From Phytohabitans rumicis (lineage in GTDB: Bacteria > Actinomycetota > Actinomycetes > Mycobacteriales > Micromonosporaceae): 64,000 nucleotides of DNA. Each line of letters begins with the position of its first letter. Position 1 is the stretch's first letter. This document shows positions 1 to 64,000 of this stretch, piece by piece. The position numbers were made by a program, and so were the translations under genes. The notes beneath the pieces are model-generated. The model saw only the letters and a program-made list of their open reading frames with translations, was not told where the DNA came from and did no database searches. The stretch covers positions 7,643,001-7,707,000 of the forward strand of contig NZ_BLPG01000001.1 in the NCBI RefSeq assembly GCF_011764445.1. Reading direction: 5' to 3'.

Positions 1-1
1 C

Positions 2-643
2 ATGGGCGTCACCGTCAAGGGCATGCTGTTGATGAGCCACATGGTCTCCGCGGCAAAACTTGTGGAACAGGCACGGATCATGCAGAGCTACGGCGCCGAG
101 GCGGTCGTGCTGATGGACTCCGCCGGCGCGTACACGCCGGAGAAGGTCCGCGAAAAGGTCGGCGAACTCGTCGAGAAACTCGACATCGAGGTCGGTTTCC
201 ACGCGCACAACAACCTTGGCATGTCGGTCGTCAACAGCATGGCGGCGGTCCAGGCCGGAGCCACCATTGTGGACGTCACCGCGCGCGGCTTCGGCGCCGG
301 CGCGGGCAACGCGCCGATCGAGCTCGTCGCGGCGAACCTGCACGTGGAGCAGATCGAGACCCGCATCCAGCTCTTCGGGGCGCTCGACGCGGCCGACGTG
401 GCACAGGAGCACTTCGTCAAACACGTACCCACCAACGACAGCGTCACCATCGCCAGCGGGATCGCCGGCGTGTTCTCCGGTTTCGCCGCGCCGGTGCGGC
501 GGGCGAGCGCCCGCTTCGGCGTCGACCCCCGCAAGATCCTGCTGGAGCTCGGCAACCGCCGGGTGGTGGCGGGTCAGGAAGACACCATCATCGAGGTCGC
601 CATGTCGCTCGCCGCCGAGCAGGAGGCGTTGAGCCTCGTCTGA
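2..643 (+). CDS. 4-hydroxy-2-oxovalerate aldolase, 3' part (5' end outside window)
   Basis: HMGL-like TIM-barrel aldolase of the DmpG/MhpE/BphI type, which cleaves 4-hydroxy-2-oxovalerate to pyruvate and acetaldehyde or runs in the aldol direction. The visible 213 residues cover roughly the last two thirds of a family member of about 340 aa. The metal-binding HAHNN is at visible residues 67-71, followed by the glycine-rich GFGAGAGNAPIE strand and the C-terminal communication-type domain. The frame is open to the window edge, so the ATG at position 2 is probably internal. It lies 52 bp before a methyltransferase and a 2-oxopent-4-enoate hydratase on the same strand, so the aldolase and hydratase probably act in sequence on one oxo acid. 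SanM of nikkomycin biosynthesis is a precedent for such an aldolase in a natural-product pathway. Confidence 0.85.
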   Translation: MGVTVKGMLLMSHMVSAAKLVEQARIMQSYGAEAVVLMDSAGAYTPEKVREKVGELVEKLDIEVGFHAHNNLGMSVVNSMAAVQAGATIVDVTARGFGAGAGNAPIELVAANLHVEQIETRIQLFGALDAADVAQEHFVKHVPTNDSVTIASGIAGVFSGFAAPVRRASARFGVDPRKILLELGNRRVVAGQEDTIIEVAMSLAAEQEALSLV

Positions 644-694
644 GCAGCCGTCAGTTTCGCATCAAGTCGTGCTTCAAGTCGTGTAGGAGGAGCA

Positions 695-1681
695 ATGCAA
701 CGCCATTCCTCGCTCGAGAACGCGGCCGACCTGGCCGCGGTCGCCGCGCTGCTGCAGATCGGCGCGGAGATCGGAGTCGACCAACTGCTGGACTCGGGCG
801 GCACGTTCAGCGCCGCGGATCTGGCCAAGGTGGCCGACCTCCCGCAGGCCGGCACCGACGACTACCTGGCCGCGCTGGTCGCCGCGGGACTCGTCGTGGA
901 CACGGAGATCCCGAACAGGTTCCAGGTGGCCGAGGACTACCCGGACTGGCGGTACGCGTCCGGATACGTGTCCTGGAGCCTGAGCGCGAACGGCCCGTTC
1001 CTCGACCACGCGCGGGAGTTCCTGGTCGACCGCGACGCGGCCGCCCGGGCCCATCAGCGGAACGGACGCCGGGTGGCGGTCAGCTCACGGTGGATCGGCG
1101 CGCGGGCGTTCTATCCACCGATCGTCGACCGGGTCGCCGCGGCCGGTGCCCGCCACGTGGCAGACCTCGGCGCCGGCGCCGGCGGGTTGCTCATCAAGCT
1201 CCTGGGGCAGGACCCGGCGCGTACCGGCGTGGCGCTCGACTGCAGCGGCGCCGCGTGTGCCGCGGCGCGGGAGGCCGCCGTCGCCGCGGGCGTGGACGGC
1301 CGGCTCCAGGTCGTCGAGCGCACGGTCGAGTCCCTTGTGGACGATCAGGGACCGGTCGAGGGCGCGAACGTCGTGCTCGCGTGCTTCGTCATGCACGACA
1401 TCGTGGCGGACGCCGCGGTGGCCAAGGGCGTCCTGGGCGCCTGCCGCGACGCGCTCGCGCCCGGCGGGTTCATGGCGGTCGCGGACGCGGTCTCGTACGC
1501 GTCCCAGCCCGCCGAGCGGAAGTTCAGCGCGCTGTTCACCTACCTGCACGCCAGCTTCATGAGCGTGACCCTCCCGACCGAGGGACAGTGGCTGGACACG
1601 TTCCAGGCCGCGGGCTTCTCGAAGACCGAGTACGTGCCGCTCGGCACCCCCGGCGCCCGGCTCTTCGTGGCGGTCAAATAA
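695..1681 (+). CDS. SAM-dependent O-methyltransferase (winged-helix plus Rossmann type)
   Basis: 328 aa. Residues 1-100 look like the winged-helix dimerisation domain of small-molecule O-methyltransferases. The SAM-binding motif VADLGAGAGG is at about residues 155-164, with the acidic residue of strand 2 in GVALDCS. A late CFVMHDI stretch occupies the place of the usual post-II motif. The start is supported by a strong AGGAGG about 5 nt upstream of ATG 695. Its TAA overlaps the ATG of the hydratase by one base, so the two are translationally coupled. The substrate cannot be read from sequence. A hydroxyl on the product or on the hydroxymalonyl unit made by the 12.8-17.2 kb operon is plausible, because no other O-methyltransferase is seen in the cluster. 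Confidence 0.8.
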   Translation: MQRHSSLENAADLAAVAALLQIGAEIGVDQLLDSGGTFSAADLAKVADLPQAGTDDYLAALVAAGLVVDTEIPNRFQVAEDYPDWRYASGYVSWSLSANGPFLDHAREFLVDRDAAARAHQRNGRRVAVSSRWIGARAFYPPIVDRVAAAGARHVADLGAGAGGLLIKLLGQDPARTGVALDCSGAACAAAREAAVAAGVDGRLQVVERTVESLVDDQGPVEGANVVLACFVMHDIVADAAVAKGVLGACRDALAPGGFMAVADAVSYASQPAERKFSALFTYLHASFMSVTLPTEGQWLDTFQAAGFSKTEYVPLGTPGARLFVAVK

Positions 1682-2460
1682 TGACCACCGCGCTGTCCCT
1701 GCACCGCGAGCTCGCGTGGGAACTCTGGACGGCGGCACGGACACTTCAGGCCGTGCCGCCGGTCTCTACCCGGCATCCGGACCTCGACCTGGCCGACGCG
1801 TACGCCATCCAGAGCGAGGTCCGCGAGATGGACCTGGCGTCCGGTGCGGTCCTGGCCGGACTCAAGATCGGGGCGACGAGCGAGGCGATCCAGTCGATGT
1901 TCGGCATCGACCATCCCGACTTCGGCTACCTGACCGACAGAATGGTGCTCGCCGACGGTGCGGACCTCGACCTGAGCCGGTTCATCGCGCCGAAGGTCGA
2001 GGGCGAGATAGCGTTCCGGTTCGCCGAGGACGTCGCCGGCCCGGACGTGACCGCGCACGACGTGCTGGCCGCCACCGCGGAGGTCCTGCCGGCGCTGGAA
2101 GTGCTCGACAGCCGGATCCAGGACTGGCGGATCGGCCTCGTCGACACCGTCGCCGACAACGCCTCGTCGGCGCTGGCCGTGGTCGGCGCCGGCGTCCCGC
2201 CCGGCACCACCGACCTGGCCGCCGCGCGGATGCAGCTGCGCAGCCGCCACGTCGTGCAGGAGGGGCGAGGCTCGGCCGTGCTGGGACATCCGGCCGAGTC
2301 CGTGGCATGCCTTGTCCGCATCCTGTCCGGGTTCGGCACCGGGATCAAGGCCGGGCAGCTCGTGCTCTCCGGCTCCTGGGCCGCGGCCGTGGACCTCGTG
2401 CCGGGTGACACCGTGCGGGCCTCCTTCGGCCCGCTGGGTTCGGTGTCGCTGACCACCTAG
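1681..2460 (+). CDS. 2-oxopent-4-enoate hydratase family protein (MhpD-like)
   Basis: 259 aa of the fumarylacetoacetate-hydrolase-related 2-keto-4-pentenoate hydratase family, which adds or removes water at 2-oxo-4-enoates. Family signatures seen are LKIGATS near residue 60, the acidic metal-ligand run KVEGEIAFRF at about 102-111, ALEVLDSRI, and the C-terminal LSGSW/VPGDTVRASF. The ATG overlaps the methyltransferase TAA by one base. With the upstream aldolase it forms the hydratase-aldolase pair of meta-cleavage pathways. No ring-cleavage dioxygenase is visible and the setting is a biosynthetic cluster, so a biosynthetic role, possibly in reverse, is inferred. The gene converges on the LanB-type operon, and a strong hairpin lies between them. 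Confidence 0.8.
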   Translation: MTTALSLHRELAWELWTAARTLQAVPPVSTRHPDLDLADAYAIQSEVREMDLASGAVLAGLKIGATSEAIQSMFGIDHPDFGYLTDRMVLADGADLDLSRFIAPKVEGEIAFRFAEDVAGPDVTAHDVLAATAEVLPALEVLDSRIQDWRIGLVDTVADNASSALAVVGAGVPPGTTDLAAARMQLRSRHVVQEGRGSAVLGHPAESVACLVRILSGFGTGIKAGQLVLSGSWAAAVDLVPGDTVRASFGPLGSVSLTT

Positions 2461-2474
2461 GCCCGCGGATCAAG

Positions 2475-2556
2475 CCCCTAGCCCGTCGATCTTGGAGTTG
2501 TCAGGTGCCATATCGGGCATCTGGACATGACAACCTCAAGATCGACGGGCTAGGGG
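2475..2556. terminator. long inverted repeat, probable bidirectional terminator
   Basis: Arms at 2475-2503 and 2528-2556 are complementary over 29 bp with two mismatches. The outer 20 bp are perfect (CCCCTAGCCCGTCGATCTTG and its complement). It starts 14 bp after the hydratase stop and lies between convergent genes. The GTCGATC core recalls the GATCAAGGGC hairpins at 32.1 and 55.5 kb. Confidence 0.7.
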
Positions 2557-2582
2557 GTGGCAGCGGAGGCCGCGGGAGCATG

Positions 2583-2605
2583 CGGTCCGCAGCTGAGGCG
2601 GACCG
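2583..2605 (-). terminator. hairpin after the LanB-type operon
   Basis: Arms CGGTCCGC and GCGGACCG are separated by a 7-nt loop. It sits 12 nt past the stop codon at 2617 of the leftward operon. There is no T run, as is common in actinomycetes. Confidence 0.45.
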
Positions 2606-2616
2606 GGGACATCTGC

Positions 2617-4886
2617 CTAGGTTTGGGTGTCGAAGGCGACCAGGCGCAGTTCCGAGGTGTAGCGGTTGCCGCGGTCGTCGACGAGCCAGGTCTGCGCCGG
2701 CGTGGGGAGCATTTCCGAGATGGTTAGCCGGGCGGACTCGTCGTGGTTCGCCAGGCGGCGGGCCGCCTTGGTGAACAGGTTGACGTAGACCGGGCTGTCG
2801 AAGTCCACGAACAGCGGTCGTGGCTCGGCTGGCGAGGTGACGAAGACGAACCGTGGCAGGCCGTGCTCGGTGCGGAAGCGGCGGGTGCGCAGGAACCGCC
2901 GGGCCTCGTTCTTCTCGGCCGCGAAGGCCAGGTCGCCGGATGCGAACCGCCAGGTTTCCCGGGCCAGGACGAGGCGGCCAACGGTGACCCGGGGGTGTGG
3001 TCGCGTTCGGGCAGGATGCGCCAGCGGTCCATCACCAGCGTGGTCAGCACGTGGGCGAACGCGTCGAGCAGGTCGAACTCGCCCCCGTCGGGCAGCACCG
3101 CGACGAGCCGGGAGTCCCGTGCCTGGACCAGGACGTCGGCGCTGTTGACGGTGCCTGGCCGGCCGGGGTCCGTGGTGACGTCGGTGAGGGCGACCTGGTA
3201 GTCCTCCGGCCGGACCAGGCTGTACCGGATCCGTGTGGACAGGCGGGCCCTGTTCTCCTTGGCCGTCGACGGGATCAGGCGAGGGCGCGGATGGTCGCGG
3301 TCGGTCAGCTCGAACAGTTCGGCGGGCGACGGATGCTGGTTGACGTACAGCGCGGCGCCCAGGGTGTTGATGGCGACGTGCAGTTCGCCGAGGACGAGCT
3401 CGAAATCGCCCCGGCCGATGGCCTCGGTACTCGTCGCGGCGATCATCACGTCCGGGCTGAGGTAACGCGCCGTTGGCCAGCCGCCGCCCGGGGCGGGGAA
3501 CGCCTCGCGGATCGGACCGGCCAGGTCCGACAGGGACCGGTGCACCTGACCGGCGTCCTTGGGCAGGCTCAGCACGCGCTCCCAGCGGGCCCAGAACTCG
3601 CGCTGGAGTTCGGTGGCGTCGGCGACGGCGTCGGAGTGCAGGATCGGCATGCAGGCGAACCAGAACGAGGCGAGGTCGGTCGGACCGGTCTTGTCGTAGA
3701 CGGCCTGGAAACGCTCGCGGATCCGGTCCGCCAGCGCCGAGGTGAGCCAGGTCGCACTGGTGAGCAGGAGATCGAGCGGGGCCAGCGCGGCGATGACGTT
3801 GCTGCCCAGGCGGACCGATGCCGAGCGGCGGGAGTCCGAGTAGGCCAGGCCGCGCCCGGGGGTGGTCGTGTCGCTCTTGTCCCGGGCGGTCGCGTCGGCG
3901 AGCGCCGCGAAGTCGCCTTCCAGCGCGGCCATCGCGGCAGACAGCTCGTCGGGACCGGTCGCCGCCCGGACCCGGGCCCGGCCCCGCTCCAGGCAGTCGA
4001 GCTGGTCCAGTCCGCGCTGCCGGGCCGCGACGTCCTCGACCCGCTCCAACCATGCGCGCAGGTGGCGTTCCGGGTACGCGTCGGCCGGCAGGTCGAGCCG
4101 CCACACGACAAGCCGGCGGCGGACGAGCTCGTCGATCGCGTCGCTGGCGTCGCCGCCCACCTGCCGGCTGATCTCCACGGCCGGGCGGGTGCCGTCGCAG
4201 AGCGCGAGCACGCGGGCCAGCCCCGGGTCCAGGGCGATGGCCGGCCGGCCCGGGAGCGCGGCGCTCGCCCCGTCCACCCGTACGAACGGCACCCGGCGCG
4301 GCGCCACCCAGGGGCGCAGGGCCGGGTCGTCGCCCAGGCGGCGGGCCAGGGCGTCCAGCGCCCAGCTGGCGAAGTACACAGTGGACTCATCGATCAGGCC
4401 CGTGCCGGGGGCGACGGCCGCGCTCGCGATGACCAGGTCGTACCGGCCCCAGCCGACCGGCCCGAAGAACCCGATGGTGTCGTTCTTGACGCAGAACCGT
4501 TGCCAGTAGTGCGCCACCAGGTCCGCGCGCTGCCGCACCTGGCTCGTCCGGTTCTCGGTCGGGCGCCAGTTGAGGAAGGGGCGTACGGCTCGGCCCAGCA
4601 GCGCCGCGTTCTGCCAGGCGACCGCCGTCTGGTACTCCGGCAACGCGGCGACTTCCTGCAGGGTCAGCGCCGCCTTCACCGCGGCCTCCTGATAGGACTC
4701 CTCGAAGGTCCGCCACTCGGCCGCGGACGGCGGCGGGTCGGCGTTGAACCGGTCGGCGGCGAGGGCCAGATCCTCGGCTGCCAGCCGCAGCACGCCGTCG
4801 ACCGGAAAGCCCGGCCCGCGCAGGGCGAACTGGTCCCACAGCCGCCACCGCCCGCCCAGCCGGATCTCGTTGTCCGGGGCGGCCAT
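2617..4886 (-). CDS. LanB-type (lantibiotic dehydratase N-terminal domain) protein 1, with apparent frameshift
   Basis: Paralogue of the protein at 6670-8976, about 755 aa once repaired. Shared blocks are WDQFALRGPGFP (residues 17-28), YWQRFCVKNDTIGFFGPVGWG (about 128-148, cited as a block), RGLAYSDSRR, and the C-terminal EMLPTPAQTW. The fold resembles the glutamyl-tRNA-using N-terminal domain of class I lanthipeptide dehydratases; no SpaB_C elimination domain follows. Related stand-alone proteins (PEARLs) use aminoacyl-tRNA to add an amino acid. The frame breaks at about 2988-2995: residues up to RDHTP are in one frame and RVTVGRLV onward in the next. One extra C in the C-run (coding strand) restores a match to the paralogue, so this is probably a sequencing error. 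It starts 1 nt after the carrier-protein stop (TGAGATG). The substrate is unknown. Confidence 0.7.
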
Positions 4887-4887
4887 C

Positions 4888-5142
4888 TCAGTACGCCCGT
4901 TCGGTCGCCACGACGCTGGCCAGGTCGGCCGGCGACGGGTAGGAGAAGACCAGCGCCACCGGCACCTCGACCCCGATGGCGTCCCGCAGCCGGGCGGTCA
5001 CCTGGAAGGCGGCCAGCGAGTCACCGCCGGCCTCGAAGAAGTCGCTGTCGGCGTCGAGGCTGGCGTTGGACAGCGTCTCGCGGTATGCCTCGGTGATCAG
5101 ATCCGTGAGGTCGACTGGGGCGACGAGCGTGTCGTCGGTCAT
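4888..5142 (-). CDS. free-standing peptidyl/acyl carrier protein
   Basis: 84 aa single carrier domain. The phosphopantetheine site is FFEAGGDSLAAFQ, with Ser in GGDSL. The ATG at 5142 is preferred over a GTG 39 nt upstream because GAAGGGA lies about 7 nt before it. It sits between the free-standing A domain and LanB-type protein 1, with gaps of 35 nt and 1 nt. It is therefore the natural partner loaded by that A domain, and perhaps the platform on which LanB-type proteins or the downstream C-PCP protein act. The partner assignment is inference from gene order. Confidence 0.88.
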   Translation of the reverse strand: MTDDTLVAPVDLTDLITEAYRETLSNASLDADSDFFEAGGDSLAAFQVTARLRDAIGVEVPVALVFSYPSPADLASVVATERAY

Positions 5143-5177
5143 GATCGCGTCCCTTCGGTGGATGGAGGTGTCTGGGC

Positions 5178-6668
5178 TCACCGGTGCACGCCGGCGAGGG
5201 CGAGCCGATCGATCTTTCCGGTTCGGGTCGTGGGAAATCGGTCCAGCCGGTCGAACCGGCGGGGCATCATGTGCGGCGGCAGGATCCGGGCCAGGTGAAA
5301 GCGCAGCGAGGCGTCGGTGACCGCGCCCAGGTCGCCGGTCAGGTGCGCGACCAGGTACGGGCGGGCCTGCCGGTCCGCCGCCGTCGTAACGGCCGCCCCG
5401 GTCACCTCGGGGAGGGACAGCAGGGCGCCCTCGATCTCGCCCGGGTCGACCCGGTACCCCCTGATCTTGATCTGGCGATCACGGCGACCGCGGAACTCCA
5501 GGGTGCCGTCGGGGCGGCGGCGGGCCAGGTCGCCCGTGCGATAGAGGCGTGCGCCGGGCGGGCCGTCCGGGTCGGGGACGAACCGCGCGGCGGTCAGCGC
5601 CGGTGCGTCCCCGTAGCCGCGGGCGACTCCGGGTCCGCCGATGCAGATCTCGCCGTCGGCTCCCGGCGGTACCTCGTTGAGGTCGGCGTCGAGCAGCCGG
5701 ACCGGTACGCCGTCGATGGGCCGGCCGATGATGTCGGCCGCCTCAGGCTCGGCGGGCACCTTGAACCGCGTGGCCGTCATCGTGGCCTCGGTCGGCCCGT
5801 ACTGGTTGACCACGCGGCCGGGGATGAGCGGCCGGCCACCGGCGGCGAGGAAGGGCCGCACCGCCTCACCGGTGGTAGCGACCAGGCGTAGGCCCCGCAA
5901 ATGCTCCGCGGCGCGCGGCTGCCCGGCCAGGAAGCTCAGGTACGACGGGGTCGCGCTCAGCATCGTGTTGATCCGGTACCTGCCGAGGGCGGCGAAGAGC
6001 TCCTCCGGTCGCAGCAGCGTGGCCCGCGGCAGCACGACCAGCGTCCCGCCGGCCACCAGCGGCGCGAAGGTGTCCCGGATCGCCGCGTCGAAGCCGAGCG
6101 GCGCCAACTGCAGCGCGACGGTGTCCGGCCCGAGCCCGTAGTCGCGGGCGATGAAGCGCAGGTACGGGTGCAGCCACCGGTGCTCGATATGGACGGCGTT
6201 CGGCGTGCCGGTGGACCCGGAGGTGTGGCTGACGTAGGCGAGCGACCGGGGCGCCACCGTGTCCGGGAGCGCCGCCTGCGAGCATTCGACGCCGCCGTCG
6301 ATGATGTCGCCGTCGAGCAGGACGGGTGCGGGCAGGCCGAGTCCGGCGAACCGGCCGGCCAGCCCGGGGCTGGTCACCATCGCGTGGGCGCCGCGGGCGA
6401 ACGCCGCGATCCGCCGGTCGGGCAGATCGACGTCCACCGCGAGGAACGCCGCCCCGGTCCGTACGACGGCGGCGATCGCCACGATCGGGTCGAGGCCGCG
6501 TTCCAGCGCGACCACGCACACCCGTTCGGGGCCGACGCCGCGGGCGGCCAGGACCTGGGCCAGTCGTCGTACCCGCTGGCCCAGCTGACGGTACGTCAGG
6601 CAGGCACCGGGCGTGACGACGGCGGGCACGTCGTACTCCGGGAGTTCGTGGACGAATGTGGTGATCAT
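5178..6668 (-). CDS. free-standing NRPS adenylation domain
   Basis: 496 aa and only an A domain. A3 is SHTSGSTGTPNAV, where the usual Lys of PKG is Asn. A4 is LGFDAAIRD, A5 NQYGPTEAT, A7 [10 protein letters not shown]8 FRGRRDRQIKIRGYRVD, and A10 RTGKIDRL carries the catalytic Lys. By hand alignment to GrsA the pocket reads D-A-R-S-A-T-Q-M-T-K, which matches no specificity code I know. The Arg at the 239 position could suit an acidic or ureido side chain. Neighbours are a diaminobutyrate aminotransferase and a carbamoyltransferase, so N-carbamoyl-diaminobutyrate is a plausible substrate; this is inference. The ATG is 2 nt after the stop of LanB-type protein 2. Confidence 0.88.
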   Translation of the reverse strand: MITTFVHELPEYDVPAVVTPGACLTYRQLGQRVRRLAQVLAARGVGPERVCVVALERGLDPIVAIAAVVRTGAAFLAVDVDLPDRRIAAFARGAHAMVTSPGLAGRFAGLGLPAPVLLDGDIIDGGVECSQAALPDTVAPRSLAYVSHTSGSTGTPNAVHIEHRWLHPYLRFIARDYGLGPDTVALQLAPLGFDAAIRDTFAPLVAGGTLVVLPRATLLRPEELFAALGRYRINTMLSATPSYLSFLAGQPRAAEHLRGLRLVATTGEAVRPFLAAGGRPLIPGRVVNQYGPTEATMTATRFKVPAEPEAADIIGRPIDGVPVRLLDADLNEVPPGADGEICIGGPGVARGYGDAPALTAARFVPDPDGPPGARLYRTGDLARRRPDGTLEFRGRRDRQIKIRGYRVDPGEIEGALLSLPEVTGAAVTTAADRQARPYLVAHLTGDLGAVTDASLRFHLARILPPHMMPRRFDRLDRFPTTRTGKIDRLALAGVHR

Positions 6669-6669
6669 G

Positions 6670-8976
6670 TCAGCTCCCGTTCTGGTCCACGGCGACCAAC
6701 CGCAGCTCGGCGCAGTAGCGGGCGCCCCGCTCGTCGGTCAGCCACGTCTGCTGCGGCGTCGGCAGCATCTCGGTGACCGTCAGCGCGGCCGCCGGGTCGG
6801 CGCGGTACAGCCGGCGGGCCGCCTTGGCCAGGATGTTCACGTAAACTGGGCTGTCGAAGTCCACATAGAACGGTCGGGGTTCGGTGGGGGACACGACGAA
6901 CACGAACCGGGGCACGTCGTGTGCGTCCCGCCAGCGGCGGGCCAGCACGAAGCGCCGCGGCTCGGACTTCTCGGCCGCGAAGTCCAGGTCGGCCGCCGCG
7001 AAGCGCCAGGTCTCGCGGCTGACCACCAGCCGGTCGAGGGTGATGCGCGGGGTGTGGTCGCCGACCGGCCGCAGGGCGAAGCGGTTCATCACCTGGTTGG
7101 TCAGCGCGTGGCCGAACACGTCCAGCAGGTCGAAGACGGTGCCGTCGGGCAGCACCGCGACAAGCTCGCCGTCCCGCTCCGCCACGCGGACGTCGGCACC
7201 CATCAGCGTGCGCGGCCGGTCCGGGGCGGCCGTGTAGTCGACCGGCCCGACGAGGTAGTCCTGCTCGCGGATCAGCGCGTGGCGGTTCCGCGTCGACCAC
7301 CGCAGCAGCATGGACTCCTTGGGCAGCATCGGCATCAGCCGCGGACCGGGGTAGTCGACGTCGGTCTCGGCGAACAGCTCGGCGGCGTCGGGATGCTGCA
7401 TGACGAACAGCGACTGGGTCAGCGTGTTCGTGCCCACGTGCATCTCGCCGAGCACCACGTCGACCTCGCCGCGTGCCGCGGCGGCCGCGTCGGAGGCGAC
7501 GAGGAAGACGTCGGGGCTCATGTACCGGGCAAGGCTCCAGCCGCGGCCGGGCTCGTCGAACGCCTCCCGGACCTTGTCGGCGATGTCGGCGCTGGCGCGG
7601 TGCACCCGGCGGGCGCCGGCCGGTGCGGCGATGATGTCCGTCCAGCGTTGCCGCATTCGCTGGCTGATCCGCTCGGCGTCGTCGGCGGCGCCCAGGTACG
7701 GGTTGGGCATGCACCGCATCCACAGCTCGGATAGGTCTACAGTGGATCGCCCGGCGCGCACCTTCTCGTACTCCGCACGGATGCGGTCCTGTGCCACCTC
7801 GGCGAACCGGTGGACCAGCCAACGGGCGGCGGTCAGGCACAGCGACAGCGGGGCCAGGGAGTCCTGGACGGCGTGCCCCACCCGCACGGTCGCGGCGCGC
7901 CGGGAGTCGGAGTAGGCCAGCGCGCGGCACGGTGCGGTCTTCGCGCTCTTGTCCCGCTGCGCCGCCGACCGGGTCAGCTCGATGAACGAGGACTCCATCG
8001 CGGTGAGCGCCGGCACCAGCGCCGCCGGGTCGCGCACGATCGGCCGCAGTCCTTCGCGTGCGCGCTCGAGGACTTCGAGCTTGCCGAGGGCCGCCGCGCG
8101 GAGGTCCGCCTCGCCGATGGCCTCCAGGCGCCGGCGCAGCTCGCGGTCCGGGTGGGCGCTGGTCGGCACCTCGATCCGCCAGACGATGAGGCGTCGCCGC
8201 AGCAGCTCACCCAGGGTCTCCAGCACGGACGACAGCGGCCGGCCGGTCGTCACCGCTATGCGGGCGGGCAGGCGGGTGCCGTCGCAGAGGTCCAGGACCT
8301 GATGGGCGTCAAGGGTGATCGGCACCGGCGGGCAGCCCGGCATGGTGACCTCGCCGCCGGTGACCCGTACGAAGGGCACCCGCCGCGGCGGCAGCCAGCG
8401 CCGCACACCCGGGACCGCCTCGATCGTCCGGGCCAGGGCGTCGATCGCCCAGCTGGAGAAGTACACCTCGGATCCGGCGATGAGGCGGTCGCCGGGTTCG
8501 ACCTCGATGCCTGGGCGGCTCGCGTCGAACCGGCCCCAGCCGACCGGCCCGAAGAAGCCGATGGTGTCGTTCTTCACGCAGAAGCGCTGCCAGTACTGCG
8601 CGACGAGTTCCTCGCGCTGGCGGGGCATGCTGGTCCGCCCCTTCTCCGACGGCTGCCAGGCCAGGAACGGCGCGATGCCGGAACCCAGGACGGTCCGGTT
8701 CTGCCAGGCCACCGCGGCCTGGAAGGCGGATTGGGCCGCGATCTGTTGCAGCGACCGCGCGGTGCGCACGGCCGCCGCCCCGAAGGACGCCGCGAACGCG
8801 TCCCAGTCGGGGCCGGACATGGCCGCACCGCAGCTACCGTCGCCGAACTTGTCGGCGGCCTCGCCCAGCCCCGCCGGGGCGAGGCGGAGCACGCCCTCGG
8901 CCGGGAAGCCGGGGCCCCGCAGGGCGAACTGGCGCCAGAGGCGCCAGCCGCCCGCCAGCATCACCGCGTCAGGCAT
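6670..8976 (-). CDS. LanB-type (lantibiotic dehydratase N-terminal domain) protein 2, intact
   Basis: 768 aa, the intact paralogue of the 2617-4886 protein and colinear with it throughout. Key blocks are WRQFALRGPGFP (residues 14-25), CVKNDTIGFFGPVGWG (133-148), CRALAYSDSRRAATVRVG near 350, VVSRETWRFA, VDFDSPVYVN and EMLPTPQQTW. The family is related to the tRNA-Glu-dependent glutamylation domain of LanB enzymes; the separate elimination domain is absent. ATG 8976 is chosen because GGAAAGGACC lies about 8 nt upstream; longer readings would run deep into the upstream gene. It overlaps the carbamoyltransferase stop by 16 bp. Two divergent copies in one operon suggest two different acceptors or a heterodimer. 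It could instead be a scaffold that has lost catalysis. Confidence 0.72.
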   Translation of the reverse strand: MPDAVMLAGGWRLWRQFALRGPGFPAEGVLRLAPAGLGEAADKFGDGSCGAAMSGPDWDAFAASFGAAAVRTARSLQQIAAQSAFQAAVAWQNRTVLGSGIAPFLAWQPSEKGRTSMPRQREELVAQYWQRFCVKNDTIGFFGPVGWGRFDASRPGIEVEPGDRLIAGSEVYFSSWAIDALARTIEAVPGVRRWLPPRRVPFVRVTGGEVTMPGCPPVPITLDAHQVLDLCDGTRLPARIAVTTGRPLSSVLETLGELLRRRLIVWRIEVPTSAHPDRELRRRLEAIGEADLRAAALGKLEVLERAREGLRPIVRDPAALVPALTAMESSFIELTRSAAQRDKSAKTAPCRALAYSDSRRAATVRVGHAVQDSLAPLSLCLTAARWLVHRFAEVAQDRIRAEYEKVRAGRSTVDLSELWMRCMPNPYLGAADDAERISQRMRQRWTDIIAAPAGARRVHRASADIADKVREAFDEPGRGWSLARYMSPDVFLVASDAAAAARGEVDVVLGEMHVGTNTLTQSLFVMQHPDAAELFAETDVDYPGPRLMPMLPKESMLLRWSTRNRHALIREQDYLVGPVDYTAAPDRPRTLMGADVRVAERDGELVAVLPDGTVFDLLDVFGHALTNQVMNRFALRPVGDHTPRITLDRLVVSRETWRFAAADLDFAAEKSEPRRFVLARRWRDAHDVPRFVFVVSPTEPRPFYVDFDSPVYVNILAKAARRLYRADPAAALTVTEMLPTPQQTWLTDERGARYCAELRLVAVDQNGS

Positions 8977-9911
8977 GGGTCGAGGTCCTTTCCACCAGTA
9001 CGCCCGGAGCACCACTCCAGCACCGATCGTCCACTGTGGAACTTGTTTTCGGCCTGGTCGAACGCGATGCTCGCCGGCCCGTCGAGCACCTCGGCGGTGA
9101 CCTCCTCGCCGCGGTGGGCCGGCAGGTCGTGCATGAACACCGCGGCCGGACACCGGTCCATCACCGCCTGGTTGACCTGGAACGGGGCGAACCTGACCCG
9201 CCAGTCGGCGGTGGGTTTCGTCGTACCGGTGGTCTGCCAGCGCGTGGTGTAGACGACGTCGACCTCCGGCAGGTCGTCCATGTCATGGCGCTGCTCGATC
9301 CGGGCGTCGCTGGCCTTGGCGAGCAGCTCGGCGCGTTCGACGAAGGACGGCGCCACGCCGTAGCCCGGCGGTGTGCGCAGGTGCAGCTCGGTGCCGGGAA
9401 AGCGGGTGAGTCCCAGACACAGCGCGCTCGCGGTGTTGTTTCCCTCGCCGACGTAGAGCACGCGCAGGCCGTCCACCGCGCCGAAGTGCCGGCTCATCGT
9501 GGTGAGGTCGGCGAGCGCCTGGGTCGGGTGCTCGGCCGCGCTCATCGCGTTGACGACACCCATCCGGCTGGAGGTGGCGTACTCGCGCACTTCCTCGCCG
9601 TTCGCGCTGCGTACCACGAGGACGTCCACCATGCGCGACAGCACGGCCGCGGTGTCCCCGGTGGTCTCGCCGGTGTTCAGCTGGAGGTCGTCCGGTCCGT
9701 ACGTGATCAGTCGCGCCCCGAGGCGGAGCGCGCCGGCGGAGAACGCGGTCCGGGTGCGCGTGGAGGTGTTGCGGAACAGCAGTGCCACGATGTCGTCGCG
9801 CAGCGGCTCGGCGTGTCCGCCGGAGGCGTACCAGGCACCACGCCGCACGATCCAGGACAGGTCGTCGTCATCCAGGTCGTCGAGGGAGATGAGGTGGCGG
9901 CGGTTCGGCAT
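8961..9911 (-). CDS. ornithine/aspartate carbamoyltransferase-like enzyme
   Basis: 316 aa. The carbamoyl-phosphate site STRTR is at residues 50-54 and HPTQALAD at 128-135. The ornithine-loop motif HCLP of true OTCases is HDLP here (261-264), followed by the usual RGEEVT, so the amine acceptor is probably not ornithine. It follows the diaminobutyrate aminotransferase by 15 nt. Carbamoylation of 2,4-diaminobutyrate is established in padanamide biosynthesis, and this gene pair suggests the same step. It most likely feeds the free-standing A/PCP pair in the same operon. No other arginine or pyrimidine genes are nearby, which argues against a primary-metabolism role. The ATG at 9911 gives a normal family length. 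Confidence 0.82.
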   Translation of the reverse strand: MPNRRHLISLDDLDDDDLSWIVRRGAWYASGGHAEPLRDDIVALLFRNTSTRTRTAFSAGALRLGARLITYGPDDLQLNTGETTGDTAAVLSRMVDVLVVRSANGEEVREYATSSRMGVVNAMSAAEHPTQALADLTTMSRHFGAVDGLRVLYVGEGNNTASALCLGLTRFPGTELHLRTPPGYGVAPSFVERAELLAKASDARIEQRHDMDDLPEVDVVYTTRWQTTGTTKPTADWRVRFAPFQVNQAVMDRCPAAVFMHDLPAHRGEEVTAEVLDGPASIAFDQAENKFHSGRSVLEWCSGRTGGKDLDPCLTR

Positions 9912-9926
9912 GTGGGGCCTCCTCGG

Positions 9927-11231
9927 CTACCGGGTGCCAGCCAGGTCGGCCCGCAGCAGCGCGTCCCGCAGGACGCTCAGGCCGCGGTCGAGCCGGGCGA
10001 GGTCGATGGTCAGCGGGGGCAGGATCTTGATGACCTCGTCGTGGCGTCCGCACAGTTCCACCACCACGCCGTTGTTGAAGGCGTAGCGCTGCACCTGCTC
10101 GGCGCGTTCGCCGCCGCCGGCCGCGGCGAGGTCGATGCCGAGGGCCATCCCCTTGCCCCGGACGGCGATGGCGGGGTGCTCGGCGGCGAGGTCCCGGCCG
10201 AACTGGGCCAGGCGGTTCGCGGCGGTGGCCAGGCCGGTCTGGAACCCCTCCTGCCGCCACAGGTCGCAGGCGGCCGTGGCGGCGACGAACGCCAGCTGGT
10301 TGCCGCGGAACGTGCCAGTGTGCTCGCCGGGCTGCCACACGTCGAGGCCGTGGCGGAAGAGCACCAGCGACATCGGCAGGCCGTAGCCGCCGATCGCCTT
10401 GGAGACGGTGACCAGGTCGGGCACGATCCCGGCGTGCTCGAAACAGAAGAACCGCCCGGTCCGCCCGCAGCCGGCCTGGATCTCGTCCAGGATGAGCAGG
10501 ATGCCGTACCGCTCGGTGATGGCCCGCAGCCGGCGTAGCCAGTCGGGCGAGGCGGGGTAGACCCCGCCTTCCATCTGCAGCGGCTCGACGATGACCGCGG
10601 CCGGCACGTCGACACCGGACGACGGGTCGGCCAGCAACCGCTCCATCAGCGAGATCGAGTCGAACGTCCCCTGTGGACCGTCCTCATAGGGCAGGAACGT
10701 GACGTCCTGCCCGCTGATCCCGCCGGCGCGACGGGCGCTGCGGCTGCCGGTGACGGCGAGCGAGCCGCGGGACATTCCGTGGTACGCGCCGGTGAACGCG
10801 AAGAGCCCGGTCCGGCCGGTCGCCTTGCGGGCCAGCTTGAGCGCCGCCTCCACGGCGTCGGTGCCGGTCGGGCCGCAGAACTGGACCTTGTAGCTCAGTC
10901 CGCGCGGGCGCAGGACGGTGTCCGCGAACGCGGTCAGGAACTCGCGCTTGGCCTGTGTGTACATGTCCAAGCCGTGCATCAGGCCGTCGTCGTCGAGGTA
11001 GTCGGTCAGCCGGCGCTTGATGAAGTCGTTGTTGTGGCCGAAGTTCAGTGTGCCGGCGCCGCAGAAGAAGTCGATGAATACCCGCGCGTCCTCCGTGTAC
11101 AGCTCGGCGCCCTTGGCCCGGTGGAAGACCGCGGGAAACTTCCGGCAGTACGTGCGGACGTTGGACTCCAGCTCCTCGAAGACCGAGAAGTCGTCGATCA
11201 GCGGTTCGGCCGCGGCCAGTGTGCTCGTCAT
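9927..11231 (-). CDS. diaminobutyrate--2-oxoglutarate aminotransferase (EctB/Dat-like)
   Basis: 434 aa class III PLP aminotransferase. The family features seen are FFCGAGTLNFGHNN (56-69), the cofactor-binding GPTGTDAVEAALKLAR (120-135), DEIQAG (249-254) and the Schiff-base Lys278 in TVSKAIGGYG. The N-terminal sequence and length match EctB-type enzymes, which make L-2,4-diaminobutyrate from aspartate semialdehyde and glutamate. No ectA or ectC is present, so ectoine synthesis is not indicated. ATG 11231 is supported by AGGAGA 4-5 nt upstream. It is the first gene of the six-gene leftward operon. Upstream is a promoter-region motif shared with the 17.2-kb intergenic region. Confidence 0.86.
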   Translation of the reverse strand: MTSTLAAAEPLIDDFSVFEELESNVRTYCRKFPAVFHRAKGAELYTEDARVFIDFFCGAGTLNFGHNNDFIKRRLTDYLDDDGLMHGLDMYTQAKREFLTAFADTVLRPRGLSYKVQFCGPTGTDAVEAALKLARKATGRTGLFAFTGAYHGMSRGSLAVTGSRSARRAGGISGQDVTFLPYEDGPQGTFDSISLMERLLADPSSGVDVPAAVIVEPLQMEGGVYPASPDWLRRLRAITERYGILLILDEIQAGCGRTGRFFCFEHAGIVPDLVTVSKAIGGYGLPMSLVLFRHGLDVWQPGEHTGTFRGNQLAFVAATAACDLWRQEGFQTGLATAANRLAQFGRDLAAEHPAIAVRGKGMALGIDLAAAGGGERAEQVQRYAFNNGVVVELCGRHDEVIKILPPLTIDLARLDRGLSVLRDALLRADLAGTR

Positions 11232-11292
11232 CGGTCTCCTCGTATCCCAACGGGGTCCACTATGGACTCGGGGCTTGTTCCCCCAGCATCGT

Positions 11293-11338
11293 CCGGCGGC
11301 CGGGCCGGTGGCAGAGAAGCGCCGGTAGGTGCCGGTGC
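11293..11338 (-). promoter_or_regulatory. shared upstream element of the leftward operon (copy 1)
   Basis: CGGCGGCCGGG, then the exact 13-mer AGAGAAGCGCCGG (11313-11325), then AGGTG and TGCCGGT. The same blocks in the same order and spacing occur at 17223-17272. The 13-mer lies 82 bp upstream of the aminotransferase start. It may be a promoter or a binding site for one of the cluster regulators. Confidence 0.5.
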
Positions 11339-11359
11339 CGGTTCTTCCCGGTGCCGACC

Positions 11360-11965
11360 TCAGAGCAGTCCGGCGCGCAGCGCGTACGCGACCGCGTGGG
11401 CCCGGTTGCGGAGCCGGAACCGGTGCGTGATGTCGTGCACGACACTGGTCACCGTCCGGGTCGAGTAGCACAGTGCCCGCGCGATCTCGTCGGTTTCCCG
11501 ACCCTCGGCCACCATGGCCAGCACCGCCCGTTCCCGCTCGCTCAGGCCACCCTCCGGTGGGTCCGATCGGCCCGGACCGTCCACATCGAGCAGCCGGTCG
11601 AGCATCTCCGGTGACACGGTGCAGTCACCGGTCGCGGCCGCCAGGACGGCCCGGGTGAGCCGGTCGCCGTTGGCCTCGCGGCGCCAGAGCAGCCCGCGCG
11701 CGCCGGACGCGATCGTCTGCAGCGCCTGCGCCGGCGCCATGTTCGTGGCCAGGACGACGATCGCCGGGCGGTGGTTGCTGGCGCGCGTGGTCCGGACGAT
11801 GTCGAGGATCACGTCGTCGACATCGTCTCCGATGACCACCGTGACCGACGCCGGTTCGTCGCGGGTCACCACGGCGACGTCGGGGGAGCCGCTCAGTGCC
11901 GCGATGGTCCCGGACTCCAATACCGGATCCGGTGCTATCACGTTGACCGTGACCGGGCCGCCCAT
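11360..11965 (-). CDS. LuxR-family regulator with degenerate receiver (1)
   Basis: 201 aa. The C-terminal 60 residues form a LuxR/NarL helix-turn-helix: LSERERAVLAMVAEGRETDE, then IARALCYSTRTVTSVVHDI. The N-terminal 120 residues have the size of a response-regulator receiver, but no clear acidic pocket or phosphoryl Asp can be placed, so it may be phosphorylation-independent. The ATG at 11965 is preferred over a TTG two codons earlier because AAGGA is 8 nt upstream. Its 28-nt spacing from the next LuxR gene suggests a shared transcript. It lies between the two - strand biosynthetic operons and is probably a cluster-specific activator. Confidence 0.75.
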   Translation of the reverse strand: MGGPVTVNVIAPDPVLESGTIAALSGSPDVAVVTRDEPASVTVVIGDDVDDVILDIVRTTRASNHRPAIVVLATNMAPAQALQTIASGARGLLWRREANGDRLTRAVLAAATGDCTVSPEMLDRLLDVDGPGRSDPPEGGLSERERAVLAMVAEGRETDEIARALCYSTRTVTSVVHDITHRFRLRNRAHAVAYALRAGLL

Positions 11966-11993
11966 GGCCAAGGTCCTTCCGCCGGCCGGAGGC

Positions 11994-12620
11994 TCATATG
12001 AGCCCGGTCCGGATCCCTTCGGCGACCGCTTGCGCCCGGTTGTTGACCTGTAGCCGGGCCATGAGGTCGTAGATGACGTTCTTCACGGTGTGCTCCGAAC
12101 AGGACAGGGCGCGGGCGATGGCCGCGTTGCCGTGTCCGTCGGCGATCAGGCTGAGCACCTCGGACTGCCGGGCGGTGAGCGGCTCGATCGGCCGCACCGG
12201 CGGCGCGGAGCGGTTGAGCAACCCGATCAGCGCCTGGTACGGCAGCCGCCCGTCACCGTGCCGCGCCGAACGCAGGGCGGTGCGCAAGCGATTCGGCGTC
12301 ACCTCGGTGGACAGGAGCATGACGCGGACACCGTCCTGCAGCGCGCGTCGCACTCCGGTCGGCGAGAACTCGTCCGCCACGACCATGAGGGGATAGTCGC
12401 CCTGCCGGTACGACTCCGGGCAGGTGTCGACGGCCTCGTCGACGTTGCGACCAGCGGCCACCACGACCGTCGGTGGCGGCGCCTTTTCCGGCCGCGGATC
12501 GATCTGCGCACCGGCCCGGTCGAGCAGGGCGGTCAGGCCGGCGCGGGCGCGCGGGTTTCGGGCGGTCAGGCACGCTCGCGGTCGTTCGTCGACGGACCGC
12601 TGCGGGAGAGTTGTTGTCAC
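11994..12620 (-). CDS. LuxR-family regulator with degenerate receiver (2)
   Basis: 208 aa. The C-terminal LuxR HTH is LTARQSEVLSLIADGHGNAA, then IARALSCSEHTVKNVIYDL. The receiver-like half keeps VVADEFS and LLSTEVTP but no obvious phosphorylation site. The frame stays open to 12728, but that extension runs into the terminator of the upstream operon. GTG 12620 gives a length equal to the neighbouring LuxR protein, with a weak GAAAG 7 nt upstream. That GTG lies inside a 19-bp dyad, which could give translational or autogenous control. The start is uncertain; the family call is firm. Confidence 0.72.
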   Translation of the reverse strand: MTTTLPQRSVDERPRACLTARNPRARAGLTALLDRAGAQIDPRPEKAPPPTVVVAAGRNVDEAVDTCPESYRQGDYPLMVVADEFSPTGVRRALQDGVRVMLLSTEVTPNRLRTALRSARHGDGRLPYQALIGLLNRSAPPVRPIEPLTARQSEVLSLIADGHGNAAIARALSCSEHTVKNVIYDLMARLQVNNRAQAVAEGIRTGLI

Positions 12621-12628
12621 ACAACAAC
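12610..12628. promoter_or_regulatory. dyad over the start of the second LuxR gene
   Basis: GTTGTTGT and ACAACAAC are perfect 8-bp arms around CAC. The dyad covers the likely GTG start, so it could be an autoregulatory operator or an mRNA hairpin masking the start. Confidence 0.4.
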
Positions 12629-12727
12629 TTTCGGCGTTGCCGGTGGTCGGTACATCGGGGCGGACTACCCGCATTTCTGTTGGCGGCCTACCCATTCGCA
12701 AGAATCTGGGTACGGCACCTACGAACA

Positions 12728-12755
12728 AAGGCTCCCCGCACGTGCGGGGAGCCTT
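12728..12755 (-). terminator. terminator of the hydroxymalonyl-ACP operon
   Basis: A perfect 28-bp palindrome; each arm reads AAGGCTCCCCGCAC. On the - strand it is followed by TTTGTTC. It starts 17 nt after the stop at 12773, so it is a textbook intrinsic terminator for the leftward operon. Confidence 0.85.
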
Positions 12756-12772
12756 GGCTACGCGGAGGACTG

Positions 12773-13651
12773 TCAGCTGATCGCGGCCGGCCGCGGGTAC
12801 TGGTGGAAACCGCTGCCGGTCTTGCTACCGCACCGGCCGGCGCGCACCAGCTCCAGCAGCGTGCGGCCGGGCCGGAACCGCGGGTCGCCGGTGCACTCGA
12901 GCAGCACCAGGAGGGTGTCGACGACGGTGTCCAGGCCGATCAGGTCGGCGGTACGCAGCGGGCCCATCGCGTGGCCGAGGCAGTCCTGGAAGACCCGGTC
13001 GACGGTCGCGGCGTCGGCGGTGCCCTGACCGACGACCTCGGCGGCCTCGTTCACGGTGAGCATCAGCACGCGGTTGATCACGAAGCCCGGCCCGTCGGCG
13101 ACCACGATGCCGGTCTTGCCGATCGCGGCGAGCAGGTCGAGGGTGCGCTGGAGGGTCTCCGCGCTGGTCCGCGGCGCCCGCACCACCTCGACGGTGTCCT
13201 TGAGCGGCGCGGGGTTCATGAAGTGCGTCCCGATCACCCGGTCCGGCCGGCGGGTGTTGGCGGCGAGCAGGTCGATCGGGATGGCGGACGTGATCGAGGC
13301 GAGCACCGCCCGCGGTGGGCAGACGGCGTCCAGCTCGCCGAAGATCCGTTCCTTCAGCGGGATGCGTTCCGGCGCGCACTCGATCACGTACCCGGCCCGA
13401 TCCAGTCCGGCGACCCGGTCGGTCCAGCTGATCCGCCCGATCACCCGGTCCACCGGCTCACGGACGCGGTGCGGGGCCAGCAGCCGGGCCTGGCGCAGCC
13501 CGGTACGCAGCCGGGCCAGCGCCCCCGCCACGCCGGCCGCCGATCCGGCCGCCGGGTCGACCACGACCACGTCGTACCCGCCGTCGGCCAGGCACTGGGC
13601 GATGCCGAGCCCCATCGTGCCGGCGCCGACCACTCCGACGATCTCGCTCAT
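12773..13651 (-). CDS. 3-hydroxyacyl-CoA/ACP dehydrogenase (FkbK-like)
   Basis: 292 aa. The N-terminal Rossmann motif GAGTMGLGIAQ is at residues 9-19, and the catalytic-His region is GTHFMNPAPL (about 141-150). The C-terminal dimerisation domain carries GPGFVINRV and the closing GSKTGSGFHQY. In the methoxymalonyl-ACP pathway of FK520 and related compounds, FkbK oxidises the glyceryl-ACP hydroxyl. Here it is the last gene of an operon with FkbH-, FkbI- and FkbJ-like genes, which makes that role more likely than fatty-acid oxidation. ATG 13651 has GAGGA about 5 nt upstream and lies 25 nt after the FkbH-like gene. Confidence 0.85.
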   Translation of the reverse strand: MSEIVGVVGAGTMGLGIAQCLADGGYDVVVVDPAAGSAAGVAGALARLRTGLRQARLLAPHRVREPVDRVIGRISWTDRVAGLDRAGYVIECAPERIPLKERIFGELDAVCPPRAVLASITSAIPIDLLAANTRRPDRVIGTHFMNPAPLKDTVEVVRAPRTSAETLQRTLDLLAAIGKTGIVVADGPGFVINRVLMLTVNEAAEVVGQGTADAATVDRVFQDCLGHAMGPLRTADLIGLDTVVDTLLVLLECTGDPRFRPGRTLLELVRAGRCGSKTGSGFHQYPRPAAIS

Positions 13652-13676
13652 GCCGTCCTCGCTTCGCCGCGCTCGC

Positions 13677-14706
13677 TCATGCCGCCGTCACCCGTACCGG
13701 ATGCGCCCGTGCGGCCGGCGGGCGGGCCGGGTCGACCGCGAGCGTCCACCGCCCGCCGGTGTCGTCCTGGACGGCGAAGCCGGCGAACCGCAGGGTGACC
13801 AGCATCTGCCGGTTCACCGCGGTGGGCACGAACTCCGCCACCGGCTGCCGTCCGGTGGCCAGCGCGCTGTGCACGAGATGGTCCAACAGCGCCGCGCCGG
13901 CGCCGCGGGACAGCACCCGGCAGGACATCAGCAGCAGCCGCAGTACCGTCGTTGCCGGCCGCAGCTCGGTGACCGCCAGGCCGACCGTGCCGTAGGAGCC
14001 GAACCGGTCCCGCAGCCGCGCCACCAGCACCTCGTGCCGCGGCGACGCGCACAGCGCGCGCAGCTCCGCCAGGCTGAACGTGGCGCCGGTGGTGTTCAGC
14101 TGGTGGGTGCGTACGGTCAGCTCGTGCGCGCGGACGAGGTCGGCCGGCCCGGCGCGGCGGACCTCCATCACCAGGTCGAGCGAGGCGAGGAAGTCCACGG
14201 GCGGCCCGGTGTGCCCGGCCTCGGCCGCCCGGCGCTGCTCGTCCACCCGGTAGAGGTGGCGGCGCTGACGGGACTCCTCGCTGACGTACCCGGGGCTGAA
14301 CTCGGGCAGCGCCGGCAGTTCGGCGACGGCGCCGGCCGGGTGGCAGCGCACGGCCGGCAGCGCGGCGGCCACCTCGGCGCGTTCCAGCGGGTCGTTGTCG
14401 ACGAACGCGACCGTGTCCAGGCCGATGCCGACGTCGGCGGCCACCTGGGCGACGGCGGCGGACTTGGCGCCCCACCCGACCTCGATCCGGGTGAACATGT
14501 CGAGCCAGGCCGTGCGCGGCCAGGTGGGCGGTGGCCGCGTCGCGCTCACCCCGACTGGCCACGGCGTGCAGGACGCCGCGCCGGTCCAGGGCGTGCAGCG
14601 TGCGTACGGCGGCGGGGAACGGCACCGGGTCGTCGCCTTCCAGCACGACGCCGTCCCACAGCGTGTCGTCCAGGTCCCAGACCAGGCACTTCACCGTGGT
14701 GGTCAC
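13677..14706 (-). CDS. FkbH-like HAD-superfamily glyceryl-ACP synthase, with apparent frameshift
   Basis: About 342 aa after repair. The N-terminal part has the HAD motif KCLVWDLDDTLWDG right after GTG 14706. After residue 65 the frame changes at about 14500-14505, and the rest continues as MFTRIEVGWGAKS, then FVDNDPLERAEV and a C-terminal acetyltransferase-like region with HQLNTTG. Removing one base in the GCTCGAC stretch joins the halves as HGLADMFTRIEVG. FkbH enzymes take 1,3-bisphosphoglycerate and load glyceryl onto a carrier protein, here presumably the ACP at 15878-16156. The start overlaps the acyl-CoA dehydrogenase stop by GTGA. Confidence 0.8.
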
Positions 14707-15881
14707 CGCAGCCCTCCCGGTACTGTCGCGCGGGCCCGCCGGAGCAGGTGGTCGGCGACATGCAGTTCGGCCACCTGGGCGGAGCCCTCGATGATCTCCA
14801 TGACCTTCGCGTCCCGGTAGAACCGGCCGGCCCGGCTGTCCGGGGCGCAGCCGGCCGCACCGAGGACCTGTACGGCGTCGCCGGCGACCGAGGCGGCGGT
14901 GCGCGCCGCCGCGTACTTCGCCGCGACCGTGGCGGCGACCGCGTCGGGGGCGCCGGCGGCCCGCCACCGGGCGGCCCGGGCGGCGAGCTCCCGCGCGGCG
15001 GCGGTGTCCACCGCGGCCCGACCCAGCAGCGCCCGTACGCTCTGGTGCTCGGCGAGCAGGGTGCCGCCCTGCCGGCGGGTGAGCACGTGTTCGGCCATGT
15101 CCCGCAGGCACGCCTCGGCCATACCCACGCAGCCCCAGCCGACCGTGAACCGGCCGTGGTCCAGCGCGGTGGCCGCCACGTGCGACAGGCCGAACCCGGG
15201 CGGGGCGATCCGGTTCGCCGCCGGGACCCGTACACCGTCGAGCCGGACGTGGGCCAGCTGGGCGGCCCGCAGGCCGAGCTGGCCGGCGACCGGCTGCCGG
15301 GTCACACCGGCCCGGTCGGTCTCGACAAGCACGGCGGTGTGCCGGCCGTCCAGCACCCCGAGCACCAGTAGCACGTCGGCGACCTGGCCGAAGGTCACCC
15401 AGCGCTTGACCCCGGTCAGCTCCAGGGCCGGCTGCTGGCCACCGGCGACGGCGCGGATGCGGGTGTCGACGGCGGCCAGATCGCTGCCCGCGCCGTCCTC
15501 GGTGGCGGCGAAGCCGGCCAGCAGCTCACCGCGGGCGAACGCGGGCAGCCAGCGGACCCGCTGCTCGGCCGTGCCCCACCGCAGCACGGCCGCGGCGACC
15601 ATCGCCTGCACGGTGACCAGCGCGCGCAGCGCGCTGCACACGCCGCCGAGCCGGGCGCACACCTCGCCGAGCTGCGCCGGCGTGGCGCCGAGTCCGCCGT
15701 AGCCGACCGGCAGGTCCGGGGCGAGCAGCCCGGCGGCTGCCGCGGTGTGGCGTACCCCGGTGGGCAGCGCGCCGTCCCGGTCCCAGCCGGCCGCCTCGCC
15801 GCGCGCCGCGTTGGCGAGGTCGGCCCCGAGGGCGTCGAGCTCCGCCGGCTCGGCCGGCGGCGGAGCGAGTACGGCGGTCAC
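14703..15881 (-). CDS. acyl-CoA dehydrogenase-like oxidase (FkbI-like)
   Basis: 392 aa with the acyl-CoA dehydrogenase layout: helical N-terminus to about 115, beta domain with GFAATEDGAGSDL and VKRWVTFG, and the C-terminal helical domain ending YRDAKVMEIIEGSAQVAELH. The Glu in EIIEGSAQ is the region of the catalytic base in many family members. In hydroxymalonyl- and methoxymalonyl-ACP pathways this enzyme finishes oxidation of the glyceryl-ACP aldehyde stage with FkbK. Its GTGA overlap with the FkbH-like gene and 4-bp overlap with the ACP place it in that cassette. Substrate assignment rests on context. Confidence 0.85.
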   Translation of the reverse strand: MTAVLAPPPAEPAELDALGADLANAARGEAAGWDRDGALPTGVRHTAAAAGLLAPDLPVGYGGLGATPAQLGEVCARLGGVCSALRALVTVQAMVAAAVLRWGTAEQRVRWLPAFARGELLAGFAATEDGAGSDLAAVDTRIRAVAGGQQPALELTGVKRWVTFGQVADVLLVLGVLDGRHTAVLVETDRAGVTRQPVAGQLGLRAAQLAHVRLDGVRVPAANRIAPPGFGLSHVAATALDHGRFTVGWGCVGMAEACLRDMAEHVLTRRQGGTLLAEHQSVRALLGRAAVDTAAARELAARAARWRAAGAPDAVAATVAAKYAAARTAASVAGDAVQVLGAAGCAPDSRAGRFYRDAKVMEIIEGSAQVAELHVADHLLRRARATVPGGLR

Positions 15882-16156
15882 GCCGGGATCCCGGCCCGGC
15901 CGGCGGTCTTGGCCAGCACGAAAGCGGTCAGCCGGGAGATCGTGCGGAAGTGGTCGAGATCGAGGTCGGCCACCTCGACCTCGAGGTCGAAGCGCTGCTC
16001 CACGAACACCACCAGCTCGATCGCGAACAGCGAGTTGAGGCCGAGCGCGAAGTAGTCCTCGTCCGGGCCGACCGGTCCGGCCAGCGCCGGGGCGATGAAG
16101 TCGTGCAGGTCCCGCGCCACCGCGGACCGGTCCAGCGCATCCATCCCCACTCCCAT
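15878..16156 (-). CDS. acyl carrier protein (FkbJ-like)
   Basis: 92 aa. The phosphopantetheine site is FALGLNSLFAIEL, with the Ser of NSL. ATG 16156 follows the KAS III-like stop by one base (TGAGATG). An ATG four codons later has a better-placed GGGAG, so the start is uncertain by 4 residues. The acidic C-terminal half (EVEVADLDLDHF) is typical of stand-alone ACPs. It is the expected carrier of the glyceryl, then hydroxymalonyl unit made by the FkbH-, FkbK- and FkbI-like enzymes. Confidence 0.85.
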   Translation of the reverse strand: MGVGMDALDRSAVARDLHDFIAPALAGPVGPDEDYFALGLNSLFAIELVVFVEQRFDLEVEVADLDLDHFRTISRLTAFVLAKTAGRAGIPA

Positions 16157-16157
16157 C

Positions 16158-17171
16158 TCAGTCACCCGCCCCGGCGGCGACACCGGGATCACCGTCGAAC
16201 TCGACCAGCAGCATGCTCCAGGCGGCCACCGGGCTGGAGCTGATCAACACGGCCCGCTCGCCGCCCCGCAGCCGCCCGGTCCCGATCTCGGTCGCCAGGT
16301 TGAGCAGGACGTCGTTCGGGCCGAGGTGGCCCAGGTCGCGCAGGTTCTCGTGGCAGGTCTTGGCGACCGCCACGCCGAGCGTCTCCTCGACGAACCGGAA
16401 CGCGCCCGCGGACAGGTTGTGGCTCACGTGCCGGGCGATGTCCGCCGGCGCCAGCGCGTTGCGGTCCAGCAGGCGCCGGTACATCGCGCGCAGCCGGTTG
16501 CGGCTCTCCAGGGCCAGCTGGAAGGAGTACTCCCGCGCGTCGCGGCACTGCTCGCTCCAGCGGGCCGACGGGCGGTCCCGGTAGTCCACCCGGAACAGAT
16601 CCCAGTAGCGGCCGTCGGTCTCCTGCAGCACGTCGAGCACCCGCAGCGGCCCGTCCCGCGAGACGACCGCCGCCATGCCGCCGTCCCCGCTGACCGTGAC
16701 CGGGTGCCGGTAGCGGCGCGGCGTGGCCGGCGTACTGCCGTGCACGACGAGGACGTCGGTCAGGTCCGGGTCGGCGGCCAGCAGGCCGCGCGCCACCAGC
16801 AGCGCCGGCGTGATCGACACGCAGCCCAGCCCGCCGACGGAGAAGGTCAGCGCCCGGTCGGCGCGCAGGTGCGCCTGCAGCCGGGTCTCACCGGAGCTCA
16901 TCAGCGTGGCCGGCGCGCGGGATTCCACCACGACAAGCGCCCCGATCCGTTCCGGGCTCAGCCCGGCGGCGTCCAGCGCCCGGGTGGCGGCGCCCGCGGC
17001 CAGGCCGAACGCGTCAAGCTCCGGGTCGGTGCGGATCCGGTCGATCCCGAGCCCGGCGCAGAGTTCCCGCTCGGCCGGGCCCAGGTACGCCAGCTCCGGC
17101 AGCTCCGCGACCGCGACCGACCGCTTGGGCAAGAACGACGCCATCGTGCGTACCGCGATCGTGCCGGGCAT
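16158..17171 (-). CDS. KAS III-like ketosynthase/acyltransferase
   Basis: 337 aa with the thiolase-fold layout of FabH-type enzymes. The nucleophile is Cys in GGLGCVSITPAL, the active His is in HVSHNLSAGAF, and the Asn position is in NLATEIGTG. The sequence departs from housekeeping FabH (no PHQAN motif), as in secondary-metabolite KAS III enzymes such as those of tetronate pathways or the CerJ-type acyltransferases. First gene of the FkbH-type operon and next to its ACP, so it may condense, or transfer, the ACP-bound unit onto an acyl or aminoacyl carrier. ATG 17171 has GGAAAGG about 8 nt upstream. Confidence 0.78.
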   Translation of the reverse strand: MPGTIAVRTMASFLPKRSVAVAELPELAYLGPAERELCAGLGIDRIRTDPELDAFGLAAGAATRALDAAGLSPERIGALVVVESRAPATLMSSGETRLQAHLRADRALTFSVGGLGCVSITPALLVARGLLAADPDLTDVLVVHGSTPATPRRYRHPVTVSGDGGMAAVVSRDGPLRVLDVLQETDGRYWDLFRVDYRDRPSARWSEQCRDAREYSFQLALESRNRLRAMYRRLLDRNALAPADIARHVSHNLSAGAFRFVEETLGVAVAKTCHENLRDLGHLGPNDVLLNLATEIGTGRLRGGERAVLISSSPVAAWSMLLVEFDGDPGVAAGAGD

Positions 17172-17222
17172 GTCGCCGCACCTTTCCGGTGGTGGCGTTC
17201 GCTGACCTGGCCGACTCTGCCG

Positions 17223-17272
17223 CCAGCGGCCGGGCTCGGGATAGAGAAGCGCCGGCAGAGGTGCGCTGCCGG
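17223..17272. promoter_or_regulatory. shared upstream element in divergent region (copy 2)
   Basis: CAGCGGCCGGG, then the exact 13-mer AGAGAAGCGCCGG (17243-17255), then AGGTG and TGCCGGT, matching 11293-11338. The 13-mer is 72 bp upstream of the leftward KAS III-like gene and about 60 bp upstream of the rightward NRPS gene. It has the same orientation relative to the leftward operon as copy 1. Confidence 0.5.
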
Positions 17273-17316
17273 TCCGACCCTGGTGCGGGCCCGCCCGCCT
17301 CCATCAGCCTCGACCC

Positions 17317-18984
17317 ATGCTTACCCAGACGAACGCCCATCCGCTCTCGCCGGGGCAGGAGCGGCTGTGGTTCCTCGATGGGCTGCGCGGCGGCACCGAG
17401 TACCTCGTCTGGCAGCGGATGCGCCTGCGCGGACCGTGGGATCCGGCGGTGTTCGCCCGCGCCGTGGCCGAGGTCGTCCGCCGGCACGAGGTGCTGCGCA
17501 CCCGGTACGAGGACAGCGCCGGGGAGCCTATGCAGGTCATCGACCCGCCCGGCCCGGTCGACGTCACGGTCGTGGACCTGACCGGTGAGCCCGACGGCGA
17601 GACGCGGGCGGCGGCGCTGCTCGACGCGGCCGCCGGCCGGCCGTTCGACCTGCGCCGCGAGCACCCGCTGCGGGTCGTCGTGGTCCGGCTCGCACCCACC
17701 GAACACCTCGTCGCGCTCACCCTGCACCACATCGCCGCCGACGGCTGGTCGTGCGACGTGCTGCTGCGTGACCTGGACCAGGCGTACCGCGCGCTCGTGG
17801 GCGGCCAGCCCATGCCGGCTCCGCCGCCGGTGCAGTACGCCGACGTCGCGGCCTGGCAGCGGGAGCGGCGCGCGGCTGCCGGTGCGGCCGGCACCGCGTA
17901 CTGGCGGGACCAGCTCGCCGGGCTTGAGCCGGTCCTGCTGCCCACCGATCGCCCGCGCGACGCCCATCGCGACCGCCGCGGCGACATCCTGGCCGTGGAC
18001 GTGCCCCGGCGCGTCGCTCGGCTGGTCGACGCCGCCGGCGAGCGGTACGGGACGACCGCGTTCATGACGCTGCTGGCCGCCTTCAAGGTGCTGCTGGCGC
18101 ATCGTACCGGCCGTACCGACATCGCGGTCGGGATGCCCGGCGCCGGGCGGGACGCGCCGGAGACCGAGGAGCTGATCGGCTTCTTCATCAACACGCAGGT
18201 GCTGCGGACCGACCTGGCGGGCGGCCCGTCGTTCACCGAGGTGCTGGACCGGGTGCGGGAGACGGTGCTGGCCGCGCTCATGCACAACGACGTCCCGTTC
18301 GAGGACGTCGTGGCCGCGGTCCGGCCCGACCGCGATCCCGCCCGCAACCCGCTGTTCGAGATCATGTTCCAGGTCATGTACACGGCCGGCACGCCCGGCA
18401 CGCTCGGCGGCGCCGCCGTGGAGCCGCTGCCCGTGGGCGCCACCGCCGCCAAGTTCGACCTCGTGTTCACCGTCCGCCGCACCGCGGCCGGCGACCTGCG
18501 GTGCGTCCTGGAGTACGCCAGCGGCCTGTTCGACCGGACGACGATGCAGCGGCTCGCCGACGACTACGTGGCGCTGCTGGAGCGGCTGGCCGGCGCGCCG
18601 GAGGCCCGCGCGGTCCAGCCGGCCGCGGTGCCCGCCACCCCGACCACCCCGACCGCCGCGGGCGCGGCCGACCCGAGGCCGCCGGCCGGCCCGGTCGAGC
18701 AGGCCGTCGCCGGGATCTGGTCGCGGCTGCTCGGCGTCGAAGACATCACCGCCGACGACGACTTCTTCGACCTCGGCGGCCACTCGCTGCTGGTCGCCCG
18801 GGTACGTACCGCGCTGCGGCGCACGTTCGCCGTCGATCTGCCCTTGCAGGTCCTGTTCGAGGCCACCTCGGTGGCCGAACTCGCGGCCGCGGTCACCGCA
18901 GCGGTCCGTGCCGATGTGAGCCGACTTTCCGACAGCCAGGTGCGGGACGTGCTGTCCCGAGCCGCCCGAGAGGGAACCCGATGA
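17317..18984 (+). CDS. NRPS protein: condensation domain plus carrier domain (no A domain)
   Basis: 555 aa. A condensation domain spans about residues 8-430, with LSPGQERLWF (C1) and HHIAADGWS (C3, canonical HHxxxDG). A proline/alanine linker leads to a carrier domain at about 465-535 with DLGGHSLLVARV. No adenylation domain is present, so its PCP must be loaded in trans; the free-standing A domains at 5178 and 26255 are candidates. No clear ribosome-binding site precedes ATG 17317, but the LSPGQERLW start of the C domain fixes the N-terminus closely. It ends in an ATGA overlap with the large NRPS, so the two are probably made together and work in order. Confidence 0.9.
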   Translation: MLTQTNAHPLSPGQERLWFLDGLRGGTEYLVWQRMRLRGPWDPAVFARAVAEVVRRHEVLRTRYEDSAGEPMQVIDPPGPVDVTVVDLTGEPDGETRAAALLDAAAGRPFDLRREHPLRVVVVRLAPTEHLVALTLHHIAADGWSCDVLLRDLDQAYRALVGGQPMPAPPPVQYADVAAWQRERRAAAGAAGTAYWRDQLAGLEPVLLPTDRPRDAHRDRRGDILAVDVPRRVARLVDAAGERYGTTAFMTLLAAFKVLLAHRTGRTDIAVGMPGAGRDAPETEELIGFFINTQVLRTDLAGGPSFTEVLDRVRETVLAALMHNDVPFEDVVAAVRPDRDPARNPLFEIMFQVMYTAGTPGTLGGAAVEPLPVGATAAKFDLVFTVRRTAAGDLRCVLEYASGLFDRTTMQRLADDYVALLERLAGAPEARAVQPAAVPATPTTPTAAGAADPRPPAGPVEQAVAGIWSRLLGVEDITADDDFFDLGGHSLLVARVRTALRRTFAVDLPLQVLFEATSVAELAAAVTAAVRADVSRLSDSQVRDVLSRAAREGTR

Positions 18985-21900
18985 CCGACACACTGCACGC
19001 GCCAAGCCCGCACGAGCAGCTGCTGGAGCGCCGGCTGCACGGCCTCGAACCGCTCACCGAGCCGGGCATCGCCCGGGTGTCCCGGGCCGACCCGCTGCCG
19101 CTGTCGTACGCGCAGCGCCGGCTGTGGATCCTCGACCAGATGCGCCCCGGCGGCGTCGAGTACCTGGTGCAGATCGCGCTGCACATGACCGACAAGCCCG
19201 GCAGCCGGCTGGACGTCGACGCGCTGCGGACCGCGCTTTCCGGGCTGGTGGCGCGGCACGAGGTGCTGCGCACCCGCTACCCGGCCGGCCCCGACGGCGA
19301 GCCGGTGCAGATCATCGACCCGCCCGCCCCGGTACCGCTGCCGATCCGCGACCTGACCCACCTGGACGGCAAGGTCCAGGGCCAGTTGCTCAACCGGCTC
19401 GTCTCGACCGACCGCGAGCCGATCGACCTGGCCGCCGGGCCGGTCTTCCGCGCGCTGCTCGTCCGGCGGGAACCCGACCAGAACCTGCTGCTGCTCACCA
19501 CCCACCACCTCGCGATGGACCTCTGGTCGGAGAGCCTGCTGCTGGACGAGCTGCGCGAGCGGTACACCGCCGCGGTCGAGGGCCGCCCGGCCGACCTCGC
19601 CCCGCTGCCGGTGCAGTACGCCGACGTCGCGGCCTGGCAGCGGCAGCGGACCGCCGAGCTGCGCGAAACGCAGCTGCCGTACTGGCGCCAGCAGCTCGCC
19701 GGTGCCACGCCGGTGGACCTGCCGGCAGACCGGCCGCGGCCAGCCGTACGGGATGCCGCCGGCGACATCGTGCCGTTCACCGTGCCCGCCGAGGTCGCCG
19801 CGTCGCTGGGCCAGCTCGCCCGCCGCCACCACGCCACGCCGTTCATGGTGCTGCTGGCGGCCTACGCGGTCGTGCTCGGGCGGTGGAGCGGCCGGACCGA
19901 CGTCACGGTCGGTACGCCGGTCGCCGGCCGCGGGCACGACGACGTACAGGACCTGATCGGGCTGTTCCTCGACACCGTCGTGGTACGGGCGGACCTGGCC
20001 GGCGACCCGACGTTCGGCGAGCTTGTCGACCGGGTCCGCCGTACCTCGCTGGCCGCCTTCGCCCACCAGGAACTGCCGTTCGAGCAGCTCGTCGAGGAGC
20101 TCGCGCCGGTCCGCGACCCCGCGCGGACCGCGCTGTTCTCGACGATGTTCGTCTGGCAGGAGGCCGGGGCGGGCGGCTTCGAGGCACCGGGGCTGGACGT
20201 GCTGTGGGTGCCGATCCCGTTCGCCGACGCGAAGTTCGACCTGACCCTGTCGGTGACCCCGCGCCCGGACGGCTCGCTGGCCGGCGCCGTGGTCTACGCC
20301 ACCAGCCTGTTCGACCGGGGCACGATCGAGCGGTTCGCCGCGCAGGTCGGGCAGCTTTTGGCCGGCGTGGCGGCGGCACCGGACACGCCGCTGGCCGACA
20401 TCGACATCCTCCCGCCCGCCGAACGCGCGCAGCTGCTCGGCGGCTGGAACGACACCGCGACCGACGTACCGGCCACCACGTTGCCCGCGCTGTTCCGGTC
20501 CCAGGCGGCCGCCACCCCGGACGCGGTGGCCGTACGGGCGGGGAGCAGCACCTGTCGTACGCCGAACTGGACGCCCGCGTCACGGCCCTGGCGCACCGGT
20601 TGCGCGCGCTCGGGGTCGGTCCCGAGTCGGTGGTCGGCGTGTGCCTGGAGCGCGGCCCGGACCTGGTGACCGCGCTGCTGGCCGTGCTCACCGCCGGCGG
20701 CGCCTACCTGCCGCTGGACACCGAAAGCCCGCAGCAGCGCCTGGAGCAGCTGCTCACCGACGCTGGCGTACGGGTCGTGGTGACCGACCGGGCCACCGTC
20801 GGCCTGGCCGCGCGCACGCTGGTCCGGCCCGACGCGGGCGCCGGCGCCCCGAGCGGGCCGCTCGGCGATGATCCCCACCCGGACCACCCGGCGTACGTGC
20901 TGCACACATCCGGCTCGACCGGCCGGCCCAAGGGCGTGGTGATCACCCACCGCGCGCTGGTGAACCGGCTGACCTGGATGCAGCGCGAGCACCGGCTCGA
21001 CGGCACCGACCGGGTGCTGCACAAGACGCCGTACGGCTTCGACGTCTCGGTGTGGGAGCTGTTCTGGCCGCTGATCACCGGCGCGACGCTGGTCGTCGCC
21101 CGCCCCGGCGGGCACCGCGACCCGGCGTACCTGGCCGCGACGATCGCCGAGCACGGCGTCACCACGCTGCACTTCGTGCCGTCGATGCTGCGCCCCTTCC
21201 TCGACTCGCTGGCCGGCGAGCTGCCCTCGGTGCGCCGGATCTTCGCCAGCGGTGAGCCGCTCCCGGCCGAGCTGGCCGCGGCCGTACACGAGCGGATCGG
21301 CTGCCAGCTGCACAACCTCTACGGCCCCACCGAGGCCACGATCGACGTGACCGCGACCGAATGCCTGCCGGGGAGCCGGTCACGATCGGCCGGCCGGTCG
21401 CCAACACCCGCGCCTACGTCGTCGACCCGGACCTGCGACTGCTGCCGGCCGGCGTACCCGGGGAGCTTCTGCTGGCCGGCGTCCAGCTCGCCCGCGGATA
21501 CCTGGGCCGCCCCGCGCACACGGCCGACCGGTTCGTACCGGATCCGTCCGGCAGCGAGCCGGGGGCCGGCTCTACCGCACCGGCGACCTGGCCCGGCACC
21601 GCGCCGACGGGACGATCGAATACCTGGGCCGGCTGGACCGGCAGGTGAAGCTGCACGGCCACCGCATCGAGCCGGGCGAGGTCGAGGCGGCGCTCACCGC
21701 GCATCCCGCCGTCGCCGCCGCGGTGGTCACCGTGCACGACGACCGGCTCGTCGCGTACCTCGTCGGCTCGGGCGCCGAGGCGGACGGACCGGCAGTCGAC
21801 CGGGACGCGGTCGCGGCACACGCCCGGGCCCGGCTGCCGCGGCAACTGGTCCCCGCGCAGTGGGTGGTGCTCGACGCGCTGCCGCTGACCGTCGCCGGCA

Positions 21901-24900
21901 AGGTCGACCACCGCGCGCTGCCCGCGCCGCCCACCCGCGTCGAGCCCGCTGGCGCCGCGCCGCAGACCGCGGTGGAGCGGACGATCGCGCGCGCCCTGGC
22001 CGGCGCGCTGGGCGTCGACACGGTGGGCCGGCACGACGCGTTCTTCGAGCACGGCGGCGACTCGATCCGGGCGATCCGCGCCGTCGGGACACTGCGGGCG
22101 GCCGGCCTGCCGGTGTCGGTGCACGACCTGTTCAGCCACGCCACGGTCGCCGAGCTGGCCGAGCTGGTCAGCGCGCCCGCGCCGGACGGGCTAGCCGACG
22201 TGCCGGAGCCCGCCGCCGAGCAGCCGGTCGTGGCGCCGTTCGCGCTGCTGTCCGACGCCGACCGCGGGCTGCTGCCGCCCGGCCTGCTCGACGCGTACCC
22301 GATGGGCGAGATCCAGGCCGGGATGGTGTACGAGATGCTGGCCGCGCAGCGGCCCGTCTACGTGAACGTCAGCTGCTACCGGATCGAGGACGAGCTGCCG
22401 TTCGACCTGGCCGACCTGCGCGCGGCCGCGGCGCTGCTGGTGCGGCGGCACGAGATCCTGCGTACGTCGTTCGCGCTCGCCGGCTACACGCAGCCGCTGC
22501 AGCTTGTGCACCGCACCGCCGAGCTGCCGGTGGACCTGGACGACCTGCGGGACCTGCCGCCGGCCGCGCAGCGCCAGATCCTCGACGACTTCCTGCTCGC
22601 CCAGCGCGACGCGCCGTTCGACCTGGCCGTGCCGCCGCTGCTGCGCTACACGGTGCACCAGACCGGCGAGCGCGAGTGGTGGCTCACCCACGTCGAGTGC
22701 CACGCGATCCTCGACGGCTGGAGCCACACCTCGGTGATCGCCGAGCTGCTCGCGCACTACCGCACGCTGCGCCGGGGCGGCACGCCCGAGCCGGTGCCGA
22801 TGCCCGCCGTCCGGTTCGCCGACTTCGTCGCCGCCGAGCAGGAGTCCCTGCGGTCGGCGGCCGACCGGGACTTCTGGACCGCCACCATCACCGCCGCCGA
22901 CAAGCTGGAGATCCCGGCCGAGTGGGGCGACCAGGCGGCCGAAGCGGAGGGGACCGGCGACGCGCCGGACTCGGTCGTGGTCGGGTACGCCGACCTGGAG
23001 CCGGCGCTGCGCCGGCTCGCGACCGGTGCCGGCGCGTCGCTGAAGAGCGTGCTGCTCGCCGCCCACGTCGCGGCCTGGGGCCTGGTCACCGGGCGGCACC
23101 GCTTCTTCACCGGGCTGGTCAGCAACGGCCGGCCGGAGCGGCTGCGCGGCGACGAGGTGATCGGCATGTACCTGAACACGGTGCCGTTTTCCGCCGACCT
23201 GACCGCCGCGAGCTGGCCGGAGCTGGTGCGGGCGGTCTTCGCGCAGGAGGCGCGGCTGTGGCCGCACCGGCGCTACCCGATGGCCGCGATGCGGCGGGAC
23301 GGCCGGCACGCCTCGTCGCTGGTCGACGTCAGCTTCACGTACCTGGACTTCCACATGATCGACTGGAGCTCCGGCATCGGCCTGGAGTCCGACTTCAGCC
23401 CGAGCGAGCAGCCGTTCTCGGCGGTGTCGTTCCCCGGCCGCCTGCAACTGCTCGGCCGGCCGAGCCGGATCGGGCGGCCGTATCTGGAGCTGGTCGCCCG
23501 GACCTACCGGCAGGTGCTGGCCGCGATGGCCGCCAGCACGGACGCCACGGCACCGTCGCCGCGGACCTTGACGCTGGCGCCGGTCGACCACGACCGGGTG
23601 CTCGTCGCGCCGAACCGCACCGATCGGGCGTTTCCCACCGATCAGCCGGTGCACCGGCTGATCGAGCGGCAGGCCCGGTCCGCGCCCACCGCGGTCGCGC
23701 TGCGGCAGGGCGCCGTCAAGGTCTACTACGCCGAGCTGGAGCTGCGCGCGAACCGGCTGGCGCACCGGCTGCGTACGCTCGGCGTCGGCCCGGACACCGT
23801 GGTCGGCATCTGCCTGCCGCGGACGCCCGACTACGCCGTCTCGGTGCTGGCCGTGCTGAAGGCGGGCGGCGCGTTCCTGCCGCTGGACCCGGAGTACCCG
23901 GTCGAGCGGCTGCGGTTCATGCTCGACGACGCGGCGGCCGCGGTGGTGCTCGCCGCCGGGCGGCTGCCGGCCGGCCTCACCGAAGCCGGCCCGGCGGGCC
24001 TGCCGGCGATCGACGTGACCGACGAGTCCGCCCAACTCGGCATGCCGGTCACCGCGCCGGACGTGGCCGTGGCGCCGGACGACCTGGCGTACGTCACCTA
24101 CACCTCCGGCTCGACCGGGCGGCCCAAGGGCGTCGCCGTACCGCACCGGGCCGCGCTCAACCTGCGGCACGCCCAGCAGGAGATCTTCGACGTCCAGCCG
24201 GGCGACCGGATGCTTCAGTTCTTCTCGGTGAGCTTCGACGCGTCGGTGTCCGAGCTGATCGCCGCGCTCACCGCGGGCGCCGAGCTGGTGCTGCCCGCGG
24301 TCGGCCGCGACCCGGGCGACCTGCGCGGCGAGGCGGCCACGCTCACCCACATCTTCCTGCCGCCGTCGATGCTGAGCCGGTTGACTCCGGCGGACTTCCC
24401 GCAACTGCGCGTCACCCTGGTCGGCGGCGAGGCGTGCCCCGCCGCGCAGGCCGACCGCTGGGCGCGGCACGCCGCGTTCGTCAACCTCTACGGCCCCACC
24501 GAGGCGGCCGTCGCCGCCACGTACGCGCCCGTCGCCGCCGGCTCCCCGGACCGGATGCCGCCGATCGGCACCCCGCTGGCGAACGTGCGCTGCTACGTGC
24601 TGGACGCCGACGGGCGACCGGTGCCCGCCGGGGTACGCGGCGAGTTGCACGTCGCCGGCGCCGGCCTGGCCCGCGGCTACCTCGGCCAGCCGGGGCTGAC
24701 CGCCGACCGGTTCGTCCCGGACCCGTTCGGACCGCCCGGCAGCCGGATGTACCGCACCGGCGACGTGGCCTCCCGCGCGGCCGACGGCACGCTGCGCTTC
24801 CACGGCCGCGGCGACCACCAGGTCAGCGTCCGCGGCTTCCGGATCGAGCTCGGCGAGGTCGAGCACGCGCTGGAGGCGTACCCGGCGGTCGCCGCCGCGG

Positions 24901-26258
24901 CCGTCGCGGTCGCCGCGGCGGGCACCGAGGACGCCACGCTGGTGGCGTTCGTCCGGCTCACCGGCGGCACCTGCGGCGCCGGCCCGTCCGCGGCCGAGCT
25001 GCGCGAGCACGTACGCCACCGCTTGCCGGCACACATGGTGCCGACCCGCTGCCACGTCGTCGGGCAGTTCCCGGTCACCGCCTCGGGCAAGGTCGACCGC
25101 GCCGCGCTGATCGCGGCCGAGCCGGAGCCGGTCGCCACGCAGATCGCGCCCGTGGCACCGCGTACGCCGCTGGAGCGGGCCATCGCCGGCGCCTGGGCGC
25201 AGGTACTGAAGCTGGACAGTGTCGGCATCGACGACGACTTCTTCGACCTCGGCGGTCACTCGATGGCGATGATGCGGATCATCTCGCTGCTGCGGGAGTC
25301 GCACGGCGTGGAGCTGACGTTCCGGTCCTTCCTGGAGCATCAGACCGTCGCACGGCTGGCCGCCGCGATCACCGACGGCGCGGTCGGCGAGCCGGAGGCC
25401 CCGGCCGAGCCCGGCCGGCGCAACCGGGCGATGCTGTGGCTGCGCCGCGGCAGCGGCACGCCGCTGTTCTGCATCCACCCCGGCGGCGGCAGCGCCCACT
25501 GGTTCCAGCGCTTCCTGCCGTACCTGGATCCGCAGCTCCCGCTGGCCGCGTTCGAGTGGCCGAAGCCGCACGGCGACAACGCCACGATCCCCACCGCCGC
25601 CGAGATGGCCCGCCGGCACTTCGACGAGCTGCGAGCCGCCCAGCCGCACGGGCCGTACCGGCTGTTCAGCTGGTGCGGCGGCAGCACGATCGCGGCGGAC
25701 CTCGCCACCCTGCTGCGGGACGCCGGCGAGGAGGTGACCTTCATGCTCCTCGATCCGGTGCTGGACGCGCAGACCCGGCCGAAGTTCTACGAGCAGATGG
25801 GCTTCGTACGCCGGCTGGAGAAGCTGGTCCTGGAGATCGACCGCGGCGGACCGGAGGCGGATACGCCCGAGCGCCGCGCCGAGATCATGGAACTGTACGA
25901 GCGGGTGGCCAACGACATCGACGAGAAGGAAGGCATGGCGCTGCCCGAGCGCGGCGTCGGCACCGCCTGGCCGCGGATGGTCCGGGTCTGGCGGGAGTCG
26001 CTGCAGGCCCTCATCGAGTACCCGAACCCCGTCTACGCCGGCAAGCTGCACCTCATCGTCAGCGACGCGCTCGCCAACGGCCAGCACGTGGTGTCCTCCG
26101 GCCAGACCTTCGCCGACTACCTCGTCCGGTGGGAGGAGCTGATCGGCGGCGGGATCGAGCTGCACCGGGTGCCCGGAGACCACATCGGAATCATGAAACC
26201 GCCGCTCCTGGTGCACCTGACCGACGTGATCAGCACCGTGCTGGAAGGTGCCCGATGA
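18981..26258 (+). CDS. two-module NRPS, C-A(Ser)-PCP-C-A-PCP-TE, with three apparent frameshifts
   Basis: About 2,425 aa. Domains by position: C1 19083-20400 (HHLAMDLWS), A1 20440-21930, PCP1 near 22042 (GGDSI), C2 22230-23560 (CHAILDG instead of HHxxxDG), A2 23600-25120, PCP2 near 25250 (GGHSM), TE 25430-26240. The A1 pocket aligned to GrsA reads DVWHFSLIDK, a serine code. A2 reads DASFLGLVAK, which I cannot assign. In the TE the GxSxG position is SWCGG (Cys codon 25674-25676), so the nucleophile is Cys; His in PGDHIG completes the site. The A1 frame breaks at about 20540, 21370 and 21561. Each is cured by one extra G, and the three together restore the starting frame. Start by ATGA overlap with the C-PCP gene. 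Confidence 0.88.
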
Positions 26259-27886
26259 GGACCGCGACCATCCGCCCGCCGGCGCTCGACCCGGCGGCGC
26301 AGCAGCGGGCGTGGAACGCCACCGCCCGCGAGTACGCCGCGGACGGTCCGGTGCACCGGCTGTTCGAGGCGCAGGTCCGGCTCCGCCCGGACGCCGTGGC
26401 GGTGCGCTGGGCCGGTGGCACGCTGACCTTCGCCGAGCTGGACCGGCGCGCCAACCGGCTGGCGTGGGCGCTGCGCGACCGCGGGGTCGGGCCGGAGACA
26501 CCGGTCGGCATCCGGGTGCCGCGCGGCCCGCTGCTGGCGGTCGCCGTGTACGGGGTGCTGAAGGCGGGCGGTTTCTACGTGCCGGTCGAGCCGGGGCTCC
26601 CGGCCGAGCGCGCGCACACCGTCCTGGCCGAGGCCGGTGCGCGGGTGCTGGTCGACGCGGACAGCGGCGACACCTGGCCGGTACCGCCGAAGGTGCGCCC
26701 GGTGCCCGCCGACAGCCCGATCCCGGACTGCCGCGAGCTGCGCGGCCCGGAGCCCGGCACCGGCGCGGACTCCACCGCCTACGTGGTCTTCACCTCCGGC
26801 AGCACCGGCCGGCCCAACGGCGTCGCCGTGGCGCACCGGTCGCTGCACAACCTGTTCGCCTGGTGCCGGCGTACCCACGGCTTCGGCCCGCACGACCTGG
26901 GCCTGTCGGCCACCTCGCTCGGCTTCGACCTGTCCGTCTTCGACCTGCTCGGCCTGCCCGCGTACGGGGCCGGCGTCTACATCGCCGACGACGCGCAGCG
27001 GCGCGACCCGGAGCTGCTGCTGGACGTGCTGCTGCGCGAGCCGGTGACGTACTGGAACTCGGCGCCAACCACGCTGGCCCACCTCGCGCCGTTGCTCGGC
27101 GGGCACCGGGCTGGCACCGGCGATCTGCGGCTGGTCTACCTCAGCGGCGACTACACGCCGCTGACGTTGCCGGACGAGGTGCGATCGGTCTTCACCGGGG
27201 CGACGATCGTTAGCCTCGGCGGCGCCACCGAGGCGACCGTCTGGTCGAACTGGTTCGAGGTCGGCGCGATCGACCCGGCCTGGCGGAGCATCCCGTACGG
27301 GCGGCCCATCGACAACGCGCAGTACTGGGTGGTCGACGAGGACCTGCGGCCCTGCCCGGTCGGGGTGCCGGGCGACCTGCTCATCGGCGGCGACGTCCTC
27401 GCCGCCGGCTACTACGGCCAGCCGGAGCTGACCCGGCAGCGGTTCATCCCGGACACGCTCGGACCCGACCCGCGCGGGCGGCTCTACCGCACCGGCGATC
27501 GGGCGAGCTTCGGCCCCGACGGCGTGTTGACCTTCCTCGGCCGGGCCGACGGGCAGGTCAAGATCCGCGGCGCCCGGGTGGAGTTGGCCGAGGTCGAGCA
27601 CCGGCTGCGTGCGCACGCGAGCGTGAAGGACGTGGTGGCGCTGGCCCGGCCGGACCGGGACGGCGACCGGGCGCTGGTGGTCTACGTCGTGCCGGCACCC
27701 GGCTGCCACCCGACCGTACGGGAGCTGCGCCGGCACGTGGCAACGGCGCTGCCGGACTACATGGTGCCGGCCGCGGTCGTGTTCGTGGACGGCTTCCCGG
27801 CGACCGCCAACGGCAAGCTCGACCGCGCGGCGCTGCCGTGGCCGGCGCGTACCGGCAGCACGCACGTGCTCGGGGTCCCGGCATGA
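26255..27886 (+). CDS. free-standing adenylation domain, predicted cysteine-activating
   Basis: 543 aa A domain with no carrier domain. A3 is [12 protein letters not shown] (Asn for the usual Lys), A4 LGFDLSVFDLLG, A5 SLGGATEATVWS, A7 YRTGD, A8 GRADGQVKIRGARVE, A10 ANGKLDRAAL. The GGATEA form of A5 is typical of Cys-activating domains. The aligned pocket, D-L-F-N-Y-S-L-V-W-K, is close to the cysteine code DLYNLSLIWK. It probably charges a carrier in trans, such as the A-less C-PCP protein at 17317, or it could supply PCP 4888. It starts in an ATGA overlap with the NRPS stop and ends in an ATGA overlap with the MFS gene. Confidence 0.85.
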   Translation: MRTATIRPPALDPAAQQRAWNATAREYAADGPVHRLFEAQVRLRPDAVAVRWAGGTLTFAELDRRANRLAWALRDRGVGPETPVGIRVPRGPLLAVAVYGVLKAGGFYVPVEPGLPAERAHTVLAEAGARVLVDADSGDTWPVPPKVRPVPADSPIPDCRELRGPEPGTGADSTAYVVFTSGSTGRPNGVAVAHRSLHNLFAWCRRTHGFGPHDLGLSATSLGFDLSVFDLLGLPAYGAGVYIADDAQRRDPELLLDVLLREPVTYWNSAPTTLAHLAPLLGGHRAGTGDLRLVYLSGDYTPLTLPDEVRSVFTGATIVSLGGATEATVWSNWFEVGAIDPAWRSIPYGRPIDNAQYWVVDEDLRPCPVGVPGDLLIGGDVLAAGYYGQPELTRQRFIPDTLGPDPRGRLYRTGDRASFGPDGVLTFLGRADGQVKIRGARVELAEVEHRLRAHASVKDVVALARPDRDGDRALVVYVVPAPGCHPTVRELRRHVATALPDYMVPAAVVFVDGFPATANGKLDRAALPWPARTGSTHVLGVPA

Positions 27887-29153
27887 GCCGCGCACCGGCC
27901 GCCGGGCCCACCGGGTACCGCCGCGGGCTGCGCGCGGTGGTCGCCGGCGGCGCCGTGTCCGCCTTCGGCACCCAGATGACCGTGCTCGCGCTGCCCTGGT
28001 TGGTCCTGGAGACGACCGGCTCGGCCGCCCGCACCAGCCTGGTGCTGCTGGCGCAGGTGCTGCCGATCGCGCTGTTCGGCCTGCTCGGCGGCGAGGTGCT
28101 GCAGCGGCTCGGCGCGCGGCGCACGATGCTGGTGTCCGACGGGACGCGCGGCGTGTTGATCGCCGCGGTGCCGCTGCTGTACGGCACCGGCGCGCTCAGC
28201 TTCCCCGTACTGCTCGCGCTGGTGGCGGCGGCGGGCCTGGCCGCGGTGCCGTACGCGGCGTCGCAGCGGTTGTTGGCCGGCGAGCTGGCCGGCGACGACC
28301 AGCGCGCTCTCACCCGCGCCCACGGGCTGATCGACACCGTCTACAACTCGGCCGGGTTCGGCGGACCGATGCTGGCCGGCCTGCTGATCGCGGTCATCGG
28401 CGCCGAGCGGGTGCTGTGGCTGGACGCGGCCACGTTCGCGGTGTCGTTCGTGGTGCTGCTCGGCTGCGTGCCGGCCCGGGCCGGACGGGCGGCCGCCGGC
28501 GGCACGCGCCCGCGCGGCGTGCTGGCCGGCATCCGGCACATGCGCGCCGACCCATTCCTGGGCCGGACCATGGCCTCGACCATCGCCGGCGGCTTCGTGC
28601 TGCGCTTCCTGGCGATCTGCCTGCCGCTGCTGGCATTCCACCGGTACGGCGGGGACGCCGCGGTGGGCGGGCTGCTGCTGGCCGGCACCGGTGCCGGCAT
28701 GCTGGCCGGGTCGTTCCTGGCCGTGCTGGTGTCCCGCCGGCTCGGGCCTGCCCCGATGATCGCCGTGGCGATGGTCTTCCAGGCGCTGCCGCTGTGGCTG
28801 CTCGCCCTGCCCGCCCCACCGGTCGTGCCGCTCACCGCGGTGGTGCTGTCCGGCGCGGCGATGGGCTTCTCGAACGCGCCCTACTTCGCCATCCTCACCG
28901 CCCGCGTACCCGCGGCCCTGCAACCGAAGGTGCTGCAGGCGGTGATGACGCTGAGCACCGTCGCCGGGCCGCTGGGGCTGCTCGCCGCCGGCGTGGTCAT
29001 CGACCGCGCGGGCTGGTCCCGACGCTGCTCGGCGTGGCCGCGGTCATCACCGCCGCGTCGGTGAACATCCTGGTGGCCCTGCCCCTGCTCCGGTCCGCTC
29101 CGGCCGAAGCTGTCGAGCAGCCGGCGCTGCGCGTCGGCGCCGCCCACAGCTGA
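27883..29153 (+). CDS. MFS transporter, probable product exporter, with apparent frameshift
   Basis: About 423 aa, roughly 12 hydrophobic segments, of the enterobactin-exporter-like MFS group. The loop 2-3 region is LGGEVLQRLGARRTMLVSDGTRG. After DRAGWS the frame is lost at about 29016-29022. One extra C in the CCC run restores PTLLGVAAVITAASVNILV and the final helix, ending at 29153. The ATG at 27883 overlaps the A-domain stop by 4 bp, so a longer reading from 27838 is not needed. Its place at the end of the NRPS operon and before the SARP regulator fits export or self-resistance. Confidence 0.82.
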
Positions 29154-29195
29154 GGTTTCACGCCATTCGTGCTGATCTATTTGCGTACGGCTACG

Positions 29196-32015
29196 ATGCT
29201 TCGGGTGAAGTTCCACGTCCTGGGGTCGCTGGAGGTATCCGCGAACGACCGGCCGGTGCGCCTGACCGGCCAGCGCCAACGCAGGCTACTCGCGCTGCTG
29301 CTGGTCAACGCCGATCGGGCGGTGTCGCTGGATACCCTGATCGAGGTGGTCTGGGACGAGGATCCGCCGACCACCGCCAAGCGCCAGGTCCAGAACAGCA
29401 TCTCCGCGCTTCGCCGCCTGCTGGCCGTGGGGCCCGCGCCGGAGCAGCCCACGATCGCTACCGAAGGCAACGCGTACCGTCTGCGGCTGGCCGCCAGCGA
29501 GTTGGACGCCGGGCTCTTCCAGAACCAGGTTGACGAGGCGCAGGAGCTGAGCGCCGCCGGCCAGGCCAGCCAGGCCGCGGCCGAGCTGAGGGCGGCGCTG
29601 CGGTTGTGGCGCGGCCCGGCGCTCGCCGGCCTGACCGGCCGGGTACTGGAGGCGGCCGCGGCCCGGCTGGACGAGCAGCGACGCGCCGCCATCGAGGAGT
29701 GCCTGGAGCTGGAGCTGCGGCTCGGCCGCCACCTCGACGTGATCGGAGAGCTGACCGAGCTGGTCGCCACGTACCCGCTGCGCGAGCGACTGGTGGGGCA
29801 GCTGATGGTGGCCCTGCATCGTTCGGGGCGACAGGCCGACGCGCTTGCGGCATACCGCCGCCTGCGGGAGAGTCTCGTCGGCGAGCTCGGCCTCGAGCCC
29901 GGCGCGCAGCTGCGCGAGCTGCATACCGCCATCCTGAAAGACGAGAACAGCGTGGACGCGTTGGTGTCGAGCGCGTCGCCGGCCACGACCGCCAGCGCGC
30001 GGGCGGTCCCCGCCCAGCTCCCCACCGACATCGCCGGCTTCACCGGGCGCGTGGACCACCTCAAGGAGTTGGACGAGCTACTCCCCGACGACCCACCCGG
30101 CGGCGCCACCGCCGCGGTGATCTCCGCGATCGCGGGGACCGCCGGTGTCGGGAAGACCGCGCTGGCCGTCCACTGGGGACAACGGGTCCGGCACCGCTTC
30201 CCGGACGGCCAGCTGTACGTGAACCTGCGCGGCTTCCACCCTGCCGGTCGGGCCGTGCACCCGTCCGAGGCGTTGCGCGGGTTCCTGGACGCTCTGGACG
30301 TACCACCGGGACGGATTCCGGTTGGCCTGGCGGCCCGGTCGGCCCTGTACCGCAGCCTGCTGGCTGACCGGCGGATGCTGGTAGTACTGGACAACGCCCG
30401 AGACGCCGACCAGGTCCGGCCGCTGTTGCCCGGCAGCCGGGGCTGCCGGGTCGTGATAACAAGCCGCAACGTGCTGGCCGGCCTGGTCGCCGCCGAGGGC
30501 GCCCGCCCGGTCATGCTGGATCTGTTCGACCCGGCCGAGGCGCATCAGATGCTCGTCCATCGGCTCGGTCGAGAGCGGGTGGGTGCCGAGCCGCAGGCCG
30601 CGGAGGAGGTCATCACCCGCTGCGCGCGGCTTCCGCTGGCCCTGGCGGTGGCGGCTGCCCGCGCCGCCACCCAACCCGGCTTCTCGCTGGCCACGCTCGC
30701 CGCCGAGCTGCGCGCCGCCGGCGGCGGCCTGGCCGCCTTCAGCAGCCGCGATCCGGCTACCGACGTACGAGCGGTGTTCTCCTGGTCGTACGAGCAGCTC
30801 ACCGAGCCCGCGCGGCGGTTGTTCCGGCTGCTCGGGCTGCACCCTGGCGCGGACATCTCCGTCCCGGCGGCCAGCAGCCTGGCCGGTGTCCCGGATGGAC
30901 AGGCGCGTCCGCTGCTGGCCGAGCTAGCCGAGGCGCGCCTGATCACCGAGCACGCGCCGGGCCGGTACGCGTGCCATGACCTCCTCCGCGCGTACGCCAC
31001 CGAGCTGACACACACGTCCGACGCCAACGCGGATCGCCGCGCGGCCCAACATCGTCTGCTCGACCACTACCTGCACGGCGCGTGCGCCGCCGACCGGCTG
31101 CTCGACCCGCACCGCGACCCGATCACCATCCCACCGGCCGAGCCCGGCGTCGCCGTCGAGCGGCTCGCCGACCACGAGCAGGCGATGAGCTGGTTCACGA
31201 TCGAGGTTCCTGGCCTGCTCGCCGCCATCGACCGGGCGGCGCAGACCGGTTTCGACGCGCACGCCTGGCGGCTGGCCTGGGCCGCCGCCTACTTCCTGGA
31301 AGGGAGCGGAAACTGGGAGCCCTGGGCCGCCGCCCAGCAGACCGCGCTGGCGGCCGCGCGGCGGCTGGCCGACCGGAGCGGGCAGGCGCACGCCCACCGC
31401 AGTCTCGGCCGCGTCAGCGTCCACCTGGACCGGGTCGACGAGGCGGATGCCCACCTGCGCCAGGCCCAGCACTATTTCCGGGCGGTCGGTGACCTCGCCG
31501 GCCAGGCCCGGGTCAACCTCGACCTCTGCTGGATCAGCGCCCGGCAGGAGCAGTACCGGCGGGCGCTCGAACACGCCCGCAAGTCACTGGAGCTGTTCCG
31601 GACCGCGGGCAACCGGTCCGGGCAGGCCAGGGCCCTCAACACCGTGGCCTGGGTGCGCAACTATCTCGGCGACCACGAGCAGTCCCTGGTGGCCGGCGAG
31701 CAGGCCCTCGGCCTGCACCAGGAGATCGGCGACCGGCACGGCGAGGCGGACACCTGGGACACGCTGGGCCACGCCCACCACCATCTCGGCCACCGCCGGG
31801 AAAGCGTCACCTGCTACCTGCGGGCGGTGAGCCTGTACCGGGACCTCGGCCACCGGTGGCGTGAGGCCGACACCCTCACCCGTCTTGGCGACGCCCACCA
31901 CGCCGTCGGCGCCCCGAAGGCGGCACACGATGCCTGGCGGCGCGCCGTCGCCATCCTCGACGAGCTCGGCCACCCGGACGCGGACCCCGTGCGCGCCAAA
32001 CTGAGATCCCGCTGA
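29196..32015 (+). CDS. SARP-type activator with NB-ARC and TPR domains (AfsR-like)
   Basis: About 939 aa. Residues 1-95 are an OmpR-type winged helix (FHVLGSLEVS to the LRRLL helix). The bacterial transcriptional activation domain follows to about 260 and ends with GLEPGAQLRELHTAIL. An NB-ARC ATPase carries Walker A GTAGVGKTAL and Walker B RRMLVVLDNARD. The C-terminal third has repeated tetratricopeptide-like units (GEADTWDTLGHAHHHLG and similar). The ATG at 29196 and a GTG at 29205 are both possible, and neither has a clear ribosome-binding site. As the only large regulator at the cluster edge it is a likely pathway activator. Confidence 0.88.
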   Translation: MLRVKFHVLGSLEVSANDRPVRLTGQRQRRLLALLLVNADRAVSLDTLIEVVWDEDPPTTAKRQVQNSISALRRLLAVGPAPEQPTIATEGNAYRLRLAASELDAGLFQNQVDEAQELSAAGQASQAAAELRAALRLWRGPALAGLTGRVLEAAAARLDEQRRAAIEECLELELRLGRHLDVIGELTELVATYPLRERLVGQLMVALHRSGRQADALAAYRRLRESLVGELGLEPGAQLRELHTAILKDENSVDALVSSASPATTASARAVPAQLPTDIAGFTGRVDHLKELDELLPDDPPGGATAAVISAIAGTAGVGKTALAVHWGQRVRHRFPDGQLYVNLRGFHPAGRAVHPSEALRGFLDALDVPPGRIPVGLAARSALYRSLLADRRMLVVLDNARDADQVRPLLPGSRGCRVVITSRNVLAGLVAAEGARPVMLDLFDPAEAHQMLVHRLGRERVGAEPQAAEEVITRCARLPLALAVAAARAATQPGFSLATLAAELRAAGGGLAAFSSRDPATDVRAVFSWSYEQLTEPARRLFRLLGLHPGADISVPAASSLAGVPDGQARPLLAELAEARLITEHAPGRYACHDLLRAYATELTHTSDANADRRAAQHRLLDHYLHGACAADRLLDPHRDPITIPPAEPGVAVERLADHEQAMSWFTIEVPGLLAAIDRAAQTGFDAHAWRLAWAAAYFLEGSGNWEPWAAAQQTALAAARRLADRSGQAHAHRSLGRVSVHLDRVDEADAHLRQAQHYFRAVGDLAGQARVNLDLCWISARQEQYRRALEHARKSLELFRTAGNRSGQARALNTVAWVRNYLGDHEQSLVAGEQALGLHQEIGDRHGEADTWDTLGHAHHHLGHRRESVTCYLRAVSLYRDLGHRWREADTLTRLGDAHHAVGAPKAAHDAWRRAVAILDELGHPDADPVRAKLRSR

Positions 32016-32052
32016 CCAGGCTTCCCCTTGCTCGCCTTCCCGTGCTTCCCCG

Positions 32053-32192
32053 TGCTCGTCGATCAAGGGCGTCCCCGTGCTCGTCGATCAAGGGCTTCCC
32101 CCTTGCTCGTCGATCAAGGGCGAATGGTCGTGCTTTGATCTCCAATCCACGACCGTTTGCCCTTGATCGGCGCGGAAGTCCTTGATCAGCGC
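32053..32192. repeat. hairpin repeat element with three direct repeats
   Basis: TGCTCGTCGATCAAGGGC occurs at 32053, 32079 and 32104. The last copy begins an imperfect stem whose other arm is CACGACCGTTTGCCCTTGAT (32149-32168), followed by another GTCCTTGATCAGCGC. A close relative lies at 55530-55634. It fills most of the 307-bp gap after the SARP gene; the rest of the gap shows nothing I can name. It may act as a terminator. Confidence 0.65.
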
Positions 32193-32322
32193 GAGGCGGG
32201 GCGGGCGGGTGGTTGCTCGGCATGGGGGGCCGCCAGCTCGTCGGCCGCTTGTGATGATGAACGTGGATCTCGTAGCGTCGAACCACCGGTTGGCGTGGCG
32301 CGGGTGGCGAAGGAGTGCGGAC

Positions 32323-32808
32323 ATGATGCGGAAAGCCGTCGCGGTGCTCGCCGCGATCGTCATCGGGTGCCTGCTCCTCCCGGCCGCCGCCGCGGCGGCA
32401 CCGGCGCAAGCGGCCGCCGCGATCAACTTCGACTGCACCCTCGCGCGATGGGACCGGTCGGAGGACTTTCTGTGGCGGTTCTTGCCCAACAACTCCGCGG
32501 CCTATCCGAACGATCTCGACTGCTGGCTCCGCGAGGGTGACTACAACAACTTCGGCGTGGTCGCCCTGCAAGACATGCTCGTCAAGTGCTACGGGCAGGC
32601 CATCGCCGTCGACGGCGACTTCGGTCCGCGCACCAGGGAGGCGCTCGCGATCGCGCAGTGGTGGGAGCACACCGTCAACGACCAGTGGCAGGTCCGGGTC
32701 AGCGGCGTCTATTCCTGGAACGAGAGCGGCGCCTACCTCAGGTGGCCGCACTACCGGGATCGTGACGACCTCGACCGGTACTACTGCTGGTATCTCAAGA
32801 CCAAGTAG
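32323..32808 (+). CDS. secreted peptidoglycan-binding-like protein
   Basis: 161 aa. A Sec signal peptide covers about residues 1-30 (RKAVAVLAAIVIGCLLLP, then an Ala-rich cleavage region). The mature part has four Cys residues and a peptidoglycan-binding_1-like repeat: VVALQDMLVKCYGQAIAVDG followed by DFGPRTREALAIAQ. AGGAG lies 7 nt before ATG 32323, which rules out the longer upstream reading. The protein probably binds cell wall or acts as a small extracellular factor; no catalytic residues are recognised. It stands alone between the cluster and the next gene. Confidence 0.75.
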   Translation: MMRKAVAVLAAIVIGCLLLPAAAAAAPAQAAAAINFDCTLARWDRSEDFLWRFLPNNSAAYPNDLDCWLREGDYNNFGVVALQDMLVKCYGQAIAVDGDFGPRTREALAIAQWWEHTVNDQWQVRVSGVYSWNESGAYLRWPHYRDRDDLDRYYCWYLKTK

Positions 32809-32828
32809 ACACGCCCTAAGCTCTGCGC

Positions 32829-33772
32829 ATGGCGCTGGAGCGCGGCGAGTACCGGGTGGGGCGGGGCCTGGCCGCGACATCGCGGCGGCTGGGGTTCGCG
32901 GTCGTGACTGTCACATATCTCGCGGCTGGCGTCGCCGCGTGGGGTGTCTGTGTCGCCGTACGGGGTCAGCACCCGTTGGTGGGCACGCTCTGGGCCGACC
33001 TCGTCGCCACCGCCGTGGTGTTCGCGGTGTCGATGGCCGTCGGAAACTCAAGCCTCTACGACCCGTACTGGAGCGTCGCGCCCGCCGTGATCGTCGTCGC
33101 GTGGGCGATCTGGAGCGGCGGCGCCGATGTCGCCGCGATCTCCGGCCGGCAGGCGTTGGTGATCGTCCTGGTGCTGATCTGGGCTGTCCGGTTGACCGCG
33201 AACTGGGCGTTGTCGTGGCGGGGCTTGAGTCACGAGGACTGGCGCTACGTACAGATCCGCGCCCAGGCCCTCGTTGGGTGCCCTGGTGGCTGGTGAGCCT
33301 TACCGGCATCCAGATGATGCCCACGCTCGTCGTTTTCGGCGGCCTGCTCGCGGTCTGGCCGGCGGTGACGGTGGCGGCGCCGCTCGGTCCGCTCGACGCC
33401 GTTGCCGTGGCGGTGACGGCCACCGCGATCGCGATCGAAGCGGTCGCGGATCGGCAGTTGCGCCGGTTCGCCAGCGATCCGGCGCATCGTGGTCGGATCG
33501 TCGATCGTGGACTGTGGCGATACTCGCGCCATCCGAACTATCTAGGTGAGATCGGGTTCTGGTGGGGGATGTGGCTTTTCGGGTTGGCCGCCGCGCCGGC
33601 CTGGTGGTGGACAGTCATCGGTCCGATCGGGATGGTCCTGCTTTTTGCCGCGGTCAGCGTTCCGATGATGGATCGTAGGTCGTTGGAACGCCGCCCGGCG
33701 TATGCCGATCACATGCGCCGGGTTCCGGCGTTGCTGCCGTCGCTGCGCGCTTGCGGCCGCCGCCTACCCTGA
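32829..33772 (+). CDS. DUF1295 / steroid 5-alpha-reductase-like membrane protein, with apparent frameshift
   Basis: About 314 aa, seven or eight hydrophobic segments. DPYWSVAP in the first half and LWRYSRHPNYLGEIGFWWG in the second are signatures of DUF1295, a family related to steroid 5-alpha reductases and isoprenylcysteine methyltransferases. The frame shifts at about 33266-33273. One extra C in CCC joins IRAQAP to RWVPWWLVSLTG. The enzymatic role in bacteria is not established. It has no obvious operon partner. Confidence 0.8.
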
Positions 33773-33811
33773 TGCCGCCCACAGCTTCACCGTTGAGACG
33801 CTGGAGTCGCC

Positions 33812-34210
33812 ATGTCCTTTACCGCCGCTGTTCGTTCGGTGCTTTCCAAGTATGTCGAATTCGGAGGGCGGGCCCGCCGAGCCGAGTACTGGTGGTTCGT
33901 CCTCTTCTCGGTCCTCCTCGGCATCGTGACCTCGATCCTCGACGTCGCGCTGGGCACGGACTTCGAAGGGTCGTTCATGTCCAGTGGCCTCTTCAGCCTG
34001 ATCGCCAACCTGGCGCTTCTGCTGCCGTCGCTGGCGGTCGCCGTGCGGCGCCTGCACGACATCGACCGTTCCGGATGGTGGATTCTGATCGGGCTGATCC
34101 CGCTCGTCGGTGTGATCGTCCTGCTGGTGTTCTCCTTGCAGGACGGCACGCCCGGTCCAAACCGCTTTGGTCCGAGCCCGAAGCACCAGGCCGTTCCCGG
34201 CTGGGCCTGA
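33812..34210 (+). CDS. DUF805 family membrane protein
   Basis: 132 aa. The conserved N-terminal FGGRARRAEYWWFVLF and RRLHDIDRSGWWILIGLIPL blocks define DUF805 (YhaH-type) inner-membrane proteins of unknown function. Three or four hydrophobic segments are visible, and the C-terminal tail is GPNRFGPSP. ATG 33812 begins at the conserved domain edge. It converges on the anti-sigma-like gene with only 15 bp between the stops. Confidence 0.85.
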   Translation: MSFTAAVRSVLSKYVEFGGRARRAEYWWFVLFSVLLGIVTSILDVALGTDFEGSFMSSGLFSLIANLALLLPSLAVAVRRLHDIDRSGWWILIGLIPLVGVIVLLVFSLQDGTPGPNRFGPSPKHQAVPGWA

Positions 34211-34225
34211 CGATGACGCGCTATG

Positions 34226-34981
34226 TCAGTCGTCGGGCTCCACGGTGAACCACCAGTTGCCGGTGACGTGGATCTGCAGCCTGACGCCGAGTTGTGTCTC
34301 CGTCCGCTCCTCTTTTGGGGCGTCGGCGGGGGTGCCAGGAACGTAGGAGTAGTACCAGTTCCACCTCCAGGAGTTGTCGCGGAGGTGGAACGACGTGCCG
34401 GGGCCCCAGCCACCGTTCTCGATCCGGTACACGTTCACTCCAGAGTGCTCGATCGCGTCGGACACCCGGGTGAACGCGGTCTCGCTCTCGGTGTCGAACG
34501 GTGGCTCGGGGTCGTCGGGATTCGCGCAATCCGAGTCGCGGTCCCGGAACGCTCCGTGCGACCAGGTGAACACGCGGCACGCCGGCCGGCCCCATCCTGA
34601 TCCATCGTTGATGTACTGGGTGAGCGCCAAGTCCTCGGCCACGGGCAGCACCCGAAGCTCCAGGTCCGCGACGTCGTCGAGCAGCCGCTGGCGCGGGAAC
34701 ACGGGCGGCTCACTCTGGTTCGGGAGCGAACTGTCGTCAGGCCCGCCAGGCGTGACGGACGTGCCGAGGCCGGGCAGCTCGATCGGGTGGACCGCCGTGA
34801 GTCCGATGACCGCGGCCGCGACCGCGGCCACGCTGCCAAACGCCCGCCGGCCCCGGCGGCGGCGCAGCGCTCGTCGGGCGGCGACGAGGGTACGCTCGGC
34901 GTCGGGACCGGCATCCGGGTAGCTCGGCGCGCCGGCCCGCAGACGGGCGACGACGTCGTCATCGTGTAGCTGGACGCTCAT
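34226..34981 (-). CDS. membrane-anchored anti-sigma-like protein
   Basis: 251 aa. A short cytoplasmic N-terminus (MSVQLHDDDVVARLRAGAPS) with an Arg-rich stretch is followed by one transmembrane segment, AFGSVAAVAAAVIGLTAVHP (about 56-75), and an extracytoplasmic domain with no recognised fold. The ATG overlaps the sigma-factor stop (ATGA), and this gene follows the sigma factor directly. That order, with a single membrane pass, is what SigE-group anti-sigma factors show. No zinc-binding HxxxCxxC motif is seen, so the function is inferred from context. Confidence 0.65.
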   Translation of the reverse strand: MSVQLHDDDVVARLRAGAPSYPDAGPDAERTLVAARRALRRRRGRRAFGSVAAVAAAVIGLTAVHPIELPGLGTSVTPGGPDDSSLPNQSEPPVFPRQRLLDDVADLELRVLPVAEDLALTQYINDGSGWGRPACRVFTWSHGAFRDRDSDCANPDDPEPPFDTESETAFTRVSDAIEHSGVNVYRIENGGWGPGTSFHLRDNSWRWNWYYSYVPGTPADAPKEERTETQLGVRLQIHVTGNWWFTVEPDD

Positions 34982-35580
34982 CGCAGGTCCCCTTCCGCGA
35001 AGATTTCGCGCAGCCGGGCGATGCCCCGCGCGTGGTGGGACTTGACCGTGCCGACCGAGATCCCCAGTTCGCGGGCAACCTCGGTCTCGGTGAGGTCCAG
35101 CAGGTGTCGCAGCACCACGACCCGCCGCTGCGCGAGCGGCAACCGGGCCAGAGCCTGGACCACGACGTTGCGGGCGACGACGGCGCCCATATGGTCTGGC
35201 CCGGCCTGATCGGGGAGGGCGACCGGGTCGACGACGACCTCGCGACGCGTGCGCCGCCACCCATCGACCCGCAGGTTGACCAGCACACGACGCGCGTACG
35301 CCTGCGGGTCGCCCTCGCGCGCCACGCGCCAGGAGCGATACGTGCGTTCATAGGTGGCCTGGACCAGTTCCTCCGCCCGGACCGGGTCACCACACAGCAG
35401 CACAGCAGTGCGTAGCAGGTAGCGACCGGACGCCCGCACGAACTCGACGAACTCCTGGTCACGCGCGTCCACTGCCCCGACGCGGAGGCGGGCGGCCGCC
35501 GGCTCGTCAACCACTGTGGGCGCCACGGCGGGCGGGCCCACGGCAGGCGGTTCGCTGTACGTGCTCACACTTGTCACCAC
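34978..35580 (-). CDS. SigE-family RNA polymerase sigma factor (1)
   Basis: 200 aa. The N-terminal 40 residues are Pro/Ala-rich and probably not part of the fold. Region 2 runs from FVEFVRASGRYLLRTA to RVLVNLRVDGWRR, and region 4 includes LPLAQRRVVVLRHLLDLTET and the HTH ARELGISVGTVKSHHARG. Matches the short actinobacterial SigE/ECF group. Starts at GTG 35580, 35577 or 35568 are possible, and no strong Shine-Dalgarno is seen. Transcribed with the downstream membrane protein. Confidence 0.85.
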   Translation of the reverse strand: MVTSVSTYSEPPAVGPPAVAPTVVDEPAAARLRVGAVDARDQEFVEFVRASGRYLLRTAVLLCGDPVRAEELVQATYERTYRSWRVAREGDPQAYARRVLVNLRVDGWRRTRREVVVDPVALPDQAGPDHMGAVVARNVVVQALARLPLAQRRVVVLRHLLDLTETEVARELGISVGTVKSHHARGIARLREIFAEGDLR

Positions 35581-35602
35581 GCAGCAGCATTGCTGAACGT
35601 TG

Positions 35603-35914
35603 TCAACGGGTCGTGTCGGTGTGTGCTGCGAGTTTCGCCAATGCCTCGGCGGTGCCGGTGGTCAGGGGAGCGCCGTGTCCGGGCAGGATGACGCGTACGT
35701 CCAAGGCCGCCATCCTGCGTACGGACGCCGCGGCCTGCGTCATGTCGTTGGTGTACCGCGGGTCCGGGCCGGTCAGCCCGTCGGTGGTGCGCAGCGCGTC
35801 GCCGGCCACCAGGACGCCGGTCGAGGGGTCGAACACCGCGATGTGGCCGGCGGTGTGTCCCGGTGTGCCGATGATCTGGAGGCCGAAAATGTCGTCGCCG
35901 TCGTTGACCGGCGA
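35603..35914 (-). pseudogene. metallo-beta-lactamase-fold hydrolase, truncated remnant
   Basis: 104 codons open from a TAG at 35915-35917. The sequence keeps GTPGHTAGHIAVFDPSTGV, VAGDAL and VILPGHG, which are the second half of an MBL-fold hydrolase (third to fifth metal motifs). The N-terminal half with HxHxDH is missing; its place is taken by the acetyltransferase gene, so this is a deletion remnant and not a frameshift. No start codon with a ribosome-binding site is seen. Confidence 0.65.
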
Positions 35915-35936
35915 CTATCGACGTCGGCGGCGTTCA

Positions 35937-36527
35937 TCAGTTGGCCGTCCCGCGGCGCCATGTCTCGGCGAGCAGGGCGTACGTGTAGCCGTCCACCCAG
36001 CCCAGCTCGGCGTGCCAGGAGTCCCCGACGCCGTGCTGCTCACGACGCATGCCGACCTTTTCGAGGATCCGTACCGAGGCGAGGTTGTCCGCGAAGCAGC
36101 CAGCGGTGATCCTCCGAACACCCAGATGGTCGAACGCGTGCGCCACCATCGCGGTGACAGCCTCGGTCGCGTAGCCGTGGCCGCCGTACACCGGGTCGAA
36201 AATGTAGCCGAGTTGCGCCTCCGTCCGTGGCGGCATGCCGGGCTGACCCATGCCATCGACCACCACGAGCGAAACGGTTCCGATCACCGCGCTGTCCAGG
36301 GTCACGGCCACGCTGTGGTCGTCGGGATCCTCAGCCGCGCGCCGCCGCCACGCCGCCCGGAAGGACACCGGGTCGACCTCGGTACGCAGCAGCCAGCGAG
36401 TGACTTCCGGCAGGTTGCGGTACTCCAGGATCCGGTCGACATCCTCATCACGCACCGGGCGAAGCTCGAGACGTTCGGTGCGCAAGTTGATGATCTCCAC
36501 GAGGTGGGACGTTAACGGACGGATCAT
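35937..36527 (-). CDS. GNAT acetyltransferase (RimJ/RimL type)
   Basis: 196 aa. The sequence begins with RTERLELRPVRDEDVDRILE. The acetyl-CoA-binding region is LGYIFDPVYGGHGYATEAV, followed by DNLASVRILEKVGM, both typical of RimJ/RimL-type N-acetyltransferases. Either ATG 36527 or GTG 36500 can be the start; neither has a ribosome-binding site, and both precede the domain. Its 3' end abuts the MBL remnant. Substrate unknown; it is divergent from the second SigE cassette. Confidence 0.82.
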   Translation of the reverse strand: MIRPLTSHLVEIINLRTERLELRPVRDEDVDRILEYRNLPEVTRWLLRTEVDPVSFRAAWRRRAAEDPDDHSVAVTLDSAVIGTVSLVVVDGMGQPGMPPRTEAQLGYIFDPVYGGHGYATEAVTAMVAHAFDHLGVRRITAGCFADNLASVRILEKVGMRREQHGVGDSWHAELGWVDGYTYALLAETWRRGTAN

Positions 36528-36610
36528 GGCGGCGCGTCTGATTATCCCGCGGCGGATCCATGGCAACCTTTTGCGTCGTACGCGTTGTTGGCCATGCAGG
36601 AGGGGGCGGT

Positions 36611-37117
36611 GTGGAGGACTTCGACGCGTACGTGGCGGCGGCCTGGCCGCGGCTGCTGCGATCGGCCTGGGTGCTGACCGGGGACTGGCATCAGGCCGAG
36701 GATCTGGTGCAGACGGTGCTGGCCAGGGCGTACGGCCGGTGGCCACGGCTACGGGACGGCGCGCCGGACGCATACCTGCGCACCATGCTGGCGACGACGT
36801 ACCTCACCTGGTGGCGGCGGAAGTCGCGCAACGAGATCCCGACTGACCCACTGCCGGACGGCCCGGAAAGGCCTGGCCGGGACGCTCAGGGGCGGGTCGA
36901 GATACAGGAGGGGATGCGGCGCGCGCTGGCGGCGCTTCCCCGGCAGCAGCGGGCCGTGCTGATGCTGCGATTCCATGCCGACCTCACGGAGGCCGACACG
37001 GCGCGGGCCCTGAACATCAGCGTGGGAACCGTCAAGTCTTACACCGCACGGGCATTGGCCACACTGCGCGATGACACGTCGCTGCGCGGGCTGCTTGTCG
37101 AGGAGGCACAGCGATGA
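36611..37117 (+). CDS. SigE-family RNA polymerase sigma factor (2)
   Basis: 168 aa. Region 2 covers FDAYVAAAWPRLLRSAWVLT to AYLRTMLATTYLTWWRRKS, and region 4 includes LPRQQRAVLMLRFHADLTEA and ARALNISVGTVKSYTARAL. GTG 36611 is chosen over an upstream ATG because AGGAGG is 7 nt before it. It overlaps the next gene by ATGA. Same family as the sigma factor at 34978-35580, 1 kb away. Confidence 0.86.
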   Translation: MEDFDAYVAAAWPRLLRSAWVLTGDWHQAEDLVQTVLARAYGRWPRLRDGAPDAYLRTMLATTYLTWWRRKSRNEIPTDPLPDGPERPGRDAQGRVEIQEGMRRALAALPRQQRAVLMLRFHADLTEADTARALNISVGTVKSYTARALATLRDDTSLRGLLVEEAQR

Positions 37118-37982
37118 GCACGGACCGTAAGCTCGCTGAGCTGCTTGATGTCGCGACCGCCGACGTACCCGGGGCCCGCTTGGCGCCCCCGCTTGCGGCT
37201 ATCCACGCACGGGTACGCCGCCGCCGGCGGATGTTCGGTGCTGTCACTGCGGCGGCCGTCGCGGTGGTGCTTGCCGGCGGGTACTCGGTCAGCCGGCAGA
37301 TGTTAGCCGAGCCCGCACCGAAGGCACCGATCGTGCCCGCTGCGTCACCCACTGCGGCGGCCGCACCGGTGGTGCCCTGGGTTTCGGCGATGGTTGCTCG
37401 CGACGATGCCACGATCACCGTGTACGCCGGTGCTGAACGGTGTTCGGCGCTTGATCGGCCGCAGGCTCGGATTGCCGCGCAGGACGCCGCACGGGTAACG
37501 GTCGAGGTGACCGGTCGTGTCGTTCCGGCCGGTGACTGCTCCACCAGCGGCATCGCCGTCCCGGTCGTTGTGACGCTGCCCGGGCCGCTGGGCGAGCGCA
37601 AGCTGGTGGACGCGGTGGGTCAGCGCCCGCATCCCCTCTATTTCGAGCGGTATCTGCCCGACCTTCGGTCGGACGGCAGGTGGTCACCCTTCGGCGGAAG
37701 TTGGCAGTTCGACGATGTGAACTGGTACGGGGGTACAACGGTCCGGACGGCTCCGCGCTGCACCTGCGGGCGCAGCCCTCCGACTCGGTCCAGCAGCGCG
37801 TTCCCGTGAGCACGGTGGACCTCGGCCCATACGAGGGCACCATCACCGGCAACAGCGCCGGGATGTGGACGGTGTGGTGGCAGGCGGGGGGTGCGACCTA
37901 CTCCCTGCGAGTCGTGCCGGCCGAGGGCGGGTCGCTCACGCTCACCGAGTTCAAACAGGAACTCGCCCAGTTGTGGACCTAA
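37114..37982 (+). CDS. anti-sigma-like membrane protein, with apparent frameshift
   Basis: About 289 aa. A cytoplasmic head (MSTDRKLAELLDVATADVPG) and Arg-rich RRRRRM are followed by one transmembrane segment near 40-58 and an extracytoplasmic domain. The frame breaks at the GGGGG run 37729-37733. One more G joins FDDVNWYGG to YNGPDGSALHLRAQ, and the protein ends at 37982 with FKQELAQLWT. Its ATGA overlap with the SigE-type gene suggests an anti-sigma role; no known anti-sigma motif is visible. Confidence 0.65.
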
Positions 37983-38005
37983 CCGCGACTACCCCGGAGG
38001 CGGCC

Positions 38006-38473
38006 ATGCATCCCGTCGGGCTTTTTCTCTTTCTAGCATTCGCGTCGCTGGCCGGTGCCGTCGGCGCGGTGGTCCTCGCGGTGCGTGGGCTCCTGGCGGT
38101 GCGTAAGAACAGGGGGAATCCTCGCCTGGGATGGCTACGCATGGCAGCTCTGCTCGCCTGCTCGGGTGCCGTGGCCCTGTACGTGTGGGGGATGCTCCAC
38201 GTCTTGTGGGCGGTGCTGGAGGCGGAGGACGGGGGCACCGGCTCTTCCCCGCTCAGGCCATGTCGGGAGGCGGGCGAGCAGATCGTGAGCCAGGTCATCG
38301 GGTACGACGTCGACTTCGTACCGCTCCGCTTCGAATGCCAGCTCACCGACGGCACCACCTACACCACCTCGACCGTGCCCGGGTACGTCACCCCGGCCAC
38401 GGCACTGCTCGGTCTGACCGCAGTCGTGTGCCGCATCCAACACGCCAACCGCCGGACGCCCACGCCCACCTAG
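38006..38473 (+). CDS. small membrane protein, function unknown
   Basis: 155 aa. Hydrophobic segments lie at about residues 3-30 and 46-70, with a possible third near 130-145. The loop between segments two and three holds two Cys (PCREAGEQ and FECQLTDG) that could pair outside the cell. CGGAGG lies 5 nt before ATG 38006, so the longer upstream reading is rejected. It starts 23 nt after the anti-sigma-like gene, probably in the same transcript. I do not recognise the family. Confidence 0.6.
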   Translation: MHPVGLFLFLAFASLAGAVGAVVLAVRGLLAVRKNRGNPRLGWLRMAALLACSGAVALYVWGMLHVLWAVLEAEDGGTGSSPLRPCREAGEQIVSQVIGYDVDFVPLRFECQLTDGTTYTTSTVPGYVTPATALLGLTAVVCRIQHANRRTPTPT

Positions 38474-38532
38474 CCCACCGATCGGGTGAAGATCGATCCC
38501 GTCTTATTGTGGCCGGCTGTCATGATGCGGTT

Positions 38533-39186
38533 ATGGCCGGCGGTTTCGACGATCGGCGCGATGACGCCGCTCACGCGAAAGCGATCGAGCGCGTCGAGGG
38601 TTCTTTCCGCGACGTCTACCTGACGTTGGTGAGCATCATTCAAGGCGTCGCTCTGGGTTTCCTGATACAGGCTATCGGTGCGGACTACCGCGACATCGGT
38701 CTGGACAAAGCCGGGCGAGCCGTCGCGGCATTCCTCGCCATCGTGGTGATCTGGCAGGAGTACGCCGTCGGTTCCACGATGTACGCGTGGATACCAGGTC
38801 CGGTCGACGCGCTCGTACCGTTCCTGCTCGGCGCCGGTCAGGGCGTGATGATCGCTGCCCTGGACGCGCCGATCGCGGAGTTCCTGTTCCTCACCATCTT
38901 GATGTGGGGCACCGGATTCATTGCGGCGATCAACTATGCCGTGCATGCGAAAAGGGCCCGCCTGGCGACGACGCGCGAATCCCAAAAGGTCATCGCGCTT
39001 CATCCACGAACCCTGCCGATCCTCGACGCCATCGGCTTGACCGGCGTCATCTGCATGCTCGGGTACTGCCTGTCAGGTCTGCCGCAACCGCATCCAGCCG
39101 TCTTCTCGTGGTTGTTGGTGGCTCTCATCATCGGGCTTGTCGCGAGTGCCCATTGGCGATGGGCGCGCCCGATGCGCCCGCATTAG
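38533..39186 (+). CDS. integral membrane protein, function unknown
   Basis: 217 aa with about six hydrophobic segments, beginning after a charged head (GGFDDRRDDAAHAKAIERVE). A conserved-looking LTLVSIIQGVALGFLIQAI opens the first segment. No family is recognised with certainty. The ATG at 38533 is at the natural start of the charged head; an in-frame extension upstream would cross the neighbouring gene. It converges on the lipoprotein hydrolase, with a 4-bp overlap of stops. Confidence 0.6.
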   Translation: MAGGFDDRRDDAAHAKAIERVEGSFRDVYLTLVSIIQGVALGFLIQAIGADYRDIGLDKAGRAVAAFLAIVVIWQEYAVGSTMYAWIPGPVDALVPFLLGAGQGVMIAALDAPIAEFLFLTILMWGTGFIAAINYAVHAKRARLATTRESQKVIALHPRTLPILDAIGLTGVICMLGYCLSGLPQPHPAVFSWLLVALIIGLVASAHWRWARPMRPH

Positions 39187-39998
39187 GCGTTGGTGGTCAG
39201 GAACGCGGTCACGGCGTTGCTCACCTTGTCGTCGTTGAGCATGTGCCAGCCGTGGGCGCTGCCTTCCAGCACCACCGTGGAGCTGGTGGATCGCGATTTG
39301 GCGGCGTGGATCAGCGATTCGGCCGCGCCCTCTTTGATGCTGCTGGAGTCCATCGTGGACAGGGTGATGAGGATCGGTGCCGTGATGTGCGGTGCCGCAT
39401 CGGTGGCGGTGCGCACGCTGGACAGCGAGGCGGAGAAGGACGTGCTGAAGATGGAGAGCGCGATGACGCCGCTGACCTGGTCGGGGTAGCGTCCGGCGGC
39501 CACGAACGCGGTCGCGGCGCCGAGCGACGCGCCCATGACCACGACCTTGGCCGCGCCGAGCCGGTGCAGTTCGGCGATGGCGGCGCCGGCGTCCGCGGCG
39601 TAGTCACGCCCGCTGCTGTCGTCGCCGGGGTCGTCAGCCGGGCAGTCGCTGTACCCGGTGCAGCGCGGGTCGATGGCCAGCACGTGCATGCCGGCGTTGA
39701 CGAATGTGGGCAGGTGGTCGGCCCAGCCGCATAGGTCGCTGCCGCGCTGCGGGAGCAGCACCAGCCCGCGCGGGCCGGAGCCGAATGTGGCGGCGGCCAC
39801 TCGCACGCCGTCTTCGGCGGTCAGCACGACCCTTTCGGCCGGGATGTCGATGGCGCACCGGTCGTTCGGGTCCGGTGCCGTGGCTGGGACCGACACCTCG
39901 GTGGGCTCGGCGGCGTCGGGTTCCTCGCCGCCGCACCCGGCGGCGCAGGCCGCGAATGCAAGCACCGCTATCGCGGTGCATACCACCGATCTGGACAT
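39183..39998 (-). CDS. alpha/beta-hydrolase lipoprotein
   Basis: 271 aa. The signal sequence with lipobox AACAAGC at about residues 16-22 predicts a lipoprotein anchored on the outer face of the membrane. The fold shows GLVLLPQRGSDLCGWADHLP, IDPRCTGYSDCP, the nucleophile elbow GASLG (Ser near 155) and the late His in GSAHGWHML. Substrate unknown; dienelactone-hydrolase-like or esterase activity is likely. It stands alone; a TATCGT hexamer upstream could be its -10. Confidence 0.8.
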   Translation of the reverse strand: MSRSVVCTAIAVLAFAACAAGCGGEEPDAAEPTEVSVPATAPDPNDRCAIDIPAERVVLTAEDGVRVAAATFGSGPRGLVLLPQRGSDLCGWADHLPTFVNAGMHVLAIDPRCTGYSDCPADDPGDDSSGRDYAADAGAAIAELHRLGAAKVVVMGASLGAATAFVAAGRYPDQVSGVIALSIFSTSFSASLSSVRTATDAAPHITAPILITLSTMDSSSIKEGAAESLIHAAKSRSTSSTVVLEGSAHGWHMLNDDKVSNAVTAFLTTNA

Positions 39999-40115
39999 GG
40001 GGCCACGATAGGACGGCCGATGCCAGCCGATCCGGGTACGCGGGGTGAACGGGTGAACTGGCGGGTCGAGCCGGTCCAGACCAGGGTTGTACGCGAGAGG
40101 GGCTCTTGCCGCCGC

Positions 40116-41042
40116 TCAGCCCAAGGTCAGCACGAGCTTTCCGCGCAGGCCGCCGGCCAGCACCCGCCGGTGCGCGTCGGCCGCTTCGGTCAACGGCATG
40201 GTGGCCGCCACGCGCGTGCGCAAGCTGCCCGCCGCCACCTGGCTCACCAGGTCGGCCAGCAGCTTCCGGTCGTGCCGGATGAGCTGCAGGTCCTGGCGCA
40301 CCCGGCGGGCCGGATCGATGGGCGGCGTGGGCCGGGTGGTGACCACGATTCCCCTGTTCTCCACGGCGACGGTCGCCGCCTCGCCGAGGGGGATCGCGTC
40401 AAACACCGCGGCCACCGGCCCCACCTGGGCCAGGTCGGCGGAGCGAGGGATCACTTCTTGGGCGCCGAGACCGCGTACCCATTCCTCATCTCCGTGGCTG
40501 GCCTGTGCCAGGACACGGTAACCGCCCTGAGCGGCGAACTGGGCGCCGAAGCCGCCGACACCGCCGCTGGCGCCGGTGACCAGAATGCTGCTGCCGGCGG
40601 GCAGCGCGTCCGACAACAGCAGCGCCAGCCCTTGGTGTGCGGTCTGGGCGTTGAGCGGCACCGTGGCGGCGGGCGCGAAGTCGAGCTCGTCCGGCAACGG
40701 CACCAACCAGTCCGCATCGGCGGCCACGAACTCGGCGTAGCCACCGGGTGCACCCCGGGTCAGGTACCACGGGATCATCCCGACGACGCGATCACCGACC
40801 CGGAAGTCCGCCGTGTCGGGGCCGACCGAGGCCACCTCGCCAGCGATGTCCCACCCGGGCAGAAACGGTGTCGGCACCGGTCCGCGGGGGATTTCTCCGG
40901 TGGTGGCGGCGACGTCGGCCGGTTGCACGCAGACCGCGCGGACCCGGACGACCACCTGCCCTGGCTGCGCCTCGGGCTCAGGCAGTTCAGCCACCCGCAG
41001 TACCTCAGGCCCGCCGAGCGCGGCCGCGATGACCCCCAACAC
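40116..41042 (-). CDS. NADPH-dependent quinone-oxidoreductase-like MDR enzyme
   Basis: 308 aa zinc-free medium-chain dehydrogenase/reductase. The GroES-like N-terminal half has LPGWDIAGEVASVGPD and FRVGDRVVGM. The cofactor motif is ILVTGASGGVGGFGAQFA (about 153-170), and the C-terminal end AHRRVLAGGLRGKLVL is typical. Starts at GTG 41042; a TATAGT lies 7 bp upstream, so the transcript may be leaderless. No partner gene suggests a substrate. Confidence 0.85.
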   Translation of the reverse strand: MLGVIAAALGGPEVLRVAELPEPEAQPGQVVVRVRAVCVQPADVAATTGEIPRGPVPTPFLPGWDIAGEVASVGPDTADFRVGDRVVGMIPWYLTRGAPGGYAEFVAADADWLVPLPDELDFAPAATVPLNAQTAHQGLALLLSDALPAGSSILVTGASGGVGGFGAQFAAQGGYRVLAQASHGDEEWVRGLGAQEVIPRSADLAQVGPVAAVFDAIPLGEAATVAVENRGIVVTTRPTPPIDPARRVRQDLQLIRHDRKLLADLVSQVAAGSLRTRVAATMPLTEAADAHRRVLAGGLRGKLVLTLG

Positions 41043-41069
41043 GCGTCCACTATAGACCGTGTCCAGAGG

Positions 41070-41339
41070 TCAGGCGGCGGGTGCTGGCGGGATGCTGGAT
41101 GACGGAGTGGCGGTCGGATTGACCGGCTCGATCTCCGGTGGCAACAGGATCCACAGGATCGGGTAGATCAGGATCTGGCTGCCCGGGATGACGAGCAGGA
41201 TCAGCACGAACAGCAGGCGGGCGGTCCACGGGTCGATGCCGAAGCGTCGTCCCAGCCCTGCACAGACTCCGCCGAGGATCCGGCCTTCCCGCGGCCGGAC
41301 CAGCCCTTGGTGGCGGAACGTGTCATGAACGGTGTCCAC
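41070..41339 (-). CDS. PspC-domain membrane protein
   Basis: 89 aa. The PspC domain begins REGRILGGVCAGLGRRFGID and continues through one strong transmembrane helix (LLFVLILLVIPGSQILIYPI). The Pro/Thr/Ser-rich C-terminal tail is short. GTG 41339 has AAGGAAG 5 nt upstream, so the longer frame reaching 41576 is rejected. Small PspC proteins take part in envelope-stress responses; the specific role here is unknown. Confidence 0.82.
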   Translation of the reverse strand: MDTVHDTFRHQGLVRPREGRILGGVCAGLGRRFGIDPWTARLLFVLILLVIPGSQILIYPILWILLPPEIEPVNPTATPSSSIPPAPAA

Positions 41340-41503
41340 GAGATCTTCCTTTGGGTAGCAGTAGCGTTCGACACCTACAGCGTCCGGCCGGCGGCGCCCG
41401 AGCGGCATCGGTGACCGACCCTGGTCAGCCCCGGATCCGCAGGCAGCGGTCCACCTAGGGTCTCGTAGCGTGGGTGTACAGGGGTTGAAGGGAGAATTCC
41501 AGC

Positions 41504-42100
41504 GTGCCGCACAGTGACGAGCAGGCGGTCTTGGACCGGATCCGGCAGGGTCTGGTCTATACGGAGTCGGAGGCATCGTTCCAGGCTTCTCAGCGACGTA
41601 CCGATCTCATCTTCGAGTACAACCACACGCCGCCCAGCGAAGTTGACAAGCGCGGGTCTTTGCTCGTCGCGATCCTCGGGTCGGTCGGCGAGCGCGCCGT
41701 ACTGCTTCCGCCCTTCCACGCCGGATTTGGAAGCAATGTCTATATCGGTGACGACTTCTTCGGGAACGTCAATCTCACGTTCGTCGATGACGTGGACATA
41801 CGCATCGGCGACGGTGTCATGATCGCGCCCAGCGTGACGCTCACGACGACGGGGCACCCGGTGCACCCTGCGCGCCGGGTCGACTACGCGCGGTTCTCGG
41901 AACCGATCGTGATCGAAGACAAGGTCTGGATCGGTAGCAACGCCGTTGTCCTGCCGGGCGTCCGTATCGGATACGGCTCCGTCATCGGCGCGGGCAGTGT
42001 CGTCAGTCGCGATGTCCCTCCGATGGTGGTCGCCGTCGGGACGCCCTGCCGGGTGCTGCGCCCCATCACAGATGACGATCTGACGGCACGCTTGACCTGA
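41504..42100 (+). CDS. maltose/galactoside O-acetyltransferase-like (hexapeptide-repeat) enzyme
   Basis: 198 aa. A Mac-type N-terminal helix region is followed by left-handed beta-helix hexapeptide repeats: NVYIGDDFFGNVNLTFVDD, then IRIGDGVMIAPSV, VWIGSNAVVLPGVRIGYGSV, and IGAGSVVSRDVPPM. The catalytic His of this family is in TTTGHPVHP. The tail VAVGTPCRVLRPI is typical. GTG 41504 follows GGGAGA by about 9 nt. Acetyl acceptor unknown; usually a sugar hydroxyl. Confidence 0.85.
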   Translation: MPHSDEQAVLDRIRQGLVYTESEASFQASQRRTDLIFEYNHTPPSEVDKRGSLLVAILGSVGERAVLLPPFHAGFGSNVYIGDDFFGNVNLTFVDDVDIRIGDGVMIAPSVTLTTTGHPVHPARRVDYARFSEPIVIEDKVWIGSNAVVLPGVRIGYGSVIGAGSVVSRDVPPMVVAVGTPCRVLRPITDDDLTARLT

Positions 42101-42128
42101 AGACGGCTTCAGCTCGCATGGTGGGCGC

Positions 42129-43570
42129 ATGGAGACGACATCGAGAGTTCTGCCGACCGGTTCCTCGCCGGAAGTCGGTATCGCGCCGCCGCGCGTTTTC
42201 GTAGGCGCGGCGCTTGGGGCGTTCATGGTGCTGCTCGACGTGACCATCGTGATGGTGGCGCTGCCGTCGATCGGTGCCGACCTGGACGCGAGGACGACCG
42301 GCCTGCAGTGGATGCTCGACGGGTACACGCTGGTGCTGTCGGCGTTGTTGCTGGGGGCGGGGAGCCTGGGGGACAAGTTCGGCCGCCGCCGGCTCTACCT
42401 GATCGGGTTGGCCGGCTTCACCCTCGCCTCGATTGTCTGCGCCGCTGCCCCGAGCATCGGCGTGTTGGTCGCCGCCCGCGCGGTGCAGGGCGCGGCCGGG
42501 GCGCTCGTGTTGACCGGGGCTCTGTCGCTGCTGGTTCAGGCGTACCCGGATCCGGCGAAGAGGGCACAGATGATCGGGCTGAACGGCGCCATCGGTGGAT
42601 CGTCGATCGCGCTCGGACCGGTGCTGGGCGGGCTGCTGGTCGACGAGGTCGGCTGGCGTGCCATCTTCCTGATCAACGTGCCGATCGGGGTCTTCGCCGT
42701 CTGGCTGATCCTGCGCGCGATCCCGGAGAGCTCCGACCCGGAGCACGCCAACATCGACGTGCCGGGGCAGTTGCTCGCCCTGCTGCTGCTCGGTTCCCTG
42801 ACGTACGGGTTGATCACCAGCGGCGAGCACGGATGGGGCTCGCCGCGCACCGTCGTCTCCCTCGGCGTCGCCGTGGCCGCGTTGGCGACGTTCCTCGCGG
42901 TCGAAGCGCGGGCCGCGCGGCCGATGCTTCCGCTGGGACTGTTCACCGACCCCCGGTTCAGTGTCGCGAACCTGGCCGCCCTCGTACTCGGCTTCGGTAC
43001 CAGCGGCATGTTCGTGCTGCTGTCCCTGTACCTGCAACAGACGCAGGGCCGTTCGGCGATCGCCACCGGGCTGCTGTTCCTGCCGCTGACCATCGCCATC
43101 TGCCTGATCTCCCCGTTTGCCGGCAAGAGGTCCGGGCGGCGCGGGCCCTTCCCGGTCATGGCCATCGGCTACCTCGTCGCCGCCGCCGGCCTGTTCGGCA
43201 TCGCCTTACTCGACGCGCACACCGGACCGGCCGTGTTCATCCCGCTCACCGTCCTGCTCGGCCTTGGCATGGGCGCCTCGATCACGCCCACCCAAGCCGC
43301 CGCGGTCACCGCGCTACCCCGCAGCGTTCCGGACTCGCCTCCGCGACCGCGAACACCAGCCGGCAAGTCGGCACCACCCTCGGCATCGCGATCCTCGGCA
43401 TGTTCATCGTCCACGCCACTTCTGGCCACCGGGTCGGCACCGACGCATACGCCACCAGCTTCGTGAACGGCATGCACACCGGCGCTTATGTCGCCGGCGC
43501 GGTGACCCTGGCCACCGCCGTGCTACTCGCGGCGACGAGCCGCCGTCAACGAACTGCGCGGCGTGCCTGA
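42129..43570 (+). CDS. DHA2 (EmrB/QacA-type) MFS drug-efflux transporter, with apparent frameshift
   Basis: About 480 aa, probably 14 transmembrane segments. Hallmarks are FMVLLDVTIVMVALPSIG (motif D1 region), GSLGDKFGRRRLYLIG (motif A) and ALGPVLGGLLVDEVGWRAIF (motif C). The frame is lost near 43324-43330 after TALPRS. Adding one base restores SGLASATANTSRQVGTTLGI and the last helix, with the stop at 43570. The stop region overlaps the convergent MerR gene by 25 bp. Confidence 0.85.
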
Positions 43571-43998
43571 CGGGACGGCGCCTGCGTCAGATGCTCGTCG
43601 ATCTCCTTGGCCAGATACGGACACTGCTGCACCGGATCCTCACTCGGACACTCCAGCACATGTGCCAGGTAGGCCCGGGCGGACGACAACCGCGCCAACT
43701 GCTCGTCACACGCCTGAAGCCGACCCTGTACCGCCTCCCGCCAGCCCTGAGTCTGATCGCCGCCGGCCAGGACCACACGTATCTCATCCAGGCTCATCAA
43801 GGCGGTGTTCTGACACAACTGGATCACTGCGATCCGCCGCAGGTCCGCCTCGTCATACCTCCGCCGGCCCGACTCCCGGCCGCTCGGCGTCAACAGGCCG
43901 CACTTCTCCCACCACCGCAACGTCGATATCGGGATCCCGAACCGCTCGGCCACCTCGCCGATCGCAAACGTCCGGGTCTTCGCGGCGGGCCTCGACAT
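43546..43998 (-). CDS. MerR-family transcriptional regulator
   Basis: 150 aa. The N-terminal HTH and wing are FAIGEVAERFGIPISTLRWW and GRRRYDEADLRRIAVIQ. A long dimerisation helix follows, and two Cys (LECPSEDPVQQCPY) near the C-terminus could bind a metal or sense thiols. ATG 43998. It may regulate the convergent efflux pump or the upstream SDR gene, whose 3' end overlaps it by 146 bp in another frame. Similar to redox or drug-sensing MerR proteins such as SoxR-like ones, but without their four-Cys cluster. Confidence 0.85.
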   Translation of the reverse strand: MSRPAAKTRTFAIGEVAERFGIPISTLRWWEKCGLLTPSGRESGRRRYDEADLRRIAVIQLCQNTALMSLDEIRVVLAGGDQTQGWREAVQGRLQACDEQLARLSSARAYLAHVLECPSEDPVQQCPYLAKEIDEHLTQAPSRQARRAVR

Positions 43999-44836
43999 GA
44001 AGCCGACTGTAGGTCGCGGCCGAGTCGCTCAGCAACGATGCGAGGCGGTTGATGTCGTGGTTGTCGTCGGGTCCTTCGTTGAGGGGAACCCTTTTGGCGC
44101 CTCGGTATGCGGTGCGTCCGCCAGGGGGATCGGCGATCAGGGCGATGAGCGGTTGGATTGCCTCGTCGGGCTCTTGTCCGACGAGTGGTGCGAGCAGGGT
44201 CGAGGCGTACCTCATCAGCGGCCCGACCTCGCCGGCGAAGCTGGTCTTGACCAGCCTCCTGGGTCCCCAGGTGATGTAGCTGACCGTCGAGTTGCGCGTG
44301 GCCAGGATCCCGAGGAGTTCGTTGGCGCGGCGTTGCTGCGCGTTGGACCTGGCGAAGCTGAAGGTTGCGGCGAGTTCGAGGTCGTCGAAGTCGATCGCGC
44401 TGGTCTTGGTGCCGGGGACCGAGGTGTTGAGGATGACCGGCCGGGCGGCGGCCGCGAGCCGGTCCGCGAGGCCGGTGACGAGGAGGTATTTGGAGACGAA
44501 GAACAGCACCCACGACGCCTCACGACCCTCGGCGGTGACATGCCGCTTCTGGCGAATGAACGACGCCGCCAGGACGAGCGCGTCTATCCGCTCGTACCGG
44601 TCCTTGAGTTGTGCCACCACGCGTTCGCTGTCGGCGACGAGTGACAGGTCGGCGCCGACGAAGTGTGCCCGCGCGGCGATCGAAGGGACGCCTTCGGTCG
44701 TGAGCGCGGCGACGAGCGCGTCGAACTTGGCCCGGTTGCGGCCCACGATGGTCACCTCGTCGCCCTGCCGGAGGTGGTGGCGTGCGAGCGCCGCTCCCAT
44801 GCCGTCGGTCCCGCCGGTGATCACCACGGTTTTCAT
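43853..44836 (-). CDS. short-chain dehydrogenase/reductase-like protein
   Basis: 327 aa. The NAD(P)-binding start is TVVITGGTDGMGAALARHHL (residues 3-22), followed by VGRNRAKFDAL and LVLAASF. At the usual YxxxK active site the alignment gives NAQQR in ARSNAQQRRANELL, so Tyr and Lys appear replaced. GGGAGG lies 4 nt before ATG 44836. The C-terminal 45 residues or so are encoded over the MerR gene in another frame and look unlike a protein domain, so the true end may be earlier. Divergent from the TetR gene, with TetR-type operators between them, so it is likely the regulated target. Confidence 0.72.
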   Translation of the reverse strand: MKTVVITGGTDGMGAALARHHLRQGDEVTIVGRNRAKFDALVAALTTEGVPSIAARAHFVGADLSLVADSERVVAQLKDRYERIDALVLAASFIRQKRHVTAEGREASWVLFFVSKYLLVTGLADRLAAAARPVILNTSVPGTKTSAIDFDDLELAATFSFARSNAQQRRANELLGILATRNSTVSYITWGPRRLVKTSFAGEVGPLMRYASTLLAPLVGQEPDEAIQPLIALIADPPGGRTAYRGAKRVPLNEGPDDNHDINRLASLLSDSAATYSRLHVEARREDPDVCDRRGGRAVRDPDIDVAVVGEVRPVDAERPGVGPAEV

Positions 44837-44851
44837 GCCGCCTCCCAATAT

Positions 44852-44903
44852 CGGAACTCGTGTTCCGTTTTGCCGAGGCTAGCACATCGGAACACAGGTT
44901 CCG
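44852..44903. promoter_or_regulatory. two TetR-type operators between SDR and TetR genes
   Basis: CGGAACTCGTGTTCCG (44852-44867) and CGGAACACAGGTTCCG (44888-44903) share perfect CGGAAC/GTTCCG arms around a 4-bp spacer and start 36 bp apart. One lies 16 bp before the SDR start and the other 19 bp before the TetR start, as expected for a divergent autoregulated pair. Confidence 0.8.
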
Positions 44904-44921
44904 TATTGGTAGGATCGGGGA

Positions 44922-45485
44922 ATGGCCGAGGTGCAACGACAGCGGCGCGATGTGGTCGCCAACCGTGCCCGGATCATCGATGCCGCGGCGACCATGCTGC
45001 GCGAGCACGGTATGAGCACAGACATGCGCGCGATCGCCAAGGCGGCGGGCGTGGGGATCGGCACGCTCTACCGGCACTTTCCGACCCGCGAGCACCTCGT
45101 GCACGAGATCACCGGCGTCGACCTGACCCGACTCGCCGACTCCAGACTCCCCCCGGACCTGCCGGCCATCGACGCACTGCGGCAGTTCTTCACCGTCGCT
45201 CTCGATCACCTCGCACGCAACCGGGCGATGATCGACCTCCTTGCCAGCGCCGAGGTGTCCGACAGCGACTTGGAGCAGTGCGTGAACCACCTGACCGGCA
45301 TCGGCCACGAAGCCGTCGCACGCTCCGAAAGCGACCGAACGCTGGCCACCGACATCACCGCAACCGACATCGCCTACCAGTTCCTCGCCTTGGTACGCAT
45401 CATCCAGCTGCTCCCGGACGGCCGACCCGGTGAGATCGAGCATCACGTGGATCTGGCCCTGCGCGGCATCGAGCACCGCCGGTAG
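44922..45485 (+). CDS. TetR-family transcriptional regulator
   Basis: 187 aa. The TetR HTH is in RIIDAAATMLREHGMSTDMR, then AIAKAAGVGIGTLYRHFPTR. The C-terminal ligand domain (about residues 60-187) resembles the TetR_C SbtR-like group, with the conserved-looking ALDHLARNRAMIDLL. ATG 44922 is 19 bp after the second CGGAAC-N4-GTTCCG operator. It probably represses itself and the divergent SDR gene. The inducer is unknown. Confidence 0.88.
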   Translation: MAEVQRQRRDVVANRARIIDAAATMLREHGMSTDMRAIAKAAGVGIGTLYRHFPTREHLVHEITGVDLTRLADSRLPPDLPAIDALRQFFTVALDHLARNRAMIDLLASAEVSDSDLEQCVNHLTGIGHEAVARSESDRTLATDITATDIAYQFLALVRIIQLLPDGRPGEIEHHVDLALRGIEHRR

Positions 45486-45594
45486 GCCGTAGCCGCCGTC
45501 CGTGTTACCGGCGGTCGGCGATGGCGAGGCCAGTCATGCAGTTGCAGCCGCATGATGGCTAGTGATCCAGAAAATGCCAGCCAGATGAGGCGAT

Positions 45595-45622
45595 TTGCAT
45601 CGCAGATGCGTGCCGATAGGCT
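45595..45622 (+). promoter_or_regulatory. promoter of the molybdate operon, with dyad
   Basis: TTGCAT (45595-45600), a 16-bp spacer and TAGGCT (45617-45622) stand 6 bp before the GTG at 45629, which suggests a leaderless transcript. The dyad GCATCGCAGATGC (45597-45609) overlaps the -35 and spacer and may be an operator. Confidence 0.45.
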
Positions 45623-45628
45623 ATCGCT

Positions 45629-46054
45629 GTGACGGTGTTTCGGATCAGTGAGGCCGCCGAGCTGCTCGGGGTCAGCGCGGACACGGTGCGCCGGTGGGTG
45701 GACGCGGGCCGGCTGACCGCCGTCCGGGACGAGCACGGCCACCGGGCGATCGATGGCGTGGACCTGGCCGGGTTCGCCCGGGCGCAGGCAGCCGACCCGG
45801 AGGACCGGTCGGAGGCGTCCTCGGCGCGTAACCGGCTGCGGGGCATCGTGACCGCCGTCGTGAAGGACACGGTCATGGCGCAGGTGGACATCCAGGCCGG
45901 GCCGTTCCGGGTGGTGTCCCTGATGAGTCGGGAAGCGGTCGACGACCTCGATCTGGAGGTTGGGTCGGTGGCCATCGCGGTGATCAAGTCGACCACGGTG
46001 GTGGTGGAGCGGTCCGCCCCGACCGTGGCGAATAGAGGGAGGACCAGCTCGTGA
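45629..46054 (+). CDS. molybdate-responsive HTH-TOBE (Mop) regulator or binding protein
   Basis: 141 aa. Residues 1-50 are an excisionase/MerR-type HTH (FRISEAAELLGVSADTVRRW, then VDAGRLTAVRDEHGHR). Residues 65-130 are a single TOBE/Mop domain (ARNRLRGIVTAVVKDTVMAQ, then VDIQAGPFRVVSLMSREAVD), the fold that binds molybdate or tungstate. It is the first gene of the mod operon and overlaps modA by GTGA. The likely role is molybdate sensing and control of its own operon. A leaderless start at GTG 45629 is suggested by the promoter spacing. Confidence 0.85.
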   Translation: MTVFRISEAAELLGVSADTVRRWVDAGRLTAVRDEHGHRAIDGVDLAGFARAQAADPEDRSEASSARNRLRGIVTAVVKDTVMAQVDIQAGPFRVVSLMSREAVDDLDLEVGSVAIAVIKSTTVVVERSAPTVANRGRTSS

Positions 46055-46854
46055 GACTCGATGGGATCCGGACCCGGTTGGCCGCGCTAGCCGCGGTGGC
46101 GTTGCTCGGGTTGGCTGGCTGCGGCGGCGACGGTGACGACACCGCCACGCCAGCGGCCAGCGCCAGCGGATCGGGTGTGACCGGCAGCGTGACGGTGTTC
46201 GCCGCGTCGTCGCTGACCGAGTCCTTCAACCAGATCGGCAAGGACTTCGAGGCGGCCAACCCGGGGACGAAGGTGACGTTCAACTACGCCGCCAGCTCCG
46301 CGCTGGCCACCCAGATCAACCAGGGCGCCCCGGCGGACGTGTTCGCCTCCGCCTCCCCGGCGACCATGAAGACGGTCACCGACGCCGGCAATGGCGACGG
46401 CACCCCGGTCATCTTCGTGAAGAACCAGCTCGTCATCGCCGTACCCAAAGGAAATCCCAAGGGGGTGACCGGCCTCGCGGACCTGACCAAGGCGGGGGTG
46501 AAGGTCGCGCTGTGCGCGGAGCAGGTGCCCTGCGGCGCCGCGGCGAAGAAGGCCATCGACGCGGCCGGTGTGAGGCTGACCCCGGTCACGCTGGAGGAGA
46601 ACGTCAAATCCGCACTGTCCAAAGTGACGCTTGGTGAGGTGGACGCGGCGCTGGTGTACCGCACCGACGCCAAGGCCGCTGCCTCCGATGTGGACGGTAT
46701 CGAGTTCCCCGAGTCCGCCGGTGCGATCAACGACTACCCCTTGGTGGTGCTGAAGGCCGCCCCGAACAAGACGGCCGCGCAAGCGTTCGTCACCTACGTC
46801 CAATCCGACAAGGCCAAAGCCGTCCTGACCGCGGCCGGGTTCCAGGCGCCCTGA
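46051..46854 (+). CDS. modA: molybdate ABC transporter substrate-binding lipoprotein
   Basis: 267 aa. The signal peptide has lipobox LAGC (Cys near residue 24). The periplasmic-binding fold starts SVTVFAASSLTESFNQIGKD, with YAASSALATQINQGAPADVF; the AASS and SS segments are typical oxyanion-binding positions of ModA. Ends at GFQAP. It overlaps the upstream regulator by 4 bp and modB by 1 bp. Captures molybdate (possibly tungstate) for the ModBC transporter. Confidence 0.93.
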   Translation: MRLDGIRTRLAALAAVALLGLAGCGGDGDDTATPAASASGSGVTGSVTVFAASSLTESFNQIGKDFEAANPGTKVTFNYAASSALATQINQGAPADVFASASPATMKTVTDAGNGDGTPVIFVKNQLVIAVPKGNPKGVTGLADLTKAGVKVALCAEQVPCGAAAKKAIDAAGVRLTPVTLEENVKSALSKVTLGEVDAALVYRTDAKAAASDVDGIEFPESAGAINDYPLVVLKAAPNKTAAQAFVTYVQSDKAKAVLTAAGFQAP

Positions 46855-47648
46855 TGACCGCCCGTGCCCGGCGCCGGGTGCCGGCGCCACTGCTCATCCC
46901 CGCCGGGCTCGGGCTGCTCTTCCTCGTCCTGCCGCTGGCCGGGCTGCTCATCCGCGCCCCCTGGACCACTCTCCCGCAGCGGTTAACCGAGCCGGGCGTG
47001 CTCACCGCGCTTCGGCTGTCGCTGCAAACCGCGACCACGGCCACCATCCTGTGCCTGGTGCTCGGTGTACCCCTGGCGTGGCTGCTGGCCCGCGTCGAGT
47101 TCCCCGGCCGTCGCGTCGTGCGGGCACTGGTCACCGTGCCGCTCGTGCTGCCCCCAGTGGTCGGGGGTGTGGCCCTGTTGCTGGTCTTCGGCCGCCGCGG
47201 CATCGTCGGCCAATGGCTTGACGCGGCGTTCGGCATCACGATTCCGTTCACCACCACGGGTGTGGTGCTCGCCGAGGCGTTCGTTGCCATGCCGTTCCTG
47301 GTCATCGCGGTCGAGGGCGCGCTGCGCGGCGCCGACACCCGCTTCGAGGAGGCCGCCGCCACCCTCGGCGCCGGCCGGTGGACCACCTTCACCCACATCA
47401 CCCTGCCGCTGGTCGCCCCCGGCATCGCCGCCGGCGCCGTGCTGTGCTGGGCCCGCGCCCTCGGCGAGTTCGGCGCCACCATCACGTTCGCCGGCAACTT
47501 TCCCGGCCGTACCCAGACCATGCCCTTGGCCGTCTACCTCGCACTGGAAACCGACCTGCAGGCCGCGATCGTGCTCAGCCTCATCCTGCTCGTCGTCTCG
47601 GTCGCCATCCTGGCCAGTCTGCGCGACAGATGGATCGCCAGCCCATGA
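46854..47648 (+). CDS. modB: molybdate ABC transporter permease
   Basis: 264 aa with five or six transmembrane segments. The EAA loop reads EEAAATLGAGRWTTFTHITL PLVAPGI (split here), followed by RALGEFGATITFAGNFPGRT, a hallmark of ModB/CysTW-type permeases. ATG 46854 overlaps the modA stop (TGATG), and its own stop overlaps modC by ATGA. Confidence 0.93.
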   Translation: MTARARRRVPAPLLIPAGLGLLFLVLPLAGLLIRAPWTTLPQRLTEPGVLTALRLSLQTATTATILCLVLGVPLAWLLARVEFPGRRVVRALVTVPLVLPPVVGGVALLLVFGRRGIVGQWLDAAFGITIPFTTTGVVLAEAFVAMPFLVIAVEGALRGADTRFEEAAATLGAGRWTTFTHITLPLVAPGIAAGAVLCWARALGEFGATITFAGNFPGRTQTMPLAVYLALETDLQAAIVLSLILLVVSVAILASLRDRWIASP

Positions 47649-48736
47649 CCGACTTCGGTCCCGTCCGCCAGACCGGGCCGCTGCTCGACGCGCACCTGGT
47701 CGTCGACCGCGGCGGCTTCCGCCTCGACCTGCGCATCGGCATCGACAAGGGCGAGGTCGTCGCCCTGCTCGGCCCGAACGGCGCCGGCAAGACCACCGCC
47801 CTACGCGCCCTCGCCGGCCTGCAACCGTTGACCGCCGGTCACATCACGCTCGACGGGCGCATCCTCGACCACCCCGACCGCCGGGTGTGGACCCCCACCG
47901 AGCGGCGGCCGATCGGTGTCGTCTTCCAGGACTACCTGCTGTTTCCACACATGTCCGCACTGGACAATGTCGCGTTCGGCCCACGCCGGCACGGCATGCG
48001 CCGGGAGCCGGCCCGCGCCCGAGCCGCCAGCTGGCTGGACCGGGTCGGCTTGGGCGAGTACGTCTCCCGCAAGCCGCGTCACCTGTCGGGCGGCCAGGCC
48101 CAACGCGTCGCCCTCGCCCGCGCCCTCGCGGTCGAGCCCGCTCTGCTGCTACTCGACGAACCCCTCGCCGCGCTGGACGCCCGTACCCGCCTGGACACCC
48201 GCACCGAACTGCACAAACATCTCGCCGAGCACCCCGGCGCCACGCTGCTGGTCACCCACGACCCGCTCGACGCGCTCGTCCTGGCCGACCGGCTCGTCAT
48301 CGTCGAAGACGGCCGCGTGGTCCAGGAAGGCGACGCCGCCACCATCACCGCCCGACCCCGTACCGACTACGTCGCTCGCCTCGTCGGCCTCAACCTCTAC
48401 CGCGGCACCGCCGACGGGCACACCGTCCTGATCGGCGACGGCTTCACGCTCACGACCGCGGAGCGGCTCGACGGCGAAGCGTTCGTCGCGTTCCCGCCCT
48501 CGGCGGTAGCCCTGCACCCGGAACGGCCTGACGGCAGTCCTCGCAATGTCTGGGCGGCCACCATCGCCGGCATCCAGCGCCACGGCGACAACCTGCGTGT
48601 CCAGCTCGACGGCCCCATCCCCGTGGCCGCCGACATCACTCCGGCCGCAGCCGCCCACCTGCACCTGATCCCCGGCCAGACGGTGTGGGCCGCCGTGAAA
48701 GCCACCGAAACCCGCGCCTATCCCGCGGCGACGTGA
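47645..48736 (+). CDS. modC: molybdate ABC transporter ATP-binding protein
   Basis: 363 aa. Walker A is GPNGAGKTT, the Q loop VVFQDYLLFPHM, the signature LSGGQAQRVALARALA, Walker B LLLLDEPLAALD and the H loop LLVTHDPLDAL. The C-terminal 70 residues form a TOBE-like domain (VWAATIAGIQRHGDNLRVQL) that can bind molybdate for feedback control. ATG 47645 lies in the ATGA overlap with modB. Completes the Mo importer. Confidence 0.93.
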   Translation: MTDFGPVRQTGPLLDAHLVVDRGGFRLDLRIGIDKGEVVALLGPNGAGKTTALRALAGLQPLTAGHITLDGRILDHPDRRVWTPTERRPIGVVFQDYLLFPHMSALDNVAFGPRRHGMRREPARARAASWLDRVGLGEYVSRKPRHLSGGQAQRVALARALAVEPALLLLDEPLAALDARTRLDTRTELHKHLAEHPGATLLVTHDPLDALVLADRLVIVEDGRVVQEGDAATITARPRTDYVARLVGLNLYRGTADGHTVLIGDGFTLTTAERLDGEAFVAFPPSAVALHPERPDGSPRNVWAATIAGIQRHGDNLRVQLDGPIPVAADITPAAAAHLHLIPGQTVWAAVKATETRAYPAAT

Positions 48737-48794
48737 CAGGCACGGCCGACGTCGCCGTCTTCGGCGGTTGATAGTTGTTGATATTTTGATCGGC

Positions 48795-49523
48795 GTGGGT
48801 CCGTACCGGGTCAGCCGCTCGATCTTCCTACGTGGTCTCGTGGCGATTTCCGCAGGTGCCGTGGCGTTCGCCGCCTTCGCCGCCGTTGACGGCGTGCCGA
48901 TGCTCGCGAGGGTGGCCATCGTGATGGCGGTGGCGGCCGGCGGCGTGCTGGGTGTGTGGTCGACGCTGTCCAGCACCTGGACAGACGATCAAGGCGTCCA
49001 CGTCCGGATGCTGTGGACACACCGGGTATTCGCCTGGCCCGACATCCAGCACATCACCGTCGAGGCCAGCGTGGCCGCCGCGGCGATGAGCAACGCGGCC
49101 CCCTCGGAACGCGCGATCCTCTTCGACCGGCTCGGCCGCAAGGTGACTCTGCCCTACCTCGACAACCTCAACGTCGCGCGCCACGGGTCGTCGTTCTCCC
49201 TTGAGATGCAGAGGCTCGTCGACACCTGGCATGACCGCCGCGGCCTGGACTGGCTGCCCGACCCGCTCGCCGCCGACCGGCTCGCCTACCGTGCTCAGCA
49301 CGGCAGCCCCTGGACGAAGGCGTTCTACTGGTCACTCACGTCCTGCCTGGTGGCGATGGCGGTCATCATTTTCTCCGACGACAATCCCTTCCCCTTCGGG
49401 CCGGAACTCGTCCTCTGGCTGCCGATCGCGACGTACGGCGCGACGCTCGGTCTGCTACTCACCCGGCGACGCCGAGCGCTGCGGCACCTCGACCTGAGCG
49501 GTGGCGAGCTGCGCGGGCGGTAG
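48795..49523 (+). CDS. PH-domain-like membrane protein, function unknown
   Basis: 242 aa from GTG 48795 (a TTG 27 nt upstream is the alternative). Two N-terminal hydrophobic segments (to about residue 57), a central soluble part with STWTDDQGVHVRMLWTHRVF resembling bacterial PH (YdbS/DUF304-like) domains, and two more hydrophobic segments near the C-terminus. An AT-rich stretch just upstream (48770-48790) may hold the promoter. It is not in an operon with modC, 58 bp upstream. Function unknown. Confidence 0.65.
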   Translation: MGPYRVSRSIFLRGLVAISAGAVAFAAFAAVDGVPMLARVAIVMAVAAGGVLGVWSTLSSTWTDDQGVHVRMLWTHRVFAWPDIQHITVEASVAAAAMSNAAPSERAILFDRLGRKVTLPYLDNLNVARHGSSFSLEMQRLVDTWHDRRGLDWLPDPLAADRLAYRAQHGSPWTKAFYWSLTSCLVAMAVIIFSDDNPFPFGPELVLWLPIATYGATLGLLLTRRRRALRHLDLSGGELRGR

Positions 49524-49547
49524 GCGGACCGCCCGCGCAGGTCCTGC

Positions 49548-51536
49548 TCACACCGTCAGCGTGATCGCTCCCGTGTAGGTGGTCCCGGGCGTGATGGCGG
49601 TGGGCGTCCCGTTGACCGTCAGCGCCGGCTCACCGGCGCCGGCCGCGACGACGTTGGCGTCCGCGCCGATGATGAGCTTGCTCAGGTACGAGGTACCGGT
49701 GACCTGCCAGGTCGACGTGCCGCCTAGCGTCACGATCACGCCGTTGTTGACGACTGGCTGGGGCGTGTTCGTCACGACGCCGAGCTGGTCATGGTTGTCG
49801 AAGTTGATCGGGCTTTCCAGGTGCACCGCTTTGGTGGCCGAGATGATCCCTCGGATGACCGAGTCGGTGAAGGTCAGGACGAGGTTCTTGCCTTGCATGT
49901 TGCCGACACCGCCGCCGAGGACTCCATTGTAGAAGTCGCCCTTCAGGGTGATGCCGGAAAAGCTGCCTCTCGCGTCGGACGCCTGCTCGACGGTCGGGTC
50001 GAAGGTCAGCGACCGCACCGCGTCGGCGGTGGGTTGCACGTATGACTTGGTGTAGTTGGCCGTCCAGGGGTACCCGGTGACGTTGACCCGGCCCGGGTTG
50101 TCGTTGTCCATCAACTGATAGATGACGCCGTTCTTGGCGTGCAACTGGGCTCCGCCGGAGCCGTCGACGAAGACCGACGAGGCGGAAGCCTTGGACAGGA
50201 ACATGGTCTGGTCGGTGACCAGCTCCGTACCGCCGCCGATGTACACCGGCCCCGTCGAATGCCACATGAAACCGAATTTGCGGGACCTGATGGTCGAGGT
50301 CCGGGGCTTGACCGAGGCGATGTCCTGCGCGGAGAGTCCGAGCGCGAGGCTGTCGTTGAGCGCCTGGACCGCAGCGGGGCTGCTGTCGCCGTAGTACAGA
50401 CCGGCGCCACCCCAGACGATCGCCACATAGGTCGCCACGTTGAACTCGTTGCCGAGGAAGTGCTCGGTCGGGCTGCCGATCGCGTACGAGCCGTATCCCG
50501 AGGTACCGGTATGCCGCAGCTCGCAGTTGACCACGACCAGTTTGCAGCCGTTGCCCCCGTTGCGGCCCGCGTCGACCGAGAACAACGCCCAGTTCTCGTT
50601 CGTGACGGAGGTGTTGAGGTAGGTGGCCCGGGTGTTGACGCCGAGCAGGTTCGTCGCGCGCACCGTGCCGTACATGCCCAGCAGCCAGGGGCACGTCATC
50701 ATGAACGAGGTGTCGCCGGTGTTCTCGTACTCGGCCGGAAGCTGGCCGTCCTTGACGTTGATCGTGCTGTTCTTGACGATCACGACGGCGCCGCCGTCCG
50801 CGATGATCCCGTCCCGGACGACACCCCGGGTGCGGATGGTGGCCGCATCCACGACCAGCGTGGTGCTCGCGCCGGTCCCCAGGATCGCCGAACCGTATCC
50901 GATGAAGTCGTTGCGACCGTTGCCGACAAAGTCGATCTTCGGTGCGATGAGGGTGTAGGAGCCGCTGTCGACGTAGACGCCGTTGAACGCCTCGCCGCGG
51001 GACGCGATCGAGATGCGCTTGGCCGAACTCGCGCCGATGGTGCCGCCCACGATCGCGGTCAGCGCGGACTTGGCCGCGTTGACCCCGGCGGCGCCGACGT
51101 AGAGTGCTTGCCGGATCGGCCATTGGCGTGTGTTGTAGGTGATGATGTTTGCCTCGGCCACGGTGATGACCACCTTGCCCTGGTACGTGCCGGCGGCGAT
51201 GTACGCGTAGGCGCCGGCGTTGACGTAGAGACTCTCCAAAGTGGAGCCCACCTCCACGCCGTTGACCGTGAGGGTGAGGCTGTAGCCGGTGGGGGCGGCC
51301 AGCGTGCCTCCCGCGCCGATCACCAGCGTGGTCAGCCCGATCGTCTCGGGGACCAGATACGTCTCGCCGGGCCCGACGGTCAGCGTGGTCTCGCAGGGCG
51401 AGGTGGCGGTCGCGAAAACCGCCGAGGGCGTAGCGATGGCCGCTGCCGCGACAAGCAGTGCGCGAGGACGGGCGCGGTAGGTGAAATCGCGTGCCAGCAA
51501 CGATTTGTCGAGGCGGCGTGCCTCAGGGTTCAGCAT
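49548..51536 (-). CDS. large secreted protein, probable right-handed beta-helix, paralogue A
   Basis: 662 aa. A basic head (ARDFTYRARPRALL) and hydrophobic stretch at about 27-43 form a signal peptide. The mature part starts LTVGPGETYLVPETIGLTTL and is rich in short beta-strand/turn repeats with many G, N, T and V residues, as in pectin-lyase-like folds. No catalytic motif of a polysaccharide lyase or glycosidase is recognised. Colinear with the divergent protein at 51768-53746, with many identical blocks such as LTVNGVEVGSTLESLYVN and NGRNDFIGYGSAI. GGAG lies 6 nt before ATG 51536. Possibly a surface or polysaccharide-related protein; function unknown. Confidence 0.7.
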   Translation of the reverse strand: MLNPEARRLDKSLLARDFTYRARPRALLVAAAAIATPSAVFATATSPCETTLTVGPGETYLVPETIGLTTLVIGAGGTLAAPTGYSLTLTVNGVEVGSTLESLYVNAGAYAYIAAGTYQGKVVITVAEANIITYNTRQWPIRQALYVGAAGVNAAKSALTAIVGGTIGASSAKRISIASRGEAFNGVYVDSGSYTLIAPKIDFVGNGRNDFIGYGSAILGTGASTTLVVDAATIRTRGVVRDGIIADGGAVVIVKNSTINVKDGQLPAEYENTGDTSFMMTCPWLLGMYGTVRATNLLGVNTRATYLNTSVTNENWALFSVDAGRNGGNGCKLVVVNCELRHTGTSGYGSYAIGSPTEHFLGNEFNVATYVAIVWGGAGLYYGDSSPAAVQALNDSLALGLSAQDIASVKPRTSTIRSRKFGFMWHSTGPVYIGGGTELVTDQTMFLSKASASSVFVDGSGGAQLHAKNGVIYQLMDNDNPGRVNVTGYPWTANYTKSYVQPTADAVRSLTFDPTVEQASDARGSFSGITLKGDFYNGVLGGGVGNMQGKNLVLTFTDSVIRGIISATKAVHLESPINFDNHDQLGVVTNTPQPVVNNGVIVTLGGTSTWQVTGTSYLSKLIIGADANVVAAGAGEPALTVNGTPTAITPGTTYTGAITLTV

Positions 51537-51598
51537 TGAGCACTCCTTTGGCGTTGGGCGTCTCTGGACTGTCGCCGCCTCGGCCCCAGAGTGCGCCG

Positions 51599-51628
51599 AC
51601 GCTATCAGTCGACACTTTGACGAGTCAA
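51599..51628 (-). promoter_or_regulatory. promoter of paralogue A
   Basis: On the - strand: TTGACT, 18 bp, TAGCGT. The spacer contains GTGTCGACTG (complement of 51606-51615), also found in the opposite promoter. Confidence 0.65.
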
Positions 51629-51671
51629 GGTCGTAATCTGCCCGAAACGGCCATGTTCTGTCGACACTTCA

Positions 51672-51700
51672 TTGACTGGTCGGGTGTCGACTGCTAGCGT
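51672..51700 (+). promoter_or_regulatory. promoter of paralogue B
   Basis: TTGACT, 17 bp, TAGCGT, with GTGTCGACTG at 51684-51693 in the spacer. A third related site, CTGTCGACAC, lies at 51658-51667. This mirrors the divergent promoter at 51599-51628. Confidence 0.65.
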
Positions 51701-51767
51701 CCTGGCGCACCGGCGGCCGAGGCGGCGGCCTTTCGTGACCCGACGATGAGGCCAAGGGAGAGTTCGG

Positions 51768-53746
51768 TGACCAATCGCGAGGAAAGTGGAATCCAGGCGC
51801 TGCTAACCCGGGAGTTCAGCTTTCGTGCCCGGCCGCGCGCGCTGCTCATGCTGGCGGCCGGGCTCACCGCGCCAGCGGTGTTCGGCAGCGCCGGCCCGGC
51901 ATCGGCGGCGCCCGCACGGTCGTCGCTGACCGTCGAGCCGGGCGAAACCTACCTGGTCTCACAGACGACGGCGGTCGACAAGCTGGTCATCGGTGCGGGC
52001 GGCCGCCTCGCCGCGCCGAGCGGGTACAGCCTCACCCTGACCGTCAACGGCATCGAGGTGGGCTCCACACTGGAGAGTCTCTACGTCAACTCCGGCGCGT
52101 ACGCGTACATCGGTGCGGGCACATACTGCGGCGAGGTCGTCATCACGGTCGCGGCGTCGAACATCATCACCTACCAGGACCGCCAATGGCCCTTCCGGCA
52201 GGCACTGTACGTCGACGCCAACGGAATCGACGCACAACGATCGGTCCTGGCCGCGGTCAAGGGCGGTGCGCTCAGCGCGGCCGCGGCCTCGGGCATCTCA
52301 ATCACGTCGAGGAGCGAGGCGTTCAACGGCGTCTACGTCGCCGGGGGAAGGTACACGCTCACCGCGCCGAAGGTACGCATGGTGGGCAACGGCCGCAACG
52401 ACTTCATCGGGTACGGCTCGGCCATCGTCGCCACGGGCGGGTCCACCCTCGTGGTCGACGGCGCCGACATCGACAACGAGGGGGTCGTGCGCGACGGGCT
52501 CATCGCCGATGCCGGCGCCACCATGGTCCTCAAGAACAGCACCATCCGGGTCAAGGACGGCGTCCTGCCCACCGAGTACATGGACACCAGCGACCAGGCG
52601 TTCATGATGAGCTGCCCCTGGGGACTCGGCATGTACGGCACGGTGCGCGCGGTGAACCTGCTCGGCGCCAACACCCGGGCAACCTTCCTCAACTCCACCA
52701 TCACCAACGAGAACTGGGCGCTGCTCTCGGTCGACTCGGGCGAGAGCATCAAGCTGGTGGCGGTCAATTGCACCTTGAAGCACACCGGCACCTCGGGCTA
52801 CGGCACGTACGCCATCGGGTATCCCACCGAGCACCTGCTCGGCAACACCATGAAGGTGGCGACGTACGCGACGATCCTGCGGGGCGCCACCATCGTCCAC
52901 TATGGCGACAGCAGCCCGGAAGCGGTGCGGGCGCTCAACGACAGTCTCGGCTTGGGACTCAGCGCGGCGGACATCGCCTCGGTGCGGCCAAGGACCTCGG
53001 TCGTCAAGTCCGACAAGTTCGGCTTCCTGTGGCACGCCGCGGGCCCGCTGCTCATCGACGGCGGTACGCGCATCACGACCGAGCAGACGATGTTCCTGTC
53101 GAAGGCCGCCCCCTCCTCGCTCATCGTCGACGGCTCGGGCGGAGTCGACCTCAAGGCCCGCAACGGCGTCCTGTTCCAACTGATGGACAACGACAACCCG
53201 GGTAGGGTCAACGTCACCGGGTACCCCTGGTCGAACGCGTACATCCTGTCGTACGTGCAGCCGACCGCGCCGGCGGTCAAGTCGGTGACGTTCGACCCGA
53301 CGGCGGTCTACGCCGCCGACGCCAAGGCCGCGTTCTCCCACATCACGCTGGAGGGCGACTTCTACAACGCGATCCTCGGCGGGGGCGTCGGCGGCCTGCA
53401 GGGAAAGAATCTGGTCCTGAACTTCACCGGTGCGACGGTGCGCGGCGTCATCTCGGCCACGCTGGCGATGCACAACGAAAGCCCCATCACCTTCGACAAC
53501 CACGACCAGATCGGCGTCGTCACCAACACTGCCCAGCCGGTTGTCAACAACGGCGTCATCGTCACGTTGGCCGCGGGCTCCACCTGGCGGGTCACGGGCA
53601 CGTCCTATCTGAGCAGGCTCACCATCGACGCGGACTCGCGGGTGATCGGCGACGATGGGCGCGTGCCGTCGATGACGGTCGACGGTGTGGCGACACCCAT
53701 CACGCCCGGCACCGAGTACCGCGGAGCGATAACCCTCATGCTCTGA
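51768..53746 (+). CDS. large secreted protein, probable right-handed beta-helix, paralogue B
   Basis: 658 aa from GTG 51768, which has AAGGGAG about 6-7 nt upstream and aligns with the start of paralogue A; an ATG at 51746 would add seven residues without a counterpart. Signal peptide at about 18-50 (RARPRALLMLAAGLTAPAVF to the Ala-rich cleavage region). The mature region is a long series of short beta-strand repeats, colinear with paralogue A to the last residue (GAITLML versus GAITLTV). Identical blocks include GRNDFIGYGSAI, MDNDNPGRVNVTGYPW and TNENWAL. No enzyme motif is recognised. The pair arose by inverted duplication; function unknown. Confidence 0.7.
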
Positions 53747-53758
53747 AGCTGGTGGACG

Positions 53759-54580
53759 TTACTCGTGCCGGCGTGCGACCTCGTGCTGGCCGGTCAGCGT
53801 GATGTCGCCGTCGTTCCACTCGCCGCACGCGCCGCCGCCTTCGCTGACGGCAAGGTGCAGCGGCGTACCGTCCATCCGGAGCGCGGGGTGGTAGTAGTCG
53901 GCCACCTGGTCCGCATCGCCCTCGATGTAGTGGCCGATCAGGGCGCGCCGGAACCGGTCCGTCGTGCTGTTCGGCGCGCTCCCGTGCACCGCCGAGCCGT
54001 TGAAGAACAGCACGTCACCCGGGTCCATCGGCACGGGCTCGACCCGCTGCCCGGGCGGCAGCGGCACGGTCACGTCGGTGAAGCTGACGGTGGTGTCGGC
54101 CTTTTCGGTGCACAGGATCGGCCACCGATGACTGCCCGGCGCGACGAGCATGCAGCCGTTCGTCTCGTCGGTGCGATCGAGCGCCATCCAGGCGGCGACG
54201 CAGGTGCCGGGCTGCGCGCGCAGGTAGAAGTTGTCCTGATGCAGCGCCTGGCCACGGGAGCCGGGCGGTTTGAAGTACAGCATGGTCTGCACCGCGTACG
54301 GCTCGGTCCCCACCAGCGCCACCAGCAGGTCGCGCAACCGGGGGTCGAGCAGCCAGCGCAGCGAGATGTCGTCCCAGCGGTGCATCTGGGCCATCCGGGG
54401 GTACCGGCGTAGCGGATCCCGGCTGTGCTGCTGGACTCCGACCACATCGTGGTCGTAGGCACCGCGCCGGCGCAGGGTCATGTAGTGCTCGCGCAGCCGG
54501 TCCACCTCGGCGGTGTGGAACAGGCCGCGCGCCACCGCGTACCCGTCCCGGTCAAAGGACGCCTTGAAAGAAACGCTCAT
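53759..54580 (-). CDS. phytanoyl-CoA dioxygenase (PhyH) family oxygenase
   Basis: 273 aa Fe(II)/2-oxoglutarate-dependent oxygenase. The iron ligands are HQD in ALHQDNFYLRAQPG and His in GSAVHGSAPN; an Arg near DRFRRALIGHY probably binds 2-oxoglutarate. DPGDVLFFNGS is typical of the family. ATG 54580 starts at the domain edge; ATG 54592 is a 4-residue alternative. Divergent from the AraC regulator at 54622, which probably controls it. The substrate is unknown; not every family member acts on phytanoyl-CoA. Confidence 0.85.
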   Translation of the reverse strand: MSVSFKASFDRDGYAVARGLFHTAEVDRLREHYMTLRRRGAYDHDVVGVQQHSRDPLRRYPRMAQMHRWDDISLRWLLDPRLRDLLVALVGTEPYAVQTMLYFKPPGSRGQALHQDNFYLRAQPGTCVAAWMALDRTDETNGCMLVAPGSHRWPILCTEKADTTVSFTDVTVPLPPGQRVEPVPMDPGDVLFFNGSAVHGSAPNSTTDRFRRALIGHYIEGDADQVADYYHPALRMDGTPLHLAVSEGGGACGEWNDGDITLTGQHEVARRHE

Positions 54581-54621
54581 GTACGGAAGCATCTGCGCTG
54601 CCCCATGCTCGTCGTAGGTCC

Positions 54622-55431
54622 ATGGACGCGCGAGGAGTTGCACTTTTGACGCACCTGCGCTTCAACTCGCCGCCCACGTACTGGCGCTGCGAGCCGGGCT
54701 GGTTTTGGCACTCCCGCCCGCTGGGCGACCACCTGCTGTGGTGCGTGCTGGACGGCGTCGGCGAGCTGACCCTGGACGGCCGGCGGCACCTGCTCGGACC
54801 GGGCAGCTGCGCGGTGTTCCGCCCCGGAGACGCCCCGATCGCCAGGCACGATCCGCGCCGGCGCCTGCTGGTCTTCGGCCTGCACTTCGACACCGACCTG
54901 GACGAGGACCTGCCCCGTGGCCCGGTGCGCGTGCAGGACCGGACACTGCTGGACGCGCTGGCACGCCGGTGTGACCGCAGCTTCCGCCGCGGCGGGCCGG
55001 TCGCGGCCCGGCACAGTCTGCTCTGTCTGGAGCAGATCCTGTGCTTCCTGCACGAGGAGGCCACGTACCCGGCGCTCGGCCCGCTCGACGCCGAGCTGGA
55101 AAAGATCACCGCCGTCATGCGGCAGGACCCCACCCGGCGGTGGCGCGTCAGCGAGCTCGCCCGGGGAGCGGCACTGTCCCGTGCCCAGTTCAATCGGCGA
55201 TTCGTCGCCTACACCGGGCTGAGCCCGGCCCGATACCTGATCAACGTCCGGCTCGCCCGCGCCCACGAACTGCTCACCGAGACCAACATGTCGGTCACCC
55301 AGATCGCCGCCGCGCTCGGCTACGCCGACGTCGCCTACTTCAGCCGCCAGTACAAGCGGCACACCGGACGGTCACCCAGCTCCGCCCGAGACGCCGGAGA
55401 GGACCGCGTCACGTCCGCGCCGCAGCGGTAA
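54622..55431 (+). CDS. AraC-family transcriptional regulator
   Basis: 269 aa. The N-terminal cupin-like ligand domain includes GVGELTLDGRRHLLGPGSCA and VFRPGDAPIARHD. The C-terminal double HTH includes WRVSELARGAALSRAQFNRR, NVRLARAHELLTETNMSVTQ and IAAALGYADVAYFSRQYKRH. Starts 42 bp from the divergent dioxygenase gene. Typical of sugar or oxygenase regulators. The ATG at 54622 fits the start of the cupin fold. Confidence 0.86.
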   Translation: MDARGVALLTHLRFNSPPTYWRCEPGWFWHSRPLGDHLLWCVLDGVGELTLDGRRHLLGPGSCAVFRPGDAPIARHDPRRRLLVFGLHFDTDLDEDLPRGPVRVQDRTLLDALARRCDRSFRRGGPVAARHSLLCLEQILCFLHEEATYPALGPLDAELEKITAVMRQDPTRRWRVSELARGAALSRAQFNRRFVAYTGLSPARYLINVRLARAHELLTETNMSVTQIAAALGYADVAYFSRQYKRHTGRSPSSARDAGEDRVTSAPQR

Positions 55432-55529
55432 CGACAGCGCCCCCACCGCGCCCCGCCCACCCCCGCCGACCGCGCCCCGCCGACCGCGCCCCGCCCACCG
55501 GGCCTCCGCCCACCGGGCCCCCGCCATGT

Positions 55530-55634
55530 GCGTCGATCAAGGACTTCCGCGTCGATCAAGGGCGAACGGCCGTGGTTGGATCTCCGATCCACGACCCTTT
55601 GCCCTTGATCGACGCAGACGTCCTTGATCGACGT
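55530..55634. repeat. long inverted repeat, GATCAAGGGC hairpin family
   Basis: The left arm GCGTCGATCAAGGACTTCCG, then CGTCGATCAAGGGCGAACGG, pairs with a right arm reading CCCTTTGCCCTTGATCGACG, then CAGACGTCCTTGATCGACGT, around TTGGATCTCCGAT. It lies between convergent genes and touches the cellulase stop, so it probably ends both transcripts. Relative of 32053-32192. The preceding 100 bp is CCGCCC-rich simple sequence. Confidence 0.75.
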
Positions 55635-57727
55635 CAGGTGGTGCTGCCGGTCACCGCGGTGCCGGACTTCGTGATGTAGTACGTGACCTGCGCCCCGCTC
55701 CAGAAGTGGAACGTGAGGGTGACGCGGCCGTCGTTGACCTCGTTGAAGAACTCGGTCTTCAGCAGGATGGTGTTGGCGTTGTAGTCGGGTTGGAAGTGCT
55801 GCCAGAACTCCTTGTACGGGGTCCAGTTGGCCGGGCCGGCGGGGGTGCCGTCGGCGTACTTGGCCTCCATCGTGGCGAGCTGGTCACCGCGGAACTGGGT
55901 CGGGATGGCGAACGAGCTCGTCGTGCCGGTGGCGCCGGCCTGGGTCGGCGGGTCGCTGGTGATGACGTTGATCTGCCAGGGCACACCCGTGGAGAAGCGG
56001 GCCTCGATGGTGGCGTTGACGCCGTACGCGCGGTTGCCGACCAGCCGGGTCAAGGCCGACGCCGTGAGCGTGAGCGTGTTGCCGGACACGGTGTAGTCGG
56101 TGCCGTTGGCCAGGTTGGTGCTGCCCTGCCGCAGCCCCTGGAACGAGGTGCCGTTGAGGTTGAGGGTGAGCGTCTTGCTGGTGATGGTGCCGGTGCGGGG
56201 TACGTAGACCTGGTCCGAGGAGGCGGTGCCGGAGCGGGCCGTCCAGCTCGCCTTGAACATGTCGTACACGCCCTGGTCGCGCCAGCGCAGTTCGTTGCGG
56301 TTCAGGAACTGGCCCGCGTCCCACACCTGGGTGGTGAGGTTCCGGATCCGGGCGTGGTAGCCGACCGCTTCGAGGAACTTGAGGAACTCGCCTCGTTCGA
56401 TGACACCGGGCCGGTTGTGGTCCCAGTTGAGCAGGGCCCATTCGCCGATGATGACCGGGATCCCGCGGTTCACGAACGCGTTCTGGACGCGGTCGAAGGT
56501 GCCGATCAGGTCCTGCTCCACATTGGAGTCGTAGCGGGTGCCGCCGGCGATGTTGACACTGAAGGGCCACCAGCCGTAGAAGTGGACGGTCGCGGCGAGG
56601 TTGCGGTCGTTCAGCTGGTTGAACGTGGCGTTCAAGGCGTCCAGCCGGCCCTGGTCGGCGTTGGTGAACAGGGTCGGCAGGACCAGCAGCCGGGTGGCGT
56701 TGTTGCCGCCGGACTGGCGCACGATGCGGACGAACTCGACGTTGAGCTCGTGCAGCAGGGTGTAGCTCTGGTCGTCGGTGCTGTTGGCGAACTGCGGTTC
56801 GTTGATGCTTTCGAGCACCAGCTTCGAGGAGTGGTTGCGGAACGCGGCGGTGAGCTGTGTCCACAGTGCCCGGTACCGCGCCATGACGTTGGTGCGGTCG
56901 TTGGGGTACGTGTTGATCCACTGCCAGGAGTCGTGGTGCAGGTTGAGCATCACGTAGAAGCCCTCGGCCAGGGACCAGTCGACGATCTGGCGCACTCGGT
57001 TGAGCCATACCGTGTCGATCGTGTAGTCCGGTGCCGGACCGTGGTGGTTGCTCCAGGTCACCGGGAGCCGGATGCTGTTGTAGCCCTGGGATCGCACGTG
57101 GCGCAGCAGGGTCTGGGTCGTCAGGGGGTTGCCCCAGGCGGTCTCGTCCGGGATGGCGTCGAGCGTGTTGCCCAGGTTCCAGCCGGGCTGCATCGCCGCC
57201 ACCGTCGCCATCGCGTTGCCGGGTTGCGGTGACGTCGACGGCGACACCGTGGGCGACACCGACGGCGACGTGCTCGCGGTCGGCGACGTCGTGCCGCCGA
57301 CGTTCCCGGTGCAAGCGACGCCGTTGAGCGCGAACGAGGTCGGGGCCGCGTTGCTGCCGGTCCACGAGCCGTTGAAGCCGAAGGAGACGGTCGCGTTCGT
57401 CGCGATGGCCGGGTTGTAGCTGGCGTTCGTCGCGGTGACCTGGCCACCCGATGCGGTGACGGTCGCGTTCCAGGCTTGGGTGACCTGCTGGCCGGACGGG
57501 AACGTCCACACCAGACTCCAGCCGTTGATGGCGTCGCCGAGGTTGGTGACGTTCACGTTGGCGGTGAAGCCACCCGGCCATTGAGCCGACACCGCGTACG
57601 CCACGCGGCAGCCGGCCGCGGCTTGGGCGTTCACAGCCATCACGGTTCCGGCCATCAGCAGCGCGGCCGCGCCGCCGGCGACCATGCCGACCCGCCAACG
57701 GGTTCTTCGTATGGTTTGCAGAGTCAC
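55634..57727 (-). CDS. secreted GH5 endoglucanase with CBM2 and C-terminal CBM_X2-like domain
   Basis: 697 aa. Signal peptide 1-37; CBM2 at about 38-140 (CRVAYAVSAQWPGGFTANVN with conserved Trp residues); Ser/Thr/Pro linker 145-168; GH5 catalytic domain about 170-495 with WNLGNTLDAIP, acid/base Glu in LESINEPQF and nucleophile Glu in VIIGEWALL; then an X2-like Ig domain (TLTLNLNGTSFQGL onward) and a C-terminal sheet region. Secreted cellulose-degrading enzyme. It follows the LPMO gene by 12 nt on the same strand, so the two form an operon. Confidence 0.92.
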   Translation of the reverse strand: MTLQTIRRTRWRVGMVAGGAAALLMAGTVMAVNAQAAAGCRVAYAVSAQWPGGFTANVNVTNLGDAINGWSLVWTFPSGQQVTQAWNATVTASGGQVTATNASYNPAIATNATVSFGFNGSWTGSNAAPTSFALNGVACTGNVGGTTSPTASTSPSVSPTVSPSTSPQPGNAMATVAAMQPGWNLGNTLDAIPDETAWGNPLTTQTLLRHVRSQGYNSIRLPVTWSNHHGPAPDYTIDTVWLNRVRQIVDWSLAEGFYVMLNLHHDSWQWINTYPNDRTNVMARYRALWTQLTAAFRNHSSKLVLESINEPQFANSTDDQSYTLLHELNVEFVRIVRQSGGNNATRLLVLPTLFTNADQGRLDALNATFNQLNDRNLAATVHFYGWWPFSVNIAGGTRYDSNVEQDLIGTFDRVQNAFVNRGIPVIIGEWALLNWDHNRPGVIERGEFLKFLEAVGYHARIRNLTTQVWDAGQFLNRNELRWRDQGVYDMFKASWTARSGTASSDQVYVPRTGTITSKTLTLNLNGTSFQGLRQGSTNLANGTDYTVSGNTLTLTASALTRLVGNRAYGVNATIEARFSTGVPWQINVITSDPPTQAGATGTTSSFAIPTQFRGDQLATMEAKYADGTPAGPANWTPYKEFWQHFQPDYNANTILLKTEFFNEVNDGRVTLTFHFWSGAQVTYYITKSGTAVTGSTT

Positions 57728-57739
57728 TGGGACAACTCC

Positions 57740-58780
57740 TTATCTCGTCGCGGCGCAACTGAGGGTGGGGGCTCGGTTCGTGCCGAGCCATGAGCCGAGG
57801 AAGCCGAAGGTGGTGCTGGCGCTGGCGGACAGGCTGCCGTTGTAGCTGACGTTCCGCGCGGTCACGGTCGTGTCGTCCGAGGTGACCGAGGCGTTCCACG
57901 CCTGGCCGACCACCTGCCCGTCGGGGAACCGCATGGTCACGGTCCAGCCGTTGATCGCGGTGGCCCCGGCGGTCACGGTCACGGCTGCCTGGAAGCCGCC
58001 GTTCCACTGGCTGGCGAGGGCGTAGCTGGCCGAGCAGCCGTCGTTCGGGGCCGGTGGGGACGGCGGCGGGGTGGTCGGGTCCGGCGTGCCGCCGGGGAAG
58101 CGGACGTCGGAGCACATGTAGTAGTTCTGGTCGGCGTGGCCGGCGCGCCAGACGGCGTACACGATGTGCCGGCCGGTCCGACCGGGGGCGCTGATCTGGA
58201 ACGGGCCGTAGTCCACACCGTTGAGGAGCGGGTCGTTTGGTCTGGTGGGCCACCCCGTGTCCGGGAACGCGCCGGTGTCCTTGACTAGTTCCAGGTCGTT
58301 CCAGCGCAGCCGCTGGGTGAGCGGGTCAAAGCCCTGCCTGGTGACGTAGATGCGGATGTACGCCGCGCCGTGCCGGGCCTGGTCGTGGAAGGTCCAGTTG
58401 AAGGTGTTGTTGACGTCCTGGGCGCGCCACAGGCCCGGGTTGTCCAGCGCGGCGTACGTGTCATCGCCGCCGCCGCACAACTGGCCGTCCGGGACGCGGG
58501 CCTGGTGGTCGTTGTTCACGTTGTCCTGGATGAGACCGTTCCAGGTCCACATCGCGGCCGGGTTCGCCTGGTACGCCTGCCAGCACATCGGATCCTGGGT
58601 CTTCATCGCCGGATTCAGCCAGTCCACCCACCGTGTGGCGCAGCCGTAGTGGCGGGACGGCGGGTCGATGGCCGAGCCGTGCGCCGCCGCGGGCTGGGGA
58701 TTGATCAAAAGGAGGGTGAGGACGGGCAGGGTCAGCGCGGCGACCACCAGGGGTCGGCGCAGTCTTTTGAACGAGGACAT
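57740..58780 (-). CDS. AA10 lytic polysaccharide monooxygenase with CBM2
   Basis: 346 aa. After the signal peptide the mature protein should begin HGSAIDPPSRHYGC, giving the N-terminal His of the copper brace; the second His is likely in TFHDQARHGAAYIRIYVTRQ. The AA10 domain ends near CSDVRFPGG, then a Pro/Thr linker, then CBM2 (CSASYALASQWNGGF to the closing Cys). GGGAGG lies 4 nt before ATG 58780, so the 24-residue longer reading is rejected. Oxidative cleavage of cellulose or chitin; the downstream cellulase points to cellulose. Confidence 0.92.
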   Translation of the reverse strand: MSSFKRLRRPLVVAALTLPVLTLLLINPQPAAAHGSAIDPPSRHYGCATRWVDWLNPAMKTQDPMCWQAYQANPAAMWTWNGLIQDNVNNDHQARVPDGQLCGGGDDTYAALDNPGLWRAQDVNNTFNWTFHDQARHGAAYIRIYVTRQGFDPLTQRLRWNDLELVKDTGAFPDTGWPTRPNDPLLNGVDYGPFQISAPGRTGRHIVYAVWRAGHADQNYYMCSDVRFPGGTPDPTTPPPSPPAPNDGCSASYALASQWNGGFQAAVTVTAGATAINGWTVTMRFPDGQVVGQAWNASVTSDDTTVTARNVSYNGSLSASASTTFGFLGSWLGTNRAPTLSCAATR

Positions 58781-58864
58781 GGGGCCTCCCAGCACTCTTG
58801 GAATGAGATGGGTGCCCGCGGACGCTGCCCGTCGCCTCCGCGAACGCTGCATGGCTCCCGCAGC

Positions 58865-58993
58865 GAAAGTTTCTGTGCCGGCACGCTACGCTCTTTCCAA
58901 GATGTTCGTCAATGGACTTGCCCGTTGACGTGATCCTCTGGCCTTAACTACCCTCAGGGAGAGATTACTGGTGCAATGTCCGGAAAGTTTCGG
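58865..58993. promoter_or_regulatory. divergent regulatory region with two GAAAGTTTC sites
   Basis: GAAAGTTTC occurs at 58865-58873 and within CGGAAAGTTTCGG at 58981-58993, between the LPMO and GH43 genes. These resemble GAAA-N-TTTC operators of LacI-type xylan regulators in actinomycetes. The LacI-type gene at 60567 is the likely binder. Confidence 0.5.
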
Positions 58994-59016
58994 GGTAGAG
59001 GAAGGAAACCACCTGC

Positions 59017-60570
59017 ATGAGCGTGGTCCAGCTGAGCGCTGCCGGTGGGCCGGCCGCCACGGACGGGTGGGTTGACGGCACGTTCACCAACCCCGTGGTC
59101 GCCGGGCTGCACCCGGATCCGAGCATCTGCCGGGTCGGCGACGACTACTACCTGGCCTGCTCCGGCTTCGAGTACTTCCCCGGCGTACCGATCTTCCACA
59201 GCAGGGACCTGGTGCACTGGGAGCAGATCGGCAACGCGCTGGATCGCCCCAGCCAGCTCTCCCTGCCGGCGGCGACCCCCTCGTCCGGTGGCGTCTACGC
59301 ACCGACGCTGCGCCATCATGACGGCCGCTTCGCTCTGATCACCACGAACGTTTCGGAGGGCGGGGGCACGCTGGTCGTCACCGCTGTGGACGCCGCGGGG
59401 CCTTGGTCCGAACCCGTCTGGCTGCCCGGTGTCCCGGGCATCGACCCGGATCTGGCCTGGGACGAGGAGGGCCGGTGCTTCTGCACTTACGCCGGCGTCG
59501 GGCAGGTGCGCATCGACCCGGCGACCGGACGGACGCTCGGCGAGCCGCGCCGGCTCTGGTCGGGTACGCCCGGTGCGCAGGCGCCGGAGGCCCCGCACCT
59601 GTTCCGGATCGGCGGCTACTGGTATCTGCTGATCGCCGAGGGCGGGACCGAGCGGGGGCACGCCGTTTCGATCGCGCGCGGGCCGGCGCCGGACGGGCCG
59701 TTCGAGCCGTGCCCGGCCAACCCGATCCTGACCCACCGCGGCCGCAACTGGCCGATCCAGAACACCGGCCACGCCGACCTGGTGGAGGCGCCGGACGGTT
59801 CGTGGTGGATGGTCCTGCTCGGGGTACGGCCGGGCGGCGGCACGCCGGGGTGGCACGTGCTGGGCCGGGAGACCTTCCTGGCTCCGGTGTCCTGGGTGGA
59901 CGGTTGGCCGGTGGTCGGCGAGGTCGCACCGGTCATGGCGGCGCCACCGTGGCCGGCACACCCGGTGGCCGCGCCGCCGGCGCGGGACGACTTCGATGGG
60001 GACGTACTGCACCCGCGGTGGGTCTCGGTCCGTTCCCGTCCCACGGATCGCTGGTCGTTGACGGATCGCCCCGGCTGGCTCACCCTGCACGCGCGCGACG
60101 AGTCCCTCGACCAACCCGAGGTCACGTTCGCCGGCCGCCGCCAGCAGCATTCGTCCTGCCGCGTACGGGCACTGGTCGACACCGCAGGCGGGCGCGGCGG
60201 GCTGGCGGTACGCGTCGACGAGCGGCACCACTACGACATCGAGGTGGGCGACGGCGAGGTGCGGGTGGTGGCGCGGGTCGGCTCGGTGCGGCCGACGGTG
60301 GCCACCCGGCGCGCGCCGGCCGGTCCGGTCCGGCTACGGATCGACGTCGCCCCGCCGCCCGGCGATTGGCATCCGTGCAAGGAGCCCGACGTACTGCGGC
60401 TCGGTGTGGAAGGCGCGGACGGCGCGTTCGAGGTGCTGGCCGAGCTCGACGGCCGATACCTGTCGACCGAGGTCGCCGGAGGCTTCACCGGGCGGGTGAT
60501 CGGAATGTACGCCGCGGCCGGCACGGTCCGGTTCGACTGGTTCGACTATGAGCCTGGCGTTGCGCCGTGA
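59017..60570 (+). CDS. GH43 family glycoside hydrolase (beta-xylosidase/arabinosidase-like)
   Basis: 517 aa without a signal peptide, so cytoplasmic. The five-bladed propeller domain starts FTNPVVAGLHPDPSICRVGD (base Asp in HPDPS), with the pKa-modulating Asp in GIDPDLAWD and the acid Glu in QAPEAPHLF. A C-terminal beta-sandwich (about 320-517, DDFDGDVLHPRWVSVRSRPT) is typical of the xylosidase branch. AGGAAGG lies upstream of ATG 59017. It overlaps the LacI gene by GTGA, forming a two-gene operon that also encodes its own regulator. It probably acts on imported xylo-oligosaccharides. Confidence 0.9.
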   Translation: MSVVQLSAAGGPAATDGWVDGTFTNPVVAGLHPDPSICRVGDDYYLACSGFEYFPGVPIFHSRDLVHWEQIGNALDRPSQLSLPAATPSSGGVYAPTLRHHDGRFALITTNVSEGGGTLVVTAVDAAGPWSEPVWLPGVPGIDPDLAWDEEGRCFCTYAGVGQVRIDPATGRTLGEPRRLWSGTPGAQAPEAPHLFRIGGYWYLLIAEGGTERGHAVSIARGPAPDGPFEPCPANPILTHRGRNWPIQNTGHADLVEAPDGSWWMVLLGVRPGGGTPGWHVLGRETFLAPVSWVDGWPVVGEVAPVMAAPPWPAHPVAAPPARDDFDGDVLHPRWVSVRSRPTDRWSLTDRPGWLTLHARDESLDQPEVTFAGRRQQHSSCRVRALVDTAGGRGGLAVRVDERHHYDIEVGDGEVRVVARVGSVRPTVATRRAPAGPVRLRIDVAPPPGDWHPCKEPDVLRLGVEGADGAFEVLAELDGRYLSTEVAGGFTGRVIGMYAAAGTVRFDWFDYEPGVAP

Positions 60571-61582
60571 GCGACGCGCGTGACCGTCCGGCTACCCCGG
60601 TGACCATTGCCTACATCGCCGAGTCGGCCGGAGTGTCGGTCCCGACGGTGTCCAAGGTCATCAACGGCCGTTCCGGCGTGGCCGCGGACACCCGCGCCCG
60701 GGTTGAGGCACTGGTCAATCGCTATGGGTACCGCAAGTCGACGCCGGCCCAGCGCAGCACCACGATGGAGCTCGTCTTCGACGAGTTGGAGCACATGTGG
60801 GGGTCGAGATCATCCGCGGGGTGCAGCGGGTGGCCCGGGAGAACCGGCTGGGTGTCGTGCTGACCGAGTTCGGCCCGGAGCGCAGCACGATCCGCTACTG
60901 GATCGACGACACGCTGGCGCGGCGTCCGGCTTGTGTGGTGACGGTGGCGCAGTTGTCGGAGGAGCAGCGTAACCAGCTGCGCGCCCGGGGGATTCCGTGC
61001 GTGGTGTTCGATCCCACGATGGAGTTGCCGGATGACGTTCCGTTTGTCGGGGCGACGAATTGGAGCGGTGGCCGGTCGGCCACCCGTCACCTGATCGGGC
61101 TGGGACACCGCCGCATCGCGACGATCGGCGGTCCGGAGCACGTCCTGTGCTGCCGGGCCCGGCTGGACGGCTACCGCGCCGCCATGGACGCCGCCGGCCT
61201 GGCGATGGACGGTGGCCTCGTCGTCAGCACGGCGCTGACCCTGGAGGACGGCTACGCGGCCGCGCTCGACCTGCTGTCCCGTCCGCAGCGCCCGACGGCG
61301 ATCTTCGCGGGTAACGACCTCCAGGCGCTCGGTGTCTATCGGGCGGCCAAGGCACTCGGGCTGACGATCCCCGCGGACCTGAGTGTGGTCGGCTTCGACG
61401 ACCTGCCGATCGCCGCCCTGGTCGATCCTCCACTCACGACCGTCCATCAGCCGCTCGCCGAGATGGCCGCGGCCGCCACCGAGTTGGCGCTCGCGCTGGG
61501 GCGCGGGGAGACGTCCCAGGGCGGACTCGAACTCGCCACAAGCCTCACCGTCCGCGAGAGCACCGCGCCACCGGCGGACTAA
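60567..61582 (+). CDS. LacI-family transcriptional regulator, with apparent frameshift
   Basis: About 338 aa. The HTH is VTIAYIAESAGVSVPTVSKV INGRSGV (split here) and the hinge follows. At the GGGGG run 60799-60803 the frame changes; one more G joins LEHMWG to VEIIRGVQRVARENRLGV. The sugar-binding domain includes ATRHLIGLGHRRIATIGGP, IFAGNDLQALGVYRA and LSVVGFDDLPIAAL. GTG 60567 overlaps the GH43 stop. It probably represses the GH43 operon and perhaps the LPMO-cellulase operon through the GAAAGTTTC sites. Confidence 0.87.
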
Positions 61583-62799
61583 TCGTCCGGAAGCTCGGGG
61601 AGGTGGCCGGCGTCGATGTGGTCGAGTATGCGAGCGGCCGCGCCGAGCGCCGACGATTCGGTGCCGAGCGTGGCCGGCGCGATGCGGCAGCCGCCGGCTT
61701 GCGGGGCGACGGTCCGCACCGCCAGCTCCGCCTCGACGGTTGCCAACAGCCAGGGCGTCAGGGGTGCGAAGTAGCCGCCCAGGATGACCACCTCCGGGTT
61801 GACAATGTTGGCCAGCAGCGACGCGCCGTACCCAAGCCAGCGTCCCGTTTCGGCGAGCGCGTCCAATGTGGCCGGCTCGTGCGCCTTGGCGCGGCGCACG
61901 ATTTCCTGAATGTCCAGCGCGAGGCTGACGTCTACGTCCAGGTCGGGCAGCGCGCGCCGGATCAGCGCCGGAACTCCGGCCAGCGCCTCCAGGCAGCCGC
62001 GCCGGCCGCACACACAGGCGGGGCCGTCCGGCAGCACCTGGATGTGTCCGATGCCGCCGCTGAAACCTCGATTCCCGCGCAGCAGCCGGCCGTCGACGAC
62101 CACGCCCGCGCCGATCGAGGCGCCGCCGGTCAGGTACGCCAGGTTCGTGGCCTCGGGGTACGGGCCGTACCGCTGCTCGGCGAGCACCGCGAGGTTTGCT
62201 TCGTTGTCCACGGCGATGGCGTAACCCGGTTGGCGCAGCGCGGTCACCAGTTCGCCGCGCAGATCCATGTCACGCCAACCGAGGGTGGGGGAGCGGCGTA
62301 CCACCCCATCCCCGTCGACCAGACCGGGTACGCCCACGGTGAGGCCGAGCACGTACCGGCCCTGGCTGGTGACGCGGGCCGCGGCGCGCCGGGCCAGCGT
62401 GGAGATCGCCGCCACCGCCAGGCCGGGGGAGGCGGCGTGCTCGGCGAAGGACCGGTGCCAGGACAGCAGGCAGGTGCCCGGCAGGTCCACCGCCATCGCG
62501 GTGAGGTGGTCGGAACCGACCGCGATCCCGATCGCCGCGTACGGCTCCCCGTCGAGGGCGAGCATGATGGCGGGGCGGCCGATGCGGTGGCCGCTGGGGC
62601 CGGTCTCGCGCAGCAGCCGGCGCCGGATCAGGTCGCCGACGATGCTGGAGACGGTGGCCTTGTTCAGACCGGTGGCGGCGGCGATGTCGGCGCGGGAGCA
62701 CGGGCCGTTGGCGCGTACGTGCCGCAGCACCACCGCGAGGTTGGTGGCCCGTACGTCTCCGAAGTCGACCGCGTGCGGGCTGGTGCGCATAGTGATCAT
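61579..62799 (-). CDS. ROK-family transcriptional regulator (NagC/XylR type)
   Basis: 406 aa. An N-terminal winged HTH (SRADIAAATGLNKATVSSIV) is followed by a ROK domain. Glycine-rich AYLTGGASIGAGVVVDGRLL and the zinc-binding region IGHIQVLPDGPACVCGRRGC are conserved. The ATP-site motif is partly eroded, as is usual for ROK repressors. Stops overlap the convergent LacI gene by 4 bp. It starts 6 bp from the stop of the permease gene transcribed toward it, so it may be the last gene of the sugar-transport operon and control it. ATG 62799 or 62790 possible. Confidence 0.88.
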   Translation of the reverse strand: MITMRTSPHAVDFGDVRATNLAVVLRHVRANGPCSRADIAAATGLNKATVSSIVGDLIRRRLLRETGPSGHRIGRPAIMLALDGEPYAAIGIAVGSDHLTAMAVDLPGTCLLSWHRSFAEHAASPGLAVAAISTLARRAAARVTSQGRYVLGLTVGVPGLVDGDGVVRRSPTLGWRDMDLRGELVTALRQPGYAIAVDNEANLAVLAEQRYGPYPEATNLAYLTGGASIGAGVVVDGRLLRGNRGFSGGIGHIQVLPDGPACVCGRRGCLEALAGVPALIRRALPDLDVDVSLALDIQEIVRRAKAHEPATLDALAETGRWLGYGASLLANIVNPEVVILGGYFAPLTPWLLATVEAELAVRTVAPQAGGCRIAPATLGTESSALGAAARILDHIDAGHLPELPDD

Positions 62800-62805
62800 G
62801 TGGTG

Positions 62806-63702
62806 TCAGCCTTTGACCGCGCCGATGAGTACGCCCTTGATGAAGTGGCGCTGGATGAACGGGTAGACCGCGACGATGGGTGCGACCGTGAGGACGACGA
62901 CGGCCATCTTGATCGCCTCGGTGGGTGGCATGGTGACGCCGACGTTGGCGCCGGACGTGTGCGGTGCCTGGCCGGCCAGCAGGTAGCTCTGCAGGACCCG
63001 CTGGATCGGGTACATGTCGTTGCGGTCGATGAACAGCAGCGCGTCGAACCAGACGTTCCAGTAGCCGACCGCGTAGAACAGGCCGACGACGGCGATGACC
63101 GCCTTGGACAGCGGTAGCACGATGCGGCTCAGGATCCGGAAGTCGCTGGCGCCGTCGATGCGGGCGCTGTCGAGCAGTTCCGCGGGGATGCCCTGGAAGA
63201 AGCCGCGGACGACGACGAGGTTGAACACGCTGATGGCCGGCGGCAGGATCAGCGCCCAGATGGTGTCTTTGAGGCCGAGGCCGGTGACCACCAGGTACTT
63301 GGGCACGAGCGGCGGGTAGACCAGGAACGGCAGCAGGAAGTAGCCGAGAAGCCAGCGGTAGCCGAGCGAGCGGGGGCGGGACAGGCCGTACGCGGCGAGC
63401 ACGGTGACGGCCAGCGCGACGGCGGTGCCGATGACGGTGACCAACGTGCTGATCCACATCGCCCGGGTCACCGCGCCGCCGGCGAAGATGGTCTCGTACG
63501 CCGAGGCGTCGATTCCTCGGGGAATGACCACGAACCCACCGGCCCGCGCGATGGTCTCGCGAGAGGACAGGCTGGTCACGAGGATCACCCACAGTGGAAA
63601 CAGCACGCCCAGCACCAGCAGGGTGAGCACGATGGCCTTGAGGACCTGGCCGATCCGTGTCGGTTGCTCTTCCCAGACCGGACGGCGGGTGGTGGCTGTC
63701 AC
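62806..63702 (-). CDS. sugar ABC transporter permease (CUT1, inner-membrane subunit 2)
   Basis: 298 aa with six transmembrane segments. The EAA loop, preceding FRILSRIVLPLSKAV, includes ELLDSARIDGAS, a hallmark of carbohydrate CUT1 permeases of the YtcP/LplC kind. GTG 63702 overlaps the upstream permease stop (GTGA), so the frame reaching 63990 is rejected. No substrate-binding protein or ATPase is in the window; the former is probably further upstream on the same strand. Confidence 0.9.
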   Translation of the reverse strand: MTATTRRPVWEEQPTRIGQVLKAIVLTLLVLGVLFPLWVILVTSLSSRETIARAGGFVVIPRGIDASAYETIFAGGAVTRAMWISTLVTVIGTAVALAVTVLAAYGLSRPRSLGYRWLLGYFLLPFLVYPPLVPKYLVVTGLGLKDTIWALILPPAISVFNLVVVRGFFQGIPAELLDSARIDGASDFRILSRIVLPLSKAVIAVVGLFYAVGYWNVWFDALLFIDRNDMYPIQRVLQSYLLAGQAPHTSGANVGVTMPPTEAIKMAVVVLTVAPIVAVYPFIQRHFIKGVLIGAVKG

Positions 63703-64000
63703 TTCGAGTAGATCCCTTGTTCGCCGAGCTTGTGCGCCACCTTGTTGGCGGCCAGGATCAGGCACAGGCCGATCGCGGCCTTGAACAGGCCGGCCGCGGC
63801 GCCGTAGCCGTAGTTGCCGGTGGCGATGGAGAAGTAGTAGACGAAGGTGTCGAGCACCTCCGACGCCTCCCGACCCACCGCGTCGCGCTGCAGGATGAAC
63901 TGTTCGAAGCCGACCGACAGCGCGTCGCCGAGGCGGAGGATCAGCAGCAGCACGATCACCGGGCGCAGGCCGGGCAGCGTGATGTGCCACAGCCGTCGCC
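63699..64000 (-). CDS. sugar ABC transporter permease (CUT1, LplB-like), C-terminal part only
   Basis: The last 99 residues of a permease whose 5' end lies beyond the window. RRLWHITLPGLRPVIVLLLI is the end of the EAA loop and the following helix. Then GFEQFILQRDAVGREASEVL, DTFVYYFSIATGNYGYGAAA and a final helix, typical of LplB/YteP-type subunits for plant-polysaccharide oligosaccharides. The stop overlaps the next permease by GTGA. Confidence 0.88.
   Translation of the reverse strand, partial: RRLWHITLPGLRPVIVLLLILRLGDALSVGFEQFILQRDAVGREASEVLDTFVYYFSIATGNYGYGAAAGLFKAAIGLCLILAANKVAHKLGEQGIYSK

Follow-up and report, generated by a model that had tools for sequence, protein, structure and literature searches.

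Paired PEARL-type LanB-like proteins around a conserved actinomycete cassette point to a further tRNA-based way to grow nonribosomal peptides

PacB, the alanyl-tRNA transferase of pacidamycin synthesis, extends an NRPS-bound peptide by means of aminoacyl-tRNA, which is the kind of step proposed here for two LanB-like proteins, LB1 and LB2. A closer parallel is SnaE, which its report (PMC11212132, 2024) describes as a PEARL-like enzyme extending an NRPS product in threopeptin biosynthesis and encoded in an NRPS-PKS cluster of Stackebrandtia nassauensis; its authors estimate that about two thousand NRPS/PKS clusters contain genes with a lantibiotic dehydratase annotation. A tRNA-dependent extension inside an NRPS line, which the initial annotation of the present locus had put forward as a new kind of system, thus has a precedent. 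PEARLs activate carboxylates, and the roles of the PEARL residues used below are taken, as for this activation, from PMC11962472 and PMC12945691.

The stretch analyzed (64,000 nucleotides from Phytohabitans rumicis, hereafter the window) carries the following features:

2617..2994, minus strand, C-terminal part of LB2 (frame 2617-4104; RETW and ELR motifs)
2991..4886, minus strand, N-terminal part of LB2 (frame 2724-4886)
4888..5142, minus strand, free peptidyl carrier protein, PCP (84 aa, GGDSL motif, PF00550; in-frame GTG at 5181)
5178..6668, minus strand, free adenylation (A) domain (PF00501; code DARSATQMT, Arg at position 239)
6670..8976, minus strand, LB1 (intact, 768 aa, PEARL-type LanB-like by sequence, PF04738)
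8961..9911, minus strand, OTC-like transcarbamylase (PF02729 and PF00185)
9927..11231, minus strand, DabAT, diaminobutyrate-2-oxoglutarate transaminase (PF00202 and NCBIfam)
11360..11971, minus strand, regulator 1 (resembles genes annotated as LuxR-type; adjoins 11 of the 26 loci analyzed)
11994..12728, minus strand, regulator 2 (LuxR-type by likeness; adjoins 8 of the 26 loci)

The leftward order DabAT, OTC-like enzyme, LB1, A, PCP and LB2 was confirmed with its strand and coordinates, and so was the tight spacing, with minus-strand gaps of 1–35 nt or overlaps when measured. LB2 and the PCP as well as the A domain and LB1 are separated by 1 nt, LB1 overlaps the OTC-like gene by 16 nt, which lies 15 nt from DabAT, and the A domain is 35 nt away from the inner ATG of the PCP at 5142, or overlaps the PCP gene by 4 nt if the GTG at 5181 is the start. 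The absence of a precursor peptide gene holds inside the operon, where the gaps are too small for one. DabAT scored above three NCBIfam cut-offs for diaminobutyrate-2-oxoglutarate transaminase, while the OTC-like protein fell under the NCBIfam ornithine carbamoyltransferase cut-off (257 vs. 281 bits) and has HDLP and TTRWQTTG in place of the HCLP and TDVW-x-SMG of the ornithine enzymes compared. LB2 is frame-broken near 2,990 in this assembly, a break missing from the initial annotation; its N-terminal and C-terminal parts can each be aligned with LB1 as well as with an unbroken LB2, and they meet near that position.

Both LBs belong to PF04738 (LB1 6e-51; LB2 pieces 4e-30 and 1e-10), with no NCBIfam match for LB1 or the LB2 pieces, and together with five relatives they have this domain without PF14028. 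The lack of a SpaB_C elimination domain was borne out by a search of the window's own genome, where PF14028 occurs in two places (7.127 and 7.129 Mb), neither in the window and both approximately 513 kb away. Among 97 aligned LB matches, each exceeding 550 residues and together drawn from up to 68 loci, the PEARL residues, located through their motifs and internal spacing relative to the published positions with no PEARL sequence in the alignment, were almost invariant (R47 92/97, Y155 95/97, R158 97/97, D516 96/97, E538 96/97, H540 95/97, E784 96/97, R786 96/97), and each of the two LB2 pieces of the window carries every one of them within its span. By motif and spacing, the LBs thus have the ATP-site residues (D, E-x-H, E-x-R), the N-terminal R and the 3'-CCA-site residues (Y-x-x-R); the latter pair (Y155 and R158), for which a check of the tRNA site had been proposed, is kept in the alignment and is common to the genome's own LanB, which lacks R47, D516, E538, H540 and E784. 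On these residues, it is well supported that LB1 and LB2 are of the PEARL type and not LanB dehydratases.

A LanB-like course, in which glutamyl-tRNA would be used to glutamylate and dehydrate a PCP-bound Ser or Thr to a dehydroamino acid, would fit the PF04738 membership and the tRNA-site residues common to LanB. It is nevertheless highly improbable: the ATP-site residues of PEARLs are kept in 95–96 of the 97 LBs and missing in the genome's LanB, making dehydration by the LBs unlikely, the nearest PF14028 lies about 513 kb off, and albopeptide, an NRPS product, is described as obtaining its dehydroamino acids from C domains. AlbB of the albopeptide pathway was itself considered as a LanB-like protein and rejected, being an NRPS whose C domains are described as performing the dehydration. 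Homologues lying beside a lanthipeptide precursor and a separate SpaB_C gene, the arrangement named at the outset as contrary evidence, were not seen, the SpaB_C part of this statement applying to the window's own genome. Searches of the PDB returned no match with LB1 alone and no LanB structure when the profile was built only from the LB family, while a mixed profile including the genome's own LanB retrieved MibB (5ehk, 5e-21) and TbtB (6ec7, 1.5e-12); with 10 sequences, AlphaFold2 gave a mean pLDDT of 49.4 and no usable structure.

LB1 and LB2 were found together in 26 analyzed loci of several actinomycetes, window included, each relative being judged on the 20–22 kb read around it, and this shared recurrence places their co-occurrence beyond chance. 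A tree of 67 sequences resolved two paralogue clades, one holding the 26 LB1 and one single protein (support 1.0) and the other the 26 LB2 and one single (support 0.783), and the two proteins are old paralogues around a conserved cassette. Between them, a serine-racemase-like PLP enzyme is encoded in 25 of the 26 loci (the window is the exception) and a free A domain in 19, which bears out the proposed search for LBs next to A-PCP pairs; the PCP was detected in 17 loci by tblastn, with two further annotated carriers, and OTC in 18. The cassette was not found described in the titles and abstract openings of the open-access literature searched, and what is new here is the pairing of old paralogues flanking it. 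At 1e-30, a phylum-wide search recovered 2 of 396 genomes, one being the window's own, and a plasmid search gave 16 records; three of these show 56–58% identity, each at two places, and of the three, two were analyzed and that of S. albogriseolus was left out. As a qualification to the missing precursor and SpaB_C neighbours, the two Streptomyces plasmid clusters do have a LanM gene and a hypothetical protein of 65–71 aa nearby.

The position of the A-PCP pair bears on a doubtful but by no means negligible alternative, namely that the A-PCP pair serves another step and that the LBs carry out a PEARL-type extension on a separate carboxylate, either free or made by the NRPS. This could belong, for instance, to the carbamoylated diamino acid or, as may also be the case for SnaE, to a released peptide. 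Seven SbnB-type (Amycolatopsis-like) loci agree with this alternative, as they have LB1, the PLP enzyme, LB2 and OTC but, with the thresholds applied, neither a free A nor a PCP, and A-PCP is therefore not obligatory; SnaE may likewise use T-bound intermediates or free compounds (PMC11212132). It is opposed by the location of A and PCP between LB1 and LB2 in all 19 loci having them, by the near-zero gaps around both genes in the window, and by other LB families encoded directly next to a lone PCP or within NRPS-sized open frames.

A diamino-acid synthase accompanies OTC in 17 of 18 loci and is present in none of the eight without OTC, a count that includes two DabAT matches with no more than 40–49% likeness. 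Such a Dab or Dap synthase (17/26 loci), a peptidase E gene close to each of the two Streptomyces cassettes and an amidase-looking ORF, recognized by eye, near the Amycolatopsis cassette would suit LBs that add a protecting aminoacyl group to an amine of a carrier-bound or free diamino acid, which a peptidase or amidase would afterwards cleave off; we regard this as quite improbable, since PEARLs activate carboxylates (PMC11962472 and PMC12945691) and 9 of the 26 loci have no diamino-acid synthase within the stretch read. Small carriers adjoining PEARL-like enzymes also recall PEARL scaffold peptides, and the PCP could be their protein counterpart, extended at its own C terminus. This is the least credible of the readings: the 17 PCPs have a conserved core but C-terminal tails of varying length and sequence, and the PCP C terminus was rejected as acceptor on that account.

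Every one of the 19 cassette A domains carries an Arg at code position 239, vs. 2 of 81 background A domains; the 19 are orthologues, so that they amount to about one event, and the background includes related clusters. One of the two background cases comes first among the A domains of an NRPS coded EPRNLVEFV-DHESDIGIT-DFESLAAVY. This NRPS is called ACV-synthetase-like here because the aminoadipate model TIGR03443 hits its N-terminal part, under the whole-protein cut-off. In ACV synthetase, the delta-carboxyl is activated. Literature searches for A-domain code strings and Arg239 gave no match, and Arg239 is taken here as a mark of side-chain-carboxyl activation partly on general background and partly from the ACV-synthetase-like case; read in this manner, it suggests such activation by the cassette A domains. 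In Streptomyces sp. NBC_01216, an LB gene adjoins a methylaspartate mutase, an ACP and an Arg239 AMP-binding protein. Outside the cassette, Arg239 was not significantly enriched in LB loci (10/134 vs. 2/81, p 0.22), and a general free-carboxylate rule for LB-bearing NRPS loci (Arg239, Asp-type codes, ureido C domains) was rejected (43/65 vs. 12/20 background loci, p 0.61).

The best reading, held tentatively and at somewhat less than an even chance, is that LB1 and LB2 are ligases of an NRPS pathway in which the A domain loads a dicarboxylic residue via its side chain and the LBs extend the alpha-carboxylate; it draws on the family, the PEARL residues, the paired conserved cassette and the Arg239 A domain, all at sequence level. 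Counting against it are the seven loci without A-PCP, the failure of the general rule over LB loci, the lack of significant Arg239 enrichment outside the cassette, the frame-broken LB2 and the PLP gene missing from the window. The free A domain would activate a dicarboxylic (aspartate-like) amino acid at its side-chain carboxyl and transfer it to the free PCP, a mode of loading that would leave the alpha-carboxylate free. This carboxylate, which we infer to be the substrate, would be phosphorylated by LB1 and LB2, each condensing one aminoacyl-tRNA onto it in ATP- and aminoacyl-tRNA-dependent amide formation, and the thioester end of the PCP-bound residue would enter the NRPS. DabAT (SbnB in relatives) and the OTC-like enzyme may supply a carbamoylated diamino acid, and the PLP enzyme of the relatives probably racemizes or dehydrates an amino acid for an LB step. 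A tRNA step within an NRPS line is plausible as such. That one side-chain-tethered residue is grown two ways, by the NRPS at the thioester and by the two ligases adding two residues in order to the alpha-carboxylate, is a bolder and rather unlikely version; if true, chain reversal would have a second, independent solution that needs no ureido bond and is common to many actinomycetes.

The cassette points to a further tRNA-based way to grow nonribosomal peptides and indicates more than one design among PEARL-type enzymes in NRPS clusters. In its compact conserved form (LB1, A, PLP enzyme, PCP, LB2) it is small enough to be rebuilt in vitro, as a direct test of what PEARL-type enzymes accept on a carrier-bound substrate. 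For annotation, LB-type 'lantibiotic dehydratases' here signal an NRPS step, and such pathways can be sought by the marker of a free A domain with Arg239 encoded between two LBs.

Compared with known systems, PacB differs from the LBs in belonging to a separate protein family and in having an amine acceptor. The class I LanB proteins NisB, MibB and TbtB have the Pfam N-terminal family in common with the LBs, which are set apart by the lack of PF14028 and by their ATP-site residues. The PEARLs TglB, AmmB2/B3 and the BhaB enzymes also consist of PF04738 alone and agree in ATP-site and 3'-CCA-site residues (motif, spacing), but they belong to scaffold-peptide pathways, whereas here no scaffold gene fits in the operon and an A domain and a carrier are found instead. 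The LBs resemble SnaE in being LanB-like without an elimination domain, in being encoded in an NRPS cluster with no precursor peptide (here, within the operon) and in being predicted ATP/aminoacyl-tRNA amide ligases. In the sna pathway, the free carboxylate comes from a ureido-forming C domain with the motif EHHxxHDG (PMC11212132), and a scan for this motif gave none in the window or in the upstream stretches L009 and L026. Set against SnaE as described, the window and its relatives are distinguished by two paralogous ligases around a free A domain and a PCP, joined in the relatives by a PLP enzyme.

The six-gene operon of the initial annotation was confirmed in gene content, order and strand, with intergenic gaps of -16 to 15 nt and a distance of 35 nt from the free adenylation (A) domain to the inner start of the free peptidyl carrier protein (PCP). 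The features of the window are as follows:

1-2,460: together with 16,887-18,500 of the upstream stretch L009, ORFs read by eye as acetaldehyde dehydrogenase, 4-hydroxy-2-oxovalerate aldolase and 2-keto-4-pentenoate hydratase, plus a methyltransferase, within the NRPS cluster; Pfam gave no match for ORF 1,681-2,460
2,617-11,231, minus strand: in transcription order, diaminobutyrate transaminase (DabAT), ornithine-type transcarbamylase (OTC), LanB-like protein LB1 (768 aa, intact), free A domain, free PCP and LanB-like protein LB2
near 2,990: frame break dividing LB2
12,773-17,171: 3-hydroxyacyl-CoA dehydrogenase, FkbH-like ORF (by eye), acyl-CoA dehydrogenase, ACP and KS III-like protein, together resembling a set for making an alkoxymalonyl- or hydroxymalonyl-ACP extender; Pfam gave no match for the FkbH-like ORF (13,677-14,549)
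13.6-15.2 kb (FkbH-like) and 17-28 kb (NRPS): further cluster ORFs that seem frame-broken by eye
49,548-53,746: two adjacent divergent ORFs of 662 and 666 aa with similar N-termini (FTYRARP and FSFRARP)

Each of the two LB2 pieces matches LB1 and an intact LB2, and the break is likely, though not proved, to be an assembly error, since other ORFs of the same cluster also look frame-broken; the genome comprises 10.7 Mb in 3 contigs. Upstream, the cluster continues with large NRPSs, MbtH, a TauD-family oxygenase, a gene resembling SbnB (58% to a protein from Amycolatopsis that clears the SbnB cut-off) and a further gene of PLP fold, interpreted as SbnA.

In the peptide aminoacyl-tRNA ligase (PEARL) BhaB7, PMC11962472 and PMC12945691 indicate D558, E575, H577, E813 and R815 as ATP-site residues, R34 as lying close to the carboxylate, and Y205/R208 as the pair for the 3'-CCA end. 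These motifs (E-x-H, E-x-R, Y-x-x-R), compared via published positions alone, are present in the LB family with equal inner spacing. R47 was kept in 92 of the 97 LB sequences aligned, Y155 in 95, R158 in 97 and D516 in 96, as were the other ATP-site residues E538 (96), H540 (95), E784 (96) and R786 (96), and both pieces of the window's LB2 have every listed residue within their coverage. The genome's full-length LanB, with the glutamylation domain PF04738 and the SpaB_C elimination domain PF14028, retains the tRNA pair Y155/R158 and lacks R47, D516, E538, H540 and E784, its R786 match lying in a badly aligned tail. The reported absence of SpaB_C from LB1 and LB2 also held, PF14028 being confined to 7.127 and 7.129 Mb of this genome. 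Because R47, D516, E538, H540 and E784 are kept in LBs and absent from the LanB, and PF14028 lies only at those two positions, LB1 and LB2 are provisionally best filed as PEARL-like ligases, a placement well supported by sequence.

Two other loci of the window's contig are of note. The first, at 7,124,000-7,129,500, encodes a class I LanB of full length (PF04738, PF14028) with a second PF14028 match ~1.4 kb on, and is a candidate for a true lanthipeptide locus or one related to it. At 1,281,000-1,300,900 (~9.1-13.7 kb within that locus), a second, distant LB-like gene pair (31-35% to LB1) lies near an NRPS whose A domain reads DPRNCSGQL, likewise with Arg at code position 239 (Arg239).

A scan of named genomes yielded five relatives (three Amycolatopsis, Actinophytocola oryzae and Kutzneria sp. 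CA-103260), and LB1, A, a pyridoxal-phosphate (PLP) enzyme, an acyl carrier protein and LB2 follow one another on plasmids from Streptomyces fungicidicus and Streptomyces sp. CL7. In the A. azurea family, 69 of the 390 genomes searched had matches at 1e-20, and 55 regions were retrieved. Cassette genes were counted in the 26 analysed loci having both LB1 and LB2, window included: the PLP enzyme occurred in 25, A in 19, OTC in 18, PCP in 17 (by tblastn, plus two annotated Streptomyces carriers), DabAT in 10 and SbnB in 7. OTC accompanies a diamino-acid synthase, DabAT or SbnB lying within the stretch at 17/18 OTC loci vs. 0/8 loci without OTC. In a midpoint-rooted FastTree phylogeny (67 sequences), the 26 LB1 plus one single LB (support 1.0) and the 26 LB2 plus one single (0.783) fell into two clades, by which the pair is judged to be old, each member keeping its own place.

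Several loci show other arrangements. On the two Streptomyces plasmids, a LanM gene and a 65-71 aa hypothetical protein lie inside the cassette-bearing NRPS cluster (L027, 12,611-15,971; L028, 12,312-15,809). At L062-L066, L090 and L091, LB domains lie within ORFs of 1,888-2,027 aa that are surrounded by NRPS A domains (e.g., DLLWLGGTF, DVVQVGGVY), and are apparently fused into NRPS proteins. At L087, L088 and L089 an NRPS A domain DARSMGHMT was found near weak LB matches (28-31%), in two pieces at 3/3 loci.

Searched against the PDB with the S. fungicidicus protein, the PLP enzyme had serine racemase and threonine deaminase as its nearest matches (5cvc, 6e-52; 1ve5, 1e-51), with aspartate racemase 5ybw at 4e-31; SSGNH was present in 25/25. 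All 18 OTC-like enzymes have HDLP and TTRWQTTG in place of the HCLP and TDVW-x-SMG of the aligned ornithine enzymes, so that their acceptor is probably not ornithine, and the accompanying genes point to Dab or Dap.

The window's free A domain has the code DARSATQMT, and Arg239 was found in 19/19 cassette A domains, which are orthologues, and in 2 of 81 readable background domains (of 85 located across 20 NRPS regions that lack an LB match). One of these two (DARSSGTVI) lies inside a five-domain stretch; the other opens an NRPS with the codes EPRNLVEFV-DHESDIGIT-DFESLAAVY, presumably an ACV synthetase. The N-terminal part of this NRPS matches TIGR03443, a model for aminoadipate, under the model's whole-protein cut-off. 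In ACV synthetase the first domain acts on aminoadipate at its delta-carboxyl, and Arg239 also occurs in modules that handle Asp and Glu linked by the side chain. This shared residue points to activation of a side-chain carboxyl by the cassette A domain, which would leave free the alpha-carboxylate, the group that a PEARL needs. Such side-chain loading is specific and testable, but we consider it rather doubtful: at the thresholds used, A and PCP were not found in seven SbnB-type loci having LB1 and LB2, the cassette's PLP gene is absent from the window, and the 19 Arg239 domains share one descent. Also against it, a wider free-carboxylate rule over all LB loci failed, and Arg239 outside the cassette showed no significant enrichment (10/134 in LB loci vs. 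2/81, p 0.22). On a Streptomyces sp. NBC_01216 plasmid (L030, 18.1-27.8 kb), the neighbours of an LB are methylaspartate mutase, ACP, an ATP-grasp protein, a C domain and an AMP-binding protein with Arg239 (EVRHLALLA); this locus may represent a further route that starts from a dicarboxylic amino acid, and a similar A domain is present at L061.

The initial annotation had presented a tRNA-dependent step within an NRPS line as a new kind of system. That interpretation is partly right, but the general idea is already established by SnaE: in-frame deletion demonstrated that this protein is required for Thr addition to an NRPS-PKS product, and a PEARL mechanism was proposed for it (PMC11212132; Yu and van der Donk 2024). 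The same paper counts roughly two thousand NRPS/PKS clusters in which genes carry the annotation lantibiotic dehydratase, a number of them in fusion with thiolation or thioesterase domains. No paper on the paired LB1/LB2 cassette was found in the literature searched. In sna, a ureido-forming C domain supplies the free carboxylate (PMC11212132). A scan of the window and the upstream stretches L009 and L026 did not find the motif of such a domain. Actinophytocola and two further genomes do have it, close to single LBs, which is consistent with two designs.
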